This document shows, piece after piece, positions 1-64,000 of a stretch of 64,000 nt of DNA. The position numbers and the translations under genes were made by a program. The notes below the pieces were generated by a model, which ran no database searches, had not been told where the DNA came from, and saw only the letters and a program-made list of their open reading frames with translations. Every line of letters starts with the position of its first letter. Positions within the stretch are counted from its first letter, which is position 1. The stretch is taken from the IMG/VR virus record IMGVR_UViG_3300042890_006166, positions 62,001 through 126,000 of that record; one strand, given 5' to 3'. Origin of the DNA: a virus.

Positions 1-2
1 AA

Positions 3-809
3 ACAAGTAAGATTGATTCATATTTGGAAGACATTATCCAAATAGAAGAAGATTACACAAAAGAATGGGATAAAATTGCTACCGAGATAGATGCTCTTCA
101 GGTACAAAAGGCCCAAATTACAAACGATCCAGCGGAATCTAGAAAGTTGGATCGTATGATTGATAGGAACGAAAAACTACTTCAGTCTATGTTAGTTAAG
201 AAAAATTCATCTATTTCTGATATAGAGGAAAAGGTTAGAAAAATTGTGGAAAAAAATTCTAAATTAGTCTCTTATTGGAATTTGAAGAAAAGCAGGGCAG
301 AAAAAGAAATTGCTGAACGCTTATATGATGTGGCAAAAAAACTTACCAACACAGATCTAGGAGAAGAACTATATGATAAGTACAAAAAGGCTGCTTTGAT
401 TGCCAAAGAAAAAGATGAGGATTTCAGAAAAAAATATGGCGAGATGAAATTGCCAACCGAAGAATTCGTTAAGTCTTCTTCTGTAAAAATGTCTAAAAAT
501 TACGGTCCTTCTAAAATTGCCAAATCTACTCTCAATAAAATTTTGGGTTATTCTGGAACTGAATTTGAAAAATACGCACAAGAATTAGGTAAAGAAAACA
601 CAAAAGATCTAATAAGAGAATTGACACGGGTTAAAAATGAAATGTGTGCTATTAGAGATCTAGATGTGGAAAGATTAGAAGCAGACGCGGCTAAAATTGG
701 TATGAGCGATGCTCAGCTTAAAAGAGAAATTAGAGACTTGAAAACAAAGCATACCGACAAAATAGGTGACGTCAGAACGAAAATAACAATAGCCAGAAGA
801 TATGACTAA
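3..809 (+). CDS. Charged coiled-coil protein, 5'-truncated by the window edge
   Basis: The frame is open from base 3 to the stop at 807-809, and no ATG precedes the first well-formed coding residues. The gene therefore most likely begins upstream of the window; an internal TTG at 24 is the only nearby start-like codon. The visible part, about 268 residues, is rich in Lys, Glu and Asp, nearly free of Pro and Gly, and has long heptad-like stretches (residues about 10-110 and 195-260), so a mostly alpha-helical coiled coil is expected. There is no signal peptide, membrane segment or catalytic motif. The next gene starts 8 bases before its stop, so the two are probably co-translated. I do not recognise the family. 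A scaffold-like or internal virion protein is possible from the context, but this is only inference. Confidence 0.75.
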   Translation, partial: TSKIDSYLEDIIQIEEDYTKEWDKIATEIDALQVQKAQITNDPAESRKLDRMIDRNEKLLQSMLVKKNSSISDIEEKVRKIVEKNSKLVSYWNLKKSRAEKEIAERLYDVAKKLTNTDLGEELYDKYKKAALIAKEKDEDFRKKYGEMKLPTEEFVKSSSVKMSKNYGPSKIAKSTLNKILGYSGTEFEKYAQELGKENTKDLIRELTRVKNEMCAIRDLDVERLEADAAKIGMSDAQLKREIRDLKTKHTDKIGDVRTKITIARRYD

Positions 810-1071
810 AATTATTTTAAATCTTGGGGATTTCCCTTTGAACGAGGATGTTAATTCAGATTTAGTAAATGCTAAGAAGGCGGTGAATGATCAATTGCAA
901 GCCATTAGGGACGAAATCCAAAATGAAAAGAATCAATCAGAGGTAGCTCAAAAAACTGCCAGTTTAAAAAAACAAGCGACTCTATATGCTGCATTACCTG
1001 CTATGCTGAATAAACTGGCAACATCAATGGAAGCTAAAGAAAAATCTGGAGATAAAACAAACATATACTAA
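802..1071 (+). CDS. Small helical protein of unknown function
   Basis: An 89-residue protein starting at ATG 802, inside the last codons of the preceding gene, and ending three bases before the next ATG. It is Lys/Glu/Ala/Gln-rich with one predicted long helix (residues about 20-60), a hydrophobic Ala/Leu/Tyr patch near residues 60-75 and a charged tail. No signal peptide, transmembrane segment or known motif is visible. Tight coupling on both sides places it in one operon with the coiled-coil gene before it and the 819-residue protein after it. It could be a small chaperone or a structural partner of either. Function is not recognised. Confidence 0.65.
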   Translation: MTKIILNLGDFPLNEDVNSDLVNAKKAVNDQLQAIRDEIQNEKNQSEVAQKTASLKKQATLYAALPAMLNKLATSMEAKEKSGDKTNIY

Positions 1072-1073
1072 AG

Positions 1074-3533
1074 ATGAGAAATTATTTCACTCACAACCCT
1101 GCTGCAAAATCTATTATTACAGATTTTATGAAGCTTAATGAAAATGCCTCGGTGGACAATCTTCTTAAAAGAGCAACAGAGATTTGCTTAGATACATTCA
1201 AAAAAATTGTTTTTGATCTTGCCTCTCAAGAAAATCGCAACCCTGATGTTTTAAGATCCATGTTGTTGGATATTGCATCCGCCAAAACTGTCAAAAGCTT
1301 AGTTGCCAAAATCAAAGATTATGCAGGGGAGTCTGAATTGGCAGATTCTAGATTTTCTAAGGTTAAAAATATGTATATGAATGCCTTAAATTCTATGGGT
1401 GATGCATTGAAAAGATTGGTTGAAATTGATTCTAAATTAGAGGATTCTATTATTGATTCTTACAAAACTTCAGCTAATCGATTAATTTCCTCTTTGGATT
1501 CTATTGCATTAAGTTTTTCAAAAAAGAAAGCGACTAATGAATCTTCAAGTTTTGATTTTAATTCAAATTCTTTGAACGAGTCTCTCGTAGGGTTTAGCGG
1601 TAGAATCGAAAAACTAAGAAAAAAACTTGTTAATTTGATTTCTGATTCCAAAGGAAAGGATGCAAAAAATGGATATGGGAGAGACTGGCAAAGACTGTTT
1701 TCTTCACTGGAACAAAAATTAGAAGCCATTGAAGACTCCAAAGATTTAACTGGCGAGAAAGACAGAAAAACTTTGTCTGAACTAGAAAAACAAACAGATT
1801 CTCTTTCCGAAGAATATTACAATTACAAGATTAGAACTGCAGAGATGAGTATGAAAAAGATCATTGATGACGATGAACTTGTGACAAAATATTCAGATGT
1901 GAATCAAATTATTACCGATGCTTTGGACATTATAGCAAAAGCAAATGGTCAAGAGTTATTGATAGATAAAACTATCAGGGAAGAAATGGATGAGATGGAG
2001 CAGAAGGTGATTCAAAAAATTTTCCCGATAAAAATTGGAGCAAAGGACACAGACCTGAAATTTAAAAAGTCTGGTATTATCACTGCTGTACAGAAATCTT
2101 TAATGTCATCTTTCCCCTCTTTTAAAACTTTCTTACAAAAACATGGAGGGGCGGATGGTAAATACGGTAAAGCAACATCAATTGCAATCAAGTCTATCCA
2201 ATCTTTACTTGGAAATAAAAACGCAAATGGTGAATTGGATAAACCCCTTTTCGATTCTCTCCTGAAAATGGAGCAAATCTCCGGCGAAAACAAAAAAATG
2301 TTAACAAATGCTTTGGGTGTTTTGAAAAAAACATATGCTATGTCAGAATCCAAGGTTTTAGGAATAGAGAATTTCTCAAAATTATTTGAAGCCATTTTTA
2401 TCGATGATGATGATCTAGAAAGAGAAATCCAAAAAAATTCAGCAGATTTGGCTAATATGCCCGAAAATAGTTCTGCAAAAGATAAAGAAGAGAAAACATC
2501 AGAAGATTCTAAATTAGCAAAAAAATTATCAAAGCTGTTAAGAAACGGTTACAACAAAAATGCAGAAGAGGAGGATTTTTTGAAAGAAGATGGAACACTT
2601 AAGAGTTCTTATCCGAATGAATTCGTGAGTGCGTGGATTAGTACACTAGAAGAAAACTCTAGCTCATCTGATAAACCTGGCTTCTTTTGGTTCCAAGAGC
2701 CTGATGAAAAAACGGGTGCTCTTTATTCAACTAAAAGATTGGCAGGTAATTACAAAAAACCATATAATTGGGAAAAATGGAAGGAATTTTCAGGAGGGGA
2801 AACTTCACAAGAAAAAGATTCTTTCGCAAGATGGTACACGAGCTACTACACAGGGTTTGGTGGTTTAGAAGACATTCAAAAAGAAAAGGTAATTAAAGAA
2901 CTACTTGACTTCTATTCAAATCCAAAAAACTCCTCTATGGTTAATCCAAAATTGGCTGATTCTTTCAACGATTGTGCTAGTTTTTATGATGACATAAAAG
3001 ATGCAATTAAGGCAGGTAAATCTTCACCGGATTCAGATTCATATGAATACTTTAAACAGGGATATTTGACTTCTGAAGCCATGGCAAAAATCTTAGAGGC
3101 TGCTTCAACTGCTGCACAAATAGATGATGAAGAGCCAGATTTAGGATTCTATGATTTTTTGATGCTTTCGATCTGTGTATTCCTTTGTGGATCTTCCATA
3201 GCTTGGAATTCTGAAAAGAAAAAATGGGATTCAGCTTTGAATATTTTGAAGAATAAGGTATTGACAGAGGGTGTTTTAAAGAAAATCTCGGATGTTAAAG
3301 TGGTAGAAAATGATCCCAAATCGCCAATCCCATCATTGAATAAACAAGGAATAGAGATATTGACTAAGGGATATGATGGTAACTCCAAAAAAATCTTCAA
3401 AGAAAATTTAGAAAGAGCCTCTAAAGTTCTTGTTCCTTTAGTCGAAAGACATGCAGATAGAATGAATTACAAGAAGAAGGAAGACATTAAAACATTCGAC
3501 TCTAAGAATGTGTTTGTGGTTAATTTAGATTGA
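1074..3533 (+). CDS. 819-residue protein with a peptidoglycan-binding-like segment
   Basis: A long, mostly helical, Lys/Ser/Asp/Glu-rich protein. Around residues 335-400 it carries a segment with HGGADGKYGKAT followed by IKSIQSLLG, the pattern of a peptidoglycan-binding-1 fold: G-x-DG-x-(Y/F)-G-x-x-T, then a helix. A Trp/Tyr-rich stretch lies near residues 535-605 (FFWFQEP, WEKWKEF, WYTSYYTGFGG). A short hydrophobic helix near residues 690-710 (FLMLSICVFLCGSSIAW) could be buried or membrane-associated. No lysozyme, amidase or peptidase catalytic residues were seen. The N-terminus contains ITDFMKLNENA at about residues 15-25, similar to leaders of several other genes in this window. An injected or internal virion protein that contacts the cell wall is a reasonable inference; the precise role is unknown. 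Confidence 0.7.
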   Translation: MRNYFTHNPAAKSIITDFMKLNENASVDNLLKRATEICLDTFKKIVFDLASQENRNPDVLRSMLLDIASAKTVKSLVAKIKDYAGESELADSRFSKVKNMYMNALNSMGDALKRLVEIDSKLEDSIIDSYKTSANRLISSLDSIALSFSKKKATNESSSFDFNSNSLNESLVGFSGRIEKLRKKLVNLISDSKGKDAKNGYGRDWQRLFSSLEQKLEAIEDSKDLTGEKDRKTLSELEKQTDSLSEEYYNYKIRTAEMSMKKIIDDDELVTKYSDVNQIITDALDIIAKANGQELLIDKTIREEMDEMEQKVIQKIFPIKIGAKDTDLKFKKSGIITAVQKSLMSSFPSFKTFLQKHGGADGKYGKATSIAIKSIQSLLGNKNANGELDKPLFDSLLKMEQISGENKKMLTNALGVLKKTYAMSESKVLGIENFSKLFEAIFIDDDDLEREIQKNSADLANMPENSSAKDKEEKTSEDSKLAKKLSKLLRNGYNKNAEEEDFLKEDGTLKSSYPNEFVSAWISTLEENSSSSDKPGFFWFQEPDEKTGALYSTKRLAGNYKKPYNWEKWKEFSGGETSQEKDSFARWYTSYYTGFGGLEDIQKEKVIKELLDFYSNPKNSSMVNPKLADSFNDCASFYDDIKDAIKAGKSSPDSDSYEYFKQGYLTSEAMAKILEAASTAAQIDDEEPDLGFYDFLMLSICVFLCGSSIAWNSEKKKWDSALNILKNKVLTEGVLKKISDVKVVENDPKSPIPSLNKQGIEILTKGYDGNSKKIFKENLERASKVLVPLVERHADRMNYKKKEDIKTFDSKNVFVVNLD

Positions 3534-3575
3534 TGTTAAAAATTTGATGTTTCATTCTTATTTTTAGCCCCAATC

Positions 3576-3932
3576 ATGAATAAAATACTTTTTCTCATTC
3601 TACTTACTTTTGTTTCTTGCCGGAAAGAATTGGATATAAAACCAATTGATCCAAAATATTCGAAAGATTTAGTAAACCAAGAGATAATTCAACCAGCTTT
3701 AGATCAAGCAAAAATTCTAAGCAGAGATTCTCTTTTTTATCCCTTAAATTCAAGTTTGGCCGTTTTTCATAGTCAATTCCCAAATGAATTCAGAAAATTC
3801 GAAAGTTTACGAGGGGATAAAGAAAGAGCCAATTTTTTGAAAAGGAATCATAAGTTCAGAAAAATTTGGAAGAAACTAGGTAATAATGAAAAGAAATTGA
3901 ATTCAATTAATTCTATAAAAACTTATCAATAA
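3576..3932 (+). CDS. Small lipoprotein
   Basis: A 118-residue protein with a short N-terminal signal: Met-Asn-Lys, a hydrophobic run ILFLILLTF, then a lipobox-like FVSC with the lipidated Cys at residue 15 and Arg-Lys-Glu directly after it. This is the layout of type II signal peptides, and short ones like this are common in Bacteroidota. The mature part is about 100 residues, Lys/Asn-rich, helical and basic towards the C-terminus, with no known domain. It sits alone between the 819-residue gene and a kinase-like gene, with 42 bases before it and 108 after. Possible roles are an outer-spanin-like lysis protein or a superinfection/envelope protein. Neither is shown by the sequence; lipoprotein status is much surer than function. 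Confidence 0.75.
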   Translation: MNKILFLILLTFVSCRKELDIKPIDPKYSKDLVNQEIIQPALDQAKILSRDSLFYPLNSSLAVFHSQFPNEFRKFESLRGDKERANFLKRNHKFRKIWKKLGNNEKKLNSINSIKTYQ

Positions 3933-4014
3933 ATTTATAGAAATAAGATTATATCAATTGAATACACCATCAGTTTTACAATCTATTCTAAAGTGTGAAT
4001 TTTTTTCGAAACAT

Positions 4015-4022
4015 TATCTTTG
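4015..4022 (+). promoter_or_regulatory. Candidate Bacteroidota-type -7 box (TATCTTTG)
   Basis: TATCTTTG matches the TAnnTTTG -7 element described for Bacteroidota housekeeping promoters and lies 18 bases before the ATG of the kinase-like gene. A convincing TTTG -33 element at the usual 19-21 base spacing is not visible (only TGTG near 3994), so this is a weak call. Confidence 0.3.
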
Positions 4023-4040
4023 TGTTTTAATTAAATTCAC

Positions 4041-4577
4041 ATGATCACAATTTTTGAAGGAGCAAGAAATTCTGGTAAAACTTTTCTGGCGAACAAATAC
4101 TCCCAGCAAACGGGAATGCAAATTTACAAATTTGAATTTGCTGGATGGTTTTCTGGATTGATGATTCCAGACGAAGATCCAAAGACACATTATTTTGCAT
4201 TAGGAAAAGAGGCCATGCTACTTCAGCTCAATAGAGATGGACTCCTGCCTCATTTTATCTTGGATCGGGGATTTCTCACTGTTTTAACCTGGGGGATTAT
4301 CAGCAAAAGAATCACTCAGCAGGAAGCTTCACAACAACTTAATCTTTTGAGGGATAAAGGACTTTTGGTAAACCTAAAGATAGTTCTAGTTGAAGGCACA
4401 AACCCAGAATCCAGAACTAAAGACCAATGGGATTTTCGAGAGGGGTCTGCAGAGGAAAAAGAAACTCTTTTAAATATAATTTCTGCTGTTCAATTTCTTC
4501 AGCCTGATTTAGAAGTTGTGAAACTTACTAATGACTTTACCCATATGACCACAAAGAATTTAATTCATTTGATTTAA
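4041..4577 (+). CDS. P-loop (deoxy)nucleotide kinase-like protein
   Basis: A 178-residue protein with a Walker A P-loop at its N-terminus (GARNSGKT, residues 7-14), directly after a beta strand (TIFE). This is the arrangement of thymidylate and deoxynucleoside kinases. An ILDRGFL motif (about residues 74-80) fits the conserved Asp-Arg that positions the nucleotide in this superfamily. The length suits the dNMP/dNK family. The expected role is phosphorylating a nucleoside or nucleotide for the phage DNA precursor pool, in the cytoplasm; the substrate cannot be told from sequence alone. The next gene, an asparagine-synthetase-like protein, begins two bases after the stop, so the pair is likely co-expressed. 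A non-metabolic P-loop ATPase is the main alternative. Confidence 0.7.
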   Translation: MITIFEGARNSGKTFLANKYSQQTGMQIYKFEFAGWFSGLMIPDEDPKTHYFALGKEAMLLQLNRDGLLPHFILDRGFLTVLTWGIISKRITQQEASQQLNLLRDKGLLVNLKIVLVEGTNPESRTKDQWDFREGSAEEKETLLNIISAVQFLQPDLEVVKLTNDFTHMTTKNLIHLI

Positions 4578-4578
4578 T

Positions 4579-6015
4579 ATGTGTGGTATTTTTATTAATA
4601 TAGACGGGGAAACCTCGAGATTAAATTCTATGTCACATAGAGGTATAGAATCAAATACGATTGAAAGAGATGGAGTTTTTTTATCCCACACTAGACTTCC
4701 AATCCAAACAGAAGAAGGGGATGGGTGGAAACAACCAATTGAAATTTCACCAGGGATTTTCTTGCTTTACAATGGTGAGATCTTTAACTATGACACCACA
4801 GTCTTTGGTTCAGACATAGAATATCTTTGTCAAACATTTGCCCCTTGGAAGGGAGGATCTTTCCAAATGTTTTGTTCTTTGTTCGTTCCTAGAATTCAAA
4901 CCTGGGATGGATTTTGGGCGATAGCTATCTATGATTCCAAATCTAAAGACATTATTTGTTTTACCGATCCGCTTGGGAAAAAATGTTTATACACCAACGA
5001 TGATGGCGAGCTAGCTTCCGAAATAAAGGCGGTTCAACATTGGTTTAGCCCTCAAGATTCACATTTCATTTCGACAGTTAGAAAATTTGGATATGTAACC
5101 GACGATTCAACCCCCTACAGAGACGTTAAAAGAATTTTACCCAACACGATTTATTATTACAATTTGGAAGTTCCCGGTTTTAAATCTACTTACTCTAATT
5201 ATTATAGAGGATTTAACTTCCCAATTGAAAATCTAACACCCGGAGATTATGAAGCTCACATGGAGTGGCTGTGGGCAAAACTTTTTGAATCTGTTCAAAA
5301 CAGATTAATTTCTAAAAATTATCCTATTTCACTACTTGTTTCTGGTGGTTTAGATTCATCTATCATTGCTGGGATCTTATCACAAATGTCTCCAGAGGTA
5401 AAATGGTTTTCTATAGAAAATGGAGAATCCAAGTTTGTTAAAATCCTGTCTGAATTTTACCAAAAGGATGTTAATTTTTTGGAGTACAACATGGATGAGT
5501 CTAAAATTAAAAAAATCTATCAAAAATGGAATGAAAGCCCTATTGATTTGGGTTCAGTAGTACCTCAATTTTTTCTCTTTGAATCGGTTAAAAATCAAGG
5601 AAATTCTAGAATTGTTTTAAGTGGAGACGGAGCAGATGAACTTTTCGGAGGTTATTCAAGAATTCACGAGTATGATTCCCAGTTTTCTGATATATTCGAT
5701 GAATTGAGATTTTACCACCTTCCCAGATTGGACAAGCTTTCAATGGCACACACATTGGAACTTAGAAATCCTTTTTTACACCTTGACATAGTTCGATTTG
5801 CTTTACATCTACCAAGAGAATGGAGAACAGATAAAAAAATTCTGAAAGATACATTTGGGCCTCTACTTCCCTCTGAAATTGTGGATCGTCCTAAAGAGGC
5901 TTTGAAAAATCCAAAAATCAAAGAGAACAAATTGAAGTATCGTCAACAGGCAGTTGACCTTTTTCTTGAAGTTGAACAAACCGAATCATTTTCAAAAGTA
6001 GAAGTAGATATATAG
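4579..6015 (+). CDS. asnB: Asparagine-synthetase-like glutamine amidotransferase
   Basis: A 478-residue two-domain enzyme. It begins MCGIF, so after Met removal Cys2 would be the nucleophile of a class II glutamine amidotransferase (Ntn) domain. SHRG near residue 19 and YNGEIFNY near residue 70 are also typical of that domain. The C-terminal synthetase domain has the PP-loop LLVSGGLDSS (about residues 251-260) and SGDGADELFGGY (about 347-358), hallmarks of AsnB-type ATP-dependent amidation of aspartate. It is shorter than bacterial AsnB (about 550 residues), mainly by trimming. The expected reaction is glutamine-dependent amide formation, probably Asp to Asn; a special substrate such as a surface sugar or a protein side chain cannot be excluded. 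Catalytic residues look intact, so it is probably active. Confidence 0.88.
   Translation: MCGIFINIDGETSRLNSMSHRGIESNTIERDGVFLSHTRLPIQTEEGDGWKQPIEISPGIFLLYNGEIFNYDTTVFGSDIEYLCQTFAPWKGGSFQMFCSLFVPRIQTWDGFWAIAIYDSKSKDIICFTDPLGKKCLYTNDDGELASEIKAVQHWFSPQDSHFISTVRKFGYVTDDSTPYRDVKRILPNTIYYYNLEVPGFKSTYSNYYRGFNFPIENLTPGDYEAHMEWLWAKLFESVQNRLISKNYPISLLVSGGLDSSIIAGILSQMSPEVKWFSIENGESKFVKILSEFYQKDVNFLEYNMDESKIKKIYQKWNESPIDLGSVVPQFFLFESVKNQGNSRIVLSGDGADELFGGYSRIHEYDSQFSDIFDELRFYHLPRLDKLSMAHTLELRNPFLHLDIVRFALHLPREWRTDKKILKDTFGPLLPSEIVDRPKEALKNPKIKENKLKYRQQAVDLFLEVEQTESFSKVEVDI
6007..6015 (+). promoter_or_regulatory. Candidate late-promoter element GATATATAG
   Basis: One of a recurring set of GATATATA elements in this window. 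It overlaps the end of the asnB-like gene and lies 16 bases before the GTG start of the next gene. Confidence 0.4.
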
Positions 6016-6031
6016 AAAAAAAGTCTACCTA

Positions 6032-6754
6032 GTGAAAATTCAAAAAGTTCAAAATTTCGACGAATTTACTTCCAAAAAAATAAACGAAGCAAACGATTCA
6101 TTTTTTTCCTTCGATTTTTTAGGAAATCTATTTACAAAAGGATTTGATGCTTTCACCGATGTACTGAAAGGAAAGGTTACTGCCCATATTTTTGAATATT
6201 TGGGGATTGGAGAGGGATCAATTCTTTCCAAATTGGTACAAAACTTTGTTGAAACTATCCCAGTAAAAGATTATTATGCCATTTTATTCAAAGGTAAAAT
6301 TAGTGCTCCATATTTGGCTCCTAAAGCAGCACAAGCAACAATTGAATTTTTAATAGAAATGGGGCCAGATGGAATAGCAAAAAATTTAGGAATTACCGAT
6401 ACCAACGGATATTTATACCGAACAATTTCGGAGATGCTCACCAACGAAGTTACAAAAAAAGATTTCTCAAAAAAATTAGAAAATTTCTATCTTTCTATGT
6501 TTGGTGGATTACCAGAAACTTCTGCAGAAGATTTTAAGAAATCGCTTAATCCCCAGGAAAAAACGAAAATAGAAAATGAATTGGCTGCAAAAGCCAAAGA
6601 AAAAGGCATTCCCACAGAAAACCCTAAAGAAAAAAACACAATGTTGGACAACTTCTTTTCTAATTTAGGATCAATGAACCAGGCAAACCCAACCCAAATC
6701 GGTAACACATCAGGGGAGGATTTATTCACGACCCTTCTTCAACCAAAAAAATAA
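6032..6754 (+). CDS. Candidate internal virion protein with targeting-like leader
   Basis: A 240-residue protein. The start is taken as GTG 6032, because coding character begins there and no ATG occurs before the leader. The first 20 residues contain NFDEFTSKKINEA, close in pattern to leaders at 1074, 9081 and 58043. It also resembles T4 internal-protein capsid-targeting peptides, in which an (I/L)-x-E site is cut by the prohead protease. The remainder is helical and moderately hydrophobic (residues 25-150), with a Lys/Glu/Asn-rich tail. No enzyme motif, signal peptide or true transmembrane helix is seen. A GATATATAG element lies 16 bases upstream. A protein packaged inside the head is my inference; the family is otherwise unrecognised. 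Confidence 0.65.
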   Translation: MKIQKVQNFDEFTSKKINEANDSFFSFDFLGNLFTKGFDAFTDVLKGKVTAHIFEYLGIGEGSILSKLVQNFVETIPVKDYYAILFKGKISAPYLAPKAAQATIEFLIEMGPDGIAKNLGITDTNGYLYRTISEMLTNEVTKKDFSKKLENFYLSMFGGLPETSAEDFKKSLNPQEKTKIENELAAKAKEKGIPTENPKEKNTMLDNFFSNLGSMNQANPTQIGNTSGEDLFTTLLQPKK

Positions 6755-6763
6755 AATCAAATC

Positions 6764-7105
6764 ATGAATATAAATGATGTATCAAAAAGAGAAATTTTAG
6801 ATTTTAAAGATTTTCTGGGTAAGGTTATGGACAATACGTTCAAACCGTTAGCCGCAGAAAATCAAAAAGATTCTTACGATAGAACAGGATTTCACAAGAT
6901 CAAAAGAGAACCTGCCTATGACTTTGTGGGTTATGCCGATGCCGTCTTTTCTCCAGATAAAGCTGGTATTGGATTGCCTGGTTACAACGCTGGTAAAGAC
7001 AGGCAGTACATCAACGCCATTGGTGGTCCAGGTTTAACCCCAACAACAACCAACGAATCTGAGGCAATTGATTACACCAAAATCAAAAGACTAGAGGATT
7101 TCTAA
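6764..7105 (+). CDS. Small conserved-looking phage protein, unknown function
   Basis: A 113-residue protein starting at ATG 6764, nine bases after the previous stop. The N-terminus (ILDFKDFLGKVM) is helical and vaguely similar to leaders of neighbouring genes, but lacks the Asn-Glu that ends them. The middle is rich in aromatic and Asp residues (YDFVGYADAVFSPDKAG), followed by a Gly/Pro loop (GLPGYNAG, GGPGLTPTTT). This looks like an extended or coat-like segment rather than an enzyme. No signal peptide or membrane helix. A strong hairpin terminator follows immediately, so this gene ends the operon that begins with the kinase-like gene or at the GATATATAG element. Function unknown. Confidence 0.65.
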   Translation: MNINDVSKREILDFKDFLGKVMDNTFKPLAAENQKDSYDRTGFHKIKREPAYDFVGYADAVFSPDKAGIGLPGYNAGKDRQYINAIGGPGLTPTTTNESEAIDYTKIKRLEDF

Positions 7106-7123
7106 AGATTTTGTTTTTAATAG

Positions 7124-7155
7124 AAGGACGGGTTTGAAACTCGTCCTTTTTTTTT
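7124..7155 (+). terminator. Rho-independent terminator
   Basis: A 9-bp stem (AAGGACGGG paired with CTCGTCCTT, one G-T wobble) around a 7-base loop TTTGAAA, followed by an uninterrupted T-run to 7155. It sits 18 bases after the stop of the preceding gene and before the start of the next one at 7179. This is the clearest terminator in the window. Confidence 0.85.
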
Positions 7156-7178
7156 GGTATAAGAATTAAATTTGTCGT

Positions 7179-7850
7179 ATGTCCAAAATTCGTTTGGTTC
7201 ACATTTTAACCGAAATAGATACACCTAGGGAAATAGCTTCCATTGCTTCTTTGTCTCCCCTTGGAAATATGGGATTAGAATATGCTCAACAAGTAAACCA
7301 AAGATATACTGGAGATGACTGGAAATTAACTAAAGCTTTGTGTCAGAATGAATTTACCAATCATGGCCCTGGACACTATGGAGCTTTCCAATCGTTCAAG
7401 AAGGCAATGTTGGAAAATTTTGATGATGATCTAGATGCCTTGATCCTGTGTGAGTGTGATTGTGTACTAGAAGTAACCCCGGAAGATTTCATGAAGACAG
7501 TATATAGGGCTATTGAATTTTGTAACAAACACGAGATACGTTATTTTTCCCTTGGCTCTAGATTTGTGAATGGATTTTTACAGTCCCCAGTCTCTGAAAC
7601 AGACCCAGATTTTCCTGAATTTTATACAACACCAAAAATTATTTTGGCCCATTGTGTTATCTTACACCGTTCTGGTAGAGAATTTTATTTGAACCGTTTA
7701 GGAGAGAATAATTGGGATTCTCCGGATTTGTGGTTCAATGAAATAAATTGGCTACACGGTAACAATAAATTCGGTATCTCTTGGGAAAGATCTGCATTCC
7801 AACACGAGGGTCATTCTTTAATTGATGACTGCTGGAAAAATTCACAGTAA
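7179..7850 (+). CDS. Glycosyltransferase-like protein
   Basis: A 223-residue protein with the feel of a small GT-A-type glycosyltransferase. An N-terminal beta strand (IRLVHILTEID) is followed by GPGHYGAFQSFKKAM, and an acidic strand ALILCECDCVLEV (about residues 87-99) sits where such enzymes place the metal-binding Asp-x-Asp. A C-terminal WFNEINWLHG-x-x-x-FGISW segment resembles acceptor-site regions. It has no signal peptide or membrane segment. The expected role is transfer of a sugar to phage DNA, a virion protein or a host glycan; which one cannot be seen. It begins 23 bases after a terminator, so it has its own promoter; TAAATTTG at 7167-7174 is a possible -7 box. Its 3' end overlaps the convergent gene by 9 bases. 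The family call is tentative. Confidence 0.5.
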   Translation: MSKIRLVHILTEIDTPREIASIASLSPLGNMGLEYAQQVNQRYTGDDWKLTKALCQNEFTNHGPGHYGAFQSFKKAMLENFDDDLDALILCECDCVLEVTPEDFMKTVYRAIEFCNKHEIRYFSLGSRFVNGFLQSPVSETDPDFPEFYTTPKIILAHCVILHRSGREFYLNRLGENNWDSPDLWFNEINWLHGNNKFGISWERSAFQHEGHSLIDDCWKNSQ

Positions 7851-8552
7851 AGCCACTTGACTTTCTAAATCTTTAATGAAAAGTTCTTTGGCGATCTTTA
7901 AAATGTTAGATTCCTCATTGAAGTCTTCTTGAATTTCAATAACCGTGACTTTTGAATTTGGTGCTTGGACTCCAACAGTAACCAAAATTTCATTTACAAG
8001 ATGATCATAGGATATTGAAAAAAAATTGTTAGAAATTCTAACTCTTTTCATCATAATTCCAAAGGAAGAAGCATTAGAATATCTGGACCACCAGTATGAA
8101 TAAATTTCATCAGTGGCAAGATTTCTAACCAATAAAATACCTAAATCTGAATTTTTCTTGTCTGGAGTCAGATTGTAAACCGAAATTCTTTTTTCTAACT
8201 TTTTCCAAATGTTTGTTCCCAGCTCGGCGTACTTATACAAACAATCCAAAGATAAATCAACAATTTCCCGAAGTTCTTCTTTTTCTTCTTCTGTAAATTT
8301 TGAATCTATGAATTTTTCAAAAATCTGAATTTCTTCCTGATCCATTTTTTGAAGATCTAATTTTTCGTTTGCCAAAATTTTTTCAGACAATTTTAAACCT
8401 TTAATAGAAGAAAAAATTTGTTGAATGGGATGATAAATGTTGTCCCTTCGAATTTCTTCATTTACTTCTTGTAGAAAGTCTAACAAAATGTACTGTTTGT
8501 GTTCGGTATCTATTGGTAACTGTAGAAACCAGGTGGACTCGAGATTTTTCAT
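7842..8552 (-). CDS. Hypothetical protein on the opposite strand
   Basis: A 236-residue protein, one of only two leftward genes in the window. It is acidic and Leu/Ile/Glu-rich, with helices over residues 20-110 and a mixed alpha/beta C-terminal half (SVYNLTPDKK, ILLVRNLATDEIYSYWW, VNEILVTVGV). No signal peptide, transmembrane segment or recognisable catalytic motif. It converges on the glycosyltransferase-like gene, overlapping it by 9 bases, and diverges from the gene at 8654. The 101-base gap between them carries a TATATA element for each direction. The opposite orientation suggests separate timing of expression from the structural operons. Function unknown. Confidence 0.7.
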   Translation of the reverse strand: MKNLESTWFLQLPIDTEHKQYILLDFLQEVNEEIRRDNIYHPIQQIFSSIKGLKLSEKILANEKLDLQKMDQEEIQIFEKFIDSKFTEEEKEELREIVDLSLDCLYKYAELGTNIWKKLEKRISVYNLTPDKKNSDLGILLVRNLATDEIYSYWWSRYSNASSFGIMMKRVRISNNFFSISYDHLVNEILVTVGVQAPNSKVTVIEIQEDFNEESNILKIAKELFIKDLESQVALL

Positions 8553-8581
8553 GACCGTTGGTTTAAATTTTTGAAATTCAT

Positions 8582-8592
8582 CATATATATTC
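8582..8592 (-). promoter_or_regulatory. Candidate promoter for the leftward gene (GAATATATATG)
   Basis: Read on the minus strand this is GAATATATATG, 30 bases before the ATG at 8552. It resembles the GATATATA elements before rightward genes, but the longer spacing makes it weaker. Confidence 0.3.
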
Positions 8593-8626
8593 TTGAGTCA
8601 GCCCTAAAAAGGAAAATGGAGTTGAC

Positions 8627-8636
8627 GATATATAAA
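8627..8636 (+). promoter_or_regulatory. Candidate late-promoter element GATATATAAA
   Basis: GATATATAAA ends 17 bases before the ATG at 8654, the same spacing as at 26597 and 50709. It lies in the divergent intergenic region. Confidence 0.5.
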
Positions 8637-8653
8637 CAAAGTAATTGTCATAC

Positions 8654-9088
8654 ATGAGAATTCAAGATTTTGGTTCATATTCAGTTCAAAAGAAAAAAAG
8701 GTTCACCTCGGAGCACACTTTCACAGCATCTTTGGATTATGTTGATGTCAAATTGACCAACCGCCCTCCTGAATTGTCGGATGTAGACGATTTAAAATGT
8801 GAGATTGAATATGAGATTTCGATTGAAAGACAAAAACAAGGAGTTCAGGATATATCATTCAAAATAAACCAAATTGAATTGGAGGTTAAAGTGGACGACC
8901 ATCCGGATGATCCGAAAGAGTTTGAATTTGAAATTGTTCCTGGGGAAAATATTGATTCCAATCTGGTAGTTATACGCAAGGGAGAATCTTTAATTCCAAC
9001 CGATCCCACCTTTTTACACATCGATATGAAAAAGTCAGCTAAAGTAGCGGATTTCAAAGTTACAGTCTTGTTTGGAAAAAATGAATAA
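8654..9088 (+). CDS. Hypothetical beta-rich protein
   Basis: A 144-residue protein. I take ATG 8654 rather than a TTG nine bases upstream, because the ATG sits at the standard 17-base distance from a GATATATAAA element. The start (MRIQDFGSYS) loosely resembles other leaders in the region. The body alternates acidic and beta-forming stretches (CEIEYEISIER, QIELEVKVDDHPDD, FEFEIVP), suggesting a beta-sandwich. No signal peptide, membrane segment or catalytic motif. The next gene overlaps its end by 8 bases (ATG at 9081), so the two are translationally coupled. Function not recognised. Confidence 0.65.
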   Translation: MRIQDFGSYSVQKKKRFTSEHTFTASLDYVDVKLTNRPPELSDVDDLKCEIEYEISIERQKQGVQDISFKINQIELEVKVDDHPDDPKEFEFEIVPGENIDSNLVVIRKGESLIPTDPTFLHIDMKKSAKVADFKVTVLFGKNE

Positions 9089-9971
9089 TTTGGTTCCCTA
9101 TTTTGAAGAATTTTTTTCTCTAAATGAGTCAAAATCTTCTGGAAAAAAAAATTTAGGCATCATAGGACCTTTGGCAAACTGGTCACTTAAACTTCAAGTA
9201 TATCCGGAACCTAATCAGGGTATGATTGGATATGCCATAGATGAAAATTGGGTCGAGCTGGAACACAATGACAAAAAAGTTAGATTTCCGAAATCCTGCT
9301 GTGAAATGAAGTCCAATACAAAATCGGCGGTCATCCACATAAAACCTTACACGAAGTGGTTTTCAAAATTGAAGAATCGAGAAGAAATGGAAGATTTTAT
9401 CGATAATTTCGTCGAGTCCAACACGGTTAAAAAAGAAAGTGGTCTGGAGAGAATATCGGAAAACACCCAAATTATTTTGGATTTATTTGGAATACATTCA
9501 CAAGTACAAAATAATCAGATGAGGTTTCCCGGACTTTATGAATTGAAATTGGACAATGGAATGGAGGTAGAGATGGAAAAAAATGAAGGATCTGAACTTT
9601 TTTCTGAACTGAAAGTTTACAAATCTGGAGATGCTAAATTTCCAGACATCAGGATTAAAAGAAAAAACAACCAATATCTGATGGAATTCAGAGGGCCTTC
9701 TGGAAAATTTATTGAGTCCGAAGAATCACTCGTAGATCTTTTCGAAAATAGAATTTGCACATACCTAACTAAATGTGTTTTGGGCATGGATTGCTCAGAA
9801 GAAGAATCACATTTAATCGGGAGGTTGAAAGAAACTTTGTCTGAAAAAGTGGATCTAAAAAATTCAGATAAGATAGAAAAGAGAAAAAAAATGATTGAAA
9901 ATCTGAGAGATGTCTTAAGCAATTCGATAGAGAATTCTCTACTGGAAGACATTTTGCAAGGCGAAAATTAG
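9081..9971 (+). CDS. Hypothetical protein with targeting-like leader
   Basis: A 296-residue protein, start taken as ATG 9081 overlapping the previous stop by 8 bases; a TTG at 9072 is less likely. The N-terminus YFEEFFSLNES matches the F-x-x-F-x-x-(L/I)-N-E pattern found at the front of several genes here and is followed by a Lys/Ser/Gly linker. The body has an N-terminal beta-rich part (residues 25-100), a central part that alternates beta and charged residues, and a Lys/Glu-rich helical C-terminus (about 235-296). No enzymatic motif is evident. It is the last gene before a 96-base gap. By the leader and location it could be an internal head protein; this is inference. Confidence 0.65.
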   Translation: MNNLVPYFEEFFSLNESKSSGKKNLGIIGPLANWSLKLQVYPEPNQGMIGYAIDENWVELEHNDKKVRFPKSCCEMKSNTKSAVIHIKPYTKWFSKLKNREEMEDFIDNFVESNTVKKESGLERISENTQIILDLFGIHSQVQNNQMRFPGLYELKLDNGMEVEMEKNEGSELFSELKVYKSGDAKFPDIRIKRKNNQYLMEFRGPSGKFIESEESLVDLFENRICTYLTKCVLGMDCSEEESHLIGRLKETLSEKVDLKNSDKIEKRKKMIENLRDVLSNSIENSLLEDILQGEN

Positions 9972-9986
9972 TCTAATAAGAAACTT

Positions 9987-9994
9987 TACCTTTG
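9987..9994 (+). promoter_or_regulatory. Candidate Bacteroidota-type -7 box (TACCTTTG)
   Basis: TACCTTTG fits TAnnTTTG and lies in the 96-base gap before the gene at 10068. No matching -33 TTTG is visible at the expected spacing. A GATATAAAC sequence at 10010-10018 in the same gap is a second, degenerate late-type candidate. Confidence 0.25.
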
Positions 9995-10067
9995 TTCCTG
10001 ATATAAACAGAAATCAAGTTGTAAGTTATTTTGTGTTGTTAATTTTAAAAAAATTCTTTCTAAATTA

Positions 10068-10718
10068 ATGTACATGGGGTGGCTAAAACGTATATTCAAT
10101 AAATCAAAAAAAATGAATTGGAAAGACAAAAGTCTAGAGGAAATACAAAATTTTTTTCAAACAAAAGATTTTCAATGGTTGAAGGGAGATCAGATGGGAA
10201 ATATCGAGAAATTCAAATCCATAGAAAAAGACGAATCTACAGGTTTAATTTTCATTTCATTTCGCTCTGGTGGAAGAATGAACGTGGAATTGGTTCAAGA
10301 ATATATGGATGTTTTCCCTTCACAAAATATAGATTTCAATGCTGTTGCTACCTCCAACCCGCATACTCCTACACAAACCAAGCCTGATATTTCATCTCAA
10401 CCCAACAAGAAAACCAACTCTGTTTCATCTGTACAGCTTTCCGAATCTCCGATATATAGCTTATTGAAGAAACAAAAAACAAATTGGGTTAACGTGAACA
10501 TCACCTTAAAATTGAATCTACCTTCCAAGAATTTGTATGGGGTTCTTACCACTTCTTTCGAGGAAGCTGACCGTGAAATTGTGAACTTCGTGACGGAAGG
10601 GATCGACATAGATGATATCAAATCCGCTTTGGGAGATTCTATTTTGGCGTATTACGACAAGAAAAAAAATCTAGTTTCTTCTGATAAATTTTTAGACCAA
10701 GTAGAAGATGGACAGTAA
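10068..10718 (+). CDS. Hypothetical protein with disordered linker
   Basis: A 216-residue protein starting at ATG 10068 (a second in-frame ATG at 10074 is equally possible). The N-terminal third is basic (MGWLKRIFNKSKKMNWKDKS) and then amphipathic. A small mixed domain covers residues about 40-85. A Thr/Pro/Gln/Ser-rich linker (about 92-125) probably lacks structure, and a C-terminal alpha/beta domain follows (WVNVNITLKLNLPSKNLYGVL onwards). The arrangement suggests two small domains joined by a flexible tether. No known motif. The Nudix gene starts inside its last codons (11-base overlap), so the two are expressed together. Function unknown. Confidence 0.65.
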   Translation: MYMGWLKRIFNKSKKMNWKDKSLEEIQNFFQTKDFQWLKGDQMGNIEKFKSIEKDESTGLIFISFRSGGRMNVELVQEYMDVFPSQNIDFNAVATSNPHTPTQTKPDISSQPNKKTNSVSSVQLSESPIYSLLKKQKTNWVNVNITLKLNLPSKNLYGVLTTSFEEADREIVNFVTEGIDIDDIKSALGDSILAYYDKKKNLVSSDKFLDQVEDGQ

Positions 10719-11283
10719 TATTCTTTTTGAAAATAATCTTTTCCGTGTTGAAGAGAGAAACGGATCGACCGGTATGATCCCACTTTTCACCAATGTGGTG
10801 ATTATGCCTTTTATCTCCGATGAACAGGGATTGCCTTTGTCCATAGGAGTTCTAAAAGAGCCAAATCCTTTTAGAGAAGGAGGTATGTCGGTTTCTTTAA
10901 TATCGGGAACTACTGAAGAGGAAGATCCAGATTTACTTGCCACCGCCAAAAGAGAGCTGAAAGAAGAAAGTGGATATGACGTACAAGACAACAAAAAATG
11001 GTTTTATTTAGGGTCAGTTACATCTTCCAAATTTGTGGACCATGAGCAACCCTGTTTTGCAGTAGATGTTACCGATGTTCCTAAAGGCGATCCAGAACCA
11101 GATGAAACTGAAAAAGAAAATGGCATGGAATTTAAATTCATCTCTGCCAACGATGTCGTTAAACACAAAGATATTTTTATTCCGGGTCTTTTTTTAAAGC
11201 TGTTCAAGTTCGTGTTGGGATTCGACGTTCAGAACAAACAGAATGGACTCGAAAAAAGTAAAGGTTTTAAATTTTCAATTTAA
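10708..11283 (+). CDS. Nudix hydrolase
   Basis: A 191-residue protein with a Nudix motif. Residues 82-90 read RELKEESGY, matching the R-E-U-x-E-E-x-G-U core, with G67 and the acidic run E70-D73 before it. The glutamate usually found at the fixed position before the core is replaced by Pro74, so the front half of the box is degenerate. Metal-binding Glu residues of the core are intact, so it may still be active. The fold and length resemble ADP-ribose pyrophosphatase-type Nudix enzymes, which hydrolyse nucleoside diphosphates linked to another group. In phages such enzymes can clean up nucleotide pools or remodel NAD/ADP-ribose or capped RNA; the substrate here is not determinable. It overlaps the upstream gene by 11 bases. 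Confidence 0.82.
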   Translation: MDSNILFENNLFRVEERNGSTGMIPLFTNVVIMPFISDEQGLPLSIGVLKEPNPFREGGMSVSLISGTTEEEDPDLLATAKRELKEESGYDVQDNKKWFYLGSVTSSKFVDHEQPCFAVDVTDVPKGDPEPDETEKENGMEFKFISANDVVKHKDIFIPGLFLKLFKFVLGFDVQNKQNGLEKSKGFKFSI

Positions 11284-11288
11284 TTTTT

Positions 11289-11612
11289 ATGAGTCAAGCT
11301 AGAAAAGCCAGAAAAGAACTTGCTAAATCTTTGGGTTATTTGAAGAAAGATGAATCTATGATGTCTTTTAGAGAAAGAGTAAGAAGAGCTAACCAAATGG
11401 GTAAACAATTTCATACAATTCATCTTCAAAATGTTATGAATCAAGAAATTCAATCTGGAAGGTTGCTAACCAACGCACAATTAGATAATTTAGGGAAAGA
11501 AAAAAATCAAACTGAAGGAAATTTTGGACTCAATTTGGATTCATTCGAATTTTTAGATGAATTAAAACCAGAGGAATCGTCACACAATGACATTCTAGAC
11601 AACCCAAAATAG
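11289..11612 (+). CDS. Small basic/acidic helical protein, unknown
   Basis: A 107-residue protein starting at ATG 11289, five bases after the Nudix stop and with no Shine-Dalgarno sequence. The first 70 residues are basic and helical (KARKELAKSLGYLKKDE, SFRERVRRANQMGKQF). The tail is acidic (SFEFLDELKPEESSHND). This charge split is common in small nucleic-acid- or scaffold-associated phage proteins, but no family is recognised. The following gene starts one base after its stop (ATG 11614), so it belongs to the same operon. Confidence 0.6.
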   Translation: MSQARKARKELAKSLGYLKKDESMMSFRERVRRANQMGKQFHTIHLQNVMNQEIQSGRLLTNAQLDNLGKEKNQTEGNFGLNLDSFEFLDELKPEESSHNDILDNPK

Positions 11613-11613
11613 C

Positions 11614-11946
11614 ATGATTGATTGTTTGGCAGAGATTAAGATTTTTCTAGCTAAATGTTCGGCCAAAGAAGCCAAAAAAAAATTTGATGGCGGGATTGAC
11701 TTTTCCGTGATAGATATTGGTAAAATTATTCGGGATTTAGGTTACAATAACTTAGATTTAAGTAAAGAATCTGAATTTATCATCAATTATACTATTCAAA
11801 GAAAAATAGACCAGGGGATATATAATACAAAGAACAACACCATAATGATCGTACACAAAAATCTTTCAAATGATTTTATTTCTAATTTAAATTCTTTTTT
11901 AAAGGAATACGAAAATGAATTTGAATTTTCGATCGAGATGTTGTAA
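11614..11946 (+). CDS. Small protein of unknown function
   Basis: A 110-residue alpha/beta protein: an N-terminal helix with CLAEIKIFLAKCSAKEAKKKF, a middle segment (DFSVIDIGKIIRDLGYNNLDL) and a C-terminal beta-helix-beta part (NNTIMIVHKNLSNDFISNLN). It lies directly before the large baseplate/tail genes and ends 17 bases before the next ATG. Position alone suggests a small tail-assembly factor or chaperone, but there is no motif to support that. Confidence 0.6.
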   Translation: MIDCLAEIKIFLAKCSAKEAKKKFDGGIDFSVIDIGKIIRDLGYNNLDLSKESEFIINYTIQRKIDQGIYNTKNNTIMIVHKNLSNDFISNLNSFLKEYENEFEFSIEML

Positions 11947-11963
11947 AAATTTGTATGAATTAG

Positions 11964-13928
11964 ATGTCCAAAAATAGTTCTTTTCAGGGAACAAACACAC
12001 CTACCACAGGAAATACTTTTTCAATAGCAGATCAAAAGCTAAATCCTATCTTAAAGGATTATTGGTTTGGTTCTAGAGAGGCATCTGCACAAGAAATTGC
12101 AAACGATCAAGTTTCAAGATGGTCGAATTTGGGATCCTCTAATCCAAATAAAGGTCCAACTGCTAGGTCTTTATTTTATAACGCTGCTAATCTATTTGGT
12201 CCAGATGCTAAATTTGGTCAATTTCTTTTTTATTCTTTTTCAAATAATTCAAACACTTTCCGGCAGGAATACTATCAATCAGAGCAAACCCAATTTAACT
12301 CTTCGATTTCTTCTATTTCATCAAAAAATCCTTCTGCTGGACAATTGGTTAGAGCCGCGAATGAGATAAGAGCTGCTATACTGCCTGGACAAATTGGGAG
12401 TACAACAAATACTGGAAACAATACTACAGGAAGCCCGGGAAAAATCATAGGAGGTGCATCTGCTCCATATTATTGGAGAGATTTTTTGTATTGTAAATAC
12501 TATGGCACAATTCCTAATAATTACATGATTACCCTAAGGAGATTCCCAGCTCCAATGAGAGATAATTTGAGCATACCCAGTCAATTAATACAAACCGATC
12601 TATACAAACAAAAAGGAGCCGGTATGCCAGTAGCCCAAGCGGTTACCTGGTGGGGAGGGCAGACTGGTAACACTTTAAATGATATTATTTCCTTTTCAAC
12701 GGGTCTTGTATTCCAATCCAAAACCCAGGAAGAAATATTAAAGGTTGAAGGGTTTGATCAAGGTTTTTTTAAGACTGTGTTGGGTAGAGCTTTGGGAACC
12801 ACTGCTGATCTAGCCGGCGCTTCACAACTATTTGGTGCTTTAGGAGATTCTCTTTCCGTTTTAGTTTCTGCGTCTGACTCTGGAAGAGGAGCAGTAACTA
12901 TTCCTAAAATAAATCAGGCTTTAAGGGATAAAATGCAAAACACTTCAAATGGTCCTCTGTCAGATTTTATTTTTAATCCAGTTGATACCGTAGATAAAAC
13001 TTATTACCGAGGAAGAGGTTTAACTTTTAGTGGTGGACCCATTTATCTCAAATTCCACTACGAGTTAACTTCTGTTGGCCAGGTTAATACGAAAGCTGCT
13101 TTGGTTGATATAATTGGAAATTTGCTAGGTTTGGGAACCAACTATGGAAATTTTCTAACTCCTGATGTTAGATACGATAACGGATTTCCCGCTATAGGTT
13201 TTCCAGGTGGAGATCAAGGATTAAAAGCTTTTTACTCTGATCCCATTAAATGGGTTAAAACCACAATTAAATATCTAGCAGATCCAGATGGAACTACGAT
13301 GGATGATCCTCAAGTTCGACAACTGAAAAAATTTACTTCGGATCTACAAACTGCTACAAATCAGGTTCAAAGTATGCTTCAACAAATCGATTCCTCCGGG
13401 GGTGGAATTGAAAAATTGGCCAAAGAGATTGAAGGCCCGCTCGGAAACATTTTGGCTTATGCCTTGGCAGATGATTTAATTGCAAAATTCGTACCCCCTC
13501 TATCACTTAAAACTGGAGCTCCTGTTGGTGAATGGCATTTGGTTGTAGGTAATCCGATGAATCCTATAGCAATGATTGGAAATTTAATTTGTTCTAATTT
13601 AGATATAGAATTTGGTGAAGTATTAGGTCCGGATGATTTTCCCACTGAAATCATAGCCACATTCACATTAGAACATGGTAGAGATCGGGAAAGAGGTGAA
13701 ATTGAATCTATGTTTAACCGTGGTGATGGAAGATTGTACCAATCTACTTTACCCACCTATTCCAACACCCAATCTACTGCCAGCACTGCACTGGTTGACG
13801 GTACCACAGTTCCTTATGATATCAATGATTCAACGTTGGCTAATCCTTACTTGTTTTTTTCTGATAACAATTTCACACCGGGTGCTGTTCAAAATAATTT
13901 CATAGACCCAAATAATCCTATCCCATAA
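11964..13928 (+). CDS. Large tail/baseplate-associated structural protein
   Basis: A 654-residue protein with Asn/Ser/Thr/Gly-rich, virion-like composition. The front 150 residues are low in charge and Gln/Asn/Ser-rich. A central domain has NYMITLRRFPAPMRDNL (about residues 181-197), a long helical region and FSGGPIYLKFHYELTSVGQVNTKAALVDIIGNLL (about 353-386, quoted in parts: FSGGPIYLKFHYEL and KAALVDIIGNLL). The C-terminal domain holds WHLVVGNPMNP, SNLDIEFGEVLGPDDFP and the HGRDRERGEIESMF segment. I recall this C-terminal pattern from structural proteins of large contractile phages but cannot name the family. It directly precedes the LysM/gp53-like and hub genes, so a tube-initiator or baseplate-hub-ring role is the best guess. 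Confidence 0.7.
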   Translation: MSKNSSFQGTNTPTTGNTFSIADQKLNPILKDYWFGSREASAQEIANDQVSRWSNLGSSNPNKGPTARSLFYNAANLFGPDAKFGQFLFYSFSNNSNTFRQEYYQSEQTQFNSSISSISSKNPSAGQLVRAANEIRAAILPGQIGSTTNTGNNTTGSPGKIIGGASAPYYWRDFLYCKYYGTIPNNYMITLRRFPAPMRDNLSIPSQLIQTDLYKQKGAGMPVAQAVTWWGGQTGNTLNDIISFSTGLVFQSKTQEEILKVEGFDQGFFKTVLGRALGTTADLAGASQLFGALGDSLSVLVSASDSGRGAVTIPKINQALRDKMQNTSNGPLSDFIFNPVDTVDKTYYRGRGLTFSGGPIYLKFHYELTSVGQVNTKAALVDIIGNLLGLGTNYGNFLTPDVRYDNGFPAIGFPGGDQGLKAFYSDPIKWVKTTIKYLADPDGTTMDDPQVRQLKKFTSDLQTATNQVQSMLQQIDSSGGGIEKLAKEIEGPLGNILAYALADDLIAKFVPPLSLKTGAPVGEWHLVVGNPMNPIAMIGNLICSNLDIEFGEVLGPDDFPTEIIATFTLEHGRDRERGEIESMFNRGDGRLYQSTLPTYSNTQSTASTALVDGTTVPYDINDSTLANPYLFFSDNNFTPGAVQNNFIDPNNPIP

Positions 13929-13931
13929 TTT

Positions 13932-14531
13932 ATGTTAAATATTGATACTTTATATCAGAACAAAAGTGTTTTTAATCCCAATAAGGATTTACAGAACAAT
14001 GGTGTTGGGATTTGGGATTTAACCGCTGGGTCGATGGATTTTCGAAATATAAATCTGAAGATTAATCGTTACTTTTTGGTGAGAGAGGAATTTCAAATGA
14101 GACCAGATCAATTAGCTTTCCAGGCTTTTGGGGATCTTTCTTATACCGGATCTCTTATGAAAATCAACAACATTTCAAACCCATTTGCGTTGAAAGAAGG
14201 GAACTTGATTGTTATTCCTTTACAGGAAAGAATTGAAGCTTCTTTCGCTTTGAAACAAGCAACCTTGCTTCAGTCCAACACAACCAACAATCCAAATCAG
14301 CAATTTAGAGATGTTCAAGAACAGAAGAAATTTAAGATTTCTAATTCAAGACAGAAATTTTTAGAACAAAGGGGTAAAGCCAAAAATGCACCCGATCAAA
14401 TTTTGCCACCGAATGTTACCCAGCCTGGAGAAAGACAAACAGTTAGAACTAATGTTGTTATTGGATTGGCCCCAGATGTTAGTAACGCTCCAGCTAATCC
14501 TGCAGGTAATTTTAACTCCATCCCCAACTAA
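13932..14531 (+). CDS. gp53/LysM-like baseplate protein
   Basis: A 199-residue protein, close to the length of T4 gp53 (196). After an N-terminal aromatic segment comes a LysM-like stretch: RPDQLAFQAFGDLSYTGSLM then KINNISNPFALKEGNLIVIP (about residues 57-96). That pattern (P-D-x-LA-x-x-x-FGD ... I-N-x-I-x-NP ... G-x-x-L-x-IP) is typical of gp53 and of the LysM proteins next to hub genes in contractile tails and injection systems. The C-terminal half is Asn/Gln/Pro-rich and probably extended. It starts three bases after the upstream stop and ends two bases before the hub gene. The expected role is baseplate assembly, bridging wedge and hub. The fold assignment is good; gp53 versus the P2 X/Afp7 LysM type is not resolved. 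Confidence 0.68.
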   Translation: MLNIDTLYQNKSVFNPNKDLQNNGVGIWDLTAGSMDFRNINLKINRYFLVREEFQMRPDQLAFQAFGDLSYTGSLMKINNISNPFALKEGNLIVIPLQERIEASFALKQATLLQSNTTNNPNQQFRDVQEQKKFKISNSRQKFLEQRGKAKNAPDQILPPNVTQPGERQTVRTNVVIGLAPDVSNAPANPAGNFNSIPN

Positions 14532-14533
14532 AT

Positions 14534-16036
14534 ATGGCGGCCGATCAAATCATCATTAATAATGTTGCCAGAACCAGTATTCAGCTGGATCAGTTGGCTG
14601 TTCCGAATAGAACCGGAGGAGACAACCAAGGTTTAGATGACGCCTTAATGGACGCCGATGATAAATCTTTCGGCGGATATAAACCTGTTGTTTTTATTAA
14701 TGGTTATTTTGTAGACAAATATTTATCTCATTTAGAATTGGACATGTCTGGTTTTTTGCCAGAAATAAGATTCCAATTTTCTATGGAAAATCCCATGTTC
14801 CTCAGTGTTAATTATCCTAAAGATGGTGATATTGTATCTGTTTATTTTCGAAGCTGGGTTTCAGTTTATCGACCTTTGAGAATGGACTTTAATATCTTAA
14901 CCGTTAAATCCGGCGTTTCTGGTAATTCGGAAGGCAATGGAATTACATTTAATATTTTGGGTGAATGTCGAATCCCTGCTTTATATAATGAGGTATCTAA
15001 GGCTTTTAGAAATTCCACTTCTTATGATGTCTTATTTCAAGTTTCTCAAGATTTAGATTTAGGATTTTCTACGAATGAAACGGAAGTAATAGATAACATG
15101 ACGTGGATTTGTCCTAATATGTCATACTATGATTTTATCCGGGAGGTTGTATCAAGGTCTTACAAAGATGATAGAAGTTTTTTTACGTCTTTCATAGATT
15201 GTTATTATAATCTCAATTTTGTAAATCTAAACAACCAAATTTCGACATCTGATGTTGTACAGGAATGTCGGGTTGTTAGGGGTTCTGCTACCGGAACATC
15301 AGACGATACTGCTTTCCCGAAAAGTGAATTATCAGAGCAACAGATTCCTTTGGTTCTTAGTAATGAAAAAGGAAATAGCGATTTGCCAACCTATATACAG
15401 GGTTATACTTTGATTTCGAATGCAGGAAACATCACCAACCATCAAGGATACATCCACGAAGTACAATTTTGGGATGAGGGCCTGGTCACGGAAAATGAAA
15501 TTGAAAAGTACATAAGGTACACAGTTGAAACAATAACAACAGAGAGCGTAGGTGAGAACATGATCCTACAAAGGGGCAGGGCAAAAGAAAAATTATACCA
15601 AAGAGAATTCCGAAAAAATTGGTATGGGATTTTAAATAATTTCCAGGATGGTGGAGTACATGAAAATTTTATTCAGGCACTAGTTCAAAATGAAATTAAC
15701 AATGATGATATAAGGAAATTCACATTGAGAGTTGAAACCGCTTCTTATTATGGTGGAATATACAGGGGAATGGCCATTCCTGTTTTTATCTACGTAAATG
15801 ATCAAGGGAAAAGAAAAGAAAATACAGGATCAAACAACAACCAAAATCCAGAGCAGGACATTAATCCAGTCTTAGATCGATTTCTTTCTGGTATTTACAT
15901 TGTTATGGGAATTAAGGTTAATTATGAATCTTATAGAGGAATTTACATGCAACTTGATTTATGTAAGAGAGAATGGATTTTAAATAGTGCAGGTCAATTC
16001 CCCAAAACATTCCCAATAAATCTTATTACTGGATAA
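14534..16036 (+). CDS. gp27-like baseplate hub protein
   Basis: A 500-residue protein with the layout of the T4 gp27/phage late-control-D hub family. There is an N-terminal beta domain (VVFINGYFVDKYLSHLELDMSG, quoted in parts: VVFINGYFVDKYL), then ITFNILGECRIP and a helix-rich section (SYDVLFQVSQDLDLGF, TWICPNMSYYDFIREVV). A beta segment NLNFVNLNNQI and a long C-terminal part ending in a beta-rich IPVFIYVND / GIYIVMGIKVNYESYRGIYMQ follow. T4 gp27 is 391 residues; the extra length here is mainly C-terminal. The hub trimer connects the spike (the gp5-like gene at 18405) to the tail tube. It lies directly after the LysM-like gene, as in other contractile tails. Confidence is moderate to good, resting on order plus motifs. 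Confidence 0.65.
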   Translation: MAADQIIINNVARTSIQLDQLAVPNRTGGDNQGLDDALMDADDKSFGGYKPVVFINGYFVDKYLSHLELDMSGFLPEIRFQFSMENPMFLSVNYPKDGDIVSVYFRSWVSVYRPLRMDFNILTVKSGVSGNSEGNGITFNILGECRIPALYNEVSKAFRNSTSYDVLFQVSQDLDLGFSTNETEVIDNMTWICPNMSYYDFIREVVSRSYKDDRSFFTSFIDCYYNLNFVNLNNQISTSDVVQECRVVRGSATGTSDDTAFPKSELSEQQIPLVLSNEKGNSDLPTYIQGYTLISNAGNITNHQGYIHEVQFWDEGLVTENEIEKYIRYTVETITTESVGENMILQRGRAKEKLYQREFRKNWYGILNNFQDGGVHENFIQALVQNEINNDDIRKFTLRVETASYYGGIYRGMAIPVFIYVNDQGKRKENTGSNNNQNPEQDINPVLDRFLSGIYIVMGIKVNYESYRGIYMQLDLCKREWILNSAGQFPKTFPINLITG

Positions 16037-16044
16037 ATACAATC

Positions 16045-18405
16045 ATGGGAATCCAGGCTACAGACAGAAACAGAAATTTGTTCCTGAAGGGATTTAGACT
16101 TTCAGATCAGGGCAAAAATGAAGATCCTACTTATTTGGGATTCAAGTTTGTCTTTGATTTTGGAGTATTGCCAATCAATCCAGATTACGGTTGGGCACCT
16201 AGTCCTTTACTGAGAATCCCTAATTATACTGCCGGAAATGGAGCTGGTATGGCTTCTGGACTTGAAAATCCATTTGGGCAAGATGCCTACAATCTAGGTG
16301 GTCCAATCTACTATTCCACCTTCAATTATTTGTTGGAAAGAGAAGGGGGTTTCTTGGTCGGTTCTAATCAAACCAAAAGAGCTAATGCTTTGCGTCAATT
16401 TCAAGTTTTATTGGCTAACATCAACAACAATTCGCCTTGGTTTTTTCAATCCATTGATGGTCTTGATAAGTTAGAGAAAATTGCCAGAACAGGGTTTCAA
16501 GACGAAGCAGGATTTGACAATTTCAATCCTCAAAAAACCGATGGAAAAACTTTAACGATCAACTGTTTGGAATCCCTAAATCTAAGAATTTCTGCATTGG
16601 CCGATTTGTATGAAACAGCCATGTTCGATGCTGACAATATGAGATGGTTAGTTCCTAGAAATCTAAGAAAATTCACGATGTACATTTTCGTGACGGAGAT
16701 TCGCAATTTTTTTAAAACCTCAAGATTGACCGGATCATCAACAGTTCTAGCTTCTTTGGATAATTTGACGAATGTTCTCACAACTAATCGAAATCCTGGT
16801 TCTAATATTCAAAATTTAGGAATAGACGATCCCATCGAAAATTTATCAGGGAATCCAGGAAACTCTTTCACCTCTTTTGCATCAAACGTTTTTGGTCAAT
16901 CTGGATTGCAAAATGATGTTCAGGCTTTTCGTAATCAGCAGGACCAAAGTGGCATAAAACCTGTTTTTATTTACGAGTGCCATCAGTGTGAATTTGATTT
17001 CAGTTCCAGTACACCTTTGGCTTCATCTATAGACATGGGAAGCTCTTCGGCAGATTCTTTAATGGCAAAACAAAGTTTCAAGATTCACGTGGGAAAGGTT
17101 AGAATGAAGAATCAATATCCCAATATTAGAAACGACAAAAAACCTTTGATCCTGGCTGATGGTGCCTATCAAGATCGAACCTCGGTCCAAACTGCTGCTT
17201 TAACGTTGGAAACAATTGCCAGCCAAGCTAATGAATTGATTACAAATTTCACTTCGGCAGCAATTAACGATCTGGTGAATGAAGGAATTAATCAATTTGT
17301 GAATCCCGCTTTAAGTGGATTAAACCAATCTTTACTTGGAAACATTTATTCTTTTAATCCTTCACAAATTGGCCGATTGGTTACACCCAATGGATTTAAT
17401 TTCAACGATGCCCAGAATTTTCTCAATGGGGCGGCATCAACCGGAATTGATAATATCTTTAAGGGTAATTTACCTAACCCACAAAAGGTTGGCCTCGGTG
17501 GACCTCCGGAACGAGCATATCCACCGATTTCTCCCCCACAAGATGTTTATCCTAGAGTTCCTGGCACCGATTTAGGAACACCTTCTAGAGTTTATCCACC
17601 CCCGGGAGGAGACGTTTATAATTCTGTCCCTGGATCTGATTTAGGTGTACCAGACAGAGTATATCCGATCCCTACCGGAGATGCTTATAACAACGTTCCT
17701 GGTTCAGATTTGGGTGTACCCGATAGGGTTTATCCAAATCCAGTAGGGGATGTTTATACAGATGTTCCGGGCTCAGATTTGGGTGTACCAGATAGGGTTT
17801 ATCCAAATCCAGTGGGTGATGTTTATGCCGATGTTCCTGGATCTGATTTAGGTGTCCCCGACAGGGTATATACACCTCCAGGTGGAGATGTGTATGACAA
17901 CGTACCAGGTTCAGATCTGGGATCTCCCGATCGGGTGTACCCGCCACCGGGCGGGGACGTGTACACGGATGTGCCCGGGAGAGATCTGGGTGTACCAGAT
18001 AGGGTTTATCCCACAGATCCTATTGGAGACATTTATTCTGGGGTACCTGGACCTGATTTGGACGTTCCAGATAGAGTGTATCCTATTACAAGTGATGATG
18101 TTTATACCGATACTATTTTTCCAAACACACTTCCTAGAGAACAAGTTTATACTCCTAGTACTTTGTCAAATGTGGCCGGAGAGCTAAGATCTGTAGAAAA
18201 TTCTTTTACCCAACCTCCTGGATCTGTCTATCAGGCTTCCCCACCCCGGCCAATGCAAGGGGGACTGGGTGATGTATATCCGCCTACGGTTGGAGATTTT
18301 ATTGTAGAACCCCCTCTGAACTTAGGCAACATGAAACCTTCTACTAAATTCAATCCTAGTTTAGGTAAGTTCAATCCTACTGAAGAGATAGAAGACGAAC
18401 AGTAA
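16045..18405 (+). CDS. Baseplate/tail protein with 23-residue tandem repeats
   Basis: A 786-residue protein. The N-terminal 480 residues look like a virion domain: an aromatic beta start (YLGFKFVFDFGVLP), then a segment LNLRISALADLYETA followed by MRWLVPRNLRKFTMYIFVTEI (quoted in parts), which I associate with tube- or baseplate-ring proteins without being able to name the family. Residues about 500-690 are eight copies of a 23-residue unit built on VPG(S/T/R/P)DLG-(V/S/T)-P-(D/S)-RVYP, separated by Pro/Gly-rich joints with DVY. The end is Pro/Asn-rich and disordered. Its stop overlaps the start of the gp5-like gene by one base, so it probably works next to the spike. The repeat block may be a flexible spacer. 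Function is inferred from context only. Confidence 0.65.
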   Translation: MGIQATDRNRNLFLKGFRLSDQGKNEDPTYLGFKFVFDFGVLPINPDYGWAPSPLLRIPNYTAGNGAGMASGLENPFGQDAYNLGGPIYYSTFNYLLEREGGFLVGSNQTKRANALRQFQVLLANINNNSPWFFQSIDGLDKLEKIARTGFQDEAGFDNFNPQKTDGKTLTINCLESLNLRISALADLYETAMFDADNMRWLVPRNLRKFTMYIFVTEIRNFFKTSRLTGSSTVLASLDNLTNVLTTNRNPGSNIQNLGIDDPIENLSGNPGNSFTSFASNVFGQSGLQNDVQAFRNQQDQSGIKPVFIYECHQCEFDFSSSTPLASSIDMGSSSADSLMAKQSFKIHVGKVRMKNQYPNIRNDKKPLILADGAYQDRTSVQTAALTLETIASQANELITNFTSAAINDLVNEGINQFVNPALSGLNQSLLGNIYSFNPSQIGRLVTPNGFNFNDAQNFLNGAASTGIDNIFKGNLPNPQKVGLGGPPERAYPPISPPQDVYPRVPGTDLGTPSRVYPPPGGDVYNSVPGSDLGVPDRVYPIPTGDAYNNVPGSDLGVPDRVYPNPVGDVYTDVPGSDLGVPDRVYPNPVGDVYADVPGSDLGVPDRVYTPPGGDVYDNVPGSDLGSPDRVYPPPGGDVYTDVPGRDLGVPDRVYPTDPIGDIYSGVPGPDLDVPDRVYPITSDDVYTDTIFPNTLPREQVYTPSTLSNVAGELRSVENSFTQPPGSVYQASPPRPMQGGLGDVYPPTVGDFIVEPPLNLGNMKPSTKFNPSLGKFNPTEEIEDEQ
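17542..18105 (+). repeat. Coding tandem repeat, 69-bp unit, about eight copies
   Basis: In-frame repeat inside the gene at 16045. The unit is 69 bp (23 codons); for example GATGTTTA starts at 17749 and again at 17818. Outer copies are more diverged and one has an added codon. Synonymous differences between copies (GGATCT, GGTTCA, GGCTCA for Gly-Ser) show that the copies are not very recent duplicates. Confidence 0.85.
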
Positions 18406-19073
18406 TGGCAAATCCTCGATTTTATTTAGGGCAGGTCGTAGACATTAACGATCCCAGAAAATCCGGTCGAGCACGGATTAGAGTTTTTGGACTTTTTGAT
18501 GGACTAGACCACGAAGATATTCCATGGGCTAGTCAAATAAGTGGACTTTCTTTCGGAAAGGGCGGATCTGGAACAATCTCCATCCCTAAGTTGGGTGCCA
18601 TAGTTGTGGTTCAGTTTGATGGACAGAATTACTATAAAATGAACTATTATGGTGAGAAGGACTATGCCCAAGACATGTTGGCAGAGATAGCCGATTCCTA
18701 CGAGGGAGCACAGGTTATCGTGTATGACACAGAAGCTGAACCTGGACCGTTGACTTTATTTTACACGAAAAAGAAAGGAGCTGTATTCTCTTTAGGAGAT
18801 GCAAAGATCCAGTTTGATACACAAGACGGAGGTCAGCTCAGAGTTATTATTGAGATGGGCCAGGATCAAATCCGGATGGAAAATAACAAAGTAATCATTA
18901 ACTCTAATAACATCGAGTTGGGAGAAGCTGCTATTGAGGCAGTCATTAAAGGAAACACTTTCCAAACCTATTTTAATTCCCATACTCATGTTGGTAATTT
19001 GGGTGCACCCACTTCACCTCCTGTCGTTCCATCTACTCCCAATCATTTGTCTACTGTGAGTAAAACTAGATAA
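18405..19073 (+). CDS. gp5/VgrG-like OB-fold baseplate spike protein (no lysozyme domain)
   Basis: A 222-residue protein. Residues about 5-85 form an OB-fold of the gp5/baseplate-V type: YLGQVVDINDPRKSGRARIRV, quoted in part as GQVVDINDPRKSGRARIRV, then IPWASQISG, a Gly/Ser turn and IPKLGAIVVVQFD. The C-terminal part is beta-rich (NKVIINSNNIELG), probably a short beta-prism, and ends in FNSHTHVGNLGAPTSPP. That His-Thr-His plus Pro-rich tail is known from spike proteins, where the His residues can bind a metal ion. T4 gp5 has a lysozyme domain between these parts; it is absent here, so cell-wall cleavage must come from elsewhere. It starts on the stop codon of the previous gene and is followed after two bases by the 941-residue gene. 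Confidence 0.75.
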   Translation: MANPRFYLGQVVDINDPRKSGRARIRVFGLFDGLDHEDIPWASQISGLSFGKGGSGTISIPKLGAIVVVQFDGQNYYKMNYYGEKDYAQDMLAEIADSYEGAQVIVYDTEAEPGPLTLFYTKKKGAVFSLGDAKIQFDTQDGGQLRVIIEMGQDQIRMENNKVIINSNNIELGEAAIEAVIKGNTFQTYFNSHTHVGNLGAPTSPPVVPSTPNHLSTVSKTR

Positions 19074-19075
19074 GC

Positions 19076-21901
19076 ATGTCAATAATTCCTAAGTGTTTAA
19101 CTGATGATCAGATTGATAATTTCGTAAATAATGTTAATAAAACATCTGACGAAATTTTAGGTGAAAGTAAATTTAAAATTCCCAACCCGGCATTACCTGG
19201 CCTTGGCTTATTGGTTAAGTTACAAATCAAAATTTTTGAAAAATCTATTTTGGTGAATTTTCTTCCAATTATAAAAGGGAAACAAATTTTAACAGAAGCT
19301 TTCACTAAATTGAGAGTTTTAAAATTCATCAGGGAAAGGACTGAAGAAGTTGCAGAATTGTTACGAAATCCAATACAAACACTTTTAAACCAAGCGGTAA
19401 ATATTCCTTTAGCACAAGATTTTCCGTTTCCAGTTGCCTTGCTTTTTGGAATTAGAACTTCTAGTGGAGATATACAGAATCTAATAAGTGACATAAACAC
19501 AGTAGGTAACGATGTTCAATCTGTTAATACATTGTTAAACTACAAAATAGAATTTGATTCTATTTTGGATCCACCCCCAGGATTGATCACCTCTCCTGAT
19601 AGATCACCAGATAATCTTCAACAAATGAAAGTTAATTTCACGAGTGAATCTGGCGAAAGGGATTCTCCTTTGTTATTTCTAAAACCTGGTGATTATTTTT
19701 CACTTGATTTTGAAAACTTTACCAATACATATCAAGTTTCAGAAATTGAAATACAAACTAATTTCATCCAATTATTTTTTCAGCTTCAGGCAACTTCTTC
19801 TCCTTCTTTCGTATCACAACAAGAAAAAGTTTTCGTTCCTGGATTCTCCTCCGTTTCTCTCAGAATTTCTAGAAAAATTTCATTAAGACAATTCCTGAAT
19901 GAACAGGGAAAATTAATAATTCCTCTTACGGCATTTGGTATTAGTTTACCTATATCCTTAGAATTGGGAAATTTCGATAGATTGAGCGAAACGAATCCAA
20001 CTTACAAATTTGTTAAGAAATTAGAGGCGGAAACCAATTTGGATTTCTCAAAAGTTCTTAGTGATATGATCGATGGAATTTTCCCAGTTATCGATTGGGA
20101 AGAAATACAAAAGGATCCCAGATTTAGAAGTTCACAAGAGGACTCCAAGTTAGAAATGATAAACCTGGCTCGTTTAATCCAAATCGGAACGGATAATCCT
20201 TTGTTTATGATTCGAATGATTTTGAATTATCTGAAGTTACTGTTGCTACCAATAGAGGTCGTTGTTTCTGTATTTAAAACAATACTTTCTCAAATAAGTA
20301 ACCCAATTTCTTTAATCAGAATTATTTTTCTAATTATTTCTAATCCTTTGAGATTTTTATGTGACATTATTTCAGATGCTTTTTTGAAATTCCTGAGGGT
20401 ATATTTAGAACCTCCTTTAGCTCCTTTGATTCAGTGGAATGAGCTAGTTCAAGATCCTGTTGATAGAGGAAGAGGTTTAAAACCTTTGTTTTCTGATTTG
20501 ATTTGTGGAAGATTTAAAAACAAGTTGGCAAATTACAATCCAGATTCTAATTTTTTCGTTCAAGAATCAGCCAAATTAAAAATCCCACCAGGAGAAAATC
20601 CAATTGTTCAATTAAGTTATAATTTGACACAGAATCCCATTCCAGATCTAGGAGAAGTAAGTTTGCAATCACCAATCTTAAGTCAAAATACATCGATGAG
20701 ATTTAGCACAATTACTGACACTGTCGAAAACGGTCTTGCCTATTTGACTTCCCTAGGGATTGGTGACACCTTTTATCTTAGCTCTAATGGCCAATTTCAA
20801 AATTTTAGGGTTTCAGGAAAAAATCTAATTGAAAATAACAACCAAACTTATTTTGAATATTTAGTACAACCGGTGAATGTAACCGAAGTTTATGCCACCC
20901 AAGAAAATCAACAGCTCCAATCCGCCTTCAACGGTATTGTTTCGGATCAATTTAAAGCATCAATCAGTGTAAACAATCCAAATAAAACTTTTTTGTTTAT
21001 TTTAGAGCGTTACTTGCCAATGAAGGCCATAGCCGCCTGGGAAAGCATAAAGGGAATTTTTTCTATTACAGTGGCTCTTGCCTCCGAAATACCTTCTCTT
21101 ATTCCTTTATGTTTTAAATGTATATTTTCTGGAAATAGAAATACTCAACAAACCCCATCTTCTCTGACACAAGAGGGTTCTTCGGATTTTCTTCAAGGTT
21201 TTATTTCTTCTTTGGACATTGAATTAGACCCAGATAGAAGAAATTTTGGTGAGTATAAATCCGGGGAAGGAAGAGAAGCCTCAGAAGAATTCTTTCGGGA
21301 AATTCAATTAAAAGAAATTAATCCAGGAAGTCCAGGAGGGTCTGAAAAAACACCCAACACGGAAGGGGGAATTCAAGAAGTGTTTTTGGATTTACAAAAA
21401 GCAAGGCAAGCAGAGGGAAAATCAACTCGTGTTTACAGATCAAATCTTCCTGTCGAATTTCAATCTAATTTCAGATGGGATTCTTTAACACTGAACCAAA
21501 TAGGAGAAAATCTGAAAGTTTTGTCTAGAGTTGCATATGAGCTTTCCTTTAGGGCTACAAGTAGTAGTCAAGAAAACTCAAATACTATCATAGATTTCTT
21601 AGCTAGTCTAAATCCTCTTACTTCTATTGCAAATGATATCAGAAATGAAAGTCAAAATGAATTGGTAAACAAATCTATTCCTATTACAGTTTGGGCTTTA
21701 ACGGAGAACGGCGAAAGCGAATTCAAGATAATTAACAATGGACCACTGTACCAATCCTTTTTGGATTATTCTTTTTTTACAAAATACGATCCAGAAATTG
21801 AAACCACGGAATTTAGATTTAAAGCTAGTCAAGTGAGATACTATGTTAATTTTAATTTCAGATTTGCTAAAGATATTTTGCTTCCTGCTTTGAGAGACTA
21901 G
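19076..21901 (+). CDS. Large tail protein with hydrophobic helical core
   Basis: A 941-residue protein. An N-terminal helical region (residues 1-150) is followed by a beta-rich domain (about 180-310, with FLKPGDYFSLDF and FIQLFFQLQAT). Next is a strongly hydrophobic helical stretch (about 375-455) containing LNYLKLLLLPIEVVVSVF and IRIIFLIISNPLRFLCDII. A second beta-rich part, another hydrophobic helix near 660-685 and a charged C-terminal portion complete it. Tape-measure proteins of contractile phages often carry such hydrophobic helices, and the position next to hub and spike would suit that. However, the beta domains are unusual for a pure tape measure, so a baseplate-hub or membrane-penetrating protein is equally possible. 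It starts two bases after the spike gene. Family not recognised. Confidence 0.65.
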   Translation: MSIIPKCLTDDQIDNFVNNVNKTSDEILGESKFKIPNPALPGLGLLVKLQIKIFEKSILVNFLPIIKGKQILTEAFTKLRVLKFIRERTEEVAELLRNPIQTLLNQAVNIPLAQDFPFPVALLFGIRTSSGDIQNLISDINTVGNDVQSVNTLLNYKIEFDSILDPPPGLITSPDRSPDNLQQMKVNFTSESGERDSPLLFLKPGDYFSLDFENFTNTYQVSEIEIQTNFIQLFFQLQATSSPSFVSQQEKVFVPGFSSVSLRISRKISLRQFLNEQGKLIIPLTAFGISLPISLELGNFDRLSETNPTYKFVKKLEAETNLDFSKVLSDMIDGIFPVIDWEEIQKDPRFRSSQEDSKLEMINLARLIQIGTDNPLFMIRMILNYLKLLLLPIEVVVSVFKTILSQISNPISLIRIIFLIISNPLRFLCDIISDAFLKFLRVYLEPPLAPLIQWNELVQDPVDRGRGLKPLFSDLICGRFKNKLANYNPDSNFFVQESAKLKIPPGENPIVQLSYNLTQNPIPDLGEVSLQSPILSQNTSMRFSTITDTVENGLAYLTSLGIGDTFYLSSNGQFQNFRVSGKNLIENNNQTYFEYLVQPVNVTEVYATQENQQLQSAFNGIVSDQFKASISVNNPNKTFLFILERYLPMKAIAAWESIKGIFSITVALASEIPSLIPLCFKCIFSGNRNTQQTPSSLTQEGSSDFLQGFISSLDIELDPDRRNFGEYKSGEGREASEEFFREIQLKEINPGSPGGSEKTPNTEGGIQEVFLDLQKARQAEGKSTRVYRSNLPVEFQSNFRWDSLTLNQIGENLKVLSRVAYELSFRATSSSQENSNTIIDFLASLNPLTSIANDIRNESQNELVNKSIPITVWALTENGESEFKIINNGPLYQSFLDYSFFTKYDPEIETTEFRFKASQVRYYVNFNFRFAKDILLPALRD

Positions 21902-21935
21902 CATACAATCGAAGTTTGAATCTTGGTTTTAAAAA

Positions 21936-21944
21936 GATATATAG
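21936..21944 (+). promoter_or_regulatory. Candidate late-promoter element GATATATAG
   Basis: This element lies 23 bases before the ATG at 21968 in the gap after the 941-residue gene. Its position supports that ATG, not the in-frame TTG at 21923, as the true start, since a TTG start would put the element inside the gene. Confidence 0.45.
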
Positions 21945-21967
21945 ATGGTCTTTTTAAACCAAAAAAA

Positions 21968-23131
21968 ATGAAATCATCCAAAAAAATTTTAGTAGAAACT
22001 TCTAGTTTCAACTGGGACATTCCCAACAACTTCACGGTAAATCCAAAATTTAAAACCGCCGAGAAGACCAAAGTTTACTGTCATGAAAGTTATGCTTTGG
22101 AATTGTACAATCTGATGACCGGCAGCATGAGCGGGTTTAGAACTTCAAAGGATTTGTCCGCTGGGGGTTCATATTCGTGTGTTATTTCGGCTTCTGATTC
22201 CACCCACGCCTTAGCACAAACAGAGTCTGGGCAAACCATCTATATCGACCTTAAAAAAGAGTCCAAAGATGCTGCCAGATTGGGCCTGATGGATGCCATC
22301 AACTTTGAAGTGGGCTCGGAAATTCAAGCAGCCGTTCGTCAAATCGCCGGCACCTATTATGGTTCTGTCGTAGATTGTTACATTCAAAATTTAAAGGCAG
22401 AATTTTTCGACCAAATCAAAAAGCAAACCTTAGCATATGAGGCAAGGGTAAAATCCATCAACAAAGGGGGTTATCTGGTAGATGTCAATGGAGTTGAGTG
22501 TTTTCTTCCTGGATCTCTGGCAGCAGCCAACAAGATCACAGATTTCGACTCCTACATTGGCAAGAGATTTTATGTTATGATCGATGGTTATGTTGCTGCT
22601 AAAGACATCTTTGTTGTTTCTTACAAGAAGTATTTACACAAAATCATGGATCACAAGATCCAAGAATTGGATATGACCAAAAAATACAAGGGTCACGTCA
22701 CCGGAACTTCCGCCTTTGGTGTATTTGTTGAATGGGAAGAGATTTTCACTGGATTGATTCATAAAACAGAATTTGAAAATCAGGTCATCGAAGGTTTCAA
22801 TCCAGGCGATGAGATCGAATTTTACATTAAAGAAATTAAGGACGACAACCGTCTGACTTTGACCTTCGGGGAACCTCTAGAGAAAAATAAATGGATGTAC
22901 GAATTGAAGAAAAATGTAGAAGACGGCACCTCAGAACCCATGGATGCCATCGTTAAACACAAAAGAAAAAATGGTGCCTTAATTGAAATTGGAGACTCTG
23001 GCCAGCTTGCTCTTGTTCCACAGGAAAAACTGGGCAAGAATTCCAAAAATCTCCAGGCAGGAGATACCATTCGGGTTCAGGTCTATCAGGTAGATCCATT
23101 GGCCGGAAAAATATACGCTAGTCAGGTCTAA
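21968..23131 (+). CDS. S1-domain RNA-binding protein (ribosomal protein S1-like)
   Basis: A 387-residue protein with at least three S1/OB modules: about residues 155-222 (YEARVKSINKGGYLVDVNG, FLPGSLA), 238-300 (YKGHVTGTSAFGVFVEW, GLIHKTEF, then PGDEIEFYIKEI) and 325-387 (MDAIVKHKRKNGALIEIGD, ALVPQEKL, AGDTIRVQVYQVD). The second is the most canonical, with the G-x-V-T-x-x-x-x-FG-x-FV signature. A possible degenerate fourth sits near 65-100. Bacterial S1 uses such repeats to bind mRNA during initiation. In a phage whose genes lack Shine-Dalgarno sites, a role in translation of phage mRNA or in RNA protection is a sensible inference. It starts at ATG 21968 behind a GATATATAG element, and its stop overlaps the next ATG by one base. 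The domain call is strong; the role is not proven. Confidence 0.85.
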   Translation: MKSSKKILVETSSFNWDIPNNFTVNPKFKTAEKTKVYCHESYALELYNLMTGSMSGFRTSKDLSAGGSYSCVISASDSTHALAQTESGQTIYIDLKKESKDAARLGLMDAINFEVGSEIQAAVRQIAGTYYGSVVDCYIQNLKAEFFDQIKKQTLAYEARVKSINKGGYLVDVNGVECFLPGSLAAANKITDFDSYIGKRFYVMIDGYVAAKDIFVVSYKKYLHKIMDHKIQELDMTKKYKGHVTGTSAFGVFVEWEEIFTGLIHKTEFENQVIEGFNPGDEIEFYIKEIKDDNRLTLTFGEPLEKNKWMYELKKNVEDGTSEPMDAIVKHKRKNGALIEIGDSGQLALVPQEKLGKNSKNLQAGDTIRVQVYQVDPLAGKIYASQV

Positions 23132-24522
23132 TGAATTCACACTTCGACAAATATCAGGCCCTTTCATCATCCGTTCTAGGATTCGAATTTGAATTCTTTT
23201 CCGAGATGGTGAGAGGCCGAATTGTCGAATCTCTTTCTAAGCTGCTTGGAAAAAAGGTTATTTTGTCCGACAAATATCATTCTAAAATTCCAGTCAGCGC
23301 CGATAGTTTCAAGCTAGAACCAGACTATTCCGGAGGAAGCAAAATGAACGAGCTAATCACTGGACCCATGTCATATGGAGAAGCCATTCCGGTTTTAATC
23401 AAAGTTTTAAAATGGATTGAAGCCAATGGTTGGACCACGGATCGGTGTGCTTTTCAATTTTCTATTTCTTTCGATCCTCACGACAGAAAATTAGAAAAAA
23501 TGGAACGTTTGGATCGTATGAAATTTATTTTAGGAATTGATGAAGGTATAGTTTATTCGTCATTTGGAAACCGAACCAATAATGTGTATGCCAAATCTCT
23601 AAAGAAGATCGTACCAGTCAACAAATTTTCAATTTTAGAAAACATCACCACGATCGATCCAAAGTTGTTTAAGTTGCCTGGAGAGAAATATTATGGAGCA
23701 AATTTTACCAAATTACAAGATGGATATGTTGAGATACGCTATCTTGGAGGAAAGGACTACCAAAAGAAAATTAATCCTATTTTAGAAGTTACGGATTATG
23801 TTACTTTGTTGTTACATGATATCCTATCTGGCAAAAAGGTCTACGGAAAAGAGGACGTCCAAAAATTACAGGAGATGATGAGACAGCACACGAAGGTCGT
23901 GAGAAGTTTTTCAAATCCTGATTCATTCTTCATGAACTATCCAGATTTTCACGTGTTGGTTGATTTGAAAGGTTACGAAGAAAATATTAAAACTTATTGG
24001 TCACACATTAGGGAAAAAATATTTGATCTAATTGTTGAAGGTGGTATACAGGCTTGTTTTTTCAATTATGATACTTCCATTGGTAGATTCCAAATCAAAG
24101 ATGCCAAAAGCAAAAATGGATTGATTTTAAGGGATGTTGACATTTTTGACAGCATAGTTAAAAACGGAAAATTAGAGAACTGTAATTTATATGGAACACA
24201 GGTAAAAAATTCTGAGATTTATGACTGTAAACTAGTTTTTGGCAACAAGCTCTACGACAGCAAATTTCAAAATTCCATAGCAGACTATGGAAATTTGCTT
24301 GAGAACTGTTACATCGATTGTCCACAGCAGATGGTAGATTGTGAAGTCAAAGGTGGAGTATTGAGAAAGGCGGATTTAGGAAGGAACTCACTTATTTCCG
24401 AACAAACCGAGAAGGTCAAAGATTTCAACGAAATCCGTACCACACGTTTTATTTCAGATTCAAGGTTGAAAAATTTGAACGACCCAATCGCCAAGATCAA
24501 ATTTAAAAATATCAATTACTAA
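23131..24522 (+). CDS. Amidoligase-like enzyme with pentapeptide-like C-terminus
   Basis: A 463-residue protein. The N-terminal two thirds match the pattern of amidoligases (carboxylate-amine ligases of the glutamine-synthetase fold). These are LGFEFEFF (about residues 16-23) with the Glu pair, an Asp/Gly loop (LEPDYSGGSK), ELITGPMSYGEA (about 73-84), a long helix with IKVLKWIEANGW, FQFSISFD, and YVEIRYLGG (about 200-208) with Glu and Arg likely at the ATP/metal site. Residues about 325-425 change to short repeats with Asn/Asp/Leu/Cys rungs (LENCNLYGTQVKNSEIYDCK), suggesting a pentapeptide-type beta-helix. The expected reaction is ATP-dependent amide bond formation; the substrate is unknown. 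It overlaps the S1 gene by one base and precedes a structural gene by one base, so it may act on virion or cell-wall components. Confidence 0.65.
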   Translation: MNSHFDKYQALSSSVLGFEFEFFSEMVRGRIVESLSKLLGKKVILSDKYHSKIPVSADSFKLEPDYSGGSKMNELITGPMSYGEAIPVLIKVLKWIEANGWTTDRCAFQFSISFDPHDRKLEKMERLDRMKFILGIDEGIVYSSFGNRTNNVYAKSLKKIVPVNKFSILENITTIDPKLFKLPGEKYYGANFTKLQDGYVEIRYLGGKDYQKKINPILEVTDYVTLLLHDILSGKKVYGKEDVQKLQEMMRQHTKVVRSFSNPDSFFMNYPDFHVLVDLKGYEENIKTYWSHIREKIFDLIVEGGIQACFFNYDTSIGRFQIKDAKSKNGLILRDVDIFDSIVKNGKLENCNLYGTQVKNSEIYDCKLVFGNKLYDSKFQNSIADYGNLLENCYIDCPQQMVDCEVKGGVLRKADLGRNSLISEQTEKVKDFNEIRTTRFISDSRLKNLNDPIAKIKFKNINY

Positions 24523-24523
24523 C

Positions 24524-25309
24524 ATGACACTAGAAGAATTGATTCAGGAAATAAAAGATGATTTATCTGCCAGTTGTGCTTTGCCTTACAATTTGAACGA
24601 CCAGGAAATCATTAGGATTATCACAAGGGCGAAGGCATGGATGTACGACAACTACCAGTACGCTGTGGAAAAAAGATATTTTGTTTTAGGTGGAGCTTTT
24701 TTCCAAACCCCACAGTTTAGAAACACCCGACAAGTTCAACTCCCAGATAAAATTGTGACAGTCTTCGATGTCAGGGAAACCAACGGAAACGGGATTTCTG
24801 GCAACCCTGATAAGGACTTTGGAGATTCAAAATTGATTGGATCTGAACTTCTATTGTCTCCTTTTACTGGAGATAACCTTGTGTACAGAACCGTTATGTA
24901 TTCTTATTTTGATTTGGCCAAGGCCTATCTTTTGCCTACTTATGCCTTTAGCTGGAACAAAAACACAAAGAAGCTTACAATTTTGGGTAGGGACCCAACT
25001 CCCCCCATTAGGTCATCTTCCCCTCAAAGTAATGCTAGCGGTTACAATCTGACCCAATCTGTTGTTGTAAGTTGTTTTGTAGCAATTGAAGATTATGAAT
25101 TGTATAACGACGAATTATTCATCAGATATTGTTTTGCCAAGGCTAAACAATCTTTGGTTAAGGTTCTTAGCGCTTTCGATTACAACCTTCCAGGAGGAGT
25201 TAGAGTTAACACCTCAACTTTAAGTCAAGAGGCTTCTGCAGAGTTACAAGAGGTAATGAACATGATAAATGGCGAGAACACCCCATCTTATTTTCTCCAG
25301 TGGAATTGA
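24524..25309 (+). CDS. Structural protein, probably neck/tail or baseplate
   Basis: A 261-residue protein that begins with a helical segment (LEELIQEIKDDLSASCALP, then NDQEIIRIITRAKAWMYDNY). A beta-rich middle contains VQLPDKIVTVFDVRET, and a helical end has FIRYCFAKAKQSLVKVLSAF. The N-terminal helix-plus-P-x-x-LND pattern and composition resemble small connector-type phage structural proteins, but I cannot name the family. Its stop is followed by a homing-endonuclease gene and then gp25. It therefore most likely belonged directly to the baseplate wedge operon before the endonuclease inserted. No signal peptide or enzymatic motif. Confidence 0.65.
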   Translation: MTLEELIQEIKDDLSASCALPYNLNDQEIIRIITRAKAWMYDNYQYAVEKRYFVLGGAFFQTPQFRNTRQVQLPDKIVTVFDVRETNGNGISGNPDKDFGDSKLIGSELLLSPFTGDNLVYRTVMYSYFDLAKAYLLPTYAFSWNKNTKKLTILGRDPTPPIRSSSPQSNASGYNLTQSVVVSCFVAIEDYELYNDELFIRYCFAKAKQSLVKVLSAFDYNLPGGVRVNTSTLSQEASAELQEVMNMINGENTPSYFLQWN

Positions 25310-25326
25310 AAAATATACACCAAATT

Positions 25327-25335
25327 GATATATAT
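25327..25335 (+). promoter_or_regulatory. Candidate promoter element GATATATAT
   Basis: It ends 26 bases before the ATG of the homing endonuclease. A member of the GATATATA set, though with longer spacing than most. Confidence 0.35.
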
Positions 25336-25361
25336 GTCAAATATTTTATCAATTTTTTTGT

Positions 25362-26567
25362 ATGGAAATTCTTCAAAAAATCGAATCTTGGAGGGGCAAG
25401 CCTGGACAAGCTTTTGGCTCTTATCTTTTTTTAATAAAGACCAATCCCATTTATGTCTCCGATTTGGAATCGTTGACTAGTTTTTTAGATTCACATTATC
25501 ACAAGGAATCCATTTCTATCCAACAGAGATTTTATCACGTTTGGTTCGATTTCTATGAAATCGAAACTTGTTTTCATTGTGGATCCCCTAGAAAATTTGC
25601 TAACATACCGAAGTTTTCTATAGATCGTTATGGAGAAAAACCAACTAACCCTGTGAATTACTACAAAACATGTATGTTAGAAAATTGTTTAAAGAAACAC
25701 AACAAAATTTCGACCTCACAAAGTTTGTTAAAAAAATATGGGACTAGCAATCCTATGTTAGTACCTGGAGCGATGGATAAATTGAAAGAAAGCAACAGAA
25801 AAAAATATGGAACTGAATTTTTCACTTCTACGGAAGAATTCAAATCGAAAACTAAAAAAACTTTTCAAAAAAAATATGGGAGGCATCCAACAAGTTTGAA
25901 AGAAACACAAGACAAAAAAAGAAAAACAAATTTGGAAAAGTATGGATATGAGAATGCCTTGGATAATCCGGAAATTAAACAAAAATCGAAAGACACAAAC
26001 AAACAAAAATATGGGGGGAATTCGAGTATGTGTTCAAACGAGATAAAAGAAAAATCGAAAGAAACTAACCGTAAAAAACATGGTGTTGATTGGTATGTTC
26101 AAAGTGATGAATTTAAAATTAAATTCAAAGAGACTATGATGGAAAAATATGGGGTTGAGCAGGTGATGCACTACACACCTTCTTTTGAAAAATCTCTGGA
26201 TACATCTTACAAGAAAAAATTATTTGTATTTCCTTTTGGTAGAATCGAGAAAATTCAAGGATATGAATGTTTTGCCTTGAATGAATTGATTAGCTCAGAT
26301 TATTTAGAGGAAGATATTATCGTCAACAACAAAGAAATTGAAAAATATACTGGAAAAATTTGGTACTTGGATTCTGAACAAAAAAAGAGAAAATACTACC
26401 CCGATATTTATTTGAAATCTGAAAATAAAATAATTGAAGTGAAATCTGATTATACGTACGATGCTGGATATACTATAAACATCAGAAAGAAAAAAGCCTG
26501 TATCAATCTTGGATTTTTATTCGAATTTTGGATTTATGACGAAAAGGGCAACAAAAAAATAAAGTAG
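25362..26567 (+). CDS. Free-standing homing endonuclease, PD-(D/E)xK type
   Basis: A 401-residue protein. Residues about 70-107 hold a Cys pattern (CFHC, then CMLENC) that could bind zinc. Residues about 125-285 contain seven short repeats centred on KYG or KHG (KKYGTSN, KKYGTEF, KKYGRHP, EKYGYEN, QKYGGNS, KKHGVDW, EKYGVEQ) spaced roughly 22-27 residues apart. This is a DNA-binding array known from phage mobile endonucleases. The C-terminus has YYPDIYLKSENKIIEVKS, placing D348, E359 and K361 as the nuclease triad. It is flanked by structural genes, has its own promoter-like element upstream and a terminator-like hairpin at its end. Base composition is more A-rich than its neighbours. It most likely cuts alleles lacking the insertion to spread itself. 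All nuclease residues appear intact. Confidence 0.82.
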   Translation: MEILQKIESWRGKPGQAFGSYLFLIKTNPIYVSDLESLTSFLDSHYHKESISIQQRFYHVWFDFYEIETCFHCGSPRKFANIPKFSIDRYGEKPTNPVNYYKTCMLENCLKKHNKISTSQSLLKKYGTSNPMLVPGAMDKLKESNRKKYGTEFFTSTEEFKSKTKKTFQKKYGRHPTSLKETQDKKRKTNLEKYGYENALDNPEIKQKSKDTNKQKYGGNSSMCSNEIKEKSKETNRKKHGVDWYVQSDEFKIKFKETMMEKYGVEQVMHYTPSFEKSLDTSYKKKLFVFPFGRIEKIQGYECFALNELISSDYLEEDIIVNNKEIEKYTGKIWYLDSEQKKRKYYPDIYLKSENKIIEVKSDYTYDAGYTINIRKKKACINLGFLFEFWIYDEKGNKKIK

Positions 26568-26590
26568 CATATTTTTTTGCCTTCTTTTTT
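26547..26590 (+). terminator. Possible terminator hairpin at the end of the endonuclease gene
   Basis: GGCAACAAAAAAATA can pair imperfectly with TATTTTTTTGCC across a loop that contains the gene's stop codon, followed by TTCTTTTTT. The stem is mostly A-T, so strength is uncertain, but it would isolate the endonuclease from the following gp25 transcript. Confidence 0.4.
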
Positions 26591-26596
26591 CCGCCA

Positions 26597-26606
26597 GATA
26601 TATAAA
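26597..26606 (+). promoter_or_regulatory. Candidate late-promoter element GATATATAAA
   Basis: It ends 17 bases before the gp25 start at 26624, immediately after the possible terminator of the endonuclease. It would restart transcription of the baseplate wedge operon. Confidence 0.5.
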
Positions 26607-26623
26607 GGGAAAGCAATTTCCCG

Positions 26624-26995
26624 ATGATAGAAATTTACAACAGAGACCCAGGAGATCCTCAATACAAATCCGATGTTTTAGAAACTACGGACCCGATCGA
26701 AATTTGTATCGGTCAGCTCAAAATGTTGTTGCTGACAATTAAGGGAGAGGTTCTTGGAGATCCTTCATTTGGACTTAGTTTAGAGGAATTGGTTTTCAGC
26801 CAAGAGCTCTCTCAGAAATCCCTCACTGATGAAATTGGTCGTCAAATTAAAAATTATGTTCCAATTTTCTATCAGCTTAACGGTTATTTCAATGTTGAAT
26901 TTTATGCCGGAACTCAGAGGGATATTGCGTATCTAAATTTTTTTATTCCGAGTTACGGAGGTAAAAGTCCTCTGGTCTCCCTGAAAGTAACTTAA
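26624..26995 (+). CDS. Baseplate wedge protein, gp25-like
   Basis: A 123-residue protein, near the length of T4 gp25 (132). It has the family hallmark LLLTIKGEVLGDPSFGLSLE (about residues 34-53), the segment containing the EPR-like/GE-V-x-x-P-x-FG-x-x-L core of the gp25/GpW family, then a helix leading to the C-terminal beta hairpin (FNVEFYAGT, IAYLNFFIPSYG). In contractile tails gp25 binds the first sheath ring and the gp6 wedge and is needed for sheath polymerisation. The gp6-like gene begins four bases after its stop, the usual order. The assignment is firm. Confidence 0.88.
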   Translation: MIEIYNRDPGDPQYKSDVLETTDPIEICIGQLKMLLLTIKGEVLGDPSFGLSLEELVFSQELSQKSLTDEIGRQIKNYVPIFYQLNGYFNVEFYAGTQRDIAYLNFFIPSYGGKSPLVSLKVT

Positions 26996-26999
26996 TTAT

Positions 27000-28730
27000 A
27001 TGGCCACTAATATTTTCCAGAAAAATAATATTCTGATCCGGGGTCTGTTAAATGACACCTACAATTTTCTTCAAAGAACCTACAATCAAACCAGAAATGT
27101 GTTTACTGTGGCTTCTGCCTGGGGACAAATTTTATTTGTCTTGGAAAATATTTCCCAGCTAATTTTGTATTTTATTGAAGACTCAATCACAGAATTAAAC
27201 ATCTATCAGGCCAGCAGGGATTATTCCATTAAAAGCTTGGCCAGAATAGCAGGTTATGATCCTGCCAGAGGTATGGCTGCTCAAGGAGAAATTGCTGTTA
27301 CCTGGAATTTGAGAGAGTCTGATGTGGGCGGGGGAGCCATAATTTTGTCCGGTAGACCTAAAATTCAGTGTGAACAAAATGGGTTGATTTATACTTTGCT
27401 TCTGAATGGACCTTCAGTTAAAGTTCCTTTGAATCGAGGAGCAACATTCAATTTTAAAATGGTTCAAGGTGCTTTTCAAACATCCACCTTCACTGGAACA
27501 GGAGCTGCTTTACAAAGTTACAATGTTGTTTCAAAATCCGGTACTCTGATTGATCAATTTTATGTTGACATTTCCGTTAACGACGTTCCATGGAAAATGT
27601 ATTTTTCTCTTTATGATATTCCATTAAACGGCAAAGGATATTTGGTTAAATCTGGAATTTCTGAGGGAATTGATATTTATTTCGGAAACGGAAATTTCGG
27701 TCAACCCCCTTTGAGAGGAACTATTATAAAAGCCGAATATCTCCAAACCAATGGGTTCAGCGGCAATATTGCTTCAAGAAAGGATCTTCAGTTGACCTAT
27801 AGGTTTATGGATACTGGTACAGATTTATTTGGAAAAGAAGTTAATTTAAATAATTACCTTACAATTTTAGGAGTACTTGATCCTTCCTTCGGAAGTGATC
27901 CAGAACCAATTGAGCTAACCCGTCTGGTCGCTCCTAAAACTTCTCGTGCTTTCGTGTTTGCAAATTCCGAAAATTATGAAATCTATCTACAGAGATTTAA
28001 TATTTTTTCACAAATTCAGGCATTTTCAACTTTTGGTGATGACGTTCTAGATGATGATAATGTTGTGTATCTTTTTCTGGTACCGGATGTAACAATCAAC
28101 ATTCTAAGTGGGCAAGATTACTTTGATGTTCCTGCAGAAAGTTTTGTTCTAACTACCGCTCAAAAGCTTTCAATTTTAAATTTAATAGAAGATTCTGGCC
28201 AGATGATTGCCACGACAGTTGTAAAGATTTTAGATCCTGAAATTCAAAACTTCGTTGGAAATTTGGTTTTGTCTATTTTTGAAGGTTATGATCCTGAAAT
28301 AATTAAGGATAAGGCAAGAACTTCTATATCGGAATATTTTATTAATTTGAAGAGAAGAGATAAAATTCCCAAATCTGATATTATCGCCATTGTTGAGGCT
28401 ATTGATGGTGTGGATTCCGTTTCTTTTTATTTCGTTGGACAAGCAAATGAAGAATATCACAAAACGGTAGACAATCTACCTAACGCCAGTGCTGAACAAA
28501 AGAATAGACAAATTGGTTTAAATTCTTTTGGAGATATTGTAATTAACTCCGATGAATTAGTTTTAATTCGAGGAGGATGGTCAGATCGTTATGGTACCTT
28601 TTATGAAGTAGGTATTGTTCCAGGCAAACCTTCGGCATTGAACATTGATATTTCTTCAATCGTTCCGAAAAATTTGTCAGCACAATTGAATTCTGAACAA
28701 AGAGCAAGAATTATAGCCCAAAATCAATAG
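27000..28730 (+). CDS. Baseplate wedge protein, gp6/J-like
   Basis: A 576-residue protein (T4 gp6 is 660). It follows gp25 directly and has the gp6/baseplate-J layout: an N-terminal helical region (NDTYNFLQRTYNQTRNVF, then FVLENISQLILYFIED), the core IKSLARIAGYDPARGM (about residues 75-90) and a beta-rich central domain. The central domain includes the SGISEGIDIYFGNGNFGQPP region (about 216-236), characteristic of the family, and a C-terminal alpha/beta part (KARTSISEYFINLKRRDKIP, IVEAIDGVDSVSFYFVG). In T4, gp6 dimers form the inner ring of the baseplate and drive wedge joining. The following two genes start within a few bases, so wedge parts are made together. Confidence 0.83.
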   Translation: MATNIFQKNNILIRGLLNDTYNFLQRTYNQTRNVFTVASAWGQILFVLENISQLILYFIEDSITELNIYQASRDYSIKSLARIAGYDPARGMAAQGEIAVTWNLRESDVGGGAIILSGRPKIQCEQNGLIYTLLLNGPSVKVPLNRGATFNFKMVQGAFQTSTFTGTGAALQSYNVVSKSGTLIDQFYVDISVNDVPWKMYFSLYDIPLNGKGYLVKSGISEGIDIYFGNGNFGQPPLRGTIIKAEYLQTNGFSGNIASRKDLQLTYRFMDTGTDLFGKEVNLNNYLTILGVLDPSFGSDPEPIELTRLVAPKTSRAFVFANSENYEIYLQRFNIFSQIQAFSTFGDDVLDDDNVVYLFLVPDVTINILSGQDYFDVPAESFVLTTAQKLSILNLIEDSGQMIATTVVKILDPEIQNFVGNLVLSIFEGYDPEIIKDKARTSISEYFINLKRRDKIPKSDIIAIVEAIDGVDSVSFYFVGQANEEYHKTVDNLPNASAEQKNRQIGLNSFGDIVINSDELVLIRGGWSDRYGTFYEVGIVPGKPSALNIDISSIVPKNLSAQLNSEQRARIIAQNQ

Positions 28731-28732
28731 AT

Positions 28733-29263
28733 ATGGCACAAGATTTTAATCCAAATTTTCCACAAAACACCGTTAACTCTTACACTATGAGCGGTGTTAA
28801 ATTCAATTCAACAACACCTTCTTTCGAAACAAGTTCAGATTTGTATTTAACAGTTGAGCAAGCTCAAATCCGATCTTATAACTTAGGATGTTCTGGTTAT
28901 AGAACTGCTATCACCAATTCTGTAGGTCAAATACAATACGCTCCGTGTTCTAATTTTTCAACATATCAAACTATCATGAGGCAGATGACACCTTCAAATA
29001 CACAAAGGAGATGGTACGCTTTCGATCCAAAAGAAAACATCGACGATATAAGAGATTCTATTAATGACTTTGGGTATGAAGGATTTGAATATAAGAACCA
29101 AATTTTCGAAAGGACTATGTCCAATCTTTTATTTAGAGACCCAACAAAAAACTTCATTTTAGAACATTATCAAAGGGTTGTTTATGCTCTCATTGAAAGT
29201 GTAAAGCAAATTCGAAACTACTTTAATTACACAGTTCCTTTTAACAACAGAAGAGTTTTTTAA
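28733..29263 (+). CDS. Small baseplate-associated protein, unknown family
   Basis: A 176-residue protein located between gp6-like and gp7-like genes, two bases after the first and three before the second. The N-terminal 90 residues are Asn/Ser/Thr-rich and probably extended. The C-terminal half is helical with aromatic residues (RRWYAFDPKENIDDIRDSI, YQRVVYALIESVKQIRNYF). No enzyme motif or signal peptide. By position it should be a wedge component or its chaperone; the sequence does not identify it. Confidence 0.65.
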   Translation: MAQDFNPNFPQNTVNSYTMSGVKFNSTTPSFETSSDLYLTVEQAQIRSYNLGCSGYRTAITNSVGQIQYAPCSNFSTYQTIMRQMTPSNTQRRWYAFDPKENIDDIRDSINDFGYEGFEYKNQIFERTMSNLLFRDPTKNFILEHYQRVVYALIESVKQIRNYFNYTVPFNNRRVF

Positions 29264-29266
29264 TTT

Positions 29267-32200
29267 ATGACAGGTCTAGATCTTAAATTTTTCAACAAAA
29301 GAGGAGATCCTCTCAATTTCGAATATGTCGGACCAACTGCTTCTGGTCCATTAACTGCAACGTTTAATTATTTATCTGATCCTACAACCACTACACCCAC
29401 TAGTGGATTCATGTCTTTATTAGATTTAAGTTCGAATACAATTTATCTAAGTGACACTGATCAAAGCGGTTTTTCTATTGTTCCTTGGTTTAATTCTATT
29501 GTTACTGCTTTAACGGAAGGAACAAAGGTAATGTTGACCTTCACGTACTATCCTGCACAAACTTTAGTTTGTGTTATTTCTGCTGCTACTATATCTAGTG
29601 GAGTTGTTACTCTAACATCTGCACAAATTTTGGGGTCACCCTTTATATCTTCAGGAACACCAGTTACCTGTGATACAAAATATGAAAATCTATCTGGAGG
29701 TTACTACAGAGGTTCTATTTTCTTCGATGAAGTATCTGCTGGATTGTATGAGAATGAACAGTTGTTTATCGTTCAGCAGTTCAAGGATACTTCTACTTCT
29801 AATTTATTTTTGGGTTTCCCTCACACTGGAGCTACTGGTTCCGCCAATTCCCCTTTTTGGAGAACCAGATGGGAAAATTCAACCTATGGAGATGTTGATG
29901 TTTCTAATATTATTTTTACATACCAAATTGTTGAAAATGACCCAGATATAGATGGTTTGCCATCAATTTTGAATTTTCAAAATTTGGCCGTCCCCATTAT
30001 ACAAAATTCAGGTGATGTTTATTCTGGAGGTTACATTCAAACACCAGAGTCTGGGACTCCATCGAAAGCTTTACAAATTAATATTGGACTGAATTCCGGA
30101 GATGTTGCTTCAAACATCTACGAAAGAAAATTGGTGATAGAAGACATTACATACGGTATAGAATCTCCTTATAAAATTGCAGAAATTTTATTTTATGGAG
30201 AGATTATCGGGGAAGATTCTAGGTTAGATGTATTAACTCAAAATTTAGGTCGCGCTTTTTTTGGAACAGATTCTGTTATTTTAAAGAACCATGATCCAAA
30301 TGAAATTCTACCAAACTACGTTGAAATCAACGAAAAAAGAAAAGAATTAATGGTTGCAGGGGAGGAGATTTTTCCCTACATTGGAAGTTATAAAGGACTT
30401 ATTGGAGCCCTGAAATTCTTTGGGTATCAAGATCTTCGCATCAAAGAATATTGGCTGAATTTGAATTTTAACAAGGTGAAATTGCAGCCTTTGCAACAGA
30501 ATCAGGAATTTTTGGATAATTACGGTAACACATTGTTTCCAAACCAACAATCCATGATAGCCGATGTTTTGGATAATCCTAATACCGGAAAATATCGTCT
30601 TATACAAACTTATGGACCCAACGATGATGGAGAATATGTATTAGATATTTCAGGGGAAGAAACTCTAGTTCCAAGCAGGACATACAAGAAAACTGCTTTA
30701 TTTGGATTGTACTATGATATAGTTAGAGCAAACGATGAATTAGACCCTTATGGATATCCAATCACGCAGGAAACCTTTTCATTCACTCAAGAAGAAGTTT
30801 TGTTGAAATTGTTTGCTTTGATGCAAAGACTAAAACAATCTTATCTTCCTCTAAATGCTAGAATCGTAGATATTACCGGGGAAGGAGTTTATTTTAACAT
30901 TTACAACACAAAAGAATGGACAGATTTTCTGGACAGAAGCGACATTGAATCCGGAAATAATGTAGACTTCATTGCAAATCCGGATTTTGGTTTTATTGAA
31001 GATCTCAGAGCCTTTGGCATAAGGCAGGATCCATATGGAATTCAAGCTCCAATGAACTACAACGATGTGATCGACATTAATGTTACGGTAGCAGGACCTT
31101 CTGGCAACGTATTTCGATTCTCTGATGCAACTGGAACATCAACCTCTTTGTTCCAAGCTTCTGGTAACAACCCCACTTTGAATTTGAATTTAGGAAAAAC
31201 CTACAATTTCAACTTGATAACTCCTGGTTATGATTTTTATTTGACTACTCAATCTAATTTGTCACAGATAGATCCTTTAGGGGTTGAAAACAATGGAGCA
31301 AGCGGAGGAACGGTTTCGCTAGAAGTAAATCCACAGGAACAAACGAACCTATACTATTATTCGTCAGTCAATACTTCTTTACTGAATGGCCAAATTATAC
31401 TAAGTCCTTCTCCTATCTCGGATTTTGGTAATACTGTTGCCCCTTTAACAAACAATCAAAATTACACCGGACAGCAAAACTCGGCGATGCAAACTGCAAT
31501 TGCTAATTTTTACTACTTCAAAGAAAACGGACAGCTTCAATTTTTAGGTGATTCAAGTCAGGATCCTATTCAATTTGTAGATCCAAGTACTGGACAATTA
31601 TATGTTAATCCAATCGGAATGCCTTTGATTTTGGAGTTGGCGGTGGACAGGTGGGTTTGGGATGAAATGGGTCAGTCTTGGAATTCTTTGAATTTGCCAA
31701 CTTTCACAACTCAACCTACAGCCCTCACCTGGGACACAATTGATTTTTCTGCCTACAACGAAATTGAGTGGATCATCCAAAAATCCTCCACGCAACCAGG
31801 AACCGGATATTTTTATTCTTTCAGAGGTAACATTTTAGATTTTAATAAACTAGCCCATTTTTTACCATTTACTGGACAATATGATGTTACGTGTCTTCTT
31901 TATGACTCTTTCAATTTTGTTAACCGTAAAATTAAAAAAACAGCAGTAACGGTTTCACCAAAAGAAATAACTCTGGATGCATGGACACGTTACAGAGAAA
32001 ATGAACTGTACATCTGGGAACAAACGATTAGAGATTGGGATTCTTATCAATCTATTTGGGAATACCCTGCAGAGGGTAAGACTGAAAATGAAGTTGCAAA
32101 AGAAATTCCCCCTGAAATTCTCAATTTTGCTGTTTATGGTAACAACGGTAATCAAGTACAAAATTTGCAAGTGTTTGCCTCAACCCCCGCGGTTGGTGCT

Positions 32201-33295
32201 TCTGGAAATTTTACAATAAGCCAAAATGTTCTAACCGTAACTAAAGCTTATTCTCTTTTAATTACCGGTTCTCAGTTTGGATTTTTGAACATTTTTACTT
32301 CAGTTCCACACAACTACGTTTCGGGTCAAGGTGTTTATCTAGGTGGTTTCATGCCCGAAATAAACTCCAATTGGAATATTATTATTCCATCAGGTTCAAC
32401 TGGATATTCTTTTCAAATCCCTTATATTTTGGGACCAACTGCAGGAGTTGGTTTAACGGGTGGACCTGGTTCTATAGCCGGAGCAACCGCATACTTTGTT
32501 GATCCTTCTGTGTGGAACAGTCAGACGGTTACTGGAAGCGGGAATATATCGGTATCCATTAATAATCGTGTCGTGGGGGCTACATCTTCTGGATCCAATT
32601 TGCAAGCAACTGTGAATTCTATCGTTCAGCAAATAAATTCGGTTGTAACTCAGCCAGACTACTTTGCACAGACTTTTAACCCAACATCCATCCCAGCAGT
32701 TGTAAACCTAGTGTCTGACGTTGATTCTGGAAATATAGGAAATGGAGATTCTTTGAGTGTTTCTGTTACCGGATCACTTCAGGTCGTTTCCGTTGATCCT
32801 TTTCTTTCTGGTGGTATAACTGGTTCTTCTTCTTTTGTAGAATGGAGTCCATTATCAGGAGAATTCCCAGTTGAATCTTTGAAGTATTACGGAACGAAAA
32901 ATTTGAACTGGAACACTTTCAACCAGTCAACTTGGGATGAGGCATACGCCCACGGATGGTACGATTTAGAATATCAAAATGGTTGGCTTGGCGGATTTGA
33001 GATTCATTCTATGCAACTTGGTGACAATGTTAAAATTAGTACCGGCAATGAGACTTTTCCGTTTCCTGTTGGTGTTACTTTTTCTGGTCCTAGTCCGCTT
33101 ACTTTAAATGAAGTGGCAAACCAATTGAATTCATCAGAAGACACTCACATTACAAATTTCTACTATAGGGTAATTCCTTCTTCTTCCGGAAATGAATCTC
33201 CAACAACTGGACCCACACAAACACAATTTACCTCTTTCCCTGTGTTAGTGGTAACTTCTCCAACTCCGCCAACAGTACTTACTCCTTGCTCGTAG
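29267..33295 (+). CDS. Large baseplate wedge protein, gp7/I-like
   Basis: A 1342-residue protein (T4 gp7 is 1032). Residues about 300-405 resemble the P2 gpI/gp7 wedge segment: LGRAFFGTDSVILKNHDP, then FPYIGSYKGLIGALKFFGYQ and LRIKEYWLN. This part pairs with gp6/J proteins in other contractile tails. Towards residue 820-890 a PKD/Ig-like module appears (AYNEIEWIIQKS, LPFTGQYDVTCLLYDSFN, AVTVSP). A Trp/Tyr-rich helical part and a long Gly/Ser/Thr-rich beta region follow. Order (gp25, gp6, small gene, this) supports gp7. The extra length is mostly in the beta modules of the C-terminal half, perhaps contacts with the outer baseplate. The gp7 call is inference from order plus the I-like segment. 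Confidence 0.65.
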   Translation: MTGLDLKFFNKRGDPLNFEYVGPTASGPLTATFNYLSDPTTTTPTSGFMSLLDLSSNTIYLSDTDQSGFSIVPWFNSIVTALTEGTKVMLTFTYYPAQTLVCVISAATISSGVVTLTSAQILGSPFISSGTPVTCDTKYENLSGGYYRGSIFFDEVSAGLYENEQLFIVQQFKDTSTSNLFLGFPHTGATGSANSPFWRTRWENSTYGDVDVSNIIFTYQIVENDPDIDGLPSILNFQNLAVPIIQNSGDVYSGGYIQTPESGTPSKALQINIGLNSGDVASNIYERKLVIEDITYGIESPYKIAEILFYGEIIGEDSRLDVLTQNLGRAFFGTDSVILKNHDPNEILPNYVEINEKRKELMVAGEEIFPYIGSYKGLIGALKFFGYQDLRIKEYWLNLNFNKVKLQPLQQNQEFLDNYGNTLFPNQQSMIADVLDNPNTGKYRLIQTYGPNDDGEYVLDISGEETLVPSRTYKKTALFGLYYDIVRANDELDPYGYPITQETFSFTQEEVLLKLFALMQRLKQSYLPLNARIVDITGEGVYFNIYNTKEWTDFLDRSDIESGNNVDFIANPDFGFIEDLRAFGIRQDPYGIQAPMNYNDVIDINVTVAGPSGNVFRFSDATGTSTSLFQASGNNPTLNLNLGKTYNFNLITPGYDFYLTTQSNLSQIDPLGVENNGASGGTVSLEVNPQEQTNLYYYSSVNTSLLNGQIILSPSPISDFGNTVAPLTNNQNYTGQQNSAMQTAIANFYYFKENGQLQFLGDSSQDPIQFVDPSTGQLYVNPIGMPLILELAVDRWVWDEMGQSWNSLNLPTFTTQPTALTWDTIDFSAYNEIEWIIQKSSTQPGTGYFYSFRGNILDFNKLAHFLPFTGQYDVTCLLYDSFNFVNRKIKKTAVTVSPKEITLDAWTRYRENELYIWEQTIRDWDSYQSIWEYPAEGKTENEVAKEIPPEILNFAVYGNNGNQVQNLQVFASTPAVGASGNFTISQNVLTVTKAYSLLITGSQFGFLNIFTSVPHNYVSGQGVYLGGFMPEINSNWNIIIPSGSTGYSFQIPYILGPTAGVGLTGGPGSIAGATAYFVDPSVWNSQTVTGSGNISVSINNRVVGATSSGSNLQATVNSIVQQINSVVTQPDYFAQTFNPTSIPAVVNLVSDVDSGNIGNGDSLSVSVTGSLQVVSVDPFLSGGITGSSSFVEWSPLSGEFPVESLKYYGTKNLNWNTFNQSTWDEAYAHGWYDLEYQNGWLGGFEIHSMQLGDNVKISTGNETFPFPVGVTFSGPSPLTLNEVANQLNSSEDTHITNFYYRVIPSSSGNESPTTGPTQTQFTSFPVLVVTSPTPPTVLTPCS

Positions 33296-33301
33296 AATTA
33301 A

Positions 33302-33312
33302 GATAAATAAAG
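33302..33312 (+). promoter_or_regulatory. Possible late-promoter element GATAAATAAAG
   Basis: It lies 21 bases before the ATG at 33334. It is closer to the T4 late consensus TATAAATA than to the GATATATA set, so it is listed with low confidence. Confidence 0.3.
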
Positions 33313-33333
33313 AAAAATTCCAAATAAAATAAA

Positions 33334-36300
33334 ATGCCAGTTAGAATTACAGGAAATCAAACGAGTGTTTGCGATTTGTGGGCTGGGACCACCATAATTT
33401 GGGCTCAGGAACCAACTTTCAATGGAATTACTGGTGGAACACAAATATCGGAAGACGAGCAAGGACTCTCTGTATTTAATGGCGGAAATTCCGATTGGGC
33501 TTTTAAAGAATATCCAGGAGTAACTGGCGATAAAACAATCATAATTAATATCAGTACCGTTGGTATTGTAAATCAAGATCCGATAGATTGTTCTGCTCCA
33601 GAACCACCTACACCATCTCCATCATTAAGTCCAACACCAACTCCAACTCTAACTTCAACACCTACGCAAACCCCTACCCCCACAACTACTCAAACTTCAA
33701 CTCCTACAACCACATCCACTAATACACCTACTCAAACTTCAACTCCTACAACCACATCCACTAATACACCTACTCAAACTTCAACTCCTACAACCACATC
33801 CACTAATACACCTACTCAAACTTCAACTCCTACAACCACACCCACTAATACACCTACGCAAACTCCAACTCCTACTTCTTCAGCAACACCTACGCAAACT
33901 CCAACTCCTACAACCACACCCACTAATACACCTACGCAAACTCCAACTCCTACTTCTTCAGCAACACCTACGCAAACTCCAACCCCTTCATCCACTCCAT
34001 TTGCAGATCCAACTGTTTTATTTGCAGGAGTTTATACACCCAACGAATCTGTTTGGTGTGTTGGAAGGAATTTAACTGTTTTCAGTGATGGTGTTTGGTC
34101 AGTTTATGATTCATCAAATTCGGCTGTTCCATCCAATTCACCTTGGTACCTAGATACAAGGTCAATTTCGATTGATACCAACGACACCAAATGGGTTGGA
34201 TGTGCAGTTTCATCTGCTACATCACAGGTATTAATATTTTCCGTAGAAGGACCCAATGCTGCTACCGGTTCTTCTTGGAATTTGAGTGAATTTAATTTAG
34301 GATCCCCGAATTGGGAGGTTCCTTTAATTTATGCAAGTCCATTTGGTCAAGAAATTTTAGCAGTAATTTCTCCCTTGAACGGAGGAGTTCCAACTGGAGC
34401 TACGTGCAATCCTGGTCCAACTGGAGGATATCTTTGGAAATATAACAAGATAACAGAAAAATGGCAAGAGGTTTCTCCTGGATATGTTTGGCCAACAATT
34501 CATGACATCAAGGCGAAGGGAGAGGGTGGTACAGATTGGTCTTATTATATTGCAACGGACGAGGGGCTTCAAATTATCAACTCTGGAACTTTAATACCTC
34601 AAAATTTGCAGGACGGGACTATCTACCTGCCTGAATTGAAAAAAATCAGTAAATTCAACTCCTCGTTAAATTCAGAAAGGGTCTATTCTGTAGATTTTGA
34701 CGAGAATGGTAATTACTGGTTGGGAACAGAAGATGGATTAACATATTGGGATGGCCAAAAGTTTTACAATTGGGCAGTTCCAGTTGTCTTGCCTGTGACC
34801 AAGGTTGTTTCAGTACCCTATGGACACGTGTTTTTCCGATGTGGGAATCCACAATCGAATCCGCCAACTACCAATGGATTCTATCATTTCAATGGGGTTA
34901 ATTTTACACACTATGATTCTTCAAATTCTGGATTACCATCGGATATTGTTGTAGATTTTGATGTGGCAACGACTAAATCAATTGAAAATTCAATTACCAC
35001 TTATCCCTACAATCTTTGGATCATTTCAGGAAACAATATTGTTTTATTCGATTATGTATTACCTCACGTGTATGCTTCCAGTAATTTCGAAGGAACCACT
35101 GGATGGAATTTTTTAAGCTACACCCCTTCACCTACTGGGGCAACCTCAAGTCAAGTACTTCTGCCTAAAGTTCAGAAGTACAATTGGGTTTATCCTTCTT
35201 GGCAAGGATATGATAATGCAGACTTGGCCCTAAACCATCCTGGAATGGATCCTAGAAATTTATTTTTGACTACAAATTTTAAATCTATAGCCAATGGAGA
35301 AGCAGGAAACCAAAACTATTGGAACTGGGGTCAAACCACAACTTATGAGCAGCAAATCCAAGCACAAGAAATTCCAGATTATTCTTGGATGATTGGAATT
35401 ACATCCTCTCCTTCTACATCACAAACAGTTGTGGTTACATCAACCACTAGATATGGAAATTTGAATGTTTTAGGTGGATATTCTAACGAACAATTTATAA
35501 ACTTTGGTCCATCTAGCAACACTGAAGAATCATACATATTTGAAAATCCAAATTTTTCTGGAGCAACTGGGGAAGTTGGATTTTTAACTTTTTACACCGA
35601 TAAAGGACAGGTTCAGGGAGTTATACCTTTCCGCGGAGGAAGAACTAGAATTTTGGATGTCAAACCTTCATTCGATGGAAACTCGTTGATCGTAGCTGGG
35701 AAATTCACTTCTTATTTGGAAGCAGGAGAATTTGTTTGGAATACAAGATTCCCAAATGCTGCTGATTTGACCATAACTGGTGTTACCGGACCTACTGGAG
35801 GTCCAATTGGATTCTCGAATTTGTCAACACCTGGAATAACTGGAAGTTTTGATTATCCATGGATTTTGAATGGACCTACCTCTGGAACCGGTGCGTACAT
35901 TCCAGATCCAGGTTTGCTTTACGATGAACCAGCCTATTTTATAGCAGAAGTTGATTTCGATCTGGGGGATCAATGCAGTTATGGGGGAATTGATTTTGCC
36001 ACCCAGTCTTTACAGTCTAGATTCAATTTGAAAAAATTTAGATATTTCCCTGCAATTGATTCTGCGAATAACCCCATATCCGGTCCTACTGGTTTTTACC
36101 CTATTGGTATAGGAGTAAGCGGAGGAACGGAATTATCCATCTCGCAAAATTCAATTCGTCTCATGAGCAATTTCATTGGAGGATATTCCACATTGAAAAA
36201 TGATTATTCGAACGAAGGAGATTTGCCTGTTTCACCTGAATTTATTTTTAGTCCAATTCAAAATAACACATATTTACCAAGTGCATTTGTATTGGAAATG

Positions 36301-37659
36301 AATTCAGAATTTTCTTTGATTAATGCAAAAGTAATAGGAATGACGGGAGCTGGTTCTTTTGCTGATTCTCTTGTTAGTCTTCCCAACTCCCAAACTTTTC
36401 TAACCTCTGGAACATCCACCCATGATGTTAATTTTGGTGGAATTACCATTTCTCATCCATCCGGAGCAACTGGATTTTCTTATCCTTGGGTTTTGCTTTC
36501 TAATTCAAATTTTGAAGGAATAACTGGTGCATTTGTACGTAACTATCAAATAAATAATTCTAACTATCACACAGGTTGGCACAAAACAATTAGAGCTTTT
36601 AATAGCACATCGACCTACTACACCGCTTTCTTGTTTACAGGAGATGCTCTTATAGAAGGCGGAGGAACTAACGAAATTGTATCTGGGGTTTCTGGAGCAC
36701 TTCAGGGTGGGATCTTATCCATTTCACCAGGAGGAAAAATTCAATCTGAATCAAATTTCGAAATTCTTCCTTCTTCTTACGAAGATGTTTATGTTACAAG
36801 AATTACAGAAGTTCAGGGATTAAGAGGAAATGGTGATTATTATCTTTCGGTGAATTATCCTTTACAACCTGGAGTAACAGGAAGCGGAAATTTAATTCAA
36901 AAAAGAAACATATCTGGAACATTTATCGATTCTTTTTCCACCTTTGAACCTGGGCAAACCGGAACACAAAATGAATTATTTTTCACAGTTTCTCCTGATT
37001 TGAATATTTTCATAACAGGAACAAATCAAGGTTTGACTGGCCCGACGGGTTTACCATATCCCTCTTCTAATTTTTCACCGTTCGTTTCTTTCCTTGAAAG
37101 CTATAAACCCCCATTGGGAGTAGACGAAGGAAATATCATATCCCGTGCGGGATCGGGAGCGTGGACTTGGGTAGATGTTCACAATTCGGACAACAGTCTT
37201 TATGTTCCAATGTTATCCACAGTTTTCTTTTCTAATTATGCCTCTGAAATTTTTGGAAAACAAAACAACCGATGGATTCTAAGCAATGCCAGAACTGGGG
37301 AGGTAATTTTAGATGTTAAATTTACACCATATTTTATTTACACATTTACAGAGTCAGATTATTATACCATACAAAATACTGTCGAGGATTCGGCTGGAAA
37401 TGTTTACCAAGTTTCAAAACCTGCCTTTGTGTCTGTGGTTAATCAATCTATACCAAGAGCCAATGATCCCAACCCATTGCTCGTTAATTCTGCAGACTAC
37501 GGATACGTTGCTCCTGGTAGAGACTTCGAATCCCAATATGCAGATTTAGACAGACAAATTTTAGAAGACCAAATTATAATTAGATCTCAGAATGTTTCAA
37601 ATTATGGGTCTGGTCTTAAATTAACAGACGATCCAAATTCGACTTTTATAGGAAACTAA
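33334..37659 (+). CDS. Giant adhesin/tail-fibre-like protein with Thr/Pro linker and propeller-like repeats
   Basis: A 1441-residue protein. A compact N-terminal domain (residues 1-88) is followed by a Thr/Pro/Ser/Gln linker (about 90-223) built from a 14-residue tandem repeat. Next comes a region with propeller-type blades: VYSVDFDENGNYWLGTEDGL (about 450-469) and an earlier WCVGRNLTVFSDGVWSVYDS. These resemble the sensor-propeller repeats common in Bacteroidota. The rest is beta-rich, Gly/Ser/Thr/Asn-laden and typical of surface-binding virion proteins, with many TG(A/P/V)TG turns. No signal peptide, so it is assembled on the virion, not secreted. It follows the wedge genes and precedes phoH on the other strand. 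A host-recognition or outer baseplate role is inferred. Confidence 0.7.
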   Translation: MPVRITGNQTSVCDLWAGTTIIWAQEPTFNGITGGTQISEDEQGLSVFNGGNSDWAFKEYPGVTGDKTIIINISTVGIVNQDPIDCSAPEPPTPSPSLSPTPTPTLTSTPTQTPTPTTTQTSTPTTTSTNTPTQTSTPTTTSTNTPTQTSTPTTTSTNTPTQTSTPTTTPTNTPTQTPTPTSSATPTQTPTPTTTPTNTPTQTPTPTSSATPTQTPTPSSTPFADPTVLFAGVYTPNESVWCVGRNLTVFSDGVWSVYDSSNSAVPSNSPWYLDTRSISIDTNDTKWVGCAVSSATSQVLIFSVEGPNAATGSSWNLSEFNLGSPNWEVPLIYASPFGQEILAVISPLNGGVPTGATCNPGPTGGYLWKYNKITEKWQEVSPGYVWPTIHDIKAKGEGGTDWSYYIATDEGLQIINSGTLIPQNLQDGTIYLPELKKISKFNSSLNSERVYSVDFDENGNYWLGTEDGLTYWDGQKFYNWAVPVVLPVTKVVSVPYGHVFFRCGNPQSNPPTTNGFYHFNGVNFTHYDSSNSGLPSDIVVDFDVATTKSIENSITTYPYNLWIISGNNIVLFDYVLPHVYASSNFEGTTGWNFLSYTPSPTGATSSQVLLPKVQKYNWVYPSWQGYDNADLALNHPGMDPRNLFLTTNFKSIANGEAGNQNYWNWGQTTTYEQQIQAQEIPDYSWMIGITSSPSTSQTVVVTSTTRYGNLNVLGGYSNEQFINFGPSSNTEESYIFENPNFSGATGEVGFLTFYTDKGQVQGVIPFRGGRTRILDVKPSFDGNSLIVAGKFTSYLEAGEFVWNTRFPNAADLTITGVTGPTGGPIGFSNLSTPGITGSFDYPWILNGPTSGTGAYIPDPGLLYDEPAYFIAEVDFDLGDQCSYGGIDFATQSLQSRFNLKKFRYFPAIDSANNPISGPTGFYPIGIGVSGGTELSISQNSIRLMSNFIGGYSTLKNDYSNEGDLPVSPEFIFSPIQNNTYLPSAFVLEMNSEFSLINAKVIGMTGAGSFADSLVSLPNSQTFLTSGTSTHDVNFGGITISHPSGATGFSYPWVLLSNSNFEGITGAFVRNYQINNSNYHTGWHKTIRAFNSTSTYYTAFLFTGDALIEGGGTNEIVSGVSGALQGGILSISPGGKIQSESNFEILPSSYEDVYVTRITEVQGLRGNGDYYLSVNYPLQPGVTGSGNLIQKRNISGTFIDSFSTFEPGQTGTQNELFFTVSPDLNIFITGTNQGLTGPTGLPYPSSNFSPFVSFLESYKPPLGVDEGNIISRAGSGAWTWVDVHNSDNSLYVPMLSTVFFSNYASEIFGKQNNRWILSNARTGEVILDVKFTPYFIYTFTESDYYTIQNTVEDSAGNVYQVSKPAFVSVVNQSIPRANDPNPLLVNSADYGYVAPGRDFESQYADLDRQILEDQIIIRSQNVSNYGSGLKLTDDPNSTFIGN
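33600..34005 (+). repeat. Thr/Pro-coding tandem repeat (42-bp and 78-bp units)
   Basis: In-frame repeat within the gene at 33334. Four near-identical 42-bp units start at 33691, 33733, 33775 and 33817 (coding QTSTPTTTSTNTPT). After these, two copies of a longer unit of about 78 bp follow, mixing the same words. Near identity of the 42-bp copies, including third positions, points to recent slippage or unequal exchange. Confidence 0.88.
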
Positions 37660-38361
37660 TTATTTAGGTTTTGTGTTTCCCGTTACGCCCACAAGTTTGT
37701 ATTTCCATTGTTCGTATCTCCTAACTATTTCTTTCAGAATTTTGCTCCGAACAATATCCTCTTCGGCAAAACGAAATTCCCCAACTCCTGAAATTCCTCT
37801 GACTAGTTCTACAAAGATGGGTAAAGCTACCTTTTCATATGCTATATCGTGCTGTGTTATGTCTCCAGCTACTAAAACTTTAGATCCTTCTCCAACTCTA
37901 GAAATATAAAGCATGAGTTGTTTCATGTCGCAATTTTGGGCCTCGTCTAAAATCATCATGGATCTATCGAAGGTAGCACCTCTCATATAAGCCAAAGGTC
38001 TGAATTCGATAGTACGTTCTGAAATTAATTGTCCTAATTTTTCCTTTGAGATTATTTTCTCCATGGTGATTAAAAAACTTTCCATGAAAGGACTAATTTT
38101 TTCGCTAACATCTCCTGGTAAACTACCTAGCTTTTCTCCTGATTCTTGAATTGGTTTTGTAAAAATTATTCTTTCAATTTCTCCCCTTTGAACCATCTTT
38201 AAAGCTGCGTAGCATGCTGAAAAAGTTTTGGAAGAACCTGCAGGACCCCAACAAAATGTGATTGTATTTTTGAAAATGGTATCGCAATAATTTTTTTGTT
38301 TTTCTGTGAAATTTACATCGTAAAAATCTTTAGCTGTTAGTTTGCTTTTTGCTGTGGGCAT
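37660..38361 (-). CDS. phoH: PhoH-like P-loop ATPase
   Basis: A 233-residue protein with a Walker A motif GPAGSSKT (residues 39-46), the FTKP motif (67-70) typical of PhoH, the LGSLPGD segment (78-84), and Walker B MMILDEAQN (about 135-143). VLVAGDITQHD acts as sensor-like motif III. This is the single-domain PhoH form found in many phages, without the KH/PIN additions of bacterial forms. PhoH proteins are RNA/DNA helicase-like ATPases; their phage role is not settled. The gene lies on the opposite strand between two rightward structural operons. Its start is 24 bases from a TATATATA element that could serve both directions. Its stop is directly against the stop of the gene at 33334. All ATPase motifs are intact. 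Confidence 0.93.
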   Translation of the reverse strand: MPTAKSKLTAKDFYDVNFTEKQKNYCDTIFKNTITFCWGPAGSSKTFSACYAALKMVQRGEIERIIFTKPIQESGEKLGSLPGDVSEKISPFMESFLITMEKIISKEKLGQLISERTIEFRPLAYMRGATFDRSMMILDEAQNCDMKQLMLYISRVGEGSKVLVAGDITQHDIAYEKVALPIFVELVRGISGVGEFRFAEEDIVRSKILKEIVRRYEQWKYKLVGVTGNTKPK

Positions 38362-38384
38362 ATTTTAGTGTTGTGAATTGTTTT

Positions 38385-38395
38385 GATATATATTC
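38385..38395. promoter_or_regulatory. Candidate bidirectional promoter element GATATATATTC
   Basis: Nearly palindromic. It lies 21 bases before the rightward ATG at 38415 and about 23 bases before the leftward phoH start at 38361. It could act for either gene. Confidence 0.4.
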
Positions 38396-38414
38396 AAAAT
38401 TAAAATTTGAAATA

Positions 38415-39299
38415 ATGTCAACTGTTAGTACAACCTCAATTTTAGGTTCAGATTCCATTTCAGCATCAAGAACAACCATCAATTCCAATTTTCTTCTTTT
38501 GCAAAATTGGATTAACCAGTATGTTGATGTATTCGGAATAGATTCGGTGAATGGAATCCTGGATTTATCTGCCGCTTCTACTGGAAGAATTTCAGCTAAA
38601 ACCGGTAAGTTCGATCAAATCATAGTCCCTGTAGGTGGAACAGCTTTAGCACAAATTAATTCCAACGGATCGAGTCAATTTGTGAGTGTTGCATCAACAA
38701 CTTTAACTGCAAGCGGGGCCAGCATTTTCAATGGGACTCTAACTTCAAATGGTACAGTTACATTTGGTTCAACCACAAATTTATTGGGAAGTAACAACCT
38801 TAGTGGAGCTTTTAATATATTACTTGGAGGTCATTTTGTAGGACAGAATACCATTTATGATTCTGGTGCAACTGCCGGACAGCCTTTCGCACAGCCTTCT
38901 TCTGGAGGAGGTGGAAGATCTTCTTCTTTGTCTGTTCCATACCAAATTACTGGAATAGAAGACGTGATTTATGCCCAGTGTGGACCCGGTTGGTACATGT
39001 CTGTAGGTACTACCGGTGCGTCGGGATCTGCTTTAGTAGCTGGAACTAGAATTACAATCGTTAATACTAGTGCCACTGGTGGATTTTTAGCTACTGGAGT
39101 TCAAAATTCTGGAGCCTATTATACTGGATTCAATACGGATGCTTCTTACGCCAACTTTCCATCTGCTGGTATAACGTGTGACTCTGGAAAACCTTATCAA
39201 TCTGTTATTACTTTACAATGGGAGCCTAGAATTTCCCAGGGAACTGGAACACAGCAAGGATCTTGGGTTGTACTTTCCTCTTCCAATATGACATTTTAA
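38415..39299 (+). CDS. Fibre-like virion protein
   Basis: A 294-residue protein. I choose ATG 38415 over a TTG at 38349 because the TTG form would include the promoter element and because MSTVSTTSILG starts the coding-like part. The N-terminus has ASRTTINSNFLLLQNWINQ, matching the attachment-like motif (I-N-x-NF-x-x-L) seen in the genes at 50735 and 52208. The rest is Ser/Thr/Gly/Ala-rich with repeated beta patterns (TTLTASGASIFNGTLTSNGT), typical of trimeric fibre shafts. A C-terminal beta domain contains GPGWYMSVGTTG and ends in WVVLSSSNMTF. A short tail fibre or decoration protein is likely; a specific receptor cannot be inferred. Confidence 0.68.
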   Translation: MSTVSTTSILGSDSISASRTTINSNFLLLQNWINQYVDVFGIDSVNGILDLSAASTGRISAKTGKFDQIIVPVGGTALAQINSNGSSQFVSVASTTLTASGASIFNGTLTSNGTVTFGSTTNLLGSNNLSGAFNILLGGHFVGQNTIYDSGATAGQPFAQPSSGGGGRSSSLSVPYQITGIEDVIYAQCGPGWYMSVGTTGASGSALVAGTRITIVNTSATGGFLATGVQNSGAYYTGFNTDASYANFPSAGITCDSGKPYQSVITLQWEPRISQGTGTQQGSWVVLSSSNMTF

Positions 39300-39307
39300 C
39301 AAAAAAT

Positions 39308-41518
39308 ATGGCTAAAACTCCTTTTATACGTCCATTACAAGTTCAAGGTGGTACCTTCTACGCCTTTTCTTCGGCTGCTGAAGATCTATCATTTACATTC
39401 AACAACTCTATAAATCAATTCAAGTTTTCGAAATTTGCCTTGTTGAATATCCCCAATATTGATTCCACAAATCCTCTTGGTAATACTTTGAAACTCAACG
39501 CTCCGGACAGTGCTTTTTTGGATAAAGCAAGTGGGGCAAACCAAATTATTACATCCAATCAAAACGTTAATTTTTCCCAGAGTTTTCAAAGTTATTGTTT
39601 GAATTTAGAAACCACTATTCTAAGCGGTAACAATTATGATCAATCGTTAAAACAAAACGTTTCAGAAAGGGTTTTTTGGAAGTGGATAAAGGAATTAGGA
39701 GGAATAAGATTTCAGCCAGCTAATTCTTCACAGGTAGTTTCGACTTTAGACCAAAATACTGTTTTGACTGTAAATGGATTGCCAGTAACTCAGAAAAGAT
39801 ATGTTGAAGGAGATCCATCCGGAGGAACCGGTTCTTATGGATTGACCGGAGCAACATACAATAGGGTAGTGCAGTACATTGGTAATTTAGACATTGTAAA
39901 TTCAGTTAAGAATAACAATAACACTTACTCAGAGGTGTATGTGATGGTTCCAACCAAAGACGGTAATACTCCTACAGTTCTATTTAAAAATGTTGTCGAC
40001 CAAAATTATCCGATGGATTTTGGGTGGACCAATAACCCACAAGATCCTTTAAATGACGAGTATCTGACCGGAAGATCATACAACGAATTCAACCCCAGTG
40101 GTTTGACAAATTTGGCTATTTTTGACTGTGACGTTTTAGGATCACCTTCCGTAGAGTTCGAAAATACTTCCAATGGATCGACCGGTTCTGGAAATTGGTA
40201 TTCCCCAAGAGCAATTGCTGATTCTTATTTTACTGATGCTACATTCACTAATCCTGCCGCTCAAATTTTAGAAAAATCATTTAACGGCGGAACCACTGGC
40301 AATGCATATCAAAAATACGTCAGAACAACTTTGGATTCTATCGGCATCGATTTTGATCCAAGTTCTTATCAACAGATCGTAAGTAATCCTGCTATTTCTA
40401 CATTGGAGGAATTCAATGCTACTTCCGAATCTACCGATTTTTCTTTCAATGCTGTTTTGATTTACTATGATGTTTATGATCCGGCAATTCCTGCCGATTC
40501 TGCCACCAATTTATACGGAGTTCTTTTTCTAGATGATGTACAAGATACTGGGATTGGAACTTCCGAAATTCCTGGATTCAAAAAATTTAAACCAAATCCT
40601 GTTACCAAGTTGAATGGTAACTCATTTGGACTGAAGCTGAACATCAAATTTGACGTAGATATCGATCAAACTGGAGTAGAACAGGCAATAAACGATTATT
40701 CTCCTTTCTCACTGTCCATGTTTATGGATGCCATGAATGTTTTGCAAGATGCTTCAGGTACTTTGAATAACACTGCTGCCATTTATGCGAATTTGGAAGA
40801 CCGGGTCAACGCTTTAGAAAATCTAGTTTTAACATCAGATACAACTTTCACATTCGATCAAAGGATTTCACAACTAGAAAATACATTGGCTGCAAATCAG
40901 GCTTTGTTCAATAATACTCAAGCCGTAATGGGATTAATCAACCAAAATTATGAGTTGATACGGGCAATTATTAACAATGAAACCTCAGTTGAAATTTCTT
41001 ATAACTTAAATTTAATCAAACAGGGCCAGGGAATAATTGTTGATAGATCAGTTCCTAATCAACTAACGATTTCTAACAACAATCAAGATTATAACGTGGG
41101 GCCTAGGAAAGGAACGGTAACTTTACAGAATAATTCCCCAAATAGAATTCCTCTCCTAACATTCGGTAACTATTACAAGCATGTCAACAATGGGGTTCCG
41201 ATTACTTTGACCTCTGATTTGGTTATAAGACTAGATGATTCTACTGTAAATTGGAAACTAGGTCAGATCATGAGATTTTGTTTTGGTGATCAAATTATAC
41301 CTGGTAATTTCAATGTTAATTTCTTGACAAATTCACAAGGTAAATATCCACTCTCTAACCCAACCCAAGTACCATATTCTACTTTAATTCTTTCTTTAAC
41401 CAACAATGAATTTGCCCCGTATGATTTCAAACCTGTTTTTGATATCATATGTGTAGATCCGGAAAATTTAATATTCCAGGTGGATCATGTTGGTAAAAGC
41501 ATAACTAATAACTCGTAA
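39308..41518 (+). CDS. Large virion structural protein, unknown family
   Basis: A 736-residue protein starting at ATG 39308, eight bases after the previous stop; the in-frame TTG at 39263 lies within the previous gene and is less likely. The start MAKTPFIRPLQVQGGTFYAF followed by FKFSKFALLNIP reads like a compact virion domain. The middle is Asn/Ser/Thr/Gly-rich and beta. A predicted coiled-coil section (about residues 490-590) has heptads such as LEDRVNALENLVL and ISQLENTLAANQALF. The end is a small beta domain. It groups with the next two genes as large proteins of the outer baseplate or fibre network. Function is inferred from composition and context only. Confidence 0.65.
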   Translation: MAKTPFIRPLQVQGGTFYAFSSAAEDLSFTFNNSINQFKFSKFALLNIPNIDSTNPLGNTLKLNAPDSAFLDKASGANQIITSNQNVNFSQSFQSYCLNLETTILSGNNYDQSLKQNVSERVFWKWIKELGGIRFQPANSSQVVSTLDQNTVLTVNGLPVTQKRYVEGDPSGGTGSYGLTGATYNRVVQYIGNLDIVNSVKNNNNTYSEVYVMVPTKDGNTPTVLFKNVVDQNYPMDFGWTNNPQDPLNDEYLTGRSYNEFNPSGLTNLAIFDCDVLGSPSVEFENTSNGSTGSGNWYSPRAIADSYFTDATFTNPAAQILEKSFNGGTTGNAYQKYVRTTLDSIGIDFDPSSYQQIVSNPAISTLEEFNATSESTDFSFNAVLIYYDVYDPAIPADSATNLYGVLFLDDVQDTGIGTSEIPGFKKFKPNPVTKLNGNSFGLKLNIKFDVDIDQTGVEQAINDYSPFSLSMFMDAMNVLQDASGTLNNTAAIYANLEDRVNALENLVLTSDTTFTFDQRISQLENTLAANQALFNNTQAVMGLINQNYELIRAIINNETSVEISYNLNLIKQGQGIIVDRSVPNQLTISNNNQDYNVGPRKGTVTLQNNSPNRIPLLTFGNYYKHVNNGVPITLTSDLVIRLDDSTVNWKLGQIMRFCFGDQIIPGNFNVNFLTNSQGKYPLSNPTQVPYSTLILSLTNNEFAPYDFKPVFDIICVDPENLIFQVDHVGKSITNNS

Positions 41519-41530
41519 AATTCAAAAAAC

Positions 41531-44500
41531 ATGTCAGGCACACAAAACAGTATTAGTTCTTTAGTAGCTCAATTCCTGAGATTGCAAAAGAACGCGTTGG
41601 AAATTATAAATGGCTTGAATGAGGTTGCGACCTCTACGAACCAGACAGTACAAATTGAAATGCTGGATGAAGCGGGATTACCAACAAATGTTAGCATTCC
41701 CGCTTATGGCTATTTAAGTTCTCAGATCCAAAGGCTTGATTCAAATATTCAGGCTTTAGCGGGGTTAGGTGACAACTTTTCTACAGTAAGAAACCCAGAT
41801 GGTACTTATTCTCAAATTTATAAGTCAGAGCCACTTCGCGATCCTAAACCTTTTGTTAACTTGCAAGTTCCCAGCACATTTGCAACCAGAGATAATTGGT
41901 TTTTCGAAAGTTTTCTAACACCTTTATTGTACATTAGTATAGATGTAACGGGGCAGCTACCTGACGATGCGGATAGAATTCTGATTAAAAGAATTATAGC
42001 CAATACCGAGACTGATGAACAAAAAGCATATTTCGATGCCAATCTGAACGGTAGAAACAACATAGGAGAGCAAGAATTTATTAATTCTTTGACAGATAAT
42101 GGAATTTTCTATTTTGTTGATGAAGAAGTTATTCCTTTACCTTTAAGAACCATTAGAAATACTGGGAATTTTAGTGTTTTATCATTTTACGATGACACGG
42201 TCAGCACAACAGATTCAAATGGACAAACTGTTCAAGAGACCAGGAGAAATTACAAGTTGAATTCTGTTCAATATACAGATACTAGTACTGGTGTAACAAA
42301 CGGTAGGACTTTAGATGTTGGAAATTTTCTTTTAACTCCAGATGGAACTAGATATGAAATTATCTCCATTAATATTAACCAGACCTCAGTTCAACTAAAA
42401 AGAACATCTGGATTTCAACCCGTAAGCATAGGCCCAAATTCCCTCACTTTACTTTCTACCCAATTTAATCCAAGATTCGTAGATGTAAATGTTGGATATA
42501 ACGAAAGACAAGGGGTTTTCTTTAAAAAAATCGACGACAACTACAACATTGTTGCTTCGTCTTGGTCACCTGGAGTTGTTTTCTGGAGCAACCAACTTAG
42601 AATTAATACAACAGGTGGGGTACAAACTTTAGAACAATTTTATCTTAATTCCGTAGCTGATTTGGGTCAACAGATGTTAGCTATGGCGAAAGAAAAAAAG
42701 ATTTCTGCCATCTCTGGATTGACTCCGGATGCTCCTACTATTGTTCCAACAAACTTTAGAGTTGTTCCTATCAACACACAACTAACACAGTCTACTGATG
42801 TACAAACACTGAATAACCAAGTTGCTTTGAAGGCAACTCTTCAAAGTGAAATTTCTCAGTTAGACACTGCCATAAACACAACTAGAGCACAAATCAATTC
42901 TGCGAGTAATACTTCTGTGATTGCTCAAACTCAAGTCGGTATAGCATCACTAGGAGCTTCTACAGCTACAAATTTGACCAACACAACGCAAAATGTACAG
43001 GCTTTACAAGCTAATTTGAATTCTTTAACACAGCAAAGAGTTCAAAAACAGCAACTATTAGCTTCGACAATCAGTCAAATTTCTACAACTTCTTCTTCTA
43101 CTCCACAACTTTTGGCAGAACCTAAATATCGTGTTAGAGGTTTTTGGCCTATCCCTCCTCCCAAAGTAAATCCTACTACAGGGCAACAGCAGGTAATTCA
43201 ATTTATTATCGAATACAGATATTTAAGTGATTCAGGGGTAGCCCCTGCTATTCAGCAAATATCTTATCAAGATAATAACGGTCAGGAAAAAACAGGAGCT
43301 TTCAGTAACTGGAATAGAATTATAACTAATATAAGATCTAAAGTTTATGATGCGAGCTCTGGTACTTATGTTTGGGCTCCAGAAATTACTGCCGATGCCG
43401 ATGCCAATAACATCAATCAATTGGATATTCCAATTACTAGCGGCGAACAGGTAGAAATTAGGATTAAGTCTGTTTCGGAAGCTGGGTGGCCAGAAAATCC
43501 GATTACTTCGGATTGGTCTGAATCTGTGACAGTTTCATTCCCAGCGGATGCAACAACAGAAAGTGCAGTTGTTTCATTAACTACAAATTTGAAAGATGAA
43601 GCTTTACTTGCTATACAGCAGGACCTTTCTTCTAGAGGAGTAGATGCTTTATTGAATAGACAATTCACAGCCGGATCTAAAACTTTTTTGATCGATGCTC
43701 CAGTAATTTCTAGTGGTTTTACAGATGCTTCTGGAAATCCAGTAGATCTTTTCCAAAAACTAACAGATCTTCAAAATGAAATTGCTTCTTTAAAAGCTAT
43801 GATAGATAAGTCAGTTGGAATCTTGGAAGTTCAACTGGTTGATGAAGCTGGAAATACCCAAATTATTACAAGCGGTCAGACGTTGAGGGTGAATGCAGGT
43901 TATTACAACCAAATTTTCTTAAATGCCACTACAAGTGACGCAGGAAAAATTGCTGCTAAAATTTATCAGCTAAAATTAGTAAACACAGCTGCTGGTTTAT
44001 TGGAATTGTCATCTTCTTTGCCGGGAGGCTTAGACGTAATTGCCGGGGTTTCAACTGCGTACACTTTACCTCCTGGATATTCCCAAAATTTACGATATGG
44101 AGAAATTGGTATTTCTGTAACTTCTTTAACTGCAGCAGACATTATTCCTCAAGGATCTACTGGATCGGCGAACAATCAATCTTTTGAACAGTTAAGACAA
44201 GCTACACCATATGCTTCAGGAAACGCTAACAGCCAATTTATTTATCCCAGATGGAAAAGTGTAGGTTTGGACCAGGAACTTTATTTTAATGCTGAAACAC
44301 AACCTTACACTTCCGGTTATGATTATTCGGGTAACGGAAACGGCCAGCCCTTAAATGGACCATCACTTATTCCATTTGACCCTACAGATTCTTCTGTTCC
44401 CACGGCATCTGGATCAAATGGATCTGTTTGGAATGGTGGTTATACTGGTTCAACTGGTGCTTGGGTGGGTTTGGGAAATGGTACTCTAAGTGAATTTTGT

Positions 44501-45115
44501 GTTCACAAAAACCATCCTGCTTTAAATACTGGTTTGTCCTTCACTAATTTAGTTAAACCTAACTATGCTAATAATGGTACGGTTGTTTATCCTTATTTTA
44601 GACAATCTGATTATTTCTACACGGATTCTACCTTTAACAATTATTGGATGCAGCTAGGATATACCCCAGTGACTCAAGATTTTGTACAGGGAGCAACTGC
44701 CTCTAGAGAAGATTCCATGTACCCTCTCAAATTAGGTTTCGAAAGTAACGATGAATGGCTTATCGGAAAGTACTCATGTGGTTCTTATTTGTTTTTAGGA
44801 CCAGCTACTTCTTCTTTGGTACAAGTACAAGGATCAACTTCTTTGGCCAATCAAACGGTTCAACAGGGAATAAATAATGCTATTATTATACCCATCATCT
44901 TCCAATTTAGAGCAACAGATAAGCTGGGATATATTGGCGGATTTAATGCCGCTGGAAATCCTACCAATATTACTTACACCAAAAAAATGGGATTAGACAT
45001 TCAGGTAAGAAATCAAAGCACATTTTCGTTTGACTTAGAAGTAAGCGCAAAATACAAAAATGACACTCTATCTTCTAGAAATTTCTCTTCTCAAGGCGGA
45101 ACAAATTTAGGATAG
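41531..45115 (+). CDS. Large virion protein with fibronectin-III-like and coiled-coil parts
   Basis: A 1194-residue protein. It starts with a helical segment (SSLVAQFLRLQKNALEIINGL), then beta domains. A Gln/Asn/Ser/Thr-rich coiled coil covers about residues 415-525 (LNNQVALKATLQSEISQLDT and similar). A fibronectin-type-III-like module follows at about 530-680 (PKYRVRGFWPIPPPK, IQFIIEYRYLS, VEIRIKSVSEAGWP, WSESVTVSFP), with the Trp/Tyr pattern of that fold. A further helical stretch near 735-765 precedes a Gly/Ser/Asn-rich C-terminal beta region. Fn3 modules in phage tails often bind host-surface sugars weakly. The next gene starts one base after its stop. The precise tail position is not known. 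Confidence 0.65.
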   Translation: MSGTQNSISSLVAQFLRLQKNALEIINGLNEVATSTNQTVQIEMLDEAGLPTNVSIPAYGYLSSQIQRLDSNIQALAGLGDNFSTVRNPDGTYSQIYKSEPLRDPKPFVNLQVPSTFATRDNWFFESFLTPLLYISIDVTGQLPDDADRILIKRIIANTETDEQKAYFDANLNGRNNIGEQEFINSLTDNGIFYFVDEEVIPLPLRTIRNTGNFSVLSFYDDTVSTTDSNGQTVQETRRNYKLNSVQYTDTSTGVTNGRTLDVGNFLLTPDGTRYEIISININQTSVQLKRTSGFQPVSIGPNSLTLLSTQFNPRFVDVNVGYNERQGVFFKKIDDNYNIVASSWSPGVVFWSNQLRINTTGGVQTLEQFYLNSVADLGQQMLAMAKEKKISAISGLTPDAPTIVPTNFRVVPINTQLTQSTDVQTLNNQVALKATLQSEISQLDTAINTTRAQINSASNTSVIAQTQVGIASLGASTATNLTNTTQNVQALQANLNSLTQQRVQKQQLLASTISQISTTSSSTPQLLAEPKYRVRGFWPIPPPKVNPTTGQQQVIQFIIEYRYLSDSGVAPAIQQISYQDNNGQEKTGAFSNWNRIITNIRSKVYDASSGTYVWAPEITADADANNINQLDIPITSGEQVEIRIKSVSEAGWPENPITSDWSESVTVSFPADATTESAVVSLTTNLKDEALLAIQQDLSSRGVDALLNRQFTAGSKTFLIDAPVISSGFTDASGNPVDLFQKLTDLQNEIASLKAMIDKSVGILEVQLVDEAGNTQIITSGQTLRVNAGYYNQIFLNATTSDAGKIAAKIYQLKLVNTAAGLLELSSSLPGGLDVIAGVSTAYTLPPGYSQNLRYGEIGISVTSLTAADIIPQGSTGSANNQSFEQLRQATPYASGNANSQFIYPRWKSVGLDQELYFNAETQPYTSGYDYSGNGNGQPLNGPSLIPFDPTDSSVPTASGSNGSVWNGGYTGSTGAWVGLGNGTLSEFCVHKNHPALNTGLSFTNLVKPNYANNGTVVYPYFRQSDYFYTDSTFNNYWMQLGYTPVTQDFVQGATASREDSMYPLKLGFESNDEWLIGKYSCGSYLFLGPATSSLVQVQGSTSLANQTVQQGINNAIIIPIIFQFRATDKLGYIGGFNAAGNPTNITYTKKMGLDIQVRNQSTFSFDLEVSAKYKNDTLSSRNFSSQGGTNLG

Positions 45116-45116
45116 A

Positions 45117-48100
45117 ATGAGCACACCAATCTCAACACCCATCCCTGGACCAATCTGTGGACCTGGCCCCAAACTATTTGACTCTAACTCATCTTTTGGT
45201 GTTCTAAGAACAAATCCAAAAATAACAGGAAATGTAAAAATTACTTTGGATTCCGAAGGAGAAGTTTGGTTAAATTCTATGGATGCAAATCCTACTTTGA
45301 GTGATCAGAAATACAAAAAATATCGGGTAAGCGGAGAACTTTCTTATGGAAAAGATATTCAAAAATTTTTCTCAGGAGGAAAAATCCAACGAATTTCTTT
45401 AAATCCTGATGTTATTTTCGAAGTTGGTAAATTTACCGACGGGGAAAATAAACCGGTAGAGAATTTTGCATCCCAATATGATTTTTTTTATGGATCTGGA
45501 GCTTCAACTTTAGTCGATAGAAATTATGCTGAAAATTTCAAATTTTTTCAGCCTTTATGGTTGAAAGATGAATTACCTGATTTTTTTGTCGTTTTTAAAG
45601 TTCCCGAACCTTTAAGCTACCCATATTCTACAAATCAAACACAAATTGTAGACGGTTCTCAATACAAGGTTATACAAGAAATTTCATCAACAGAAACCTT
45701 TTCGATTACTTATGGAGTTGACTTATTTGGGAATCCCATTGTTTATTCTGCCGGACAATTTTTTACCGGAAACACAGTTTATTCATCTTATAATATAATT
45801 TCTGGTACTGGTAAAGTAGTTCTAATGGATGAGTTGTTATTCCAGCCTCAAGTGGATGACGTTGATTCTTATTTCAATTCTAAAATACTTCCTTATGCTT
45901 CTGTTATTTCTACTTTTGATTTAAGGTCAAATACGAAGATCGGGAAATACATTCGATCAATTGTAAACAATCCCTCTTTTTCACAATCACCAATCGACTT
46001 TTCTTATCAACTAAATGCCTATACATACTTCAACGGAATAGATATTCAAACCGGTGCCTTCACGAAGAAAGGTGAGCTTTTGTATGATTTTTTAATTTCA
46101 AACGAATCAACACCTCAAATCGATTTCGAAAATTATGTGACTGAAGGTTTTTCTAGAAATGGAATCATAGCTCCGAATCTTCTTAATTTAGAATTTCTTT
46201 TCGATGATCCAGATTCAAACCTTTACACCATAAACAGATATTTCGGTGCTTACGTGTCGAAAAACTGTTTGGGTAGTTTTAAAATGAATGGAAATTTCTT
46301 TTATACCTATAGGGATTCAGCTGGTAACAATAACCTACCAAAGCCATCTTTGAACAATGTTGGATTTTATAATTCTACTCAAAATAATTTTCAAAGTAGC
46401 ACTACCGGAGTTAGACTTTATTATGAAGGTGCCACTGGATGGATTCCAGGATCTTATGATGTTAATGTGGCAGATCCACAAAAATTATTTTATATCACTG
46501 ATAAGTTTGATAGATTTTACAGTTTGAAAAGATTTGAAAATTACAATTCAAACACCAATTCCTGGATAGACAACACCCCGGTAGAGGCACAATTTGGACC
46601 CTTCACTAACGGAACATTTTCAACCGGTGCTACTTCTGGGTGGAAAACTGGTAATCTAGTAATTCCAAATCGTAGCGTTAATCTTTTAGATTTCACTGGT
46701 CCAGGGGAAAAAATAGGAGGATATAGCGGGATCTTACCAACTTCTGAAGGACATGCTAACATCGACATAGAATTTCTCAAGGTCTCTGATCCAAATAAAC
46801 CTGTAACTTTTAAAGTGATTTGGCCTGGAGGTAGTCAGGGAAATCTGATAGAAAAATATGATCTAATTCAATCTGGAAAATTGGGAGGTACTGTTTTGGG
46901 ATGGAAAGCTGGTTCTTCTTATAACTCCGGAAATATCAATTACTTCAATTTGTCACAGGGAACTACAACTGATGTTGCCTTTTCATTTTGCTCTTGTGTT
47001 AACAATATAAGTTCAATTGTTTGGAATTCTGCCAATTCGAAAAATTCTTCTATAATTAGGGCTAAAAATCCTGGACCTAATTCCAACACACAATTCAAAA
47101 TTGGCGTTTTCTCCGATTATTCTTCTTTTGAAAATTCGTATGTAGGAATTTGGTCCAACACCTCTTCTTATAATATCGGAGACATTGTTTCTTTCTTCGA
47201 TTCCTACTTTCAAGCTTTGAATCCAATTAGTACACCCGCTTTAGGAAATCTAAATCCTGAACCAATTTCGAATCTTGACTGGTTACCTTATCAAACTTTC
47301 ACTGAAGAAGGTTTTTTGAAAATTGCTGGTTTAGATGCCTCAGATTTATCTGGAATTGTTAATTTTAGAGGTGGTTCTAAAGAAATTAAATCTAGAGTAA
47401 TTTTCTCTTCTGAAGAAAAAGATAAGATTGTCCCTGGTACATGGATAGAGGTAGAAAGTGGGCGTGGTGTAACCGGTTCTGTTTCAATGATAACTGAAAT
47501 AACACCATATGTTGAGGATCCTATCTATGCCAATGGATCGGATTTGATTTCTGGGTTCAGAGGTTATGGTGAACTTCTGATTGCTCACCTCCAAGACAAG
47601 AATGCTGTTATCAATTTGGGATCTGATGGTAATTTCAATTTATTTGAAATTGTAAGTTTAGAAAGCGGTGTTTTTTCATTTTTTGATTTGAAAGATTTTG
47701 ATTTTGATTTTTTATCTTCAACATATGGGATGACCCCAACCCCAGAATTTCACAGATATTTTCAATTAATTCCAGGTCAATCTGGTCAAATTATAAATGG
47801 GGTGAAATATTTGGTGAGACAGGGACAGATTAGATACGAAACTACTAATTATGTGTCTGGAGAATCTTTCATAGGAACCACAACAGATTTTTTCACTGAC
47901 GCTGGTTCTTCGACAACGGGATTTACTGCTGTTGTCCTTCCAGCTATTTTTACACAGGTTGGATGGGTGAATGATACTTATCCATACAACATGTCACAGA
48001 TACAGGCAGAACAAAATTTGAATTCTTTTATTGGTTTCTATGGAATACAATCAATAACTAGTGTGAATCCAATTCCAAATCAAAACAACAAGGAAGAAAT

Positions 48101-50693
48101 TTTCAATTATGGAAAATTAGAAACAGAATATCAATACCTCCAAGAAAACTTCACCGTTCCGAGAGCAAATGTTTCTAGAGTAGTACCATTTATTAATAAA
48201 TGGGGATATCTTGGTGGAACCGATGTAAGAGGTAATCCTTATCGATTGAATTCTTCTCCTGCTTTTGCGCCAACTAATTTTTCCCCGAGCTTCGAAAACG
48301 ATTCACAAAACCCTGGATATTTTACACACGAGTGGTTTCTTCTGGAAGGTGTTCCTAGACAATTTCCTGCTAACAAAATTTTAGAGCAAAACAGTTATTT
48401 ACCAGGTAAGATTGATTTAGATTCAATTAGAGATGCCAATCCAAACCTGAGTCTGTATGCCTATTCATTTTTTACAGTTGAGCCTAGCGACTATCCAAGT
48501 CCTTATTATGACCCAAGTAATTTCACAAAAGAATTTTTCACACCATTCAATTACAACCCAGCTTCTGGATTTTATGATACAGTTTTCAGGGGGGTGAAAA
48601 TTTCATTGAAAAGAAGGAGCACATTACCCAATCCACCATCAGATCTTGATAAATTTGTTTTGAATTATAGAGGGTTCGAAGGTTACAATTTTTCATCTAT
48701 TTTGAGAGTTGTACCGGAAGATCCAAATATTATACAGGCTCCAGTTTCATATGAAGTAATCGAAAACGTTCAACAAAAATTTGTGATATTTGTCACAACT
48801 GTTGTTATACAGGATTACCGGGCATTTCCTCTTGGATACACGGGTGGAACTGGGGCAGATCCTTATTTAGATTATCTTTTGTTATACAGTTTAGGTGATA
48901 AGAAACAGGATTCCGGAATTGGTCCAACTGGAGATCCAGGTCCAACGGGTTCATTATTGTATGAGATTTCGGATATCAAACTTTCTTCTGCTTTGGATTT
49001 ATCTATTACTTCTAACTCTTTTGTTGGTACAGCAGGAAATTTAAATCCAGTTTATTTAATTCCAAACCAAAACTTTGACACTGACCTCAGGGAAGAAATT
49101 AACCTTTTTTACCCTGCTGGATCTACCGGAAGTGTGGGGGTTACTGGACCAGGAAGTTTTGTGGTACCAAGTCAAAATTATACTTATCCTTGGCCTACTG
49201 GAAGATCTCAAAATTTGGTAAATTTCCAGGCCGTCCAATCTCCAGATTATGTTTTTAATATTCCATTTGCTTTTAGTAATCCAGTAACAATTCCTGTAGG
49301 ACCAAGATCAGCATATGCCAATTATCCAGTTTTTCAAGTAGAGGGGGGAGAAAATTATTTCAAATTTATCATGAAGAGAATTTCCCTATCCCAGATTTTT
49401 GAAAGAGTAAACGGAGACAGCCCATACATTAAATACACAACCTATGAGTGGGACCAGCAAAGTTCAACAACCAAAGCAACTACAAATTATTTTCAGATTT
49501 CCTTAACTAAACCAACATCTATTTACAAACCAACTGGAGTTTATCCTCAGCCAAGTTATAGTGGTCCTCAAACTTTAGGTAGAAGCAAACCAAGCGGATT
49601 TGAAATTGTTAATGGAGGATCAAATTACTCCTCTGATATTTTAAGATATGGTGGGCCTTACCAACCTTTATTCAAAAAAATATTTAAATTCAAGGAGGAT
49701 AAGACCGACACCTTGACAAACTATCCTTCTGTTGATTTGAGTTTTAGAAATTGCACTTTTGCTCCTGAACAGCTTGATTTTGGAAAGATAGTTAATTTGG
49801 GTTATTCTAAGGTTTCTTTAGGAGCTGATATTTTACAAGATTCTCAAAATTTACCGCAAGGTCCTAAATATCCATATGTAGGTCAAAGTCCAATTTTCTA
49901 CAAAGATTTTTCTGTCTTTTTGTCTAGTTGGGATCCAGGTTATTATAATTTGTATACTTCATCTACACAACAAACCCCGGTTGCCGGAACTAGATCTATG
50001 AAAGAATTGAAGTCATTCTTAGGTTCTAAAATGATGCAAACACCCTACACCATAACAATTTACACATTCATCACTTTAGAAATATCTAGAACAAATGGAA
50101 CCACAGATGTTCAAGAGATTAACTTGTTGGCCAACAACTCAATTTCATCTATACAGAATTTAAATTCGATCACATCTAATACTGGAGTAGGTCAGCTTGG
50201 AACATATCTGAGTAGCGTTGATCTATCAGTTTTGGATGAAAACATTTTTCCCCAGGTAGAAGTTTTATGGCAGAAAAATCCCATTACCAATACCGTTAGT
50301 GGTTCAATCCGATTAGATAGAATTTTAAGAAGATATCTTTTGAATTCTGGTATTTCTACAGTCTTTGTAAACAATATGGTTAGCGAATTTGGTGTTGGTA
50401 ATCCCAATAACATAAATGATGATATAGACACTTACATACAAGAAAATATTAACCCAATTTATGAAGGTATCACTTTTGATTTGTTCGTGAAGAAAACCGG
50501 GCAAGCTTTGTCATCCACTGAAATTTTGGTCAGAGGGGATTTGATCAATCCTGATAGAATTAGATATGCCTACAATCCACAGCCAAATTTCAAGCTAACT
50601 AAAATCACAGATTTAATTTACACCTTTGAGTATTCCTTGACTGAATCACAAAATTATTCTTTGACCTTCTCTTTCAGAATCCAAAAAATTTGA
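45117..50693 (+). CDS. Very large virion protein (1858 residues)
   Basis: The largest complete gene in the window. After a Pro/Gly-rich front (STPISTPIPGPICGPGPKLF), the first domain (LRTNPKITGNVKITLDSEGE, VSGELSYGKDIQKFFSGGKI) has regular beta strands. The body is a long series of beta-rich, Asn/Ser/Tyr/Gly-laden segments with no enzyme motif, no signal peptide and no transmembrane helix. A few collagen-like Gly-x-x turns (GPTGDPGPTGS) occur near residue 1275. Such length and composition fit a long tail fibre, peripheral baseplate or adhesin component. It starts one base after the previous stop and is followed by a promoter-like element before the collagen-containing fibre genes. Family not recognised. 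Confidence 0.65.
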   Translation: MSTPISTPIPGPICGPGPKLFDSNSSFGVLRTNPKITGNVKITLDSEGEVWLNSMDANPTLSDQKYKKYRVSGELSYGKDIQKFFSGGKIQRISLNPDVIFEVGKFTDGENKPVENFASQYDFFYGSGASTLVDRNYAENFKFFQPLWLKDELPDFFVVFKVPEPLSYPYSTNQTQIVDGSQYKVIQEISSTETFSITYGVDLFGNPIVYSAGQFFTGNTVYSSYNIISGTGKVVLMDELLFQPQVDDVDSYFNSKILPYASVISTFDLRSNTKIGKYIRSIVNNPSFSQSPIDFSYQLNAYTYFNGIDIQTGAFTKKGELLYDFLISNESTPQIDFENYVTEGFSRNGIIAPNLLNLEFLFDDPDSNLYTINRYFGAYVSKNCLGSFKMNGNFFYTYRDSAGNNNLPKPSLNNVGFYNSTQNNFQSSTTGVRLYYEGATGWIPGSYDVNVADPQKLFYITDKFDRFYSLKRFENYNSNTNSWIDNTPVEAQFGPFTNGTFSTGATSGWKTGNLVIPNRSVNLLDFTGPGEKIGGYSGILPTSEGHANIDIEFLKVSDPNKPVTFKVIWPGGSQGNLIEKYDLIQSGKLGGTVLGWKAGSSYNSGNINYFNLSQGTTTDVAFSFCSCVNNISSIVWNSANSKNSSIIRAKNPGPNSNTQFKIGVFSDYSSFENSYVGIWSNTSSYNIGDIVSFFDSYFQALNPISTPALGNLNPEPISNLDWLPYQTFTEEGFLKIAGLDASDLSGIVNFRGGSKEIKSRVIFSSEEKDKIVPGTWIEVESGRGVTGSVSMITEITPYVEDPIYANGSDLISGFRGYGELLIAHLQDKNAVINLGSDGNFNLFEIVSLESGVFSFFDLKDFDFDFLSSTYGMTPTPEFHRYFQLIPGQSGQIINGVKYLVRQGQIRYETTNYVSGESFIGTTTDFFTDAGSSTTGFTAVVLPAIFTQVGWVNDTYPYNMSQIQAEQNLNSFIGFYGIQSITSVNPIPNQNNKEEIFNYGKLETEYQYLQENFTVPRANVSRVVPFINKWGYLGGTDVRGNPYRLNSSPAFAPTNFSPSFENDSQNPGYFTHEWFLLEGVPRQFPANKILEQNSYLPGKIDLDSIRDANPNLSLYAYSFFTVEPSDYPSPYYDPSNFTKEFFTPFNYNPASGFYDTVFRGVKISLKRRSTLPNPPSDLDKFVLNYRGFEGYNFSSILRVVPEDPNIIQAPVSYEVIENVQQKFVIFVTTVVIQDYRAFPLGYTGGTGADPYLDYLLLYSLGDKKQDSGIGPTGDPGPTGSLLYEISDIKLSSALDLSITSNSFVGTAGNLNPVYLIPNQNFDTDLREEINLFYPAGSTGSVGVTGPGSFVVPSQNYTYPWPTGRSQNLVNFQAVQSPDYVFNIPFAFSNPVTIPVGPRSAYANYPVFQVEGGENYFKFIMKRISLSQIFERVNGDSPYIKYTTYEWDQQSSTTKATTNYFQISLTKPTSIYKPTGVYPQPSYSGPQTLGRSKPSGFEIVNGGSNYSSDILRYGGPYQPLFKKIFKFKEDKTDTLTNYPSVDLSFRNCTFAPEQLDFGKIVNLGYSKVSLGADILQDSQNLPQGPKYPYVGQSPIFYKDFSVFLSSWDPGYYNLYTSSTQQTPVAGTRSMKELKSFLGSKMMQTPYTITIYTFITLEISRTNGTTDVQEINLLANNSISSIQNLNSITSNTGVGQLGTYLSSVDLSVLDENIFPQVEVLWQKNPITNTVSGSIRLDRILRRYLLNSGISTVFVNNMVSEFGVGNPNNINDDIDTYIQENINPIYEGITFDLFVKKTGQALSSTEILVRGDLINPDRIRYAYNPQPNFKLTKITDLIYTFEYSLTESQNYSLTFSFRIQKI

Positions 50694-50708
50694 GATTTTT
50701 GACTTGAG

Positions 50709-50717
50709 AATATATAA
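50709..50717 (+). promoter_or_regulatory. Candidate late-promoter element AATATATAA
   Basis: It ends 17 bases before the ATG at 50735, in the 41-base gap after the 1858-residue gene. It would drive the two fibre genes that follow. Confidence 0.5.
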
Positions 50718-50734
50718 GCAAAGAATTTACAGTC

Positions 50735-52192
50735 ATGCCAACACTAAACATTCTGACCCTAAATCAGGGTGATACACAAGAAGATATTCGCAATAAAGTA
50801 AATGCGAATTTTGACTCTTTGGTGTTAAATGGAGGTGGACCTCAAGGGGTTCAAGGCCCTCAAGGGGATCAAGGACCAGTTGGATCTGCTGGATCTCAAG
50901 GGGATCCTGGTGAACAAGGTACCAGAGGAACTAAGTGGTTTGTTGAACCCTCCCAGCCATCTGGTGGATCTGGAGACGAAATATTAGTGGGTGATTATTG
51001 GGTTGACACACTTAACGACAACTCAATTTATCAATTTGATAATTCAGGTTGGGTATCAACTGGTTACACCTTGCAAACTTCTGGGATTTTCTCCACTCTT
51101 TCTGGAATCACCGGTCCAACAGCTGGTGCAAATGCTATTGTGTTAAACACGCCATTTCCAAATTTATACACTACGGTTTTATCTGATGCTATTTCTACAC
51201 AATCTACTGCCAATCCTTCTTATTCAAAGTTATTAATTGCAACTGATTCGGCGAATGATTTTCCATTATTGGAATTTGCTAAAACAAATGCTGTAGGGAT
51301 TGGAACTCCATCGGATTACACAAGACATCCTCAATTCAGATGGATGAATCCAAACCAGCAGAATTATAATCTTTTATTTTCTGTTCCTCAAGATTCTATG
51401 CAATTTAATTCTGGGGGAAATATGTCAATACAAAGTACCGGCGGGGATATTCAAATTACTGCCCCACAAGATATCGAGATCGATTCACAATCTCAAATTT
51501 TGATGTACGCTGCGAATCAAATTTTGTTACAGAGCGAACAGATTGTTTTTTCGTCCAATAATTTCCAGATGAGTTCCAGTGCAATGTCAATTTTTACCCA
51601 GGTTTCGGTGAATGCAAACACAACTAATCCTGCTTTACAGATATCAAATTCTGGAACAGGAGGTGGACTTCAAGTATTTTCTAATTCAACCAGTTCCTCT
51701 ACTAATATAGTTGATTTTCAGTCAGGCGGAGAAACTAAATTTTCTATTAATGGGCAGGGAAAGGTTTATATGAAACAAACTGCCAGTTCTGTTAAATCAA
51801 TCAGTTCATCTTCTGACTTAACCATATCTTTTACCCAATATTGGTTGCTGAATACATCAACAGTTAACCACGGAAACACTGTTCTTTTTGTTCCTCCTGT
51901 TTCTGGTGGTTCCAAAGGGTTGATGATCTCAATGGGAAGTTTTTCGGGTAGCTGGTCAAATTATCTACAAAATTACGAGTCTATTCAGCTTTCGATTTCA
52001 GTAGTGGACCTCGGTAACGCTATCAGATATTTAGCATTAGGAGATTCTAGCAACGCAATAATTGGTAGCGCTGTTGATTTTGGGTCTGGGACGGAACAAA
52101 GATTTATCAACTTAACTATTATTAGAAACAACTCAGCTACTAATTATCTTGTTTTTTACAATACATGTGGGGGACTTTGTGGTAAATTTTAA
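50735..52192 (+). CDS. Tail-fibre protein with short collagen-like segment
   Basis: A 485-residue protein. Residues about 10-30 (GDTQEDIRNKVNANFDSLVL) form an attachment-like motif shared with the next gene and loosely with that at 38415. Then come about eleven Gly-X-Y triplets with classic Pro/Gln content (GPQGVQGPQGDQGPVGSAG and on, about residues 34-65). A small Trp-rich domain (WFVEPSQPSGG, GDYWVDTLND, GWVSTG) follows, and a Ser/Asn/Gln-rich beta shaft occupies most of the rest. A C-terminal beta domain has VNHGNTVLFVPP and ends NTCGGLCGKF. This is the usual plan of a trimeric tail fibre: anchor, collagen neck, shaft and tip. It has no signal peptide. The next gene is a diverged paralogue. 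Confidence 0.72.
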   Translation: MPTLNILTLNQGDTQEDIRNKVNANFDSLVLNGGGPQGVQGPQGDQGPVGSAGSQGDPGEQGTRGTKWFVEPSQPSGGSGDEILVGDYWVDTLNDNSIYQFDNSGWVSTGYTLQTSGIFSTLSGITGPTAGANAIVLNTPFPNLYTTVLSDAISTQSTANPSYSKLLIATDSANDFPLLEFAKTNAVGIGTPSDYTRHPQFRWMNPNQQNYNLLFSVPQDSMQFNSGGNMSIQSTGGDIQITAPQDIEIDSQSQILMYAANQILLQSEQIVFSSNNFQMSSSAMSIFTQVSVNANTTNPALQISNSGTGGGLQVFSNSTSSSTNIVDFQSGGETKFSINGQGKVYMKQTASSVKSISSSSDLTISFTQYWLLNTSTVNHGNTVLFVPPVSGGSKGLMISMGSFSGSWSNYLQNYESIQLSISVVDLGNAIRYLALGDSSNAIIGSAVDFGSGTEQRFINLTIIRNNSATNYLVFYNTCGGLCGKF

Positions 52193-52207
52193 TTCCTATT
52201 TCTAATC

Positions 52208-53806
52208 ATGTTTAACACTAAATTCATTTTACCTGGTGATGATAAGGATCAAATTATCTCCAAAATAAATTTCAATTTTCAACAAATTTTATTCAATGGG
52301 GTTGGATATGATGGACCAATTGGAAATGTAGGACCTACAGGAATTAGCGGAGAAGTTGGAGCAGATGGAATATTTGGAGCCAACGGAAACCCCGCTACCC
52401 AATGGTTTTTTTCTGGCATAGAGCCTTCTCCTTCAGATTCAAGAAACGGTGATATCTGGGTAAATGAAGGACCTACTGGAGGGAGGGATATATTTGTTTT
52501 CGGACCTACCTCGTGGATTTATTCAGGAGAAACTCTTTTAGACGATTCAATTTTTTCTTTGGTTTTAGGAATAAGCGGTCCAGGACAATCTTCAGACAAA
52601 AATGCAATAGAAATATCAAATTATCCGGAAACCACAACTTTGGTTCTTTCTGACTCTCAATCTACTTTGAATGACGCCAATCCAAATTTGGCTAAATTAT
52701 TAATTGCAACAGACGCAAGTCAGCAAAAATACCCATCTTTAACTTTTGATAAAACTTTTTATTCCGGATCGAATCCTCCTTCTTTTTTGTGGGCAGGTAC
52801 CGGTCCATCTTATGATTTCGTTTTTTCTTCCCCGCAAGAATTAAAAATCACTAGCGGGGCTACTGCCTCTTTCGGGCCAACAGGATCTTTATCCAGCATT
52901 TATTTTTTTCCTAATCAGTCTCTCAGATTAAACTCTGCACAAAACCCTGGACAAAATATAAATTTAAATGCTCCAATTTCTGGTGGATATCTTTTGGCTT
53001 CAACCGCTAGCACGATCCAACTAACATCAAATAACATAAATTTAACCCCACAGTCTTTATCTTTTCAATTTTCGGCGGGAACCGGTAGTTCTGTTAGTGG
53101 AACGGTAAACACTAACCCAATTCTTCGAATTACTAATTCATCCAGTGCTGGGTCTGGAGTGAAAGTAAATCTAATAGGTTCATCTACCGATCCAATTGTA
53201 AGATTCACAAACAATCTTTCTTATAGGGTTTTCGAATCCAGGCCTGATGGATTAAATGTGGTAGGAGTTTCTGGACCATCTGGTTCAGCTTTTGGAAATT
53301 TTGTTAAAATGGTATCTTTTGCCAACAAAGTAAATACAAGTTCAACTTTCATTAGAAATAGTTTTACAAACAATCTAATGTCGTTACCACTAACAGAACA
53401 ATCTTCTGATTTAATATCGATTCAACCAGATCTAACAGGTCCAATATCATCTGATAATAGAATAGACAGAATTTATTTACAGATCGAAAATTTTTCAGGT
53501 ATTTGGAGAGGACCAATTGCAGGAGGAAGAACCTTCGATATTTTTTTGAACAACAATACTTTGTGTTTTGGTGGTATTCGAAGTGTTTATCCGGGGCCTA
53601 GTGGTTTTACTTCAACATCCGTCCAAATTTTGGATACTGGAACTGGGATTAATGAAGGGTGTAGACACATAAGACTCCAATTTTTATCCGAAGTTCAAAT
53701 TGGCTACACTGCCTTTACAACATACGCAACCACTTCCGCTCCCCGTTGTGGATTTATCCCATATTCTATAACTAGAACACCATCATCTCCAACTTCTCCA
53801 ATTTAA
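52208..53806 (+). CDS. Tail-fibre protein, diverged paralogue of the preceding gene
   Basis: A 532-residue protein with the same architecture as the gene at 50735. It has a DDKDQIISKINFNFQQILFNG anchor (quoted in part: DQIISKINFNFQQILFNG), about ten Gly-X-Y triplets (GPIGNVGPTGISGEVGADG), then WFFSGIEPSPSDSRNGDIWV, which aligns with the Trp-rich domain of its neighbour. A Ser/Asn-rich shaft and a different C-terminal domain (VSFANKVNTSSTF, IEGC-like Cys residues and GFIPYS) follow. The shared start with a changed tip suggests duplication followed by diversification of receptor specificity. It starts 16 bases after the previous stop and ends three bases before the next gene. Confidence 0.72.
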   Translation: MFNTKFILPGDDKDQIISKINFNFQQILFNGVGYDGPIGNVGPTGISGEVGADGIFGANGNPATQWFFSGIEPSPSDSRNGDIWVNEGPTGGRDIFVFGPTSWIYSGETLLDDSIFSLVLGISGPGQSSDKNAIEISNYPETTTLVLSDSQSTLNDANPNLAKLLIATDASQQKYPSLTFDKTFYSGSNPPSFLWAGTGPSYDFVFSSPQELKITSGATASFGPTGSLSSIYFFPNQSLRLNSAQNPGQNINLNAPISGGYLLASTASTIQLTSNNINLTPQSLSFQFSAGTGSSVSGTVNTNPILRITNSSSAGSGVKVNLIGSSTDPIVRFTNNLSYRVFESRPDGLNVVGVSGPSGSAFGNFVKMVSFANKVNTSSTFIRNSFTNNLMSLPLTEQSSDLISIQPDLTGPISSDNRIDRIYLQIENFSGIWRGPIAGGRTFDIFLNNNTLCFGGIRSVYPGPSGFTSTSVQILDTGTGINEGCRHIRLQFLSEVQIGYTAFTTYATTSAPRCGFIPYSITRTPSSPTSPI

Positions 53807-53809
53807 ATT

Positions 53810-54046
53810 ATGTTAACACAATCTGAAAAAAAAATTGCACAATCTTTAAAAGAAGGATTCGTTCAAGTCAAGGATCGAATTCATGTAGTCGAAGAACAAA
53901 TGAAATCTTTGAATTCTCAAACAGAGTCTCTGATCAACCATCTGGAAGATTTGAGACTTCAAGAAAAAAATTTTATGGGTCAATTAAAAGAAAAATATGG
54001 CCCAGGTAAATTAAATCCTCTCACTCTTTCCTATGAAAAACTTTGA
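53810..54046 (+). CDS. Small coiled-coil protein
   Basis: A 78-residue protein that is nearly all helix: heptads run from about residue 5 to 60 (IAQSLKEGFVQVKDRIHVVE, EEQMKSLNSQTESLINHLED). The tail is basic and Pro/Gly-containing (EKYGPGKLNPLTLSYEKL). The last part could be a conserved small motif. No signal peptide or membrane segment. It overlaps the following membrane-anchored gene by 14 bases, suggesting the products are made together and perhaps interact. It could be a fibre chaperone or a lysis-complex part; the sequence does not decide. Confidence 0.65.
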   Translation: MLTQSEKKIAQSLKEGFVQVKDRIHVVEEQMKSLNSQTESLINHLEDLRLQEKNFMGQLKEKYGPGKLNPLTLSYEKL

Positions 54047-54866
54047 TTCAAAACTCAAAATTATTGTTTCTCTATCTCTTTTAACTTGTCTTCTTTTTCT
54101 AGGTTCAATTTGGCAGAATCAGGAATTGCAGCAAGCCAAAGTAGATTCTCAAAGACATTTAAATAATTATCTGGCGTCACATGATTCTATTGATGTTATT
54201 TCTTCGGAAAATGAAACTTTGTTGGCACAAAAATCATCAATGGATCTTTTTTATTCTGAATTGAGTGAAGAAAACATTGATCTTTTAAGAAGGTTAGATC
54301 TTGAAAAGAAAAAAAAGGCGAAGGTAATCATTCAAACTGAAATTGAATATCGCGACACTTCAATCTATATTCCAATTACATCTTCTTTTGAAAACAATAA
54401 GCCAGCTTTTAATTTCAAATACAACCCGACTTTGAAGGGGAAAAATAGGATGTCTATCTCTGGAGTTTTACCTTATTCAATTTCCTATGATACTTGCGAG
54501 TCAAAATCTGATTCCAATGGGGTGAATTGGAAAATACAACCTTCAATTACCCCGGGTATGGTTCATCTTGAAATCGAACAAAAAATCGATTTGGTAACTG
54601 GGTTATTCAGAGATCCACAAACCAAACGTTTGTATGTCAGAGCTTCTACGGATTTTCCTGGTATAACATTTAATGAATTAAATTCAATTAACTTATTGGA
54701 TGATGAAGAATCTAGAAAGGCTTTGCGTAATTCCAGAAAATCTTTTGGTATTGGAATGTCAGTAGGTTTTGGATTTACAGCAGGATCAAACGGATATATT
54801 GTAAGAGGACCTAATTTGGGTGTGGGGCTAACTTACACCCCAAAATTTCTTCAATTTGGAAAATAA
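54033..54866 (+). CDS. Membrane-anchored coiled-coil protein, possible spanin-like
   Basis: A 277-residue protein with an N-terminal membrane anchor (IIVSLSLLTCLLFLGSIW, about residues 10-27) and no lipobox, so it is probably an inner-membrane protein with its body in the periplasm. A coiled coil follows (about 28-105, ENETLLAQKSSMDLFYSELS and on), then a Lys-rich hinge, a beta domain and a Gly/aromatic C-terminus (FGIGMSVGFGFTAGSNGY, GVGLTYTPKFLQFG). Similar anchor-plus-coil-plus-glycine-rich-end proteins occur in Bacteroidota phages. An inner-membrane spanin role in lysis is possible, but so is a surface or entry role; no holin or endolysin is visible nearby. It starts inside the end of the previous gene. 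Confidence 0.68.
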   Translation: MKNFDSKLKIIVSLSLLTCLLFLGSIWQNQELQQAKVDSQRHLNNYLASHDSIDVISSENETLLAQKSSMDLFYSELSEENIDLLRRLDLEKKKKAKVIIQTEIEYRDTSIYIPITSSFENNKPAFNFKYNPTLKGKNRMSISGVLPYSISYDTCESKSDSNGVNWKIQPSITPGMVHLEIEQKIDLVTGLFRDPQTKRLYVRASTDFPGITFNELNSINLLDDEESRKALRNSRKSFGIGMSVGFGFTAGSNGYIVRGPNLGVGLTYTPKFLQFGK

Positions 54867-54877
54867 AAAACAAAAAA

Positions 54878-57436
54878 ATGGCATACACCACAACATCTAA
54901 ATATGTACAATTAACTCCTTATTTGGTTATGGAGTACATGTATGCTGCTCAGCCAAATCCAGAAACTTATTTTGTAAACAACGGGGGAGGAAGCCCAACC
55001 GTAGGATTTAACAAATTAATCAACGGAATTATAGAATATAAAGGATCTCCAACCAACGAGGTCCAAATTTTCAATTTGGATGAAAATTATTCTATCACTC
55101 AGAACACCGCTTTAAACAATGTGGTTAAAACTTCTGAAAACTCTTTCATTCCATTGAACCCAAATTTGATTGTACCTTACAATGATTTTAACCCAAAGCT
55201 AACCCCCACTGCAGATCTTGAAATTACATTCCCTTCGAATATTTCGGTGATTTATGACACCGTGAGATATCACATTTTACAGGGATATAATTTGGAAAAT
55301 ATCGACGGACTGGTTTTATCTATTGCATTCTTAGATCAAGACGGATCCTACGTTACTTTTTCACAAATTGAATTGAGTTCAGGAACGGCTCAAAATTATA
55401 CTTTGGATCCCAATCCTCTAACAATTGGGTCGAACATTTACGACAAGTATTTTCAGATCAACGTCCCTTCATTAGTGGACATGAACAACCAATATGCAGC
55501 GGCTAGTTTTTCGAACAAACCAGATACTTTGGCTGGAAAAACATCTCGTAGTGGAAGAGGATATGTAACTGGTTCTCCAATGCGGATTTCTGTATGGCAA
55601 ATAAATGATATAACCCAAGTTAACGGATATAACCAATATGGGGTTACTTTGTATGCAGCTCTTTCTTTAGAATCTGAAGATCCTTTTTCTAATGTTGGAG
55701 CCTATGTAGGTCCAGCCGAAAATGGAGATTATTTCGAATATTTTGCTACTGACAATGGAGGATTTATTGAAAATTTCATCCTATTTCAAAATTCTATTGG
55801 AAACCAATATTACGTAGACCACAAGGTTGAAACGGCGGAGCAAATCGGAGCGGCTTTCATTATTACCAACAATTTTTCAACAATACAAACAACGGCATTT
55901 GATATTCCGTTGCTTTACAGACCTATTATTAGATATCCATCGGTGGCTGCTTCGTTTACGTTGCGTTATACTATGACACTAGTAAATTCTGTGGATCAAT
56001 CTCGTTTGGTAAGAAATGCTTCTTTTACTTCCATCAATCCTGGTAGATATGGAGCTTTTATCGCTCCATTGCAGCTTTCCGTTTTTCCGCAGACTCAGAA
56101 GATTTACAACAAATTGGCAAATCAATCCAATATCACTGTTCCATCTTCATCAATTGCTCCTATGGAAATTGTGAAATATCAAAATGTGTTTGTTGAAAAT
56201 AGCACGGTTAATTTAACAATGTCAAATCTAACTGTTACTGGAACAACAATAAGCCAAGCTGATGGTGGAGTAGCTCAAACTATTTCTTATGGATTGGGCC
56301 AAGCATACATAAGAATTTTACCATTCGATAATTATTACAAGTTCACTTTCTTTAAAAAGAATCCCAATGGAGTAACAGAGAAAATAGATTTAACTTCATC
56401 CGGGACTTTTAAACTTGTCTTCATAGACAATAAAAATAACAAATTGTTTGCCCCATCTATATCAGATAAAAACCTAGCCAATGCTTCTCAAGGTGAACTT
56501 GCTTTTAAAGTTGACCAAAGTTTGTCAGCCCAAATTTTAACATTTACAAATCGTAAATTTTATATTTCCAATCAGCCAGTGATAACCGAATCTTCACCAG
56601 TATCTGGGCAAAACTTATTCTCAAGATTTTCCAGTATTGGATCCAGATTGGCTAGAAGATCTTTATCTTCATCTGATTCTATTAGTGACATTCAGCTTTT
56701 AGCACGAAATTTTACATCACCAAATAACAATTCAGGAACGGCTAGAATCTCGAGTTCTTCTTCCTCAGTTTTATATTATGGAAATTGGTTGAAAGACAAT
56801 GAGCCAACCCCCCCTGCAATTCCAGTTGAAACCGGTCCAACAGGTGGTGTAGAAGCCAGATCAGACCTTGCTTTAATTACGGGTCAAATTCCTCGTGAAT
56901 CAACAATATTTTCCCCCTATTTAACATCAGTTCAAAGTTACTGGCAAAGAGCTCCAGTGGCAAGTGGTAGCACTTCTGGTACTTCTGGAACAACGACAAC
57001 TGAAAATTCTTCGGTACAAACCCAAACTCTTAATGTTTTGGGAATTACTGCATTCAAGGCGGCAATAGCTTCTGACGTACAAGGTAAAATAGATTCCGGT
57101 TGGTCAAATCAACAAATTATTGATTATTTCCTTAATCCATCCGCTCTTGGGTACAAAATATATTCTGGAATAACAAAGCAAATTTTCACCGACGCAGTTT
57201 CTGGTCTTTTTGCAAATTATGGAATATCTGGACAACTATTTATGGACCAGCTTGCAGCCTATGGTAACACTGAAGGTGGATTGGACACAGGAGGTACTGC
57301 TGCTCAAGGTGGAAGTACCGGAAATCAAAGTGGATCTGATTCTGGAGGTCCAAATCGCCCAACTTTTCCAAGAGGAGGGGGAAGCTCAAATACCAGGCCT
57401 CCCTTGGGAGGTTTTAGACCAAGGGCTGGATTCTAG
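54878..57436 (+). CDS. Large virion structural protein, C-terminal Gly/Ser-rich tail
   Basis: An 852-residue protein. The N-terminal three quarters form a beta-rich virion-like domain series (YLVMEYMYAAQPNP at the start, DTVRYHILQGYNLENIDGLV and INDITQVNGYNQYGVTLYAA in the middle), with no enzyme motif. Residues about 560-640 are Ser/Asn-rich. A helical part at about 710-790 contains FKAAIASDVQGKIDSGWSNQ and a GISGQLFMDQL helix. The last 60 residues are Gly/Ser/Arg/Pro-rich and disordered (GGGSSNTRPPLGG, FRPRAGF). It starts 11 bases after the previous gene and is followed after 17 bases by the tube-like gene. A baseplate or tail-completion component is likely. Family not recognised. Confidence 0.65.
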   Translation: MAYTTTSKYVQLTPYLVMEYMYAAQPNPETYFVNNGGGSPTVGFNKLINGIIEYKGSPTNEVQIFNLDENYSITQNTALNNVVKTSENSFIPLNPNLIVPYNDFNPKLTPTADLEITFPSNISVIYDTVRYHILQGYNLENIDGLVLSIAFLDQDGSYVTFSQIELSSGTAQNYTLDPNPLTIGSNIYDKYFQINVPSLVDMNNQYAAASFSNKPDTLAGKTSRSGRGYVTGSPMRISVWQINDITQVNGYNQYGVTLYAALSLESEDPFSNVGAYVGPAENGDYFEYFATDNGGFIENFILFQNSIGNQYYVDHKVETAEQIGAAFIITNNFSTIQTTAFDIPLLYRPIIRYPSVAASFTLRYTMTLVNSVDQSRLVRNASFTSINPGRYGAFIAPLQLSVFPQTQKIYNKLANQSNITVPSSSIAPMEIVKYQNVFVENSTVNLTMSNLTVTGTTISQADGGVAQTISYGLGQAYIRILPFDNYYKFTFFKKNPNGVTEKIDLTSSGTFKLVFIDNKNNKLFAPSISDKNLANASQGELAFKVDQSLSAQILTFTNRKFYISNQPVITESSPVSGQNLFSRFSSIGSRLARRSLSSSDSISDIQLLARNFTSPNNNSGTARISSSSSSVLYYGNWLKDNEPTPPAIPVETGPTGGVEARSDLALITGQIPRESTIFSPYLTSVQSYWQRAPVASGSTSGTSGTTTTENSSVQTQTLNVLGITAFKAAIASDVQGKIDSGWSNQQIIDYFLNPSALGYKIYSGITKQIFTDAVSGLFANYGISGQLFMDQLAAYGNTEGGLDTGGTAAQGGSTGNQSGSDSGGPNRPTFPRGGGSSNTRPPLGGFRPRAGF

Positions 57437-57453
57437 AAAATTAACAATTTAAG

Positions 57454-58014
57454 ATGGCAATTTTAAACGCAAGATCCAATTCATTTTACTTCAACTTTCC
57501 CAAAGGGTTTTTTCCACCTAGTGTAGAAAATCGATGGATTGATTATTTAAAAAAACAGCCAACCCCTTACGACACGATCACCTCCTTCATGAATTCCAGT
57601 ATTCAGTCGGTGGGGTTCCCTACTATGAGTACAAATCTGGTATCACAGACGAAGAACTTGGGAAAACAAATTAACTATCAAAGCGCAACCCCAGTCCAAG
57701 ATTTATTTACCAGAGATTTCGATGTTTCGTTTAGAATAGGTGAGGGATTTGTAAATTATTTTATCATGTTGGAAACTGTTTTAGATAAACTAGCTTTCCA
57801 GAATGATGACCTATTTACTCCCGTTTTACCTCTTAGAATTTTGAACAACGAAGGAGGAGTAATTGTCTCGGTTGTATTTAAAGAAGTCAACCTAACGGGG
57901 ATAAACGGAATCACCTTGAATTACACCCAAAATGCACCTAGTGTGAACACATTCACTGTTTCTTTTAAATGTAACTTCATGGAGTTAGACATGGAAGTAC
58001 AGAAAAGAAACTAG
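57454..58014 (+). CDS. Tail-tube-like protein
   Basis: A 186-residue protein (T4 gp19 is 163) with the pattern of contractile-tail tube or tube-initiator proteins. The front reads YFNFPKGFFPPSVENRWIDY, then PTPYDTITSFMNSSIQSVGF and P-T-M-S-T. A middle part has RDFDVSFRIGEGFVNYFIML (about residues 89-108), and the end is beta-rich (GGVIVSVVFKEVNLTGINGI and TFTVSFKCNFMELDM). The alternation of beta strands around one helix matches the tube fold. In contractile tails this protein stacks as hexamers to form the channel through which DNA passes. A GATATATAAG element overlaps the end of the gene. Whether it is the main tube or a cap protein cannot be decided here. Confidence 0.55.
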   Translation: MAILNARSNSFYFNFPKGFFPPSVENRWIDYLKKQPTPYDTITSFMNSSIQSVGFPTMSTNLVSQTKNLGKQINYQSATPVQDLFTRDFDVSFRIGEGFVNYFIMLETVLDKLAFQNDDLFTPVLPLRILNNEGGVIVSVVFKEVNLTGINGITLNYTQNAPSVNTFTVSFKCNFMELDMEVQKRN

Positions 58015-58023
58015 ATATATAAG
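58014..58023 (+). promoter_or_regulatory. Candidate late-promoter element GATATATAAG
   Basis: It begins on the last base of the tube-like gene's stop codon and ends 19 bases before the ATG at 58043. It would drive the operon that leads into the giant Gly-X-Y gene. Confidence 0.5.
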
Positions 58024-58042
58024 AAAGAAAAAACACAATATT

Positions 58043-58288
58043 ATGAGAAAATTTTCTGAACTGACGAAGATGAATGAAATGAAATATGGTCAACCCATGT
58101 ACGGAGAAAATGACATGAAACAGCACATGAAGAATTTGCTGGTTGCCGCTTCTGGAAACGACCAAAGAGTTTTGAACGACGTGGTAGACTGTCTCTCCGA
58201 CGAGCAGATGAAAAAGTGCTACGATAATCTTGTCAAAGTTTACAACTACACGGGGAAAGTAGGACAAGCCGTTGAACCCAACCTTTAA
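58043..58288 (+). CDS. Small protein with targeting-like leader
   Basis: An 81-residue protein. The first 12 residues (MRKFSELTKMNE) match the pattern of leaders at 1074, 6032 and 9081. The rest is helical with a Cys pair (VVDCLSDEQMKKCYDNLVK) and ends with a short acidic/hydrophobic tail. Preceded by a GATATATAAG element. Its 3' end holds AAGGCGGTG just before the next gene, one of few Shine-Dalgarno-like sequences in the window. The role is unknown; an internal head protein or small assembly factor is possible. Confidence 0.62.
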   Translation: MRKFSELTKMNEMKYGQPMYGENDMKQHMKNLLVAASGNDQRVLNDVVDCLSDEQMKKCYDNLVKVYNYTGKVGQAVEPNL

Positions 58289-58302
58289 GGCGGTGAACAT
58301 AA

Positions 58303-58632
58303 ATGTTAGGCCTCATCGAAATAAAATACGGCAAGGATAGTGCAGGTAAAATTCTTTCCTTAGCTATCAATCCGTCTTCTGTAGGATCTATTTCCACGGG
58401 AGCTACCGGCTTTTTCATTTTTCTAGACTCTGTTAACACAACAGTTGTCCAACCTAATATCAACAATTTTTCAACTAAGCTGTCCTTCTTTGGGACATCT
58501 TTTGCTGATGCCCAAGCCATGGAGCAAGCCTGGCTGGCAGCCACCGACAATCTTTTAATAGAGGCCCAAATTGTGACTTTGGATTTTCAATCACAGGGTT
58601 ATATTTTTTCACAAACAATAGTTCAGGCGTAG
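58303..58632 (+). CDS. Hypothetical small protein preceding the giant Gly-X-Y gene
   Basis: A 109-residue beta-rich protein starting at ATG 58303: IEIKYGKDSAGKILSLAINP, then GSISTGATGFFIFLDSVNT and a helical segment DAQAMEQAWLAATDNLL. No signal peptide, membrane segment or known motif. Its stop codon (TAG) is directly followed by the GTG start of the giant gene, so translation of the two is probably coupled. It could be a chaperone or partner for that protein; this is inference from position. Confidence 0.62.
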   Translation: MLGLIEIKYGKDSAGKILSLAINPSSVGSISTGATGFFIFLDSVNTTVVQPNINNFSTKLSFFGTSFADAQAMEQAWLAATDNLLIEAQIVTLDFQSQGYIFSQTIVQA

Positions 58633-61600
58633 GTGAAAAAGATTGTAATACAATATATTTCTGGTTCACAAACACTGGCCACTTCTTTCGAGTTAGACAC
58701 ACTCTCGGAAATTATTGCGGTCGAAAACGGGGTTTACCTTTACTTCACTACTGTTTACAATTCTGGACCTCTTACAGCTTCTAGATTTTATTATGGAACT
58801 GTAGTTTATATTACTAAAACCGGTCAAGGATATGACCTATATCAACAATGTATTCAGGCTATAGGTGATGTAGTTACTGATCCAATCTCTAACGAAGGAA
58901 TTTTAGATTTTACCTGGGACCCAGGTGTAACCGTGATTTTCTCTAACATGAGTGGGGATTCTAGCGGTGGTGGAACCGGAGGATCTAGCTCGGGAAGTTC
59001 TGGTACTTCAGGCAGCTCTGGTACTTCTGGATCTACCGGAACCAGTGGATCTTCTGGAACAACAGGAAGTTCTGGTACTTCTGGAACCAGTGGATCATCA
59101 GGAACTTCTGGATCTGATGGTACAAGAGGAACCTCTGGAACTTCTGGCTCATCGGGATCCTCTGGAACTACTGGATCTTCTGGAACATCTGGTTCATCTG
59201 GAACTTCTGGATCAGATGGAACATCCGGAACTTCTGGCTCATCGGGATCCTCTGGAACTACTGGATCTTCTGGAACATCTGGTTCATCTGGAACTTCTGG
59301 ATCAGATGGAACATCCGGAACTTCTGGCTCATCTGGATCATCCGGAACTACTGGTTCTTCAGGAACATCTGGTTCATCTGGAACTTCTGGATCAGATGGA
59401 ACATCCGGAACTTCTGGCTCATCTGGATCATCCGGAACTACTGGTTCTTCAGGAACATCAGGTTCATCTGGAACTTCTGGATCAGATGGAACCTCTGGAA
59501 CTTCTGGCTCATCTGGATCATCCGGAACTACTGGTTCTTCAGGTACATCAGGTTCTTCTGGAACTTCTGGATCAGATGGAACCTCTGGAACTTCTGGCTC
59601 ATCGGGATCCTCTGGAACTACTGGTTCTTCAGGTACATCAGGTTCATCGGGTACTTCTGGTTCTGATGGGACTGCTGGAACATCGGGATCCTCCGGAACT
59701 ACTGGATCTTCTGGAACATCTGGTTCATCTGGAACTTCTGGATCAGATGGGACTGCTGGAACATCGGGATCCTCTGGAACTACTGGATCCTCTGGATCAT
59801 CTGGATCATCTGGAACTTCTGGATCAGATGGAACATCCGGAACTTCTGGCTCTTCCGGATCCTCTGGAACTACTGGTTCTTCAGGTACATCAGGTTCATC
59901 GGGAACTTCTGGATCAGATGGGACTTCAGGAACTTCTGGTTCATCGGGATCCTCTGGAACTACTGGTTCTTCAGGTACATCAGGAACTTCTGGATCAGAT
60001 GGAACCTCTGGAACTTCTGGCTCATCGGGATCCTCTGGAACTACTGGTTCTTCAGGTACATCAGGAACTTCTGGATCAGATGGAACCTCTGGAACTTCTG
60101 GCTCATCGGGATCCTCTGGAACTACTGGTTCTTCAGGTACATCAGGTTCATCGGGTACTTCTGGTTCTGATGGGACTGCTGGAACATCGGGATCCTCCGG
60201 AACTACTGGATCTTCTGGAACATCTGGTTCATCTGGAACTTCTGGATCAGATGGGACTGCTGGAACATCGGGATCCTCTGGAACTACCGGATCTTCGGGT
60301 ACATCAGGATCATCAGGGACTTCTGGATCAGATGGAACATCCGGAACTTCTGGCTCATCGGGATCATCTGGAACTAGTGGATCTTCTGGAACATCTGGTT
60401 CATCTGGAACTTCTGGATCAGATGGAACTTCCGGAACTTCTGGTTCTTCCGGATCCTCCGGTACTACCGGATCTTCTGGTTCATCTGGTTCATCTGGAAC
60501 TTCTGGATCAGATGGGACTGCTGGAACATCGGGATCCTCTGGAACTAGTGGATCTTCTGGAACATCTGGTTCATCTGGAACTTCTGGATCAGATGGGACT
60601 GCTGGAACATCGGGATCCTCTGGAACTACTGGATCCTCTGGAACATCTGGTTCATCTGGAACTTCTGGATCAGATGGGACTGCTGGAACATCGGGATCTT
60701 CTGGAACTACTGGTTCTTCTGGAACATCTGGTTCATCTGGAACTTCTGGATCAGATGGAACATCCGGAACTTCTGGCTCATCGGGATCATCTGGAACTAG
60801 TGGATCTTCTGGAACATCTGGTTCATCTGGAACTTCTGGATCAGATGGGACTGCTGGAACATCGGGATCCTCTGGAACTACTGGATCCTCTGGAACATCT
60901 GGTTCATCTGGAACTTCTGGATCAGATGGGACTGCTGGAACATCGGGATCTTCTGGAACTACCGGTTCTTCTGGAACATCTGGTTCATCTGGAACTTCTG
61001 GATCAGATGGGACTGCTGGAACATCGGGATCCTCTGGAACTTCTGGTTTAGATGGAACTTTTGGAACTTCTGGAACTTCTGGTTTCGACGGAACTTCTGG
61101 AACTTCTGGTTCTGACGGTACTTCTGGAACATCGGGTTCTTCTGGAACTTCTGGTTTAGATGGAACTTCTGGAACTTCTGGTTCTGACGGTACCTCCGGG
61201 ACATCGGGTTCTTCTGGAACTACTGGTTCTTCTGGAACTTCTGGATTCAATGGAACCTCTGGAACTTCTGGTCTAGATGGGACTTTTGGAACTTCAGGAA
61301 CCTCTGGATCCGATGGAACAGCAGGGACTTCTGGAACCGATGGAACATCAGGAACATCGGGTTCTTCTGGAACAACTGGATCATCTGGTACTTCTGGTTT
61401 GAATGGAACCTTTGGAACCTCCGGATCTTCAGGTACCACCGGAACTTCTGGAACTTCGGGTTCGTCCGGTACTACCGGAACATCGGGTTCCTCTGGAACA
61501 TCTGGTATAAATGGTTCTTTTGGAACCAGCGGAACTTCTGGGTCAAGTGGGACCAGCGGGGCCGGAATCATGAATTATTATGCTTCTTATAGTGATTCTA

Positions 61601-64000
61601 CTACTCAAACAGTAACAGCGGAAGATACTCCAACCATAATAACTTACAATACGGTTGAAATAGAAAATGGATTTTCTTTGGTCAGTAATTCAAGGGTTAC
61701 TCCAACTTATTCTGGGATTTATGAATTTTCTTTTTCTCCACAAGTTCAAAAATCACAAGGAACAAATTGCCTGATGAATTTTTGGCTGAGAAAAAATGGA
61801 ACAGACATTATTAGAACAGATTCATACATTGACCTAGTTTCAAATTCTGTCATCCAACTTCCTTTTGTAAGCATAATAGTTGAGCTTTTACAGGGAGATT
61901 ATTTGGAATTAATATTTGCGGCATCCACTGAATTTGGCGAGATTGTTGCCTTTCCTGCTATTACTACTCCCTATGTTGCTCCAGCAGCTCCTTCTGTAAT
62001 TGTTAATATTAAAAATATAGGAGTAGCAGCAGCTGCCTATACATCAACCTCAGGAACAAGCGGTACTTCAGGTTTAAATGGTACTTCTGGAACTTCTGGA
62101 TCTTCTGGGACTTCTGGATCATCTGGTACCTCTGGTGGAACAGGAACATCCGGAACTTCAGGTTCTTCTGGATCATCTGGAACATCCGGGTTTTCTGGTT
62201 CATCTGGGACTTCTGGATCTTCCGGAACTTCTGGAGGAACAGGTTCATCTGGTACTTCTGGATCTTCCGGAACCTCCGGTGGAGCAGGTTCTTCTGGAAC
62301 TTCTGGTTCTTCAGGAACCTCGGGCTCATCCGGATCAAGTGGATCCTCCGGATCATCGGGATCTTCCGGAACCTCCGGTGGAGCAGGTTCTTCCGGAACT
62401 TCTGGTTCTTCTGGAACTTCTGGTTCTTCTGGATCAAGTGGATCATCTGGATCGTCGGGTTCTTCTGGAACTTCCGGAGGAACAGGTTCTTCCGGAACCT
62501 CAGGTTCTTCTGGATCAAGTGGATCCTCTGGATCATCAGGTTCTTCCGGAACATCCGGAGGATCAGGTTCTTCTGGAACCTCAGGTTCATCCGGATCGAG
62601 TGGATCCTCTGGATCATCAGGTTCTTCCGGAACATCCGGAGGTGCAGGTTCTTCCGGGACTTCTGGCTCTTCAGGAACTTCTGGATCAAGTGGATCTTCT
62701 GGATCATCAGGTTCTTCGGGTACTTCCGGGGGAGCAGGTTCTTCCGGGACTTCTGGCTCTTCAGGAACTTCAGGTTCTTCTGGATCAAGTGGATCATCTG
62801 GATCATCGGGTTCTTCGGGTACTTCCGGGGGAGCAGGTTCTTCCGGGACTTCTGGCTCTTCAGGAACTTCAGGTTCTTCTGGATCAAGTGGATCATCTGG
62901 ATCATCGGGTTCTTCTGGAACATCTGGTGGAACAGGTTCTTCCGGAACCTCAGGTTCTTCTGGATCAAGTGGATCCTCTGGATCATCGGGTTCTTCTGGA
63001 ACCTCTGGAGGAGCAGGTTCTTCTGGAACCTCGGGTTCATCCGGATCGAGTGGATCATCTGGATCATCAGGTTCTTCCGGAACATCCGGAGGTGCAGGTT
63101 CTTCCGGAACTTCAGGTTCATCCGGATCAAGTGGATCTTCTGGATCAAGTGGATCCTCTGGATCATCAGGTTCTTCCGGAACATCCGGAGGTGCAGGTTC
63201 TTCTGGAACTTCAGGTTCATCCGGATCAAGTGGATCTTCTGGATCAAGTGGATCCTCTGGATCATCAGGTTCTTCCGGAACTTCTGGAGGAACAGGTTCT
63301 TCTGGAACTTCTGGATCAAGTGGATCTTCTGGATCAAGTGGATCCTCTGGATCATCAGGTTCTTCTGGAACTTCTGGAGGAACAGGTTCTTCTGGAACTT
63401 CTGGATCAAGTGGATCCTCTGGATCATCAGGTTCTTCCGGAACATCCGGAGGATCGGGTTCTTCTGGAACCTCAGGTTCATCCGGATCGAGTGGATCCTC
63501 TGGATCATCAGGTTCTTCCGGAACATCCGGAGGTGCAGGTTCTTCTGGAACCTCAGGTTCATCCGGATCAAGTGGATCTTCTGGATCGTCGGGTACCTCC
63601 GGAGGATCAGGTTCTTCTGGAACATCAGGTTCATCCGGATCAAGTGGATCCTCTGGATCATCAGGTTCTTCCGGAACATCCGGAGGTGCAGGTTCTTCTG
63701 GAACTTCTGGTTCTTCTGGATCAAGTGGATCTTCTGGATCATCAGGTTCTTCCGGAACCTCTGGAGGAACAGGTTCTTCTGGAACTTCAGGTTCATCCGG
63801 ATCAAGTGGATCTTCTGGATCAAGTGGATCCTCTGGATCATCAGGTTCTTCCGGAACTTCTGGAGGAACAGGTTCTTCTGGAACTTCTGGATCAAGTGGA
63901 TCCTCTGGATCATCAGGTTCTTCCGGAACATCCGGAGGATCGGGTTCTTCTGGAACCTCAGGTTCATCCGGATCGAGTGGATCCTCTGGATCGTCTGGAT
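58633..64000 (+). CDS. Giant proline-free collagen-like protein, 3'-truncated by window edge
   Basis: A single open frame from GTG 58633, adjacent to the previous TAG, to the last base: at least 1789 codons with no stop. Residues 1-120 form a small beta-rich domain (FELDTLSEIIAVENGVYLYF). From residue 121 (58993) to 61557 there are 285 Gly-X-Y triplets in perfect phase, chiefly GTS, GSS, GTT and GSD, with no Pro seen. Residues about 977-1135 form a globular domain with SGIYEFSFSPQVQK, NFWLRKNGTDI and LLQGDYLELIFAAST, the pattern of C1q/TNF-like jelly rolls. From 62053 onward at least 216 further triplets, now GSS-rich with GG(A/T/S) markers, continue past the window. Synonymous codons vary while Gly phase holds, so protein-level selection is likely. 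A trimeric fibre or whisker on the virion is inferred. An ATG at 58948 is a weaker alternative start. Confidence 0.85.
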   Translation, partial: MKKIVIQYISGSQTLATSFELDTLSEIIAVENGVYLYFTTVYNSGPLTASRFYYGTVVYITKTGQGYDLYQQCIQAIGDVVTDPISNEGILDFTWDPGVTVIFSNMSGDSSGGGTGGSSSGSSGTSGSSGTSGSTGTSGSSGTTGSSGTSGTSGSSGTSGSDGTRGTSGTSGSSGSSGTTGSSGTSGSSGTSGSDGTSGTSGSSGSSGTTGSSGTSGSSGTSGSDGTSGTSGSSGSSGTTGSSGTSGSSGTSGSDGTSGTSGSSGSSGTTGSSGTSGSSGTSGSDGTSGTSGSSGSSGTTGSSGTSGSSGTSGSDGTSGTSGSSGSSGTTGSSGTSGSSGTSGSDGTAGTSGSSGTTGSSGTSGSSGTSGSDGTAGTSGSSGTTGSSGSSGSSGTSGSDGTSGTSGSSGSSGTTGSSGTSGSSGTSGSDGTSGTSGSSGSSGTTGSSGTSGTSGSDGTSGTSGSSGSSGTTGSSGTSGTSGSDGTSGTSGSSGSSGTTGSSGTSGSSGTSGSDGTAGTSGSSGTTGSSGTSGSSGTSGSDGTAGTSGSSGTTGSSGTSGSSGTSGSDGTSGTSGSSGSSGTSGSSGTSGSSGTSGSDGTSGTSGSSGSSGTTGSSGSSGSSGTSGSDGTAGTSGSSGTSGSSGTSGSSGTSGSDGTAGTSGSSGTTGSSGTSGSSGTSGSDGTAGTSGSSGTTGSSGTSGSSGTSGSDGTSGTSGSSGSSGTSGSSGTSGSSGTSGSDGTAGTSGSSGTTGSSGTSGSSGTSGSDGTAGTSGSSGTTGSSGTSGSSGTSGSDGTAGTSGSSGTSGLDGTFGTSGTSGFDGTSGTSGSDGTSGTSGSSGTSGLDGTSGTSGSDGTSGTSGSSGTTGSSGTSGFNGTSGTSGLDGTFGTSGTSGSDGTAGTSGTDGTSGTSGSSGTTGSSGTSGLNGTFGTSGSSGTTGTSGTSGSSGTTGTSGSSGTSGINGSFGTSGTSGSSGTSGAGIMNYYASYSDSTTQTVTAEDTPTIITYNTVEIENGFSLVSNSRVTPTYSGIYEFSFSPQVQKSQGTNCLMNFWLRKNGTDIIRTDSYIDLVSNSVIQLPFVSIIVELLQGDYLELIFAASTEFGEIVAFPAITTPYVAPAAPSVIVNIKNIGVAAAAYTSTSGTSGTSGLNGTSGTSGSSGTSGSSGTSGGTGTSGTSGSSGSSGTSGFSGSSGTSGSSGTSGGTGSSGTSGSSGTSGGAGSSGTSGSSGTSGSSGSSGSSGSSGSSGTSGGAGSSGTSGSSGTSGSSGSSGSSGSSGSSGTSGGTGSSGTSGSSGSSGSSGSSGSSGTSGGSGSSGTSGSSGSSGSSGSSGSSGTSGGAGSSGTSGSSGTSGSSGSSGSSGSSGTSGGAGSSGTSGSSGTSGSSGSSGSSGSSGSSGTSGGAGSSGTSGSSGTSGSSGSSGSSGSSGSSGTSGGTGSSGTSGSSGSSGSSGSSGSSGTSGGAGSSGTSGSSGSSGSSGSSGSSGTSGGAGSSGTSGSSGSSGSSGSSGSSGSSGSSGTSGGAGSSGTSGSSGSSGSSGSSGSSGSSGSSGTSGGTGSSGTSGSSGSSGSSGSSGSSGSSGTSGGTGSSGTSGSSGSSGSSGSSGTSGGSGSSGTSGSSGSSGSSGSSGSSGTSGGAGSSGTSGSSGSSGSSGSSGTSGGSGSSGTSGSSGSSGSSGSSGSSGTSGGAGSSGTSGSSGSSGSSGSSGSSGTSGGTGSSGTSGSSGSSGSSGSSGSSGSSGSSGTSGGTGSSGTSGSSGSSGSSGSSGTSGGSGSSGTSGSSGSSGSSGSSG
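58993..61557 (+). repeat. Gly-X-Y coding repeat, block 1 (285 triplets, 81/90-bp higher-order unit)
   Basis: The base unit is 9 bp with Gly at each first codon. A higher-order unit marked by ATCAGATGG (coding SDG) recurs at 59211, 59301, 59391, 59481 and 59571 (90 bp apart), then shifts to 81 or 90 bp steps (59742, 59823, 59913, 59994, 60075). Unit size therefore changes by whole triplets and never breaks the Gly phase. Confidence 0.92.
62053..64000 (+). repeat. Gly-X-Y coding repeat, block 2 (at least 216 triplets)
   Basis: Same 9-bp base unit, but GSS dominates and each larger unit carries one GGA, GGT or GGS triplet. The markers are found at 62278, 62377, 62476, 62557, 62638 and 62728, so steps are 99, 99, 81, 81 and 90 bp. 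Copies are highly similar and the block runs off the window. Confidence 0.92.

Follow-up and report, generated by a model that had tools for sequence, protein, structure and literature searches.

The 64,000-nucleotide stretch analysed here (the window; it covers bases 62001-126000 of a virus record 126,669 bases long) ends in a giant gene coding for a collagen-like protein whose long Gly-X-Y blocks are devoid of proline. We consider it reasonably probable that the product is a giant trimeric tail fibre and that its Pro-free blocks are stabilised by Ser O-heptosylation, performed by a TibC/AAH-type enzyme that the phage itself encodes. Judging from the gene content of this and other viral records, the phage most likely O-heptosylates Ser of its own fibres, mainly at the Y position.

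The giant fibre gene and its genomic setting

The gene starts with a GTG codon at 58633, which abuts the TAG stop of a 109-aa gene just upstream (58303..58632, + strand), and its frame stays open across 1789 codons to the edge of the window (58633..63999, +). The window holds the 5' part of the gene; the frame reaches the last base of the record, giving 2012 residues and no stop. The initial annotation described a protein of at least 1789 residues, with at least 501 Gly-X-Y triplets in two blocks and no Pro in either, and our counts bear this out. There are 502 triplets in the window (286 + 216) and 576 up to the record end, in two uninterrupted runs of 286 and 290. None of the 1152 X and Y positions is occupied by Pro, so that neither position is enriched in Pro or hydroxyproline, and all 11 Pro of the 2012-aa sequence lie outside both blocks. 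The Pfam Collagen family (PF01391) matches the protein with an E-value of 1.6e-182, in line with long uninterrupted Gly-X-Y runs; PHROG tail-fibre families also match, driven by the repeats.

Block 1 (58993..61566, +; 286 triplets) consists mostly of GTS (116), GSS (94), GSD (26) and GTT (24). Block 2 (62053..63996, +; 290 triplets as far as the record runs, 216 of them inside the window) holds no Asp and is punctuated at intervals by 31 GG(A/T/S) triplets, and the Thr, Ser and Asp composition initially ascribed to both blocks therefore holds for the first and fails for the second. Over the 576 triplets, position X is filled by Ser (305), Thr (230) and Gly (31, all in block 2), and position Y by Ser (474), Thr (36), Asp (31) and Ala (25), with a single Gly at Y in block 1. 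In both blocks the first two bases of the Gly codons never change while position 3 varies by 1.17-1.33 bits, a pattern that indicates selection at the protein level. The Gly-X-Y array is not a product of chance.

A second IMG/VR record (L004) shares 4548 bases with the gene, every one identical, and the frame is for this reason probably no assembly accident. In a third record (L005), 466 of 466 aligned codons are identical and 30 codons are missing in two gap runs; consequently, either the array varies in length in frame or the assembly collapsed repeats. All three contigs terminate inside the repeats of this gene, which makes 2012 residues a lower bound. The first 4017 bases of the record form the 3' portion of a further collagen-like, Pro-free frame, with 380 triplets and a C-terminal domain related to proteins of cyanophages and to tail-fibre-like proteins of Flavobacterium phages (its structure model, at pLDDT 39, is unusable). 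This frame is possibly the 3' end of the window gene, which would then code for at least 3351 residues. In two records the contig breaks fall within one and the same pair of repeat genes, though not at the same positions. Circularity of the record was considered as proof that the two frames are one gene and was rejected, since the cousins of this phage include huge phages of 462-735 kb and both records could be fragments lying between two repeat genes. Next after the contig-start frame comes a second giant fibre gene, complete in record L007, whose 2847-residue product has 561 uninterrupted Pro-free triplets and a C-terminal Peptidase_S74 fibre chaperone.

The virus is large, aquatic and infects bacteria. 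Its terminase, portal, major head protein, head protease, tail sheath and baseplate wedge genes identify the record as that of a contractile-tailed phage. The baseplate wedge subunit is encoded at 27000..28730 (+; phrog_219, E 1e-24) and a tail-tube-like protein three genes upstream of the fibre (57454..58014, +; a weak match to phrog_45, E 1e-4). Relatives of the tail-tube-like protein occur in huge, uncultured phages with sizes of 462-735 kb and in Prevotella Lak, Tenacibaculum, Sphingomonas and Flavobacterium phages; those of the baseplate wedge occur in the same phages and more widely, and the host may be a member of the Bacteroidota. The window gene most likely encodes a trimeric tail fibre because it comes after tail genes; it combines proximity to a tail-module gene with a predicted trimer domain of fibre type. 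Gene context and analogy likewise favour the very long virion fibre envisaged at the outset. Two other fibre genes of the window form a contrast within the same genome, as they do use Pro in their short Gly-X-Y stretches, just as annotated: 4 Pro in 11 triplets (50735..52192, +) and 3 Pro in 10 triplets (52208..53806, +). Near the tail-tube genes of seven cousins and in one immuto region (L010, L013-L019, table 11), a search for Gly-X-Y stretches of at least 7 triplets found a single one, of 8 triplets with Pro.

The 120 N-terminal residues (58633..58992, +) form a non-collagen domain which, from its position, is presumed to be the virion attachment end. It has no match in Pfam or PHROG and no relatives in the phage collection; viral contigs yielded two relatives at 99% identity and one 19-residue match. 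Between the two blocks lies a predicted C1q/TNF-like jelly-roll domain (61567..62052, +), the presumed point of trimerisation and nucleation. AlphaFold2 models this segment (aa 977-1138) as a jelly roll with a pLDDT of 70.8 and a pTM of 0.67. The best Foldseek match of the model in the PDB is the C-terminal domain of F-BclA (E 8.8e-7), next comes BclA, and then the phage phi812 central spike, the cyanophage A4 portal-tail, TNF ligands and C1q domains; altogether 253 PDB entries match at E<=0.001, which places the model in the C1q/TNF-like fold. By sequence alone the segment finds nothing significant in the PDB (best E 0.52-0.61) and no Pfam match. Relatives at 63-66% identity are present in two other viral contigs, again between Pro-free Gly-X-Y blocks. 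In one of them (L141) the gene is complete and codes for about 2700 aa, in the order N domain, 430 triplets, this jelly-roll domain, 266 triplets and C domain. BclA, C1q and TNF domains form trimers, and the model thus supports a trimeric window fibre, which would be held together through the predicted domain between its blocks.

A predicted phage heptosyltransferase and its association with proline-free fibres

Outside the window, at 17985-19163 of the record, the phage carries a homologue of the autotransporter strand-loop-strand O-heptosyltransferases (TibC/AAH, TIGR04414) that scores 266.7 bits, well over the cut-off of 200 (266.3 bits on repeat scoring). In the PDB it matches the TibC structure 4rap with an E-value of 5e-54. 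Its D117 aligns with TibC D110, which we take to be the catalytic base, and its C340, C343, C359 and C371 with the iron-finger residues C339, C342, C358 and C370; these Asp and Cys columns are near-invariant in an alignment of 60 sequences that contains that of the phage. The enzyme is a member of the TibC/AAH family with conserved active-site residues and is predicted from its sequence to transfer heptose to Ser. The known substrates of this family are autotransporters (TibA, AIDA-I) and not Gly-X-Y proteins, which speaks against heptosylation of the fibre. In the accessible part of the TibC report, a D110A crystal is described and TibC is said to modify Ser, not Thr (PMC4358343).

The gene follows the 2847-aa fibre gene at a distance of about 5.4 kb and is hence near the second giant gene and not the window gene, a position that again counts against the window fibre as substrate. 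Two GT4-type glycosyltransferase genes stand beside it (record 13870-15024 and 16927-17985). Further along, at record 45321-46316, a heptose-7-phosphate kinase-like gene (rfaE domain I) scores 311 bits, under the cut-off of 345; its linkage with the enzyme is weak (4/26 enzyme-positive vs 1/24 enzyme-negative records). Neither rfaE domain II, nor an adenylyltransferase, nor a GT2 family gene (PF00535) was found in the phage record, and rfaE domain II was under the cut-off in 3 of 6 other records searched. The weak kinase linkage and the missing adenylyltransferase likewise speak against heptosylation.

Comparable fibres were collected from IMG/VR with a Pro-free pattern, a sequence coding GTSGSSGTSGSSGTSG, which occurs in at least 120 stretches and by design imposes Ser at Y within the five triplets that it spans; 80 loci were used. 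In 52 of these 80 the main-frame blocks lack any Pro, and the median and maximum lengths are 160 and 1046 triplets. A Pro-free Ser/Thr composition is thus of a known kind and not unique, since many environmental phage contigs have such blocks and Burkholderia Bucl3 has a published GTS/GSS region of 38-63 repeats without Pro, as given in the accessible part of its report (PMC4565658); in length the window fibre ranks towards the top. When the pattern was mirrored so as to put Thr at Y, 21 stretches were found, and even there Thr is commoner at X in 14 of 22 frames. Pro-free phage fibres with Thr at Y nevertheless exist and count against a strict Ser-at-Y rule. The control pattern with Pro (GPX-GPX-GPX-GPX-GP) also occurs in at least 120 stretches, of which 80 loci were used, 16 of them without any 10-triplet block; the GC content of this set is 0.48 vs 0.38 for the Pro-free set.

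When the whole records behind these loci were searched for TIGR04414 (one record common to two batches being counted once), the enzyme was present in 26/77 records with the Pro-free pattern, compared with 1/80 with the Pro pattern and 0/47 random (15-mer) records. By record length, the Pro-free and Pro sets (Fisher p = 1.1e-8 for all sizes and 2.3e-6 at >=40 kb) compare as follows: 1/19 vs 0/41 below 20 kb, 4/26 vs 0/16 at 20-40 kb, 10/20 vs 0/19 at 40-80 kb and 11/12 vs 1/4 above 80 kb. The sole enzyme-positive record of the Pro set also holds a 91-triplet Pro-free block. Merging look-alike loci leaves the enzyme in 21 of 60 Pro-free records and in 16 of 25 at >=40 kb, and a small comparison restricted to records of GC <0.45 and >=40 kb gives 13/21 Pro-free vs 1/9 Pro. 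Against heptosylation, the enzyme is missing from 51 of the 77 Pro-free-pattern records (40 under 40 kb, 11 longer). Within the loci alone it is found in 6/80 Pro-free, 0/80 Pro and 0/47 random cases, the low first figure counting against the link as well, in 1 of 21 mirrored-pattern loci and in none of 10 cousin loci.

The association was also approached from the enzyme. Among 59 viral loci coding TibC/AAH relatives, 32 (14 of 27 clusters) have a Ser/Thr-rich Gly-X-Y block in the available flank of up to 10 kb, vs 0 of 47 random loci, although the latter are shorter (386 kb in total vs 903 kb). Such a block accompanies 13 of 18 close relatives and 19 of 41 distant ones, at a median distance of 4.9 kb and on the same strand in 24 of 32 cases. 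The other 27 of the 59 loci have no such block in the flank, which goes against heptosylation. At position Y, Ser makes up 77.7% and Thr 5.3% in these loci, compared with 7.0% and 29.1% in the Pro set; this preference for Ser over Thr is drawn from the 59 enzyme loci, which were picked without regard to Gly-X-Y. In the phage collection the enzyme occurs in four records, three of them distinct as judged by length and position. In Microcystis phage Mel-JY01, deposited with its host, a 149-triplet block (Ser/Thr 0.84, Pro 0.01) is located about 5 kb from the enzyme domain. A 735-kb phage has blocks of 19 and 10 triplets within 20 kb of the enzyme, whereas a 636-kb phage has no Gly-X-Y block within that distance, contrary to what heptosylation of fibres would suggest.

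A single-sequence search of bacterial genomes with the phage enzyme returned no relatives, while an alignment-based search returned 304, of which the best 80 were examined. Among these best 80, the five closest homologues lie within about 1.2 kb of genes for short Gly-X-Y proteins of 126-226 aa, whose blocks are Pro-free except for one with 2 Pro and whose N-termini we take to be lipobox-like. All five come from gammaproteobacterial MAGs by title, on our assumption that Acidiferrobacterales count as such. One further bacterial contig (L458), in which one of the blocks contains Pro, resembles a phage fibre gene. A Ser/Thr-rich block stands beside the bacterial enzyme in 6 of these best 80 loci, vs 32 of 59 viral ones; the remaining 74 have no such block, two of them having other Gly-X-Y sequences. 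In a FastTree phylogeny, the 59 viral sequences group with the five Gly-X-Y-linked and three other bacterial rows (67 in all) apart from 72 bacterial rows (support 92, not starred), a split that is provisional given the long branches. Bacteria may use the same chemistry on short cell-surface Gly-X-Y proteins. Among the matches listed by searches of one open full-text library, no title or abstract opening connects a TibC-type enzyme to phage fibres or collagen-like proteins.

Other readings of the blocks and of the sugar genes

The main rival to Ser heptosylation is that the sugar cluster acts on a different target and does no more than occupy the same host-recognition region as the fibre. The protein would then be a real but unmodified collagen-like tail fibre, held by its length, the hydration of Ser and Thr, a low habitat temperature and its trimer caps, and the cluster would act on LPS, O-antigen or another protein. 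We regard this as a serious but rather unlikely alternative. GT4-like genes are present in 50 of the 59 enzyme loci, in 4 of 80 Pro-free fibre loci and in 0 of 80 Pro loci; as they accompany both the enzyme and the Pro-free fibres, it could be a broader sugar cluster with which the fibres are linked. In the accessible text on pelagimyophages, glycosyltransferases and rfaE, many of them in the tail-fibre region, are read as LPS-related (PMC7029224), and in that on the Bucl proteins, all but four of 13 regions, Bucl3 with its GTS/GSS repeats included, have predicted melting temperatures of 20-35 C unmodified (PMC4565658). However, the enzyme comes from a family of protein Ser O-heptosyltransferases, its association separates Pro-free from Pro-type fibres, and its closest bacterial homologues (among the best 80 of 304) adjoin short Gly-X-Y proteins with no or almost no Pro. 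These observations speak against the rival.

The blocks could also be a flexible, disordered Gly/Ser/Thr brush or linker joining folded domains rather than a triple helix. Pure GSS/GTS sequence, without Pro and with few charges, has a low predicted helix propensity by host-guest values, and the array length varies in frame between records, both as expected of a brush. Yet Gly occupies 576 of 576 third positions while the third codon base varies, which is stricter than a flexible linker requires; X and Y differ sharply (Thr 230 times at X, 36 at Y); and a predicted C1q/TNF-like trimer domain sits between the blocks. We therefore hold disorder to be improbable. Still less credible is a single-chain polyglycine-II/PPII bundle like those of Salmonella phage S16 gp38 or the snow flea antifreeze protein. 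Gly-rich phage adhesins with PPII bundles do exist, but in the available portion of the source such bundles are tied to GGX motifs (PMC13243192); here Gly fills X in only 31 of 576 triplets, far from a GGX repeat, and hundreds of near-identical triplets offer no obvious turn positions. Finally, an assembly artefact or a neutral repeat expansion without a functional protein can practically be dismissed, for although the contigs break off in the repeat, the kind of sequence that defeats assemblers, the sequence recurs unchanged in L004, 2012 codons contain no stop, the codon-position pattern is that of protein selection, and the relative of about 2700 aa is complete inside its contig.

A proposed heptosylated collagen-like fibre and its known counterparts

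Under the favoured reading of a heptosylated trimeric fibre, which we infer to be located on the virion, the N-terminal domain would anchor the protein to the tail or baseplate and the C1q/TNF-like domain would keep three chains in register and nucleate the rods. The Gly-X-Y blocks (858 and at least 870 residues) would wind into triple helices and so make up a pair of thin rods, each measuring about 245 nm or more at the collagen rise of 0.286 nm per residue. Pro may be absent from the blocks because another stabilisation acts, and the need for one, already raised by the initial annotation, appears likely. The annotation had suggested glycosylation of Thr, which suits the register poorly. Known collagens with glycosylated Thr carry the sugar on Thr at Y, the position at which hydroxyproline and galactosyl-Thr stabilise known collagens; Thr glycosylation fits less well since in the window fibre Thr sits at X (230 of 576, with 36 of 576 at Y) and Y is mostly Ser (474 of 576). 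From this register and from the co-occurrence of enzyme and fibres, we infer that the TibC/AAH-type O-heptosyltransferase puts heptose on the fibre, on Ser and chiefly at Y. The ADP-heptose donor would come mainly from a Gram-negative host, and the two adjoining GT4-type glycosyltransferases may lengthen the sugar. A glycan along the rod would be expected to bring hydration, stiffness, solubility and protection, and so to stabilise it.

Whether this extends to a widespread type of phage fibre, in which Ser-Y O-heptosylation by a phage TibC-like enzyme replaces Pro and hydroxyproline as stabiliser of the collagen fold, seems to us evenly balanced. The proposal would explain, in a way that can be tested, how hundreds of collagen-like triplets can make a rod with no proline at all, and it builds on a correlation across many viral records, in which Pro-free Ser/Thr fibres and a Ser O-heptosyltransferase tend to occur together. 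If it is true, phage virions would gain a defined surface glycan, the sugar genes of tail-fibre regions so far read as LPS-modifying would acquire an alternative reading, and the way would be pointed to an enzyme-modifiable collagen-like material.

The window fibre resembles several known systems. Like EPclA/EPclB of E. coli prophages, a proposed side-tail fibre, it joins a Gly-X-Y rod to trimerisation domains; according to the accessible text, the EPclA triple helix was demonstrated, and its 47-kDa chain, unglycosylated as a recombinant protein, relies on abundant Pro at X and on charged residues (PMC3368898). The window fibre, in contrast, lacks Pro, carries few charges, comprises at least 576 triplets and has sugar-enzyme genes in its record. 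With Burkholderia Bucl3 and other GTS-repeat proteins it shares a GTS/GSS collagen-like region without Pro; Bucl3 differs in its 38-63 repeats, in being a predicted membrane or surface protein, and in that no glycosyltransferase link was found in the accessible part of the report (PMC4565658). The BclA and F-BclA proteins of Bacillus spores have in common with the window fibre a C1q/TNF-like trimer domain joined to a collagen-like rod. BclA has GPT repeats with Pro at X and the sugar on Thr, whereas the window fibre has Thr at X, Ser at Y and no Pro. The glycosylation of BclA is documented in the available text of its report (PMC8968730). As for the enzyme, it is phage-encoded unlike the bacterial TibC/AAH proteins, scores 267 bits vs 477 for the member from Paraburkholderia bannensis, and groups on the tree with viral and Gly-X-Y-linked bacterial homologues (support 92, not starred). 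It nonetheless shares with them a score above the family cut-off, the aligned catalytic Asp and the four Cys of the iron finger.

Heptosyltransferase and a heptose-7-phosphate kinase-like gene

The phage-encoded TibC/AAH-type Ser O-heptosyltransferase lies outside the window, at positions 17985-19163 of the whole virus record (G000:C1; L166:5985-7163), where two GT4 genes share its sugar cluster. Relatives of this enzyme were found in 59 viral loci, and a PHROG search with it returned no family match. A heptose-7-phosphate kinase-like gene (G000:C1:45321-46316; L167:13421-14416) scores 311 bits for rfaE domain I, below the cut-off of 345; in other records, such genes exhibit no general linkage to the TibC-type enzyme.

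Giant fibres, shadow frames and other repeats

The second giant fibre gene (L003:4023-11999; complete in L007:2849-11392) encodes 561 uninterrupted Pro-free triplets, followed by YadA-head-like NTTGxxNVAxG repeats and a Peptidase_S74 chaperone. Within the window, long open shadow frames of 905 (58854-61571, minus strand), 663 (62009-64000, minus) and 699 residues (58952-61051, plus) run opposite to or out of frame with the fibre repeats and could be mistaken for genes by automatic annotation.

Two other tandem repeats were observed in the window. One (17590-18011; 69-base unit, about 4.7 copies, 75% match) belongs to a 786-residue frame (16045-18405); the other (33610-33995), Thr/Pro-rich and mucin-like in composition, sits close to the start of a 1441-residue frame (33334-37659) and is possibly a further O-glycosylation target.

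Related phage and bacterial loci

In Microcystis phage Mel-JY01 (L276), the plus strand of 1-2298 codes for Gly-X-Y, and the record annotates minus-strand hypothetical proteins there (1-651 and 739-2298) that are probably shadow frames; its enzyme domain sits inside a protein annotated 'methyltransferase FkbM'. In the gammaproteobacterial MAGs carrying the five closest bacterial homologues (L402-L406) among the best 80 of 304 bacterial relatives, the TibC-type enzymes adjoin short lipobox-like proteins with terminal GSS/GTS tails, most having acidic C-termini. Together, these proteins and enzymes possibly constitute a heptosylated cell-surface protein system.
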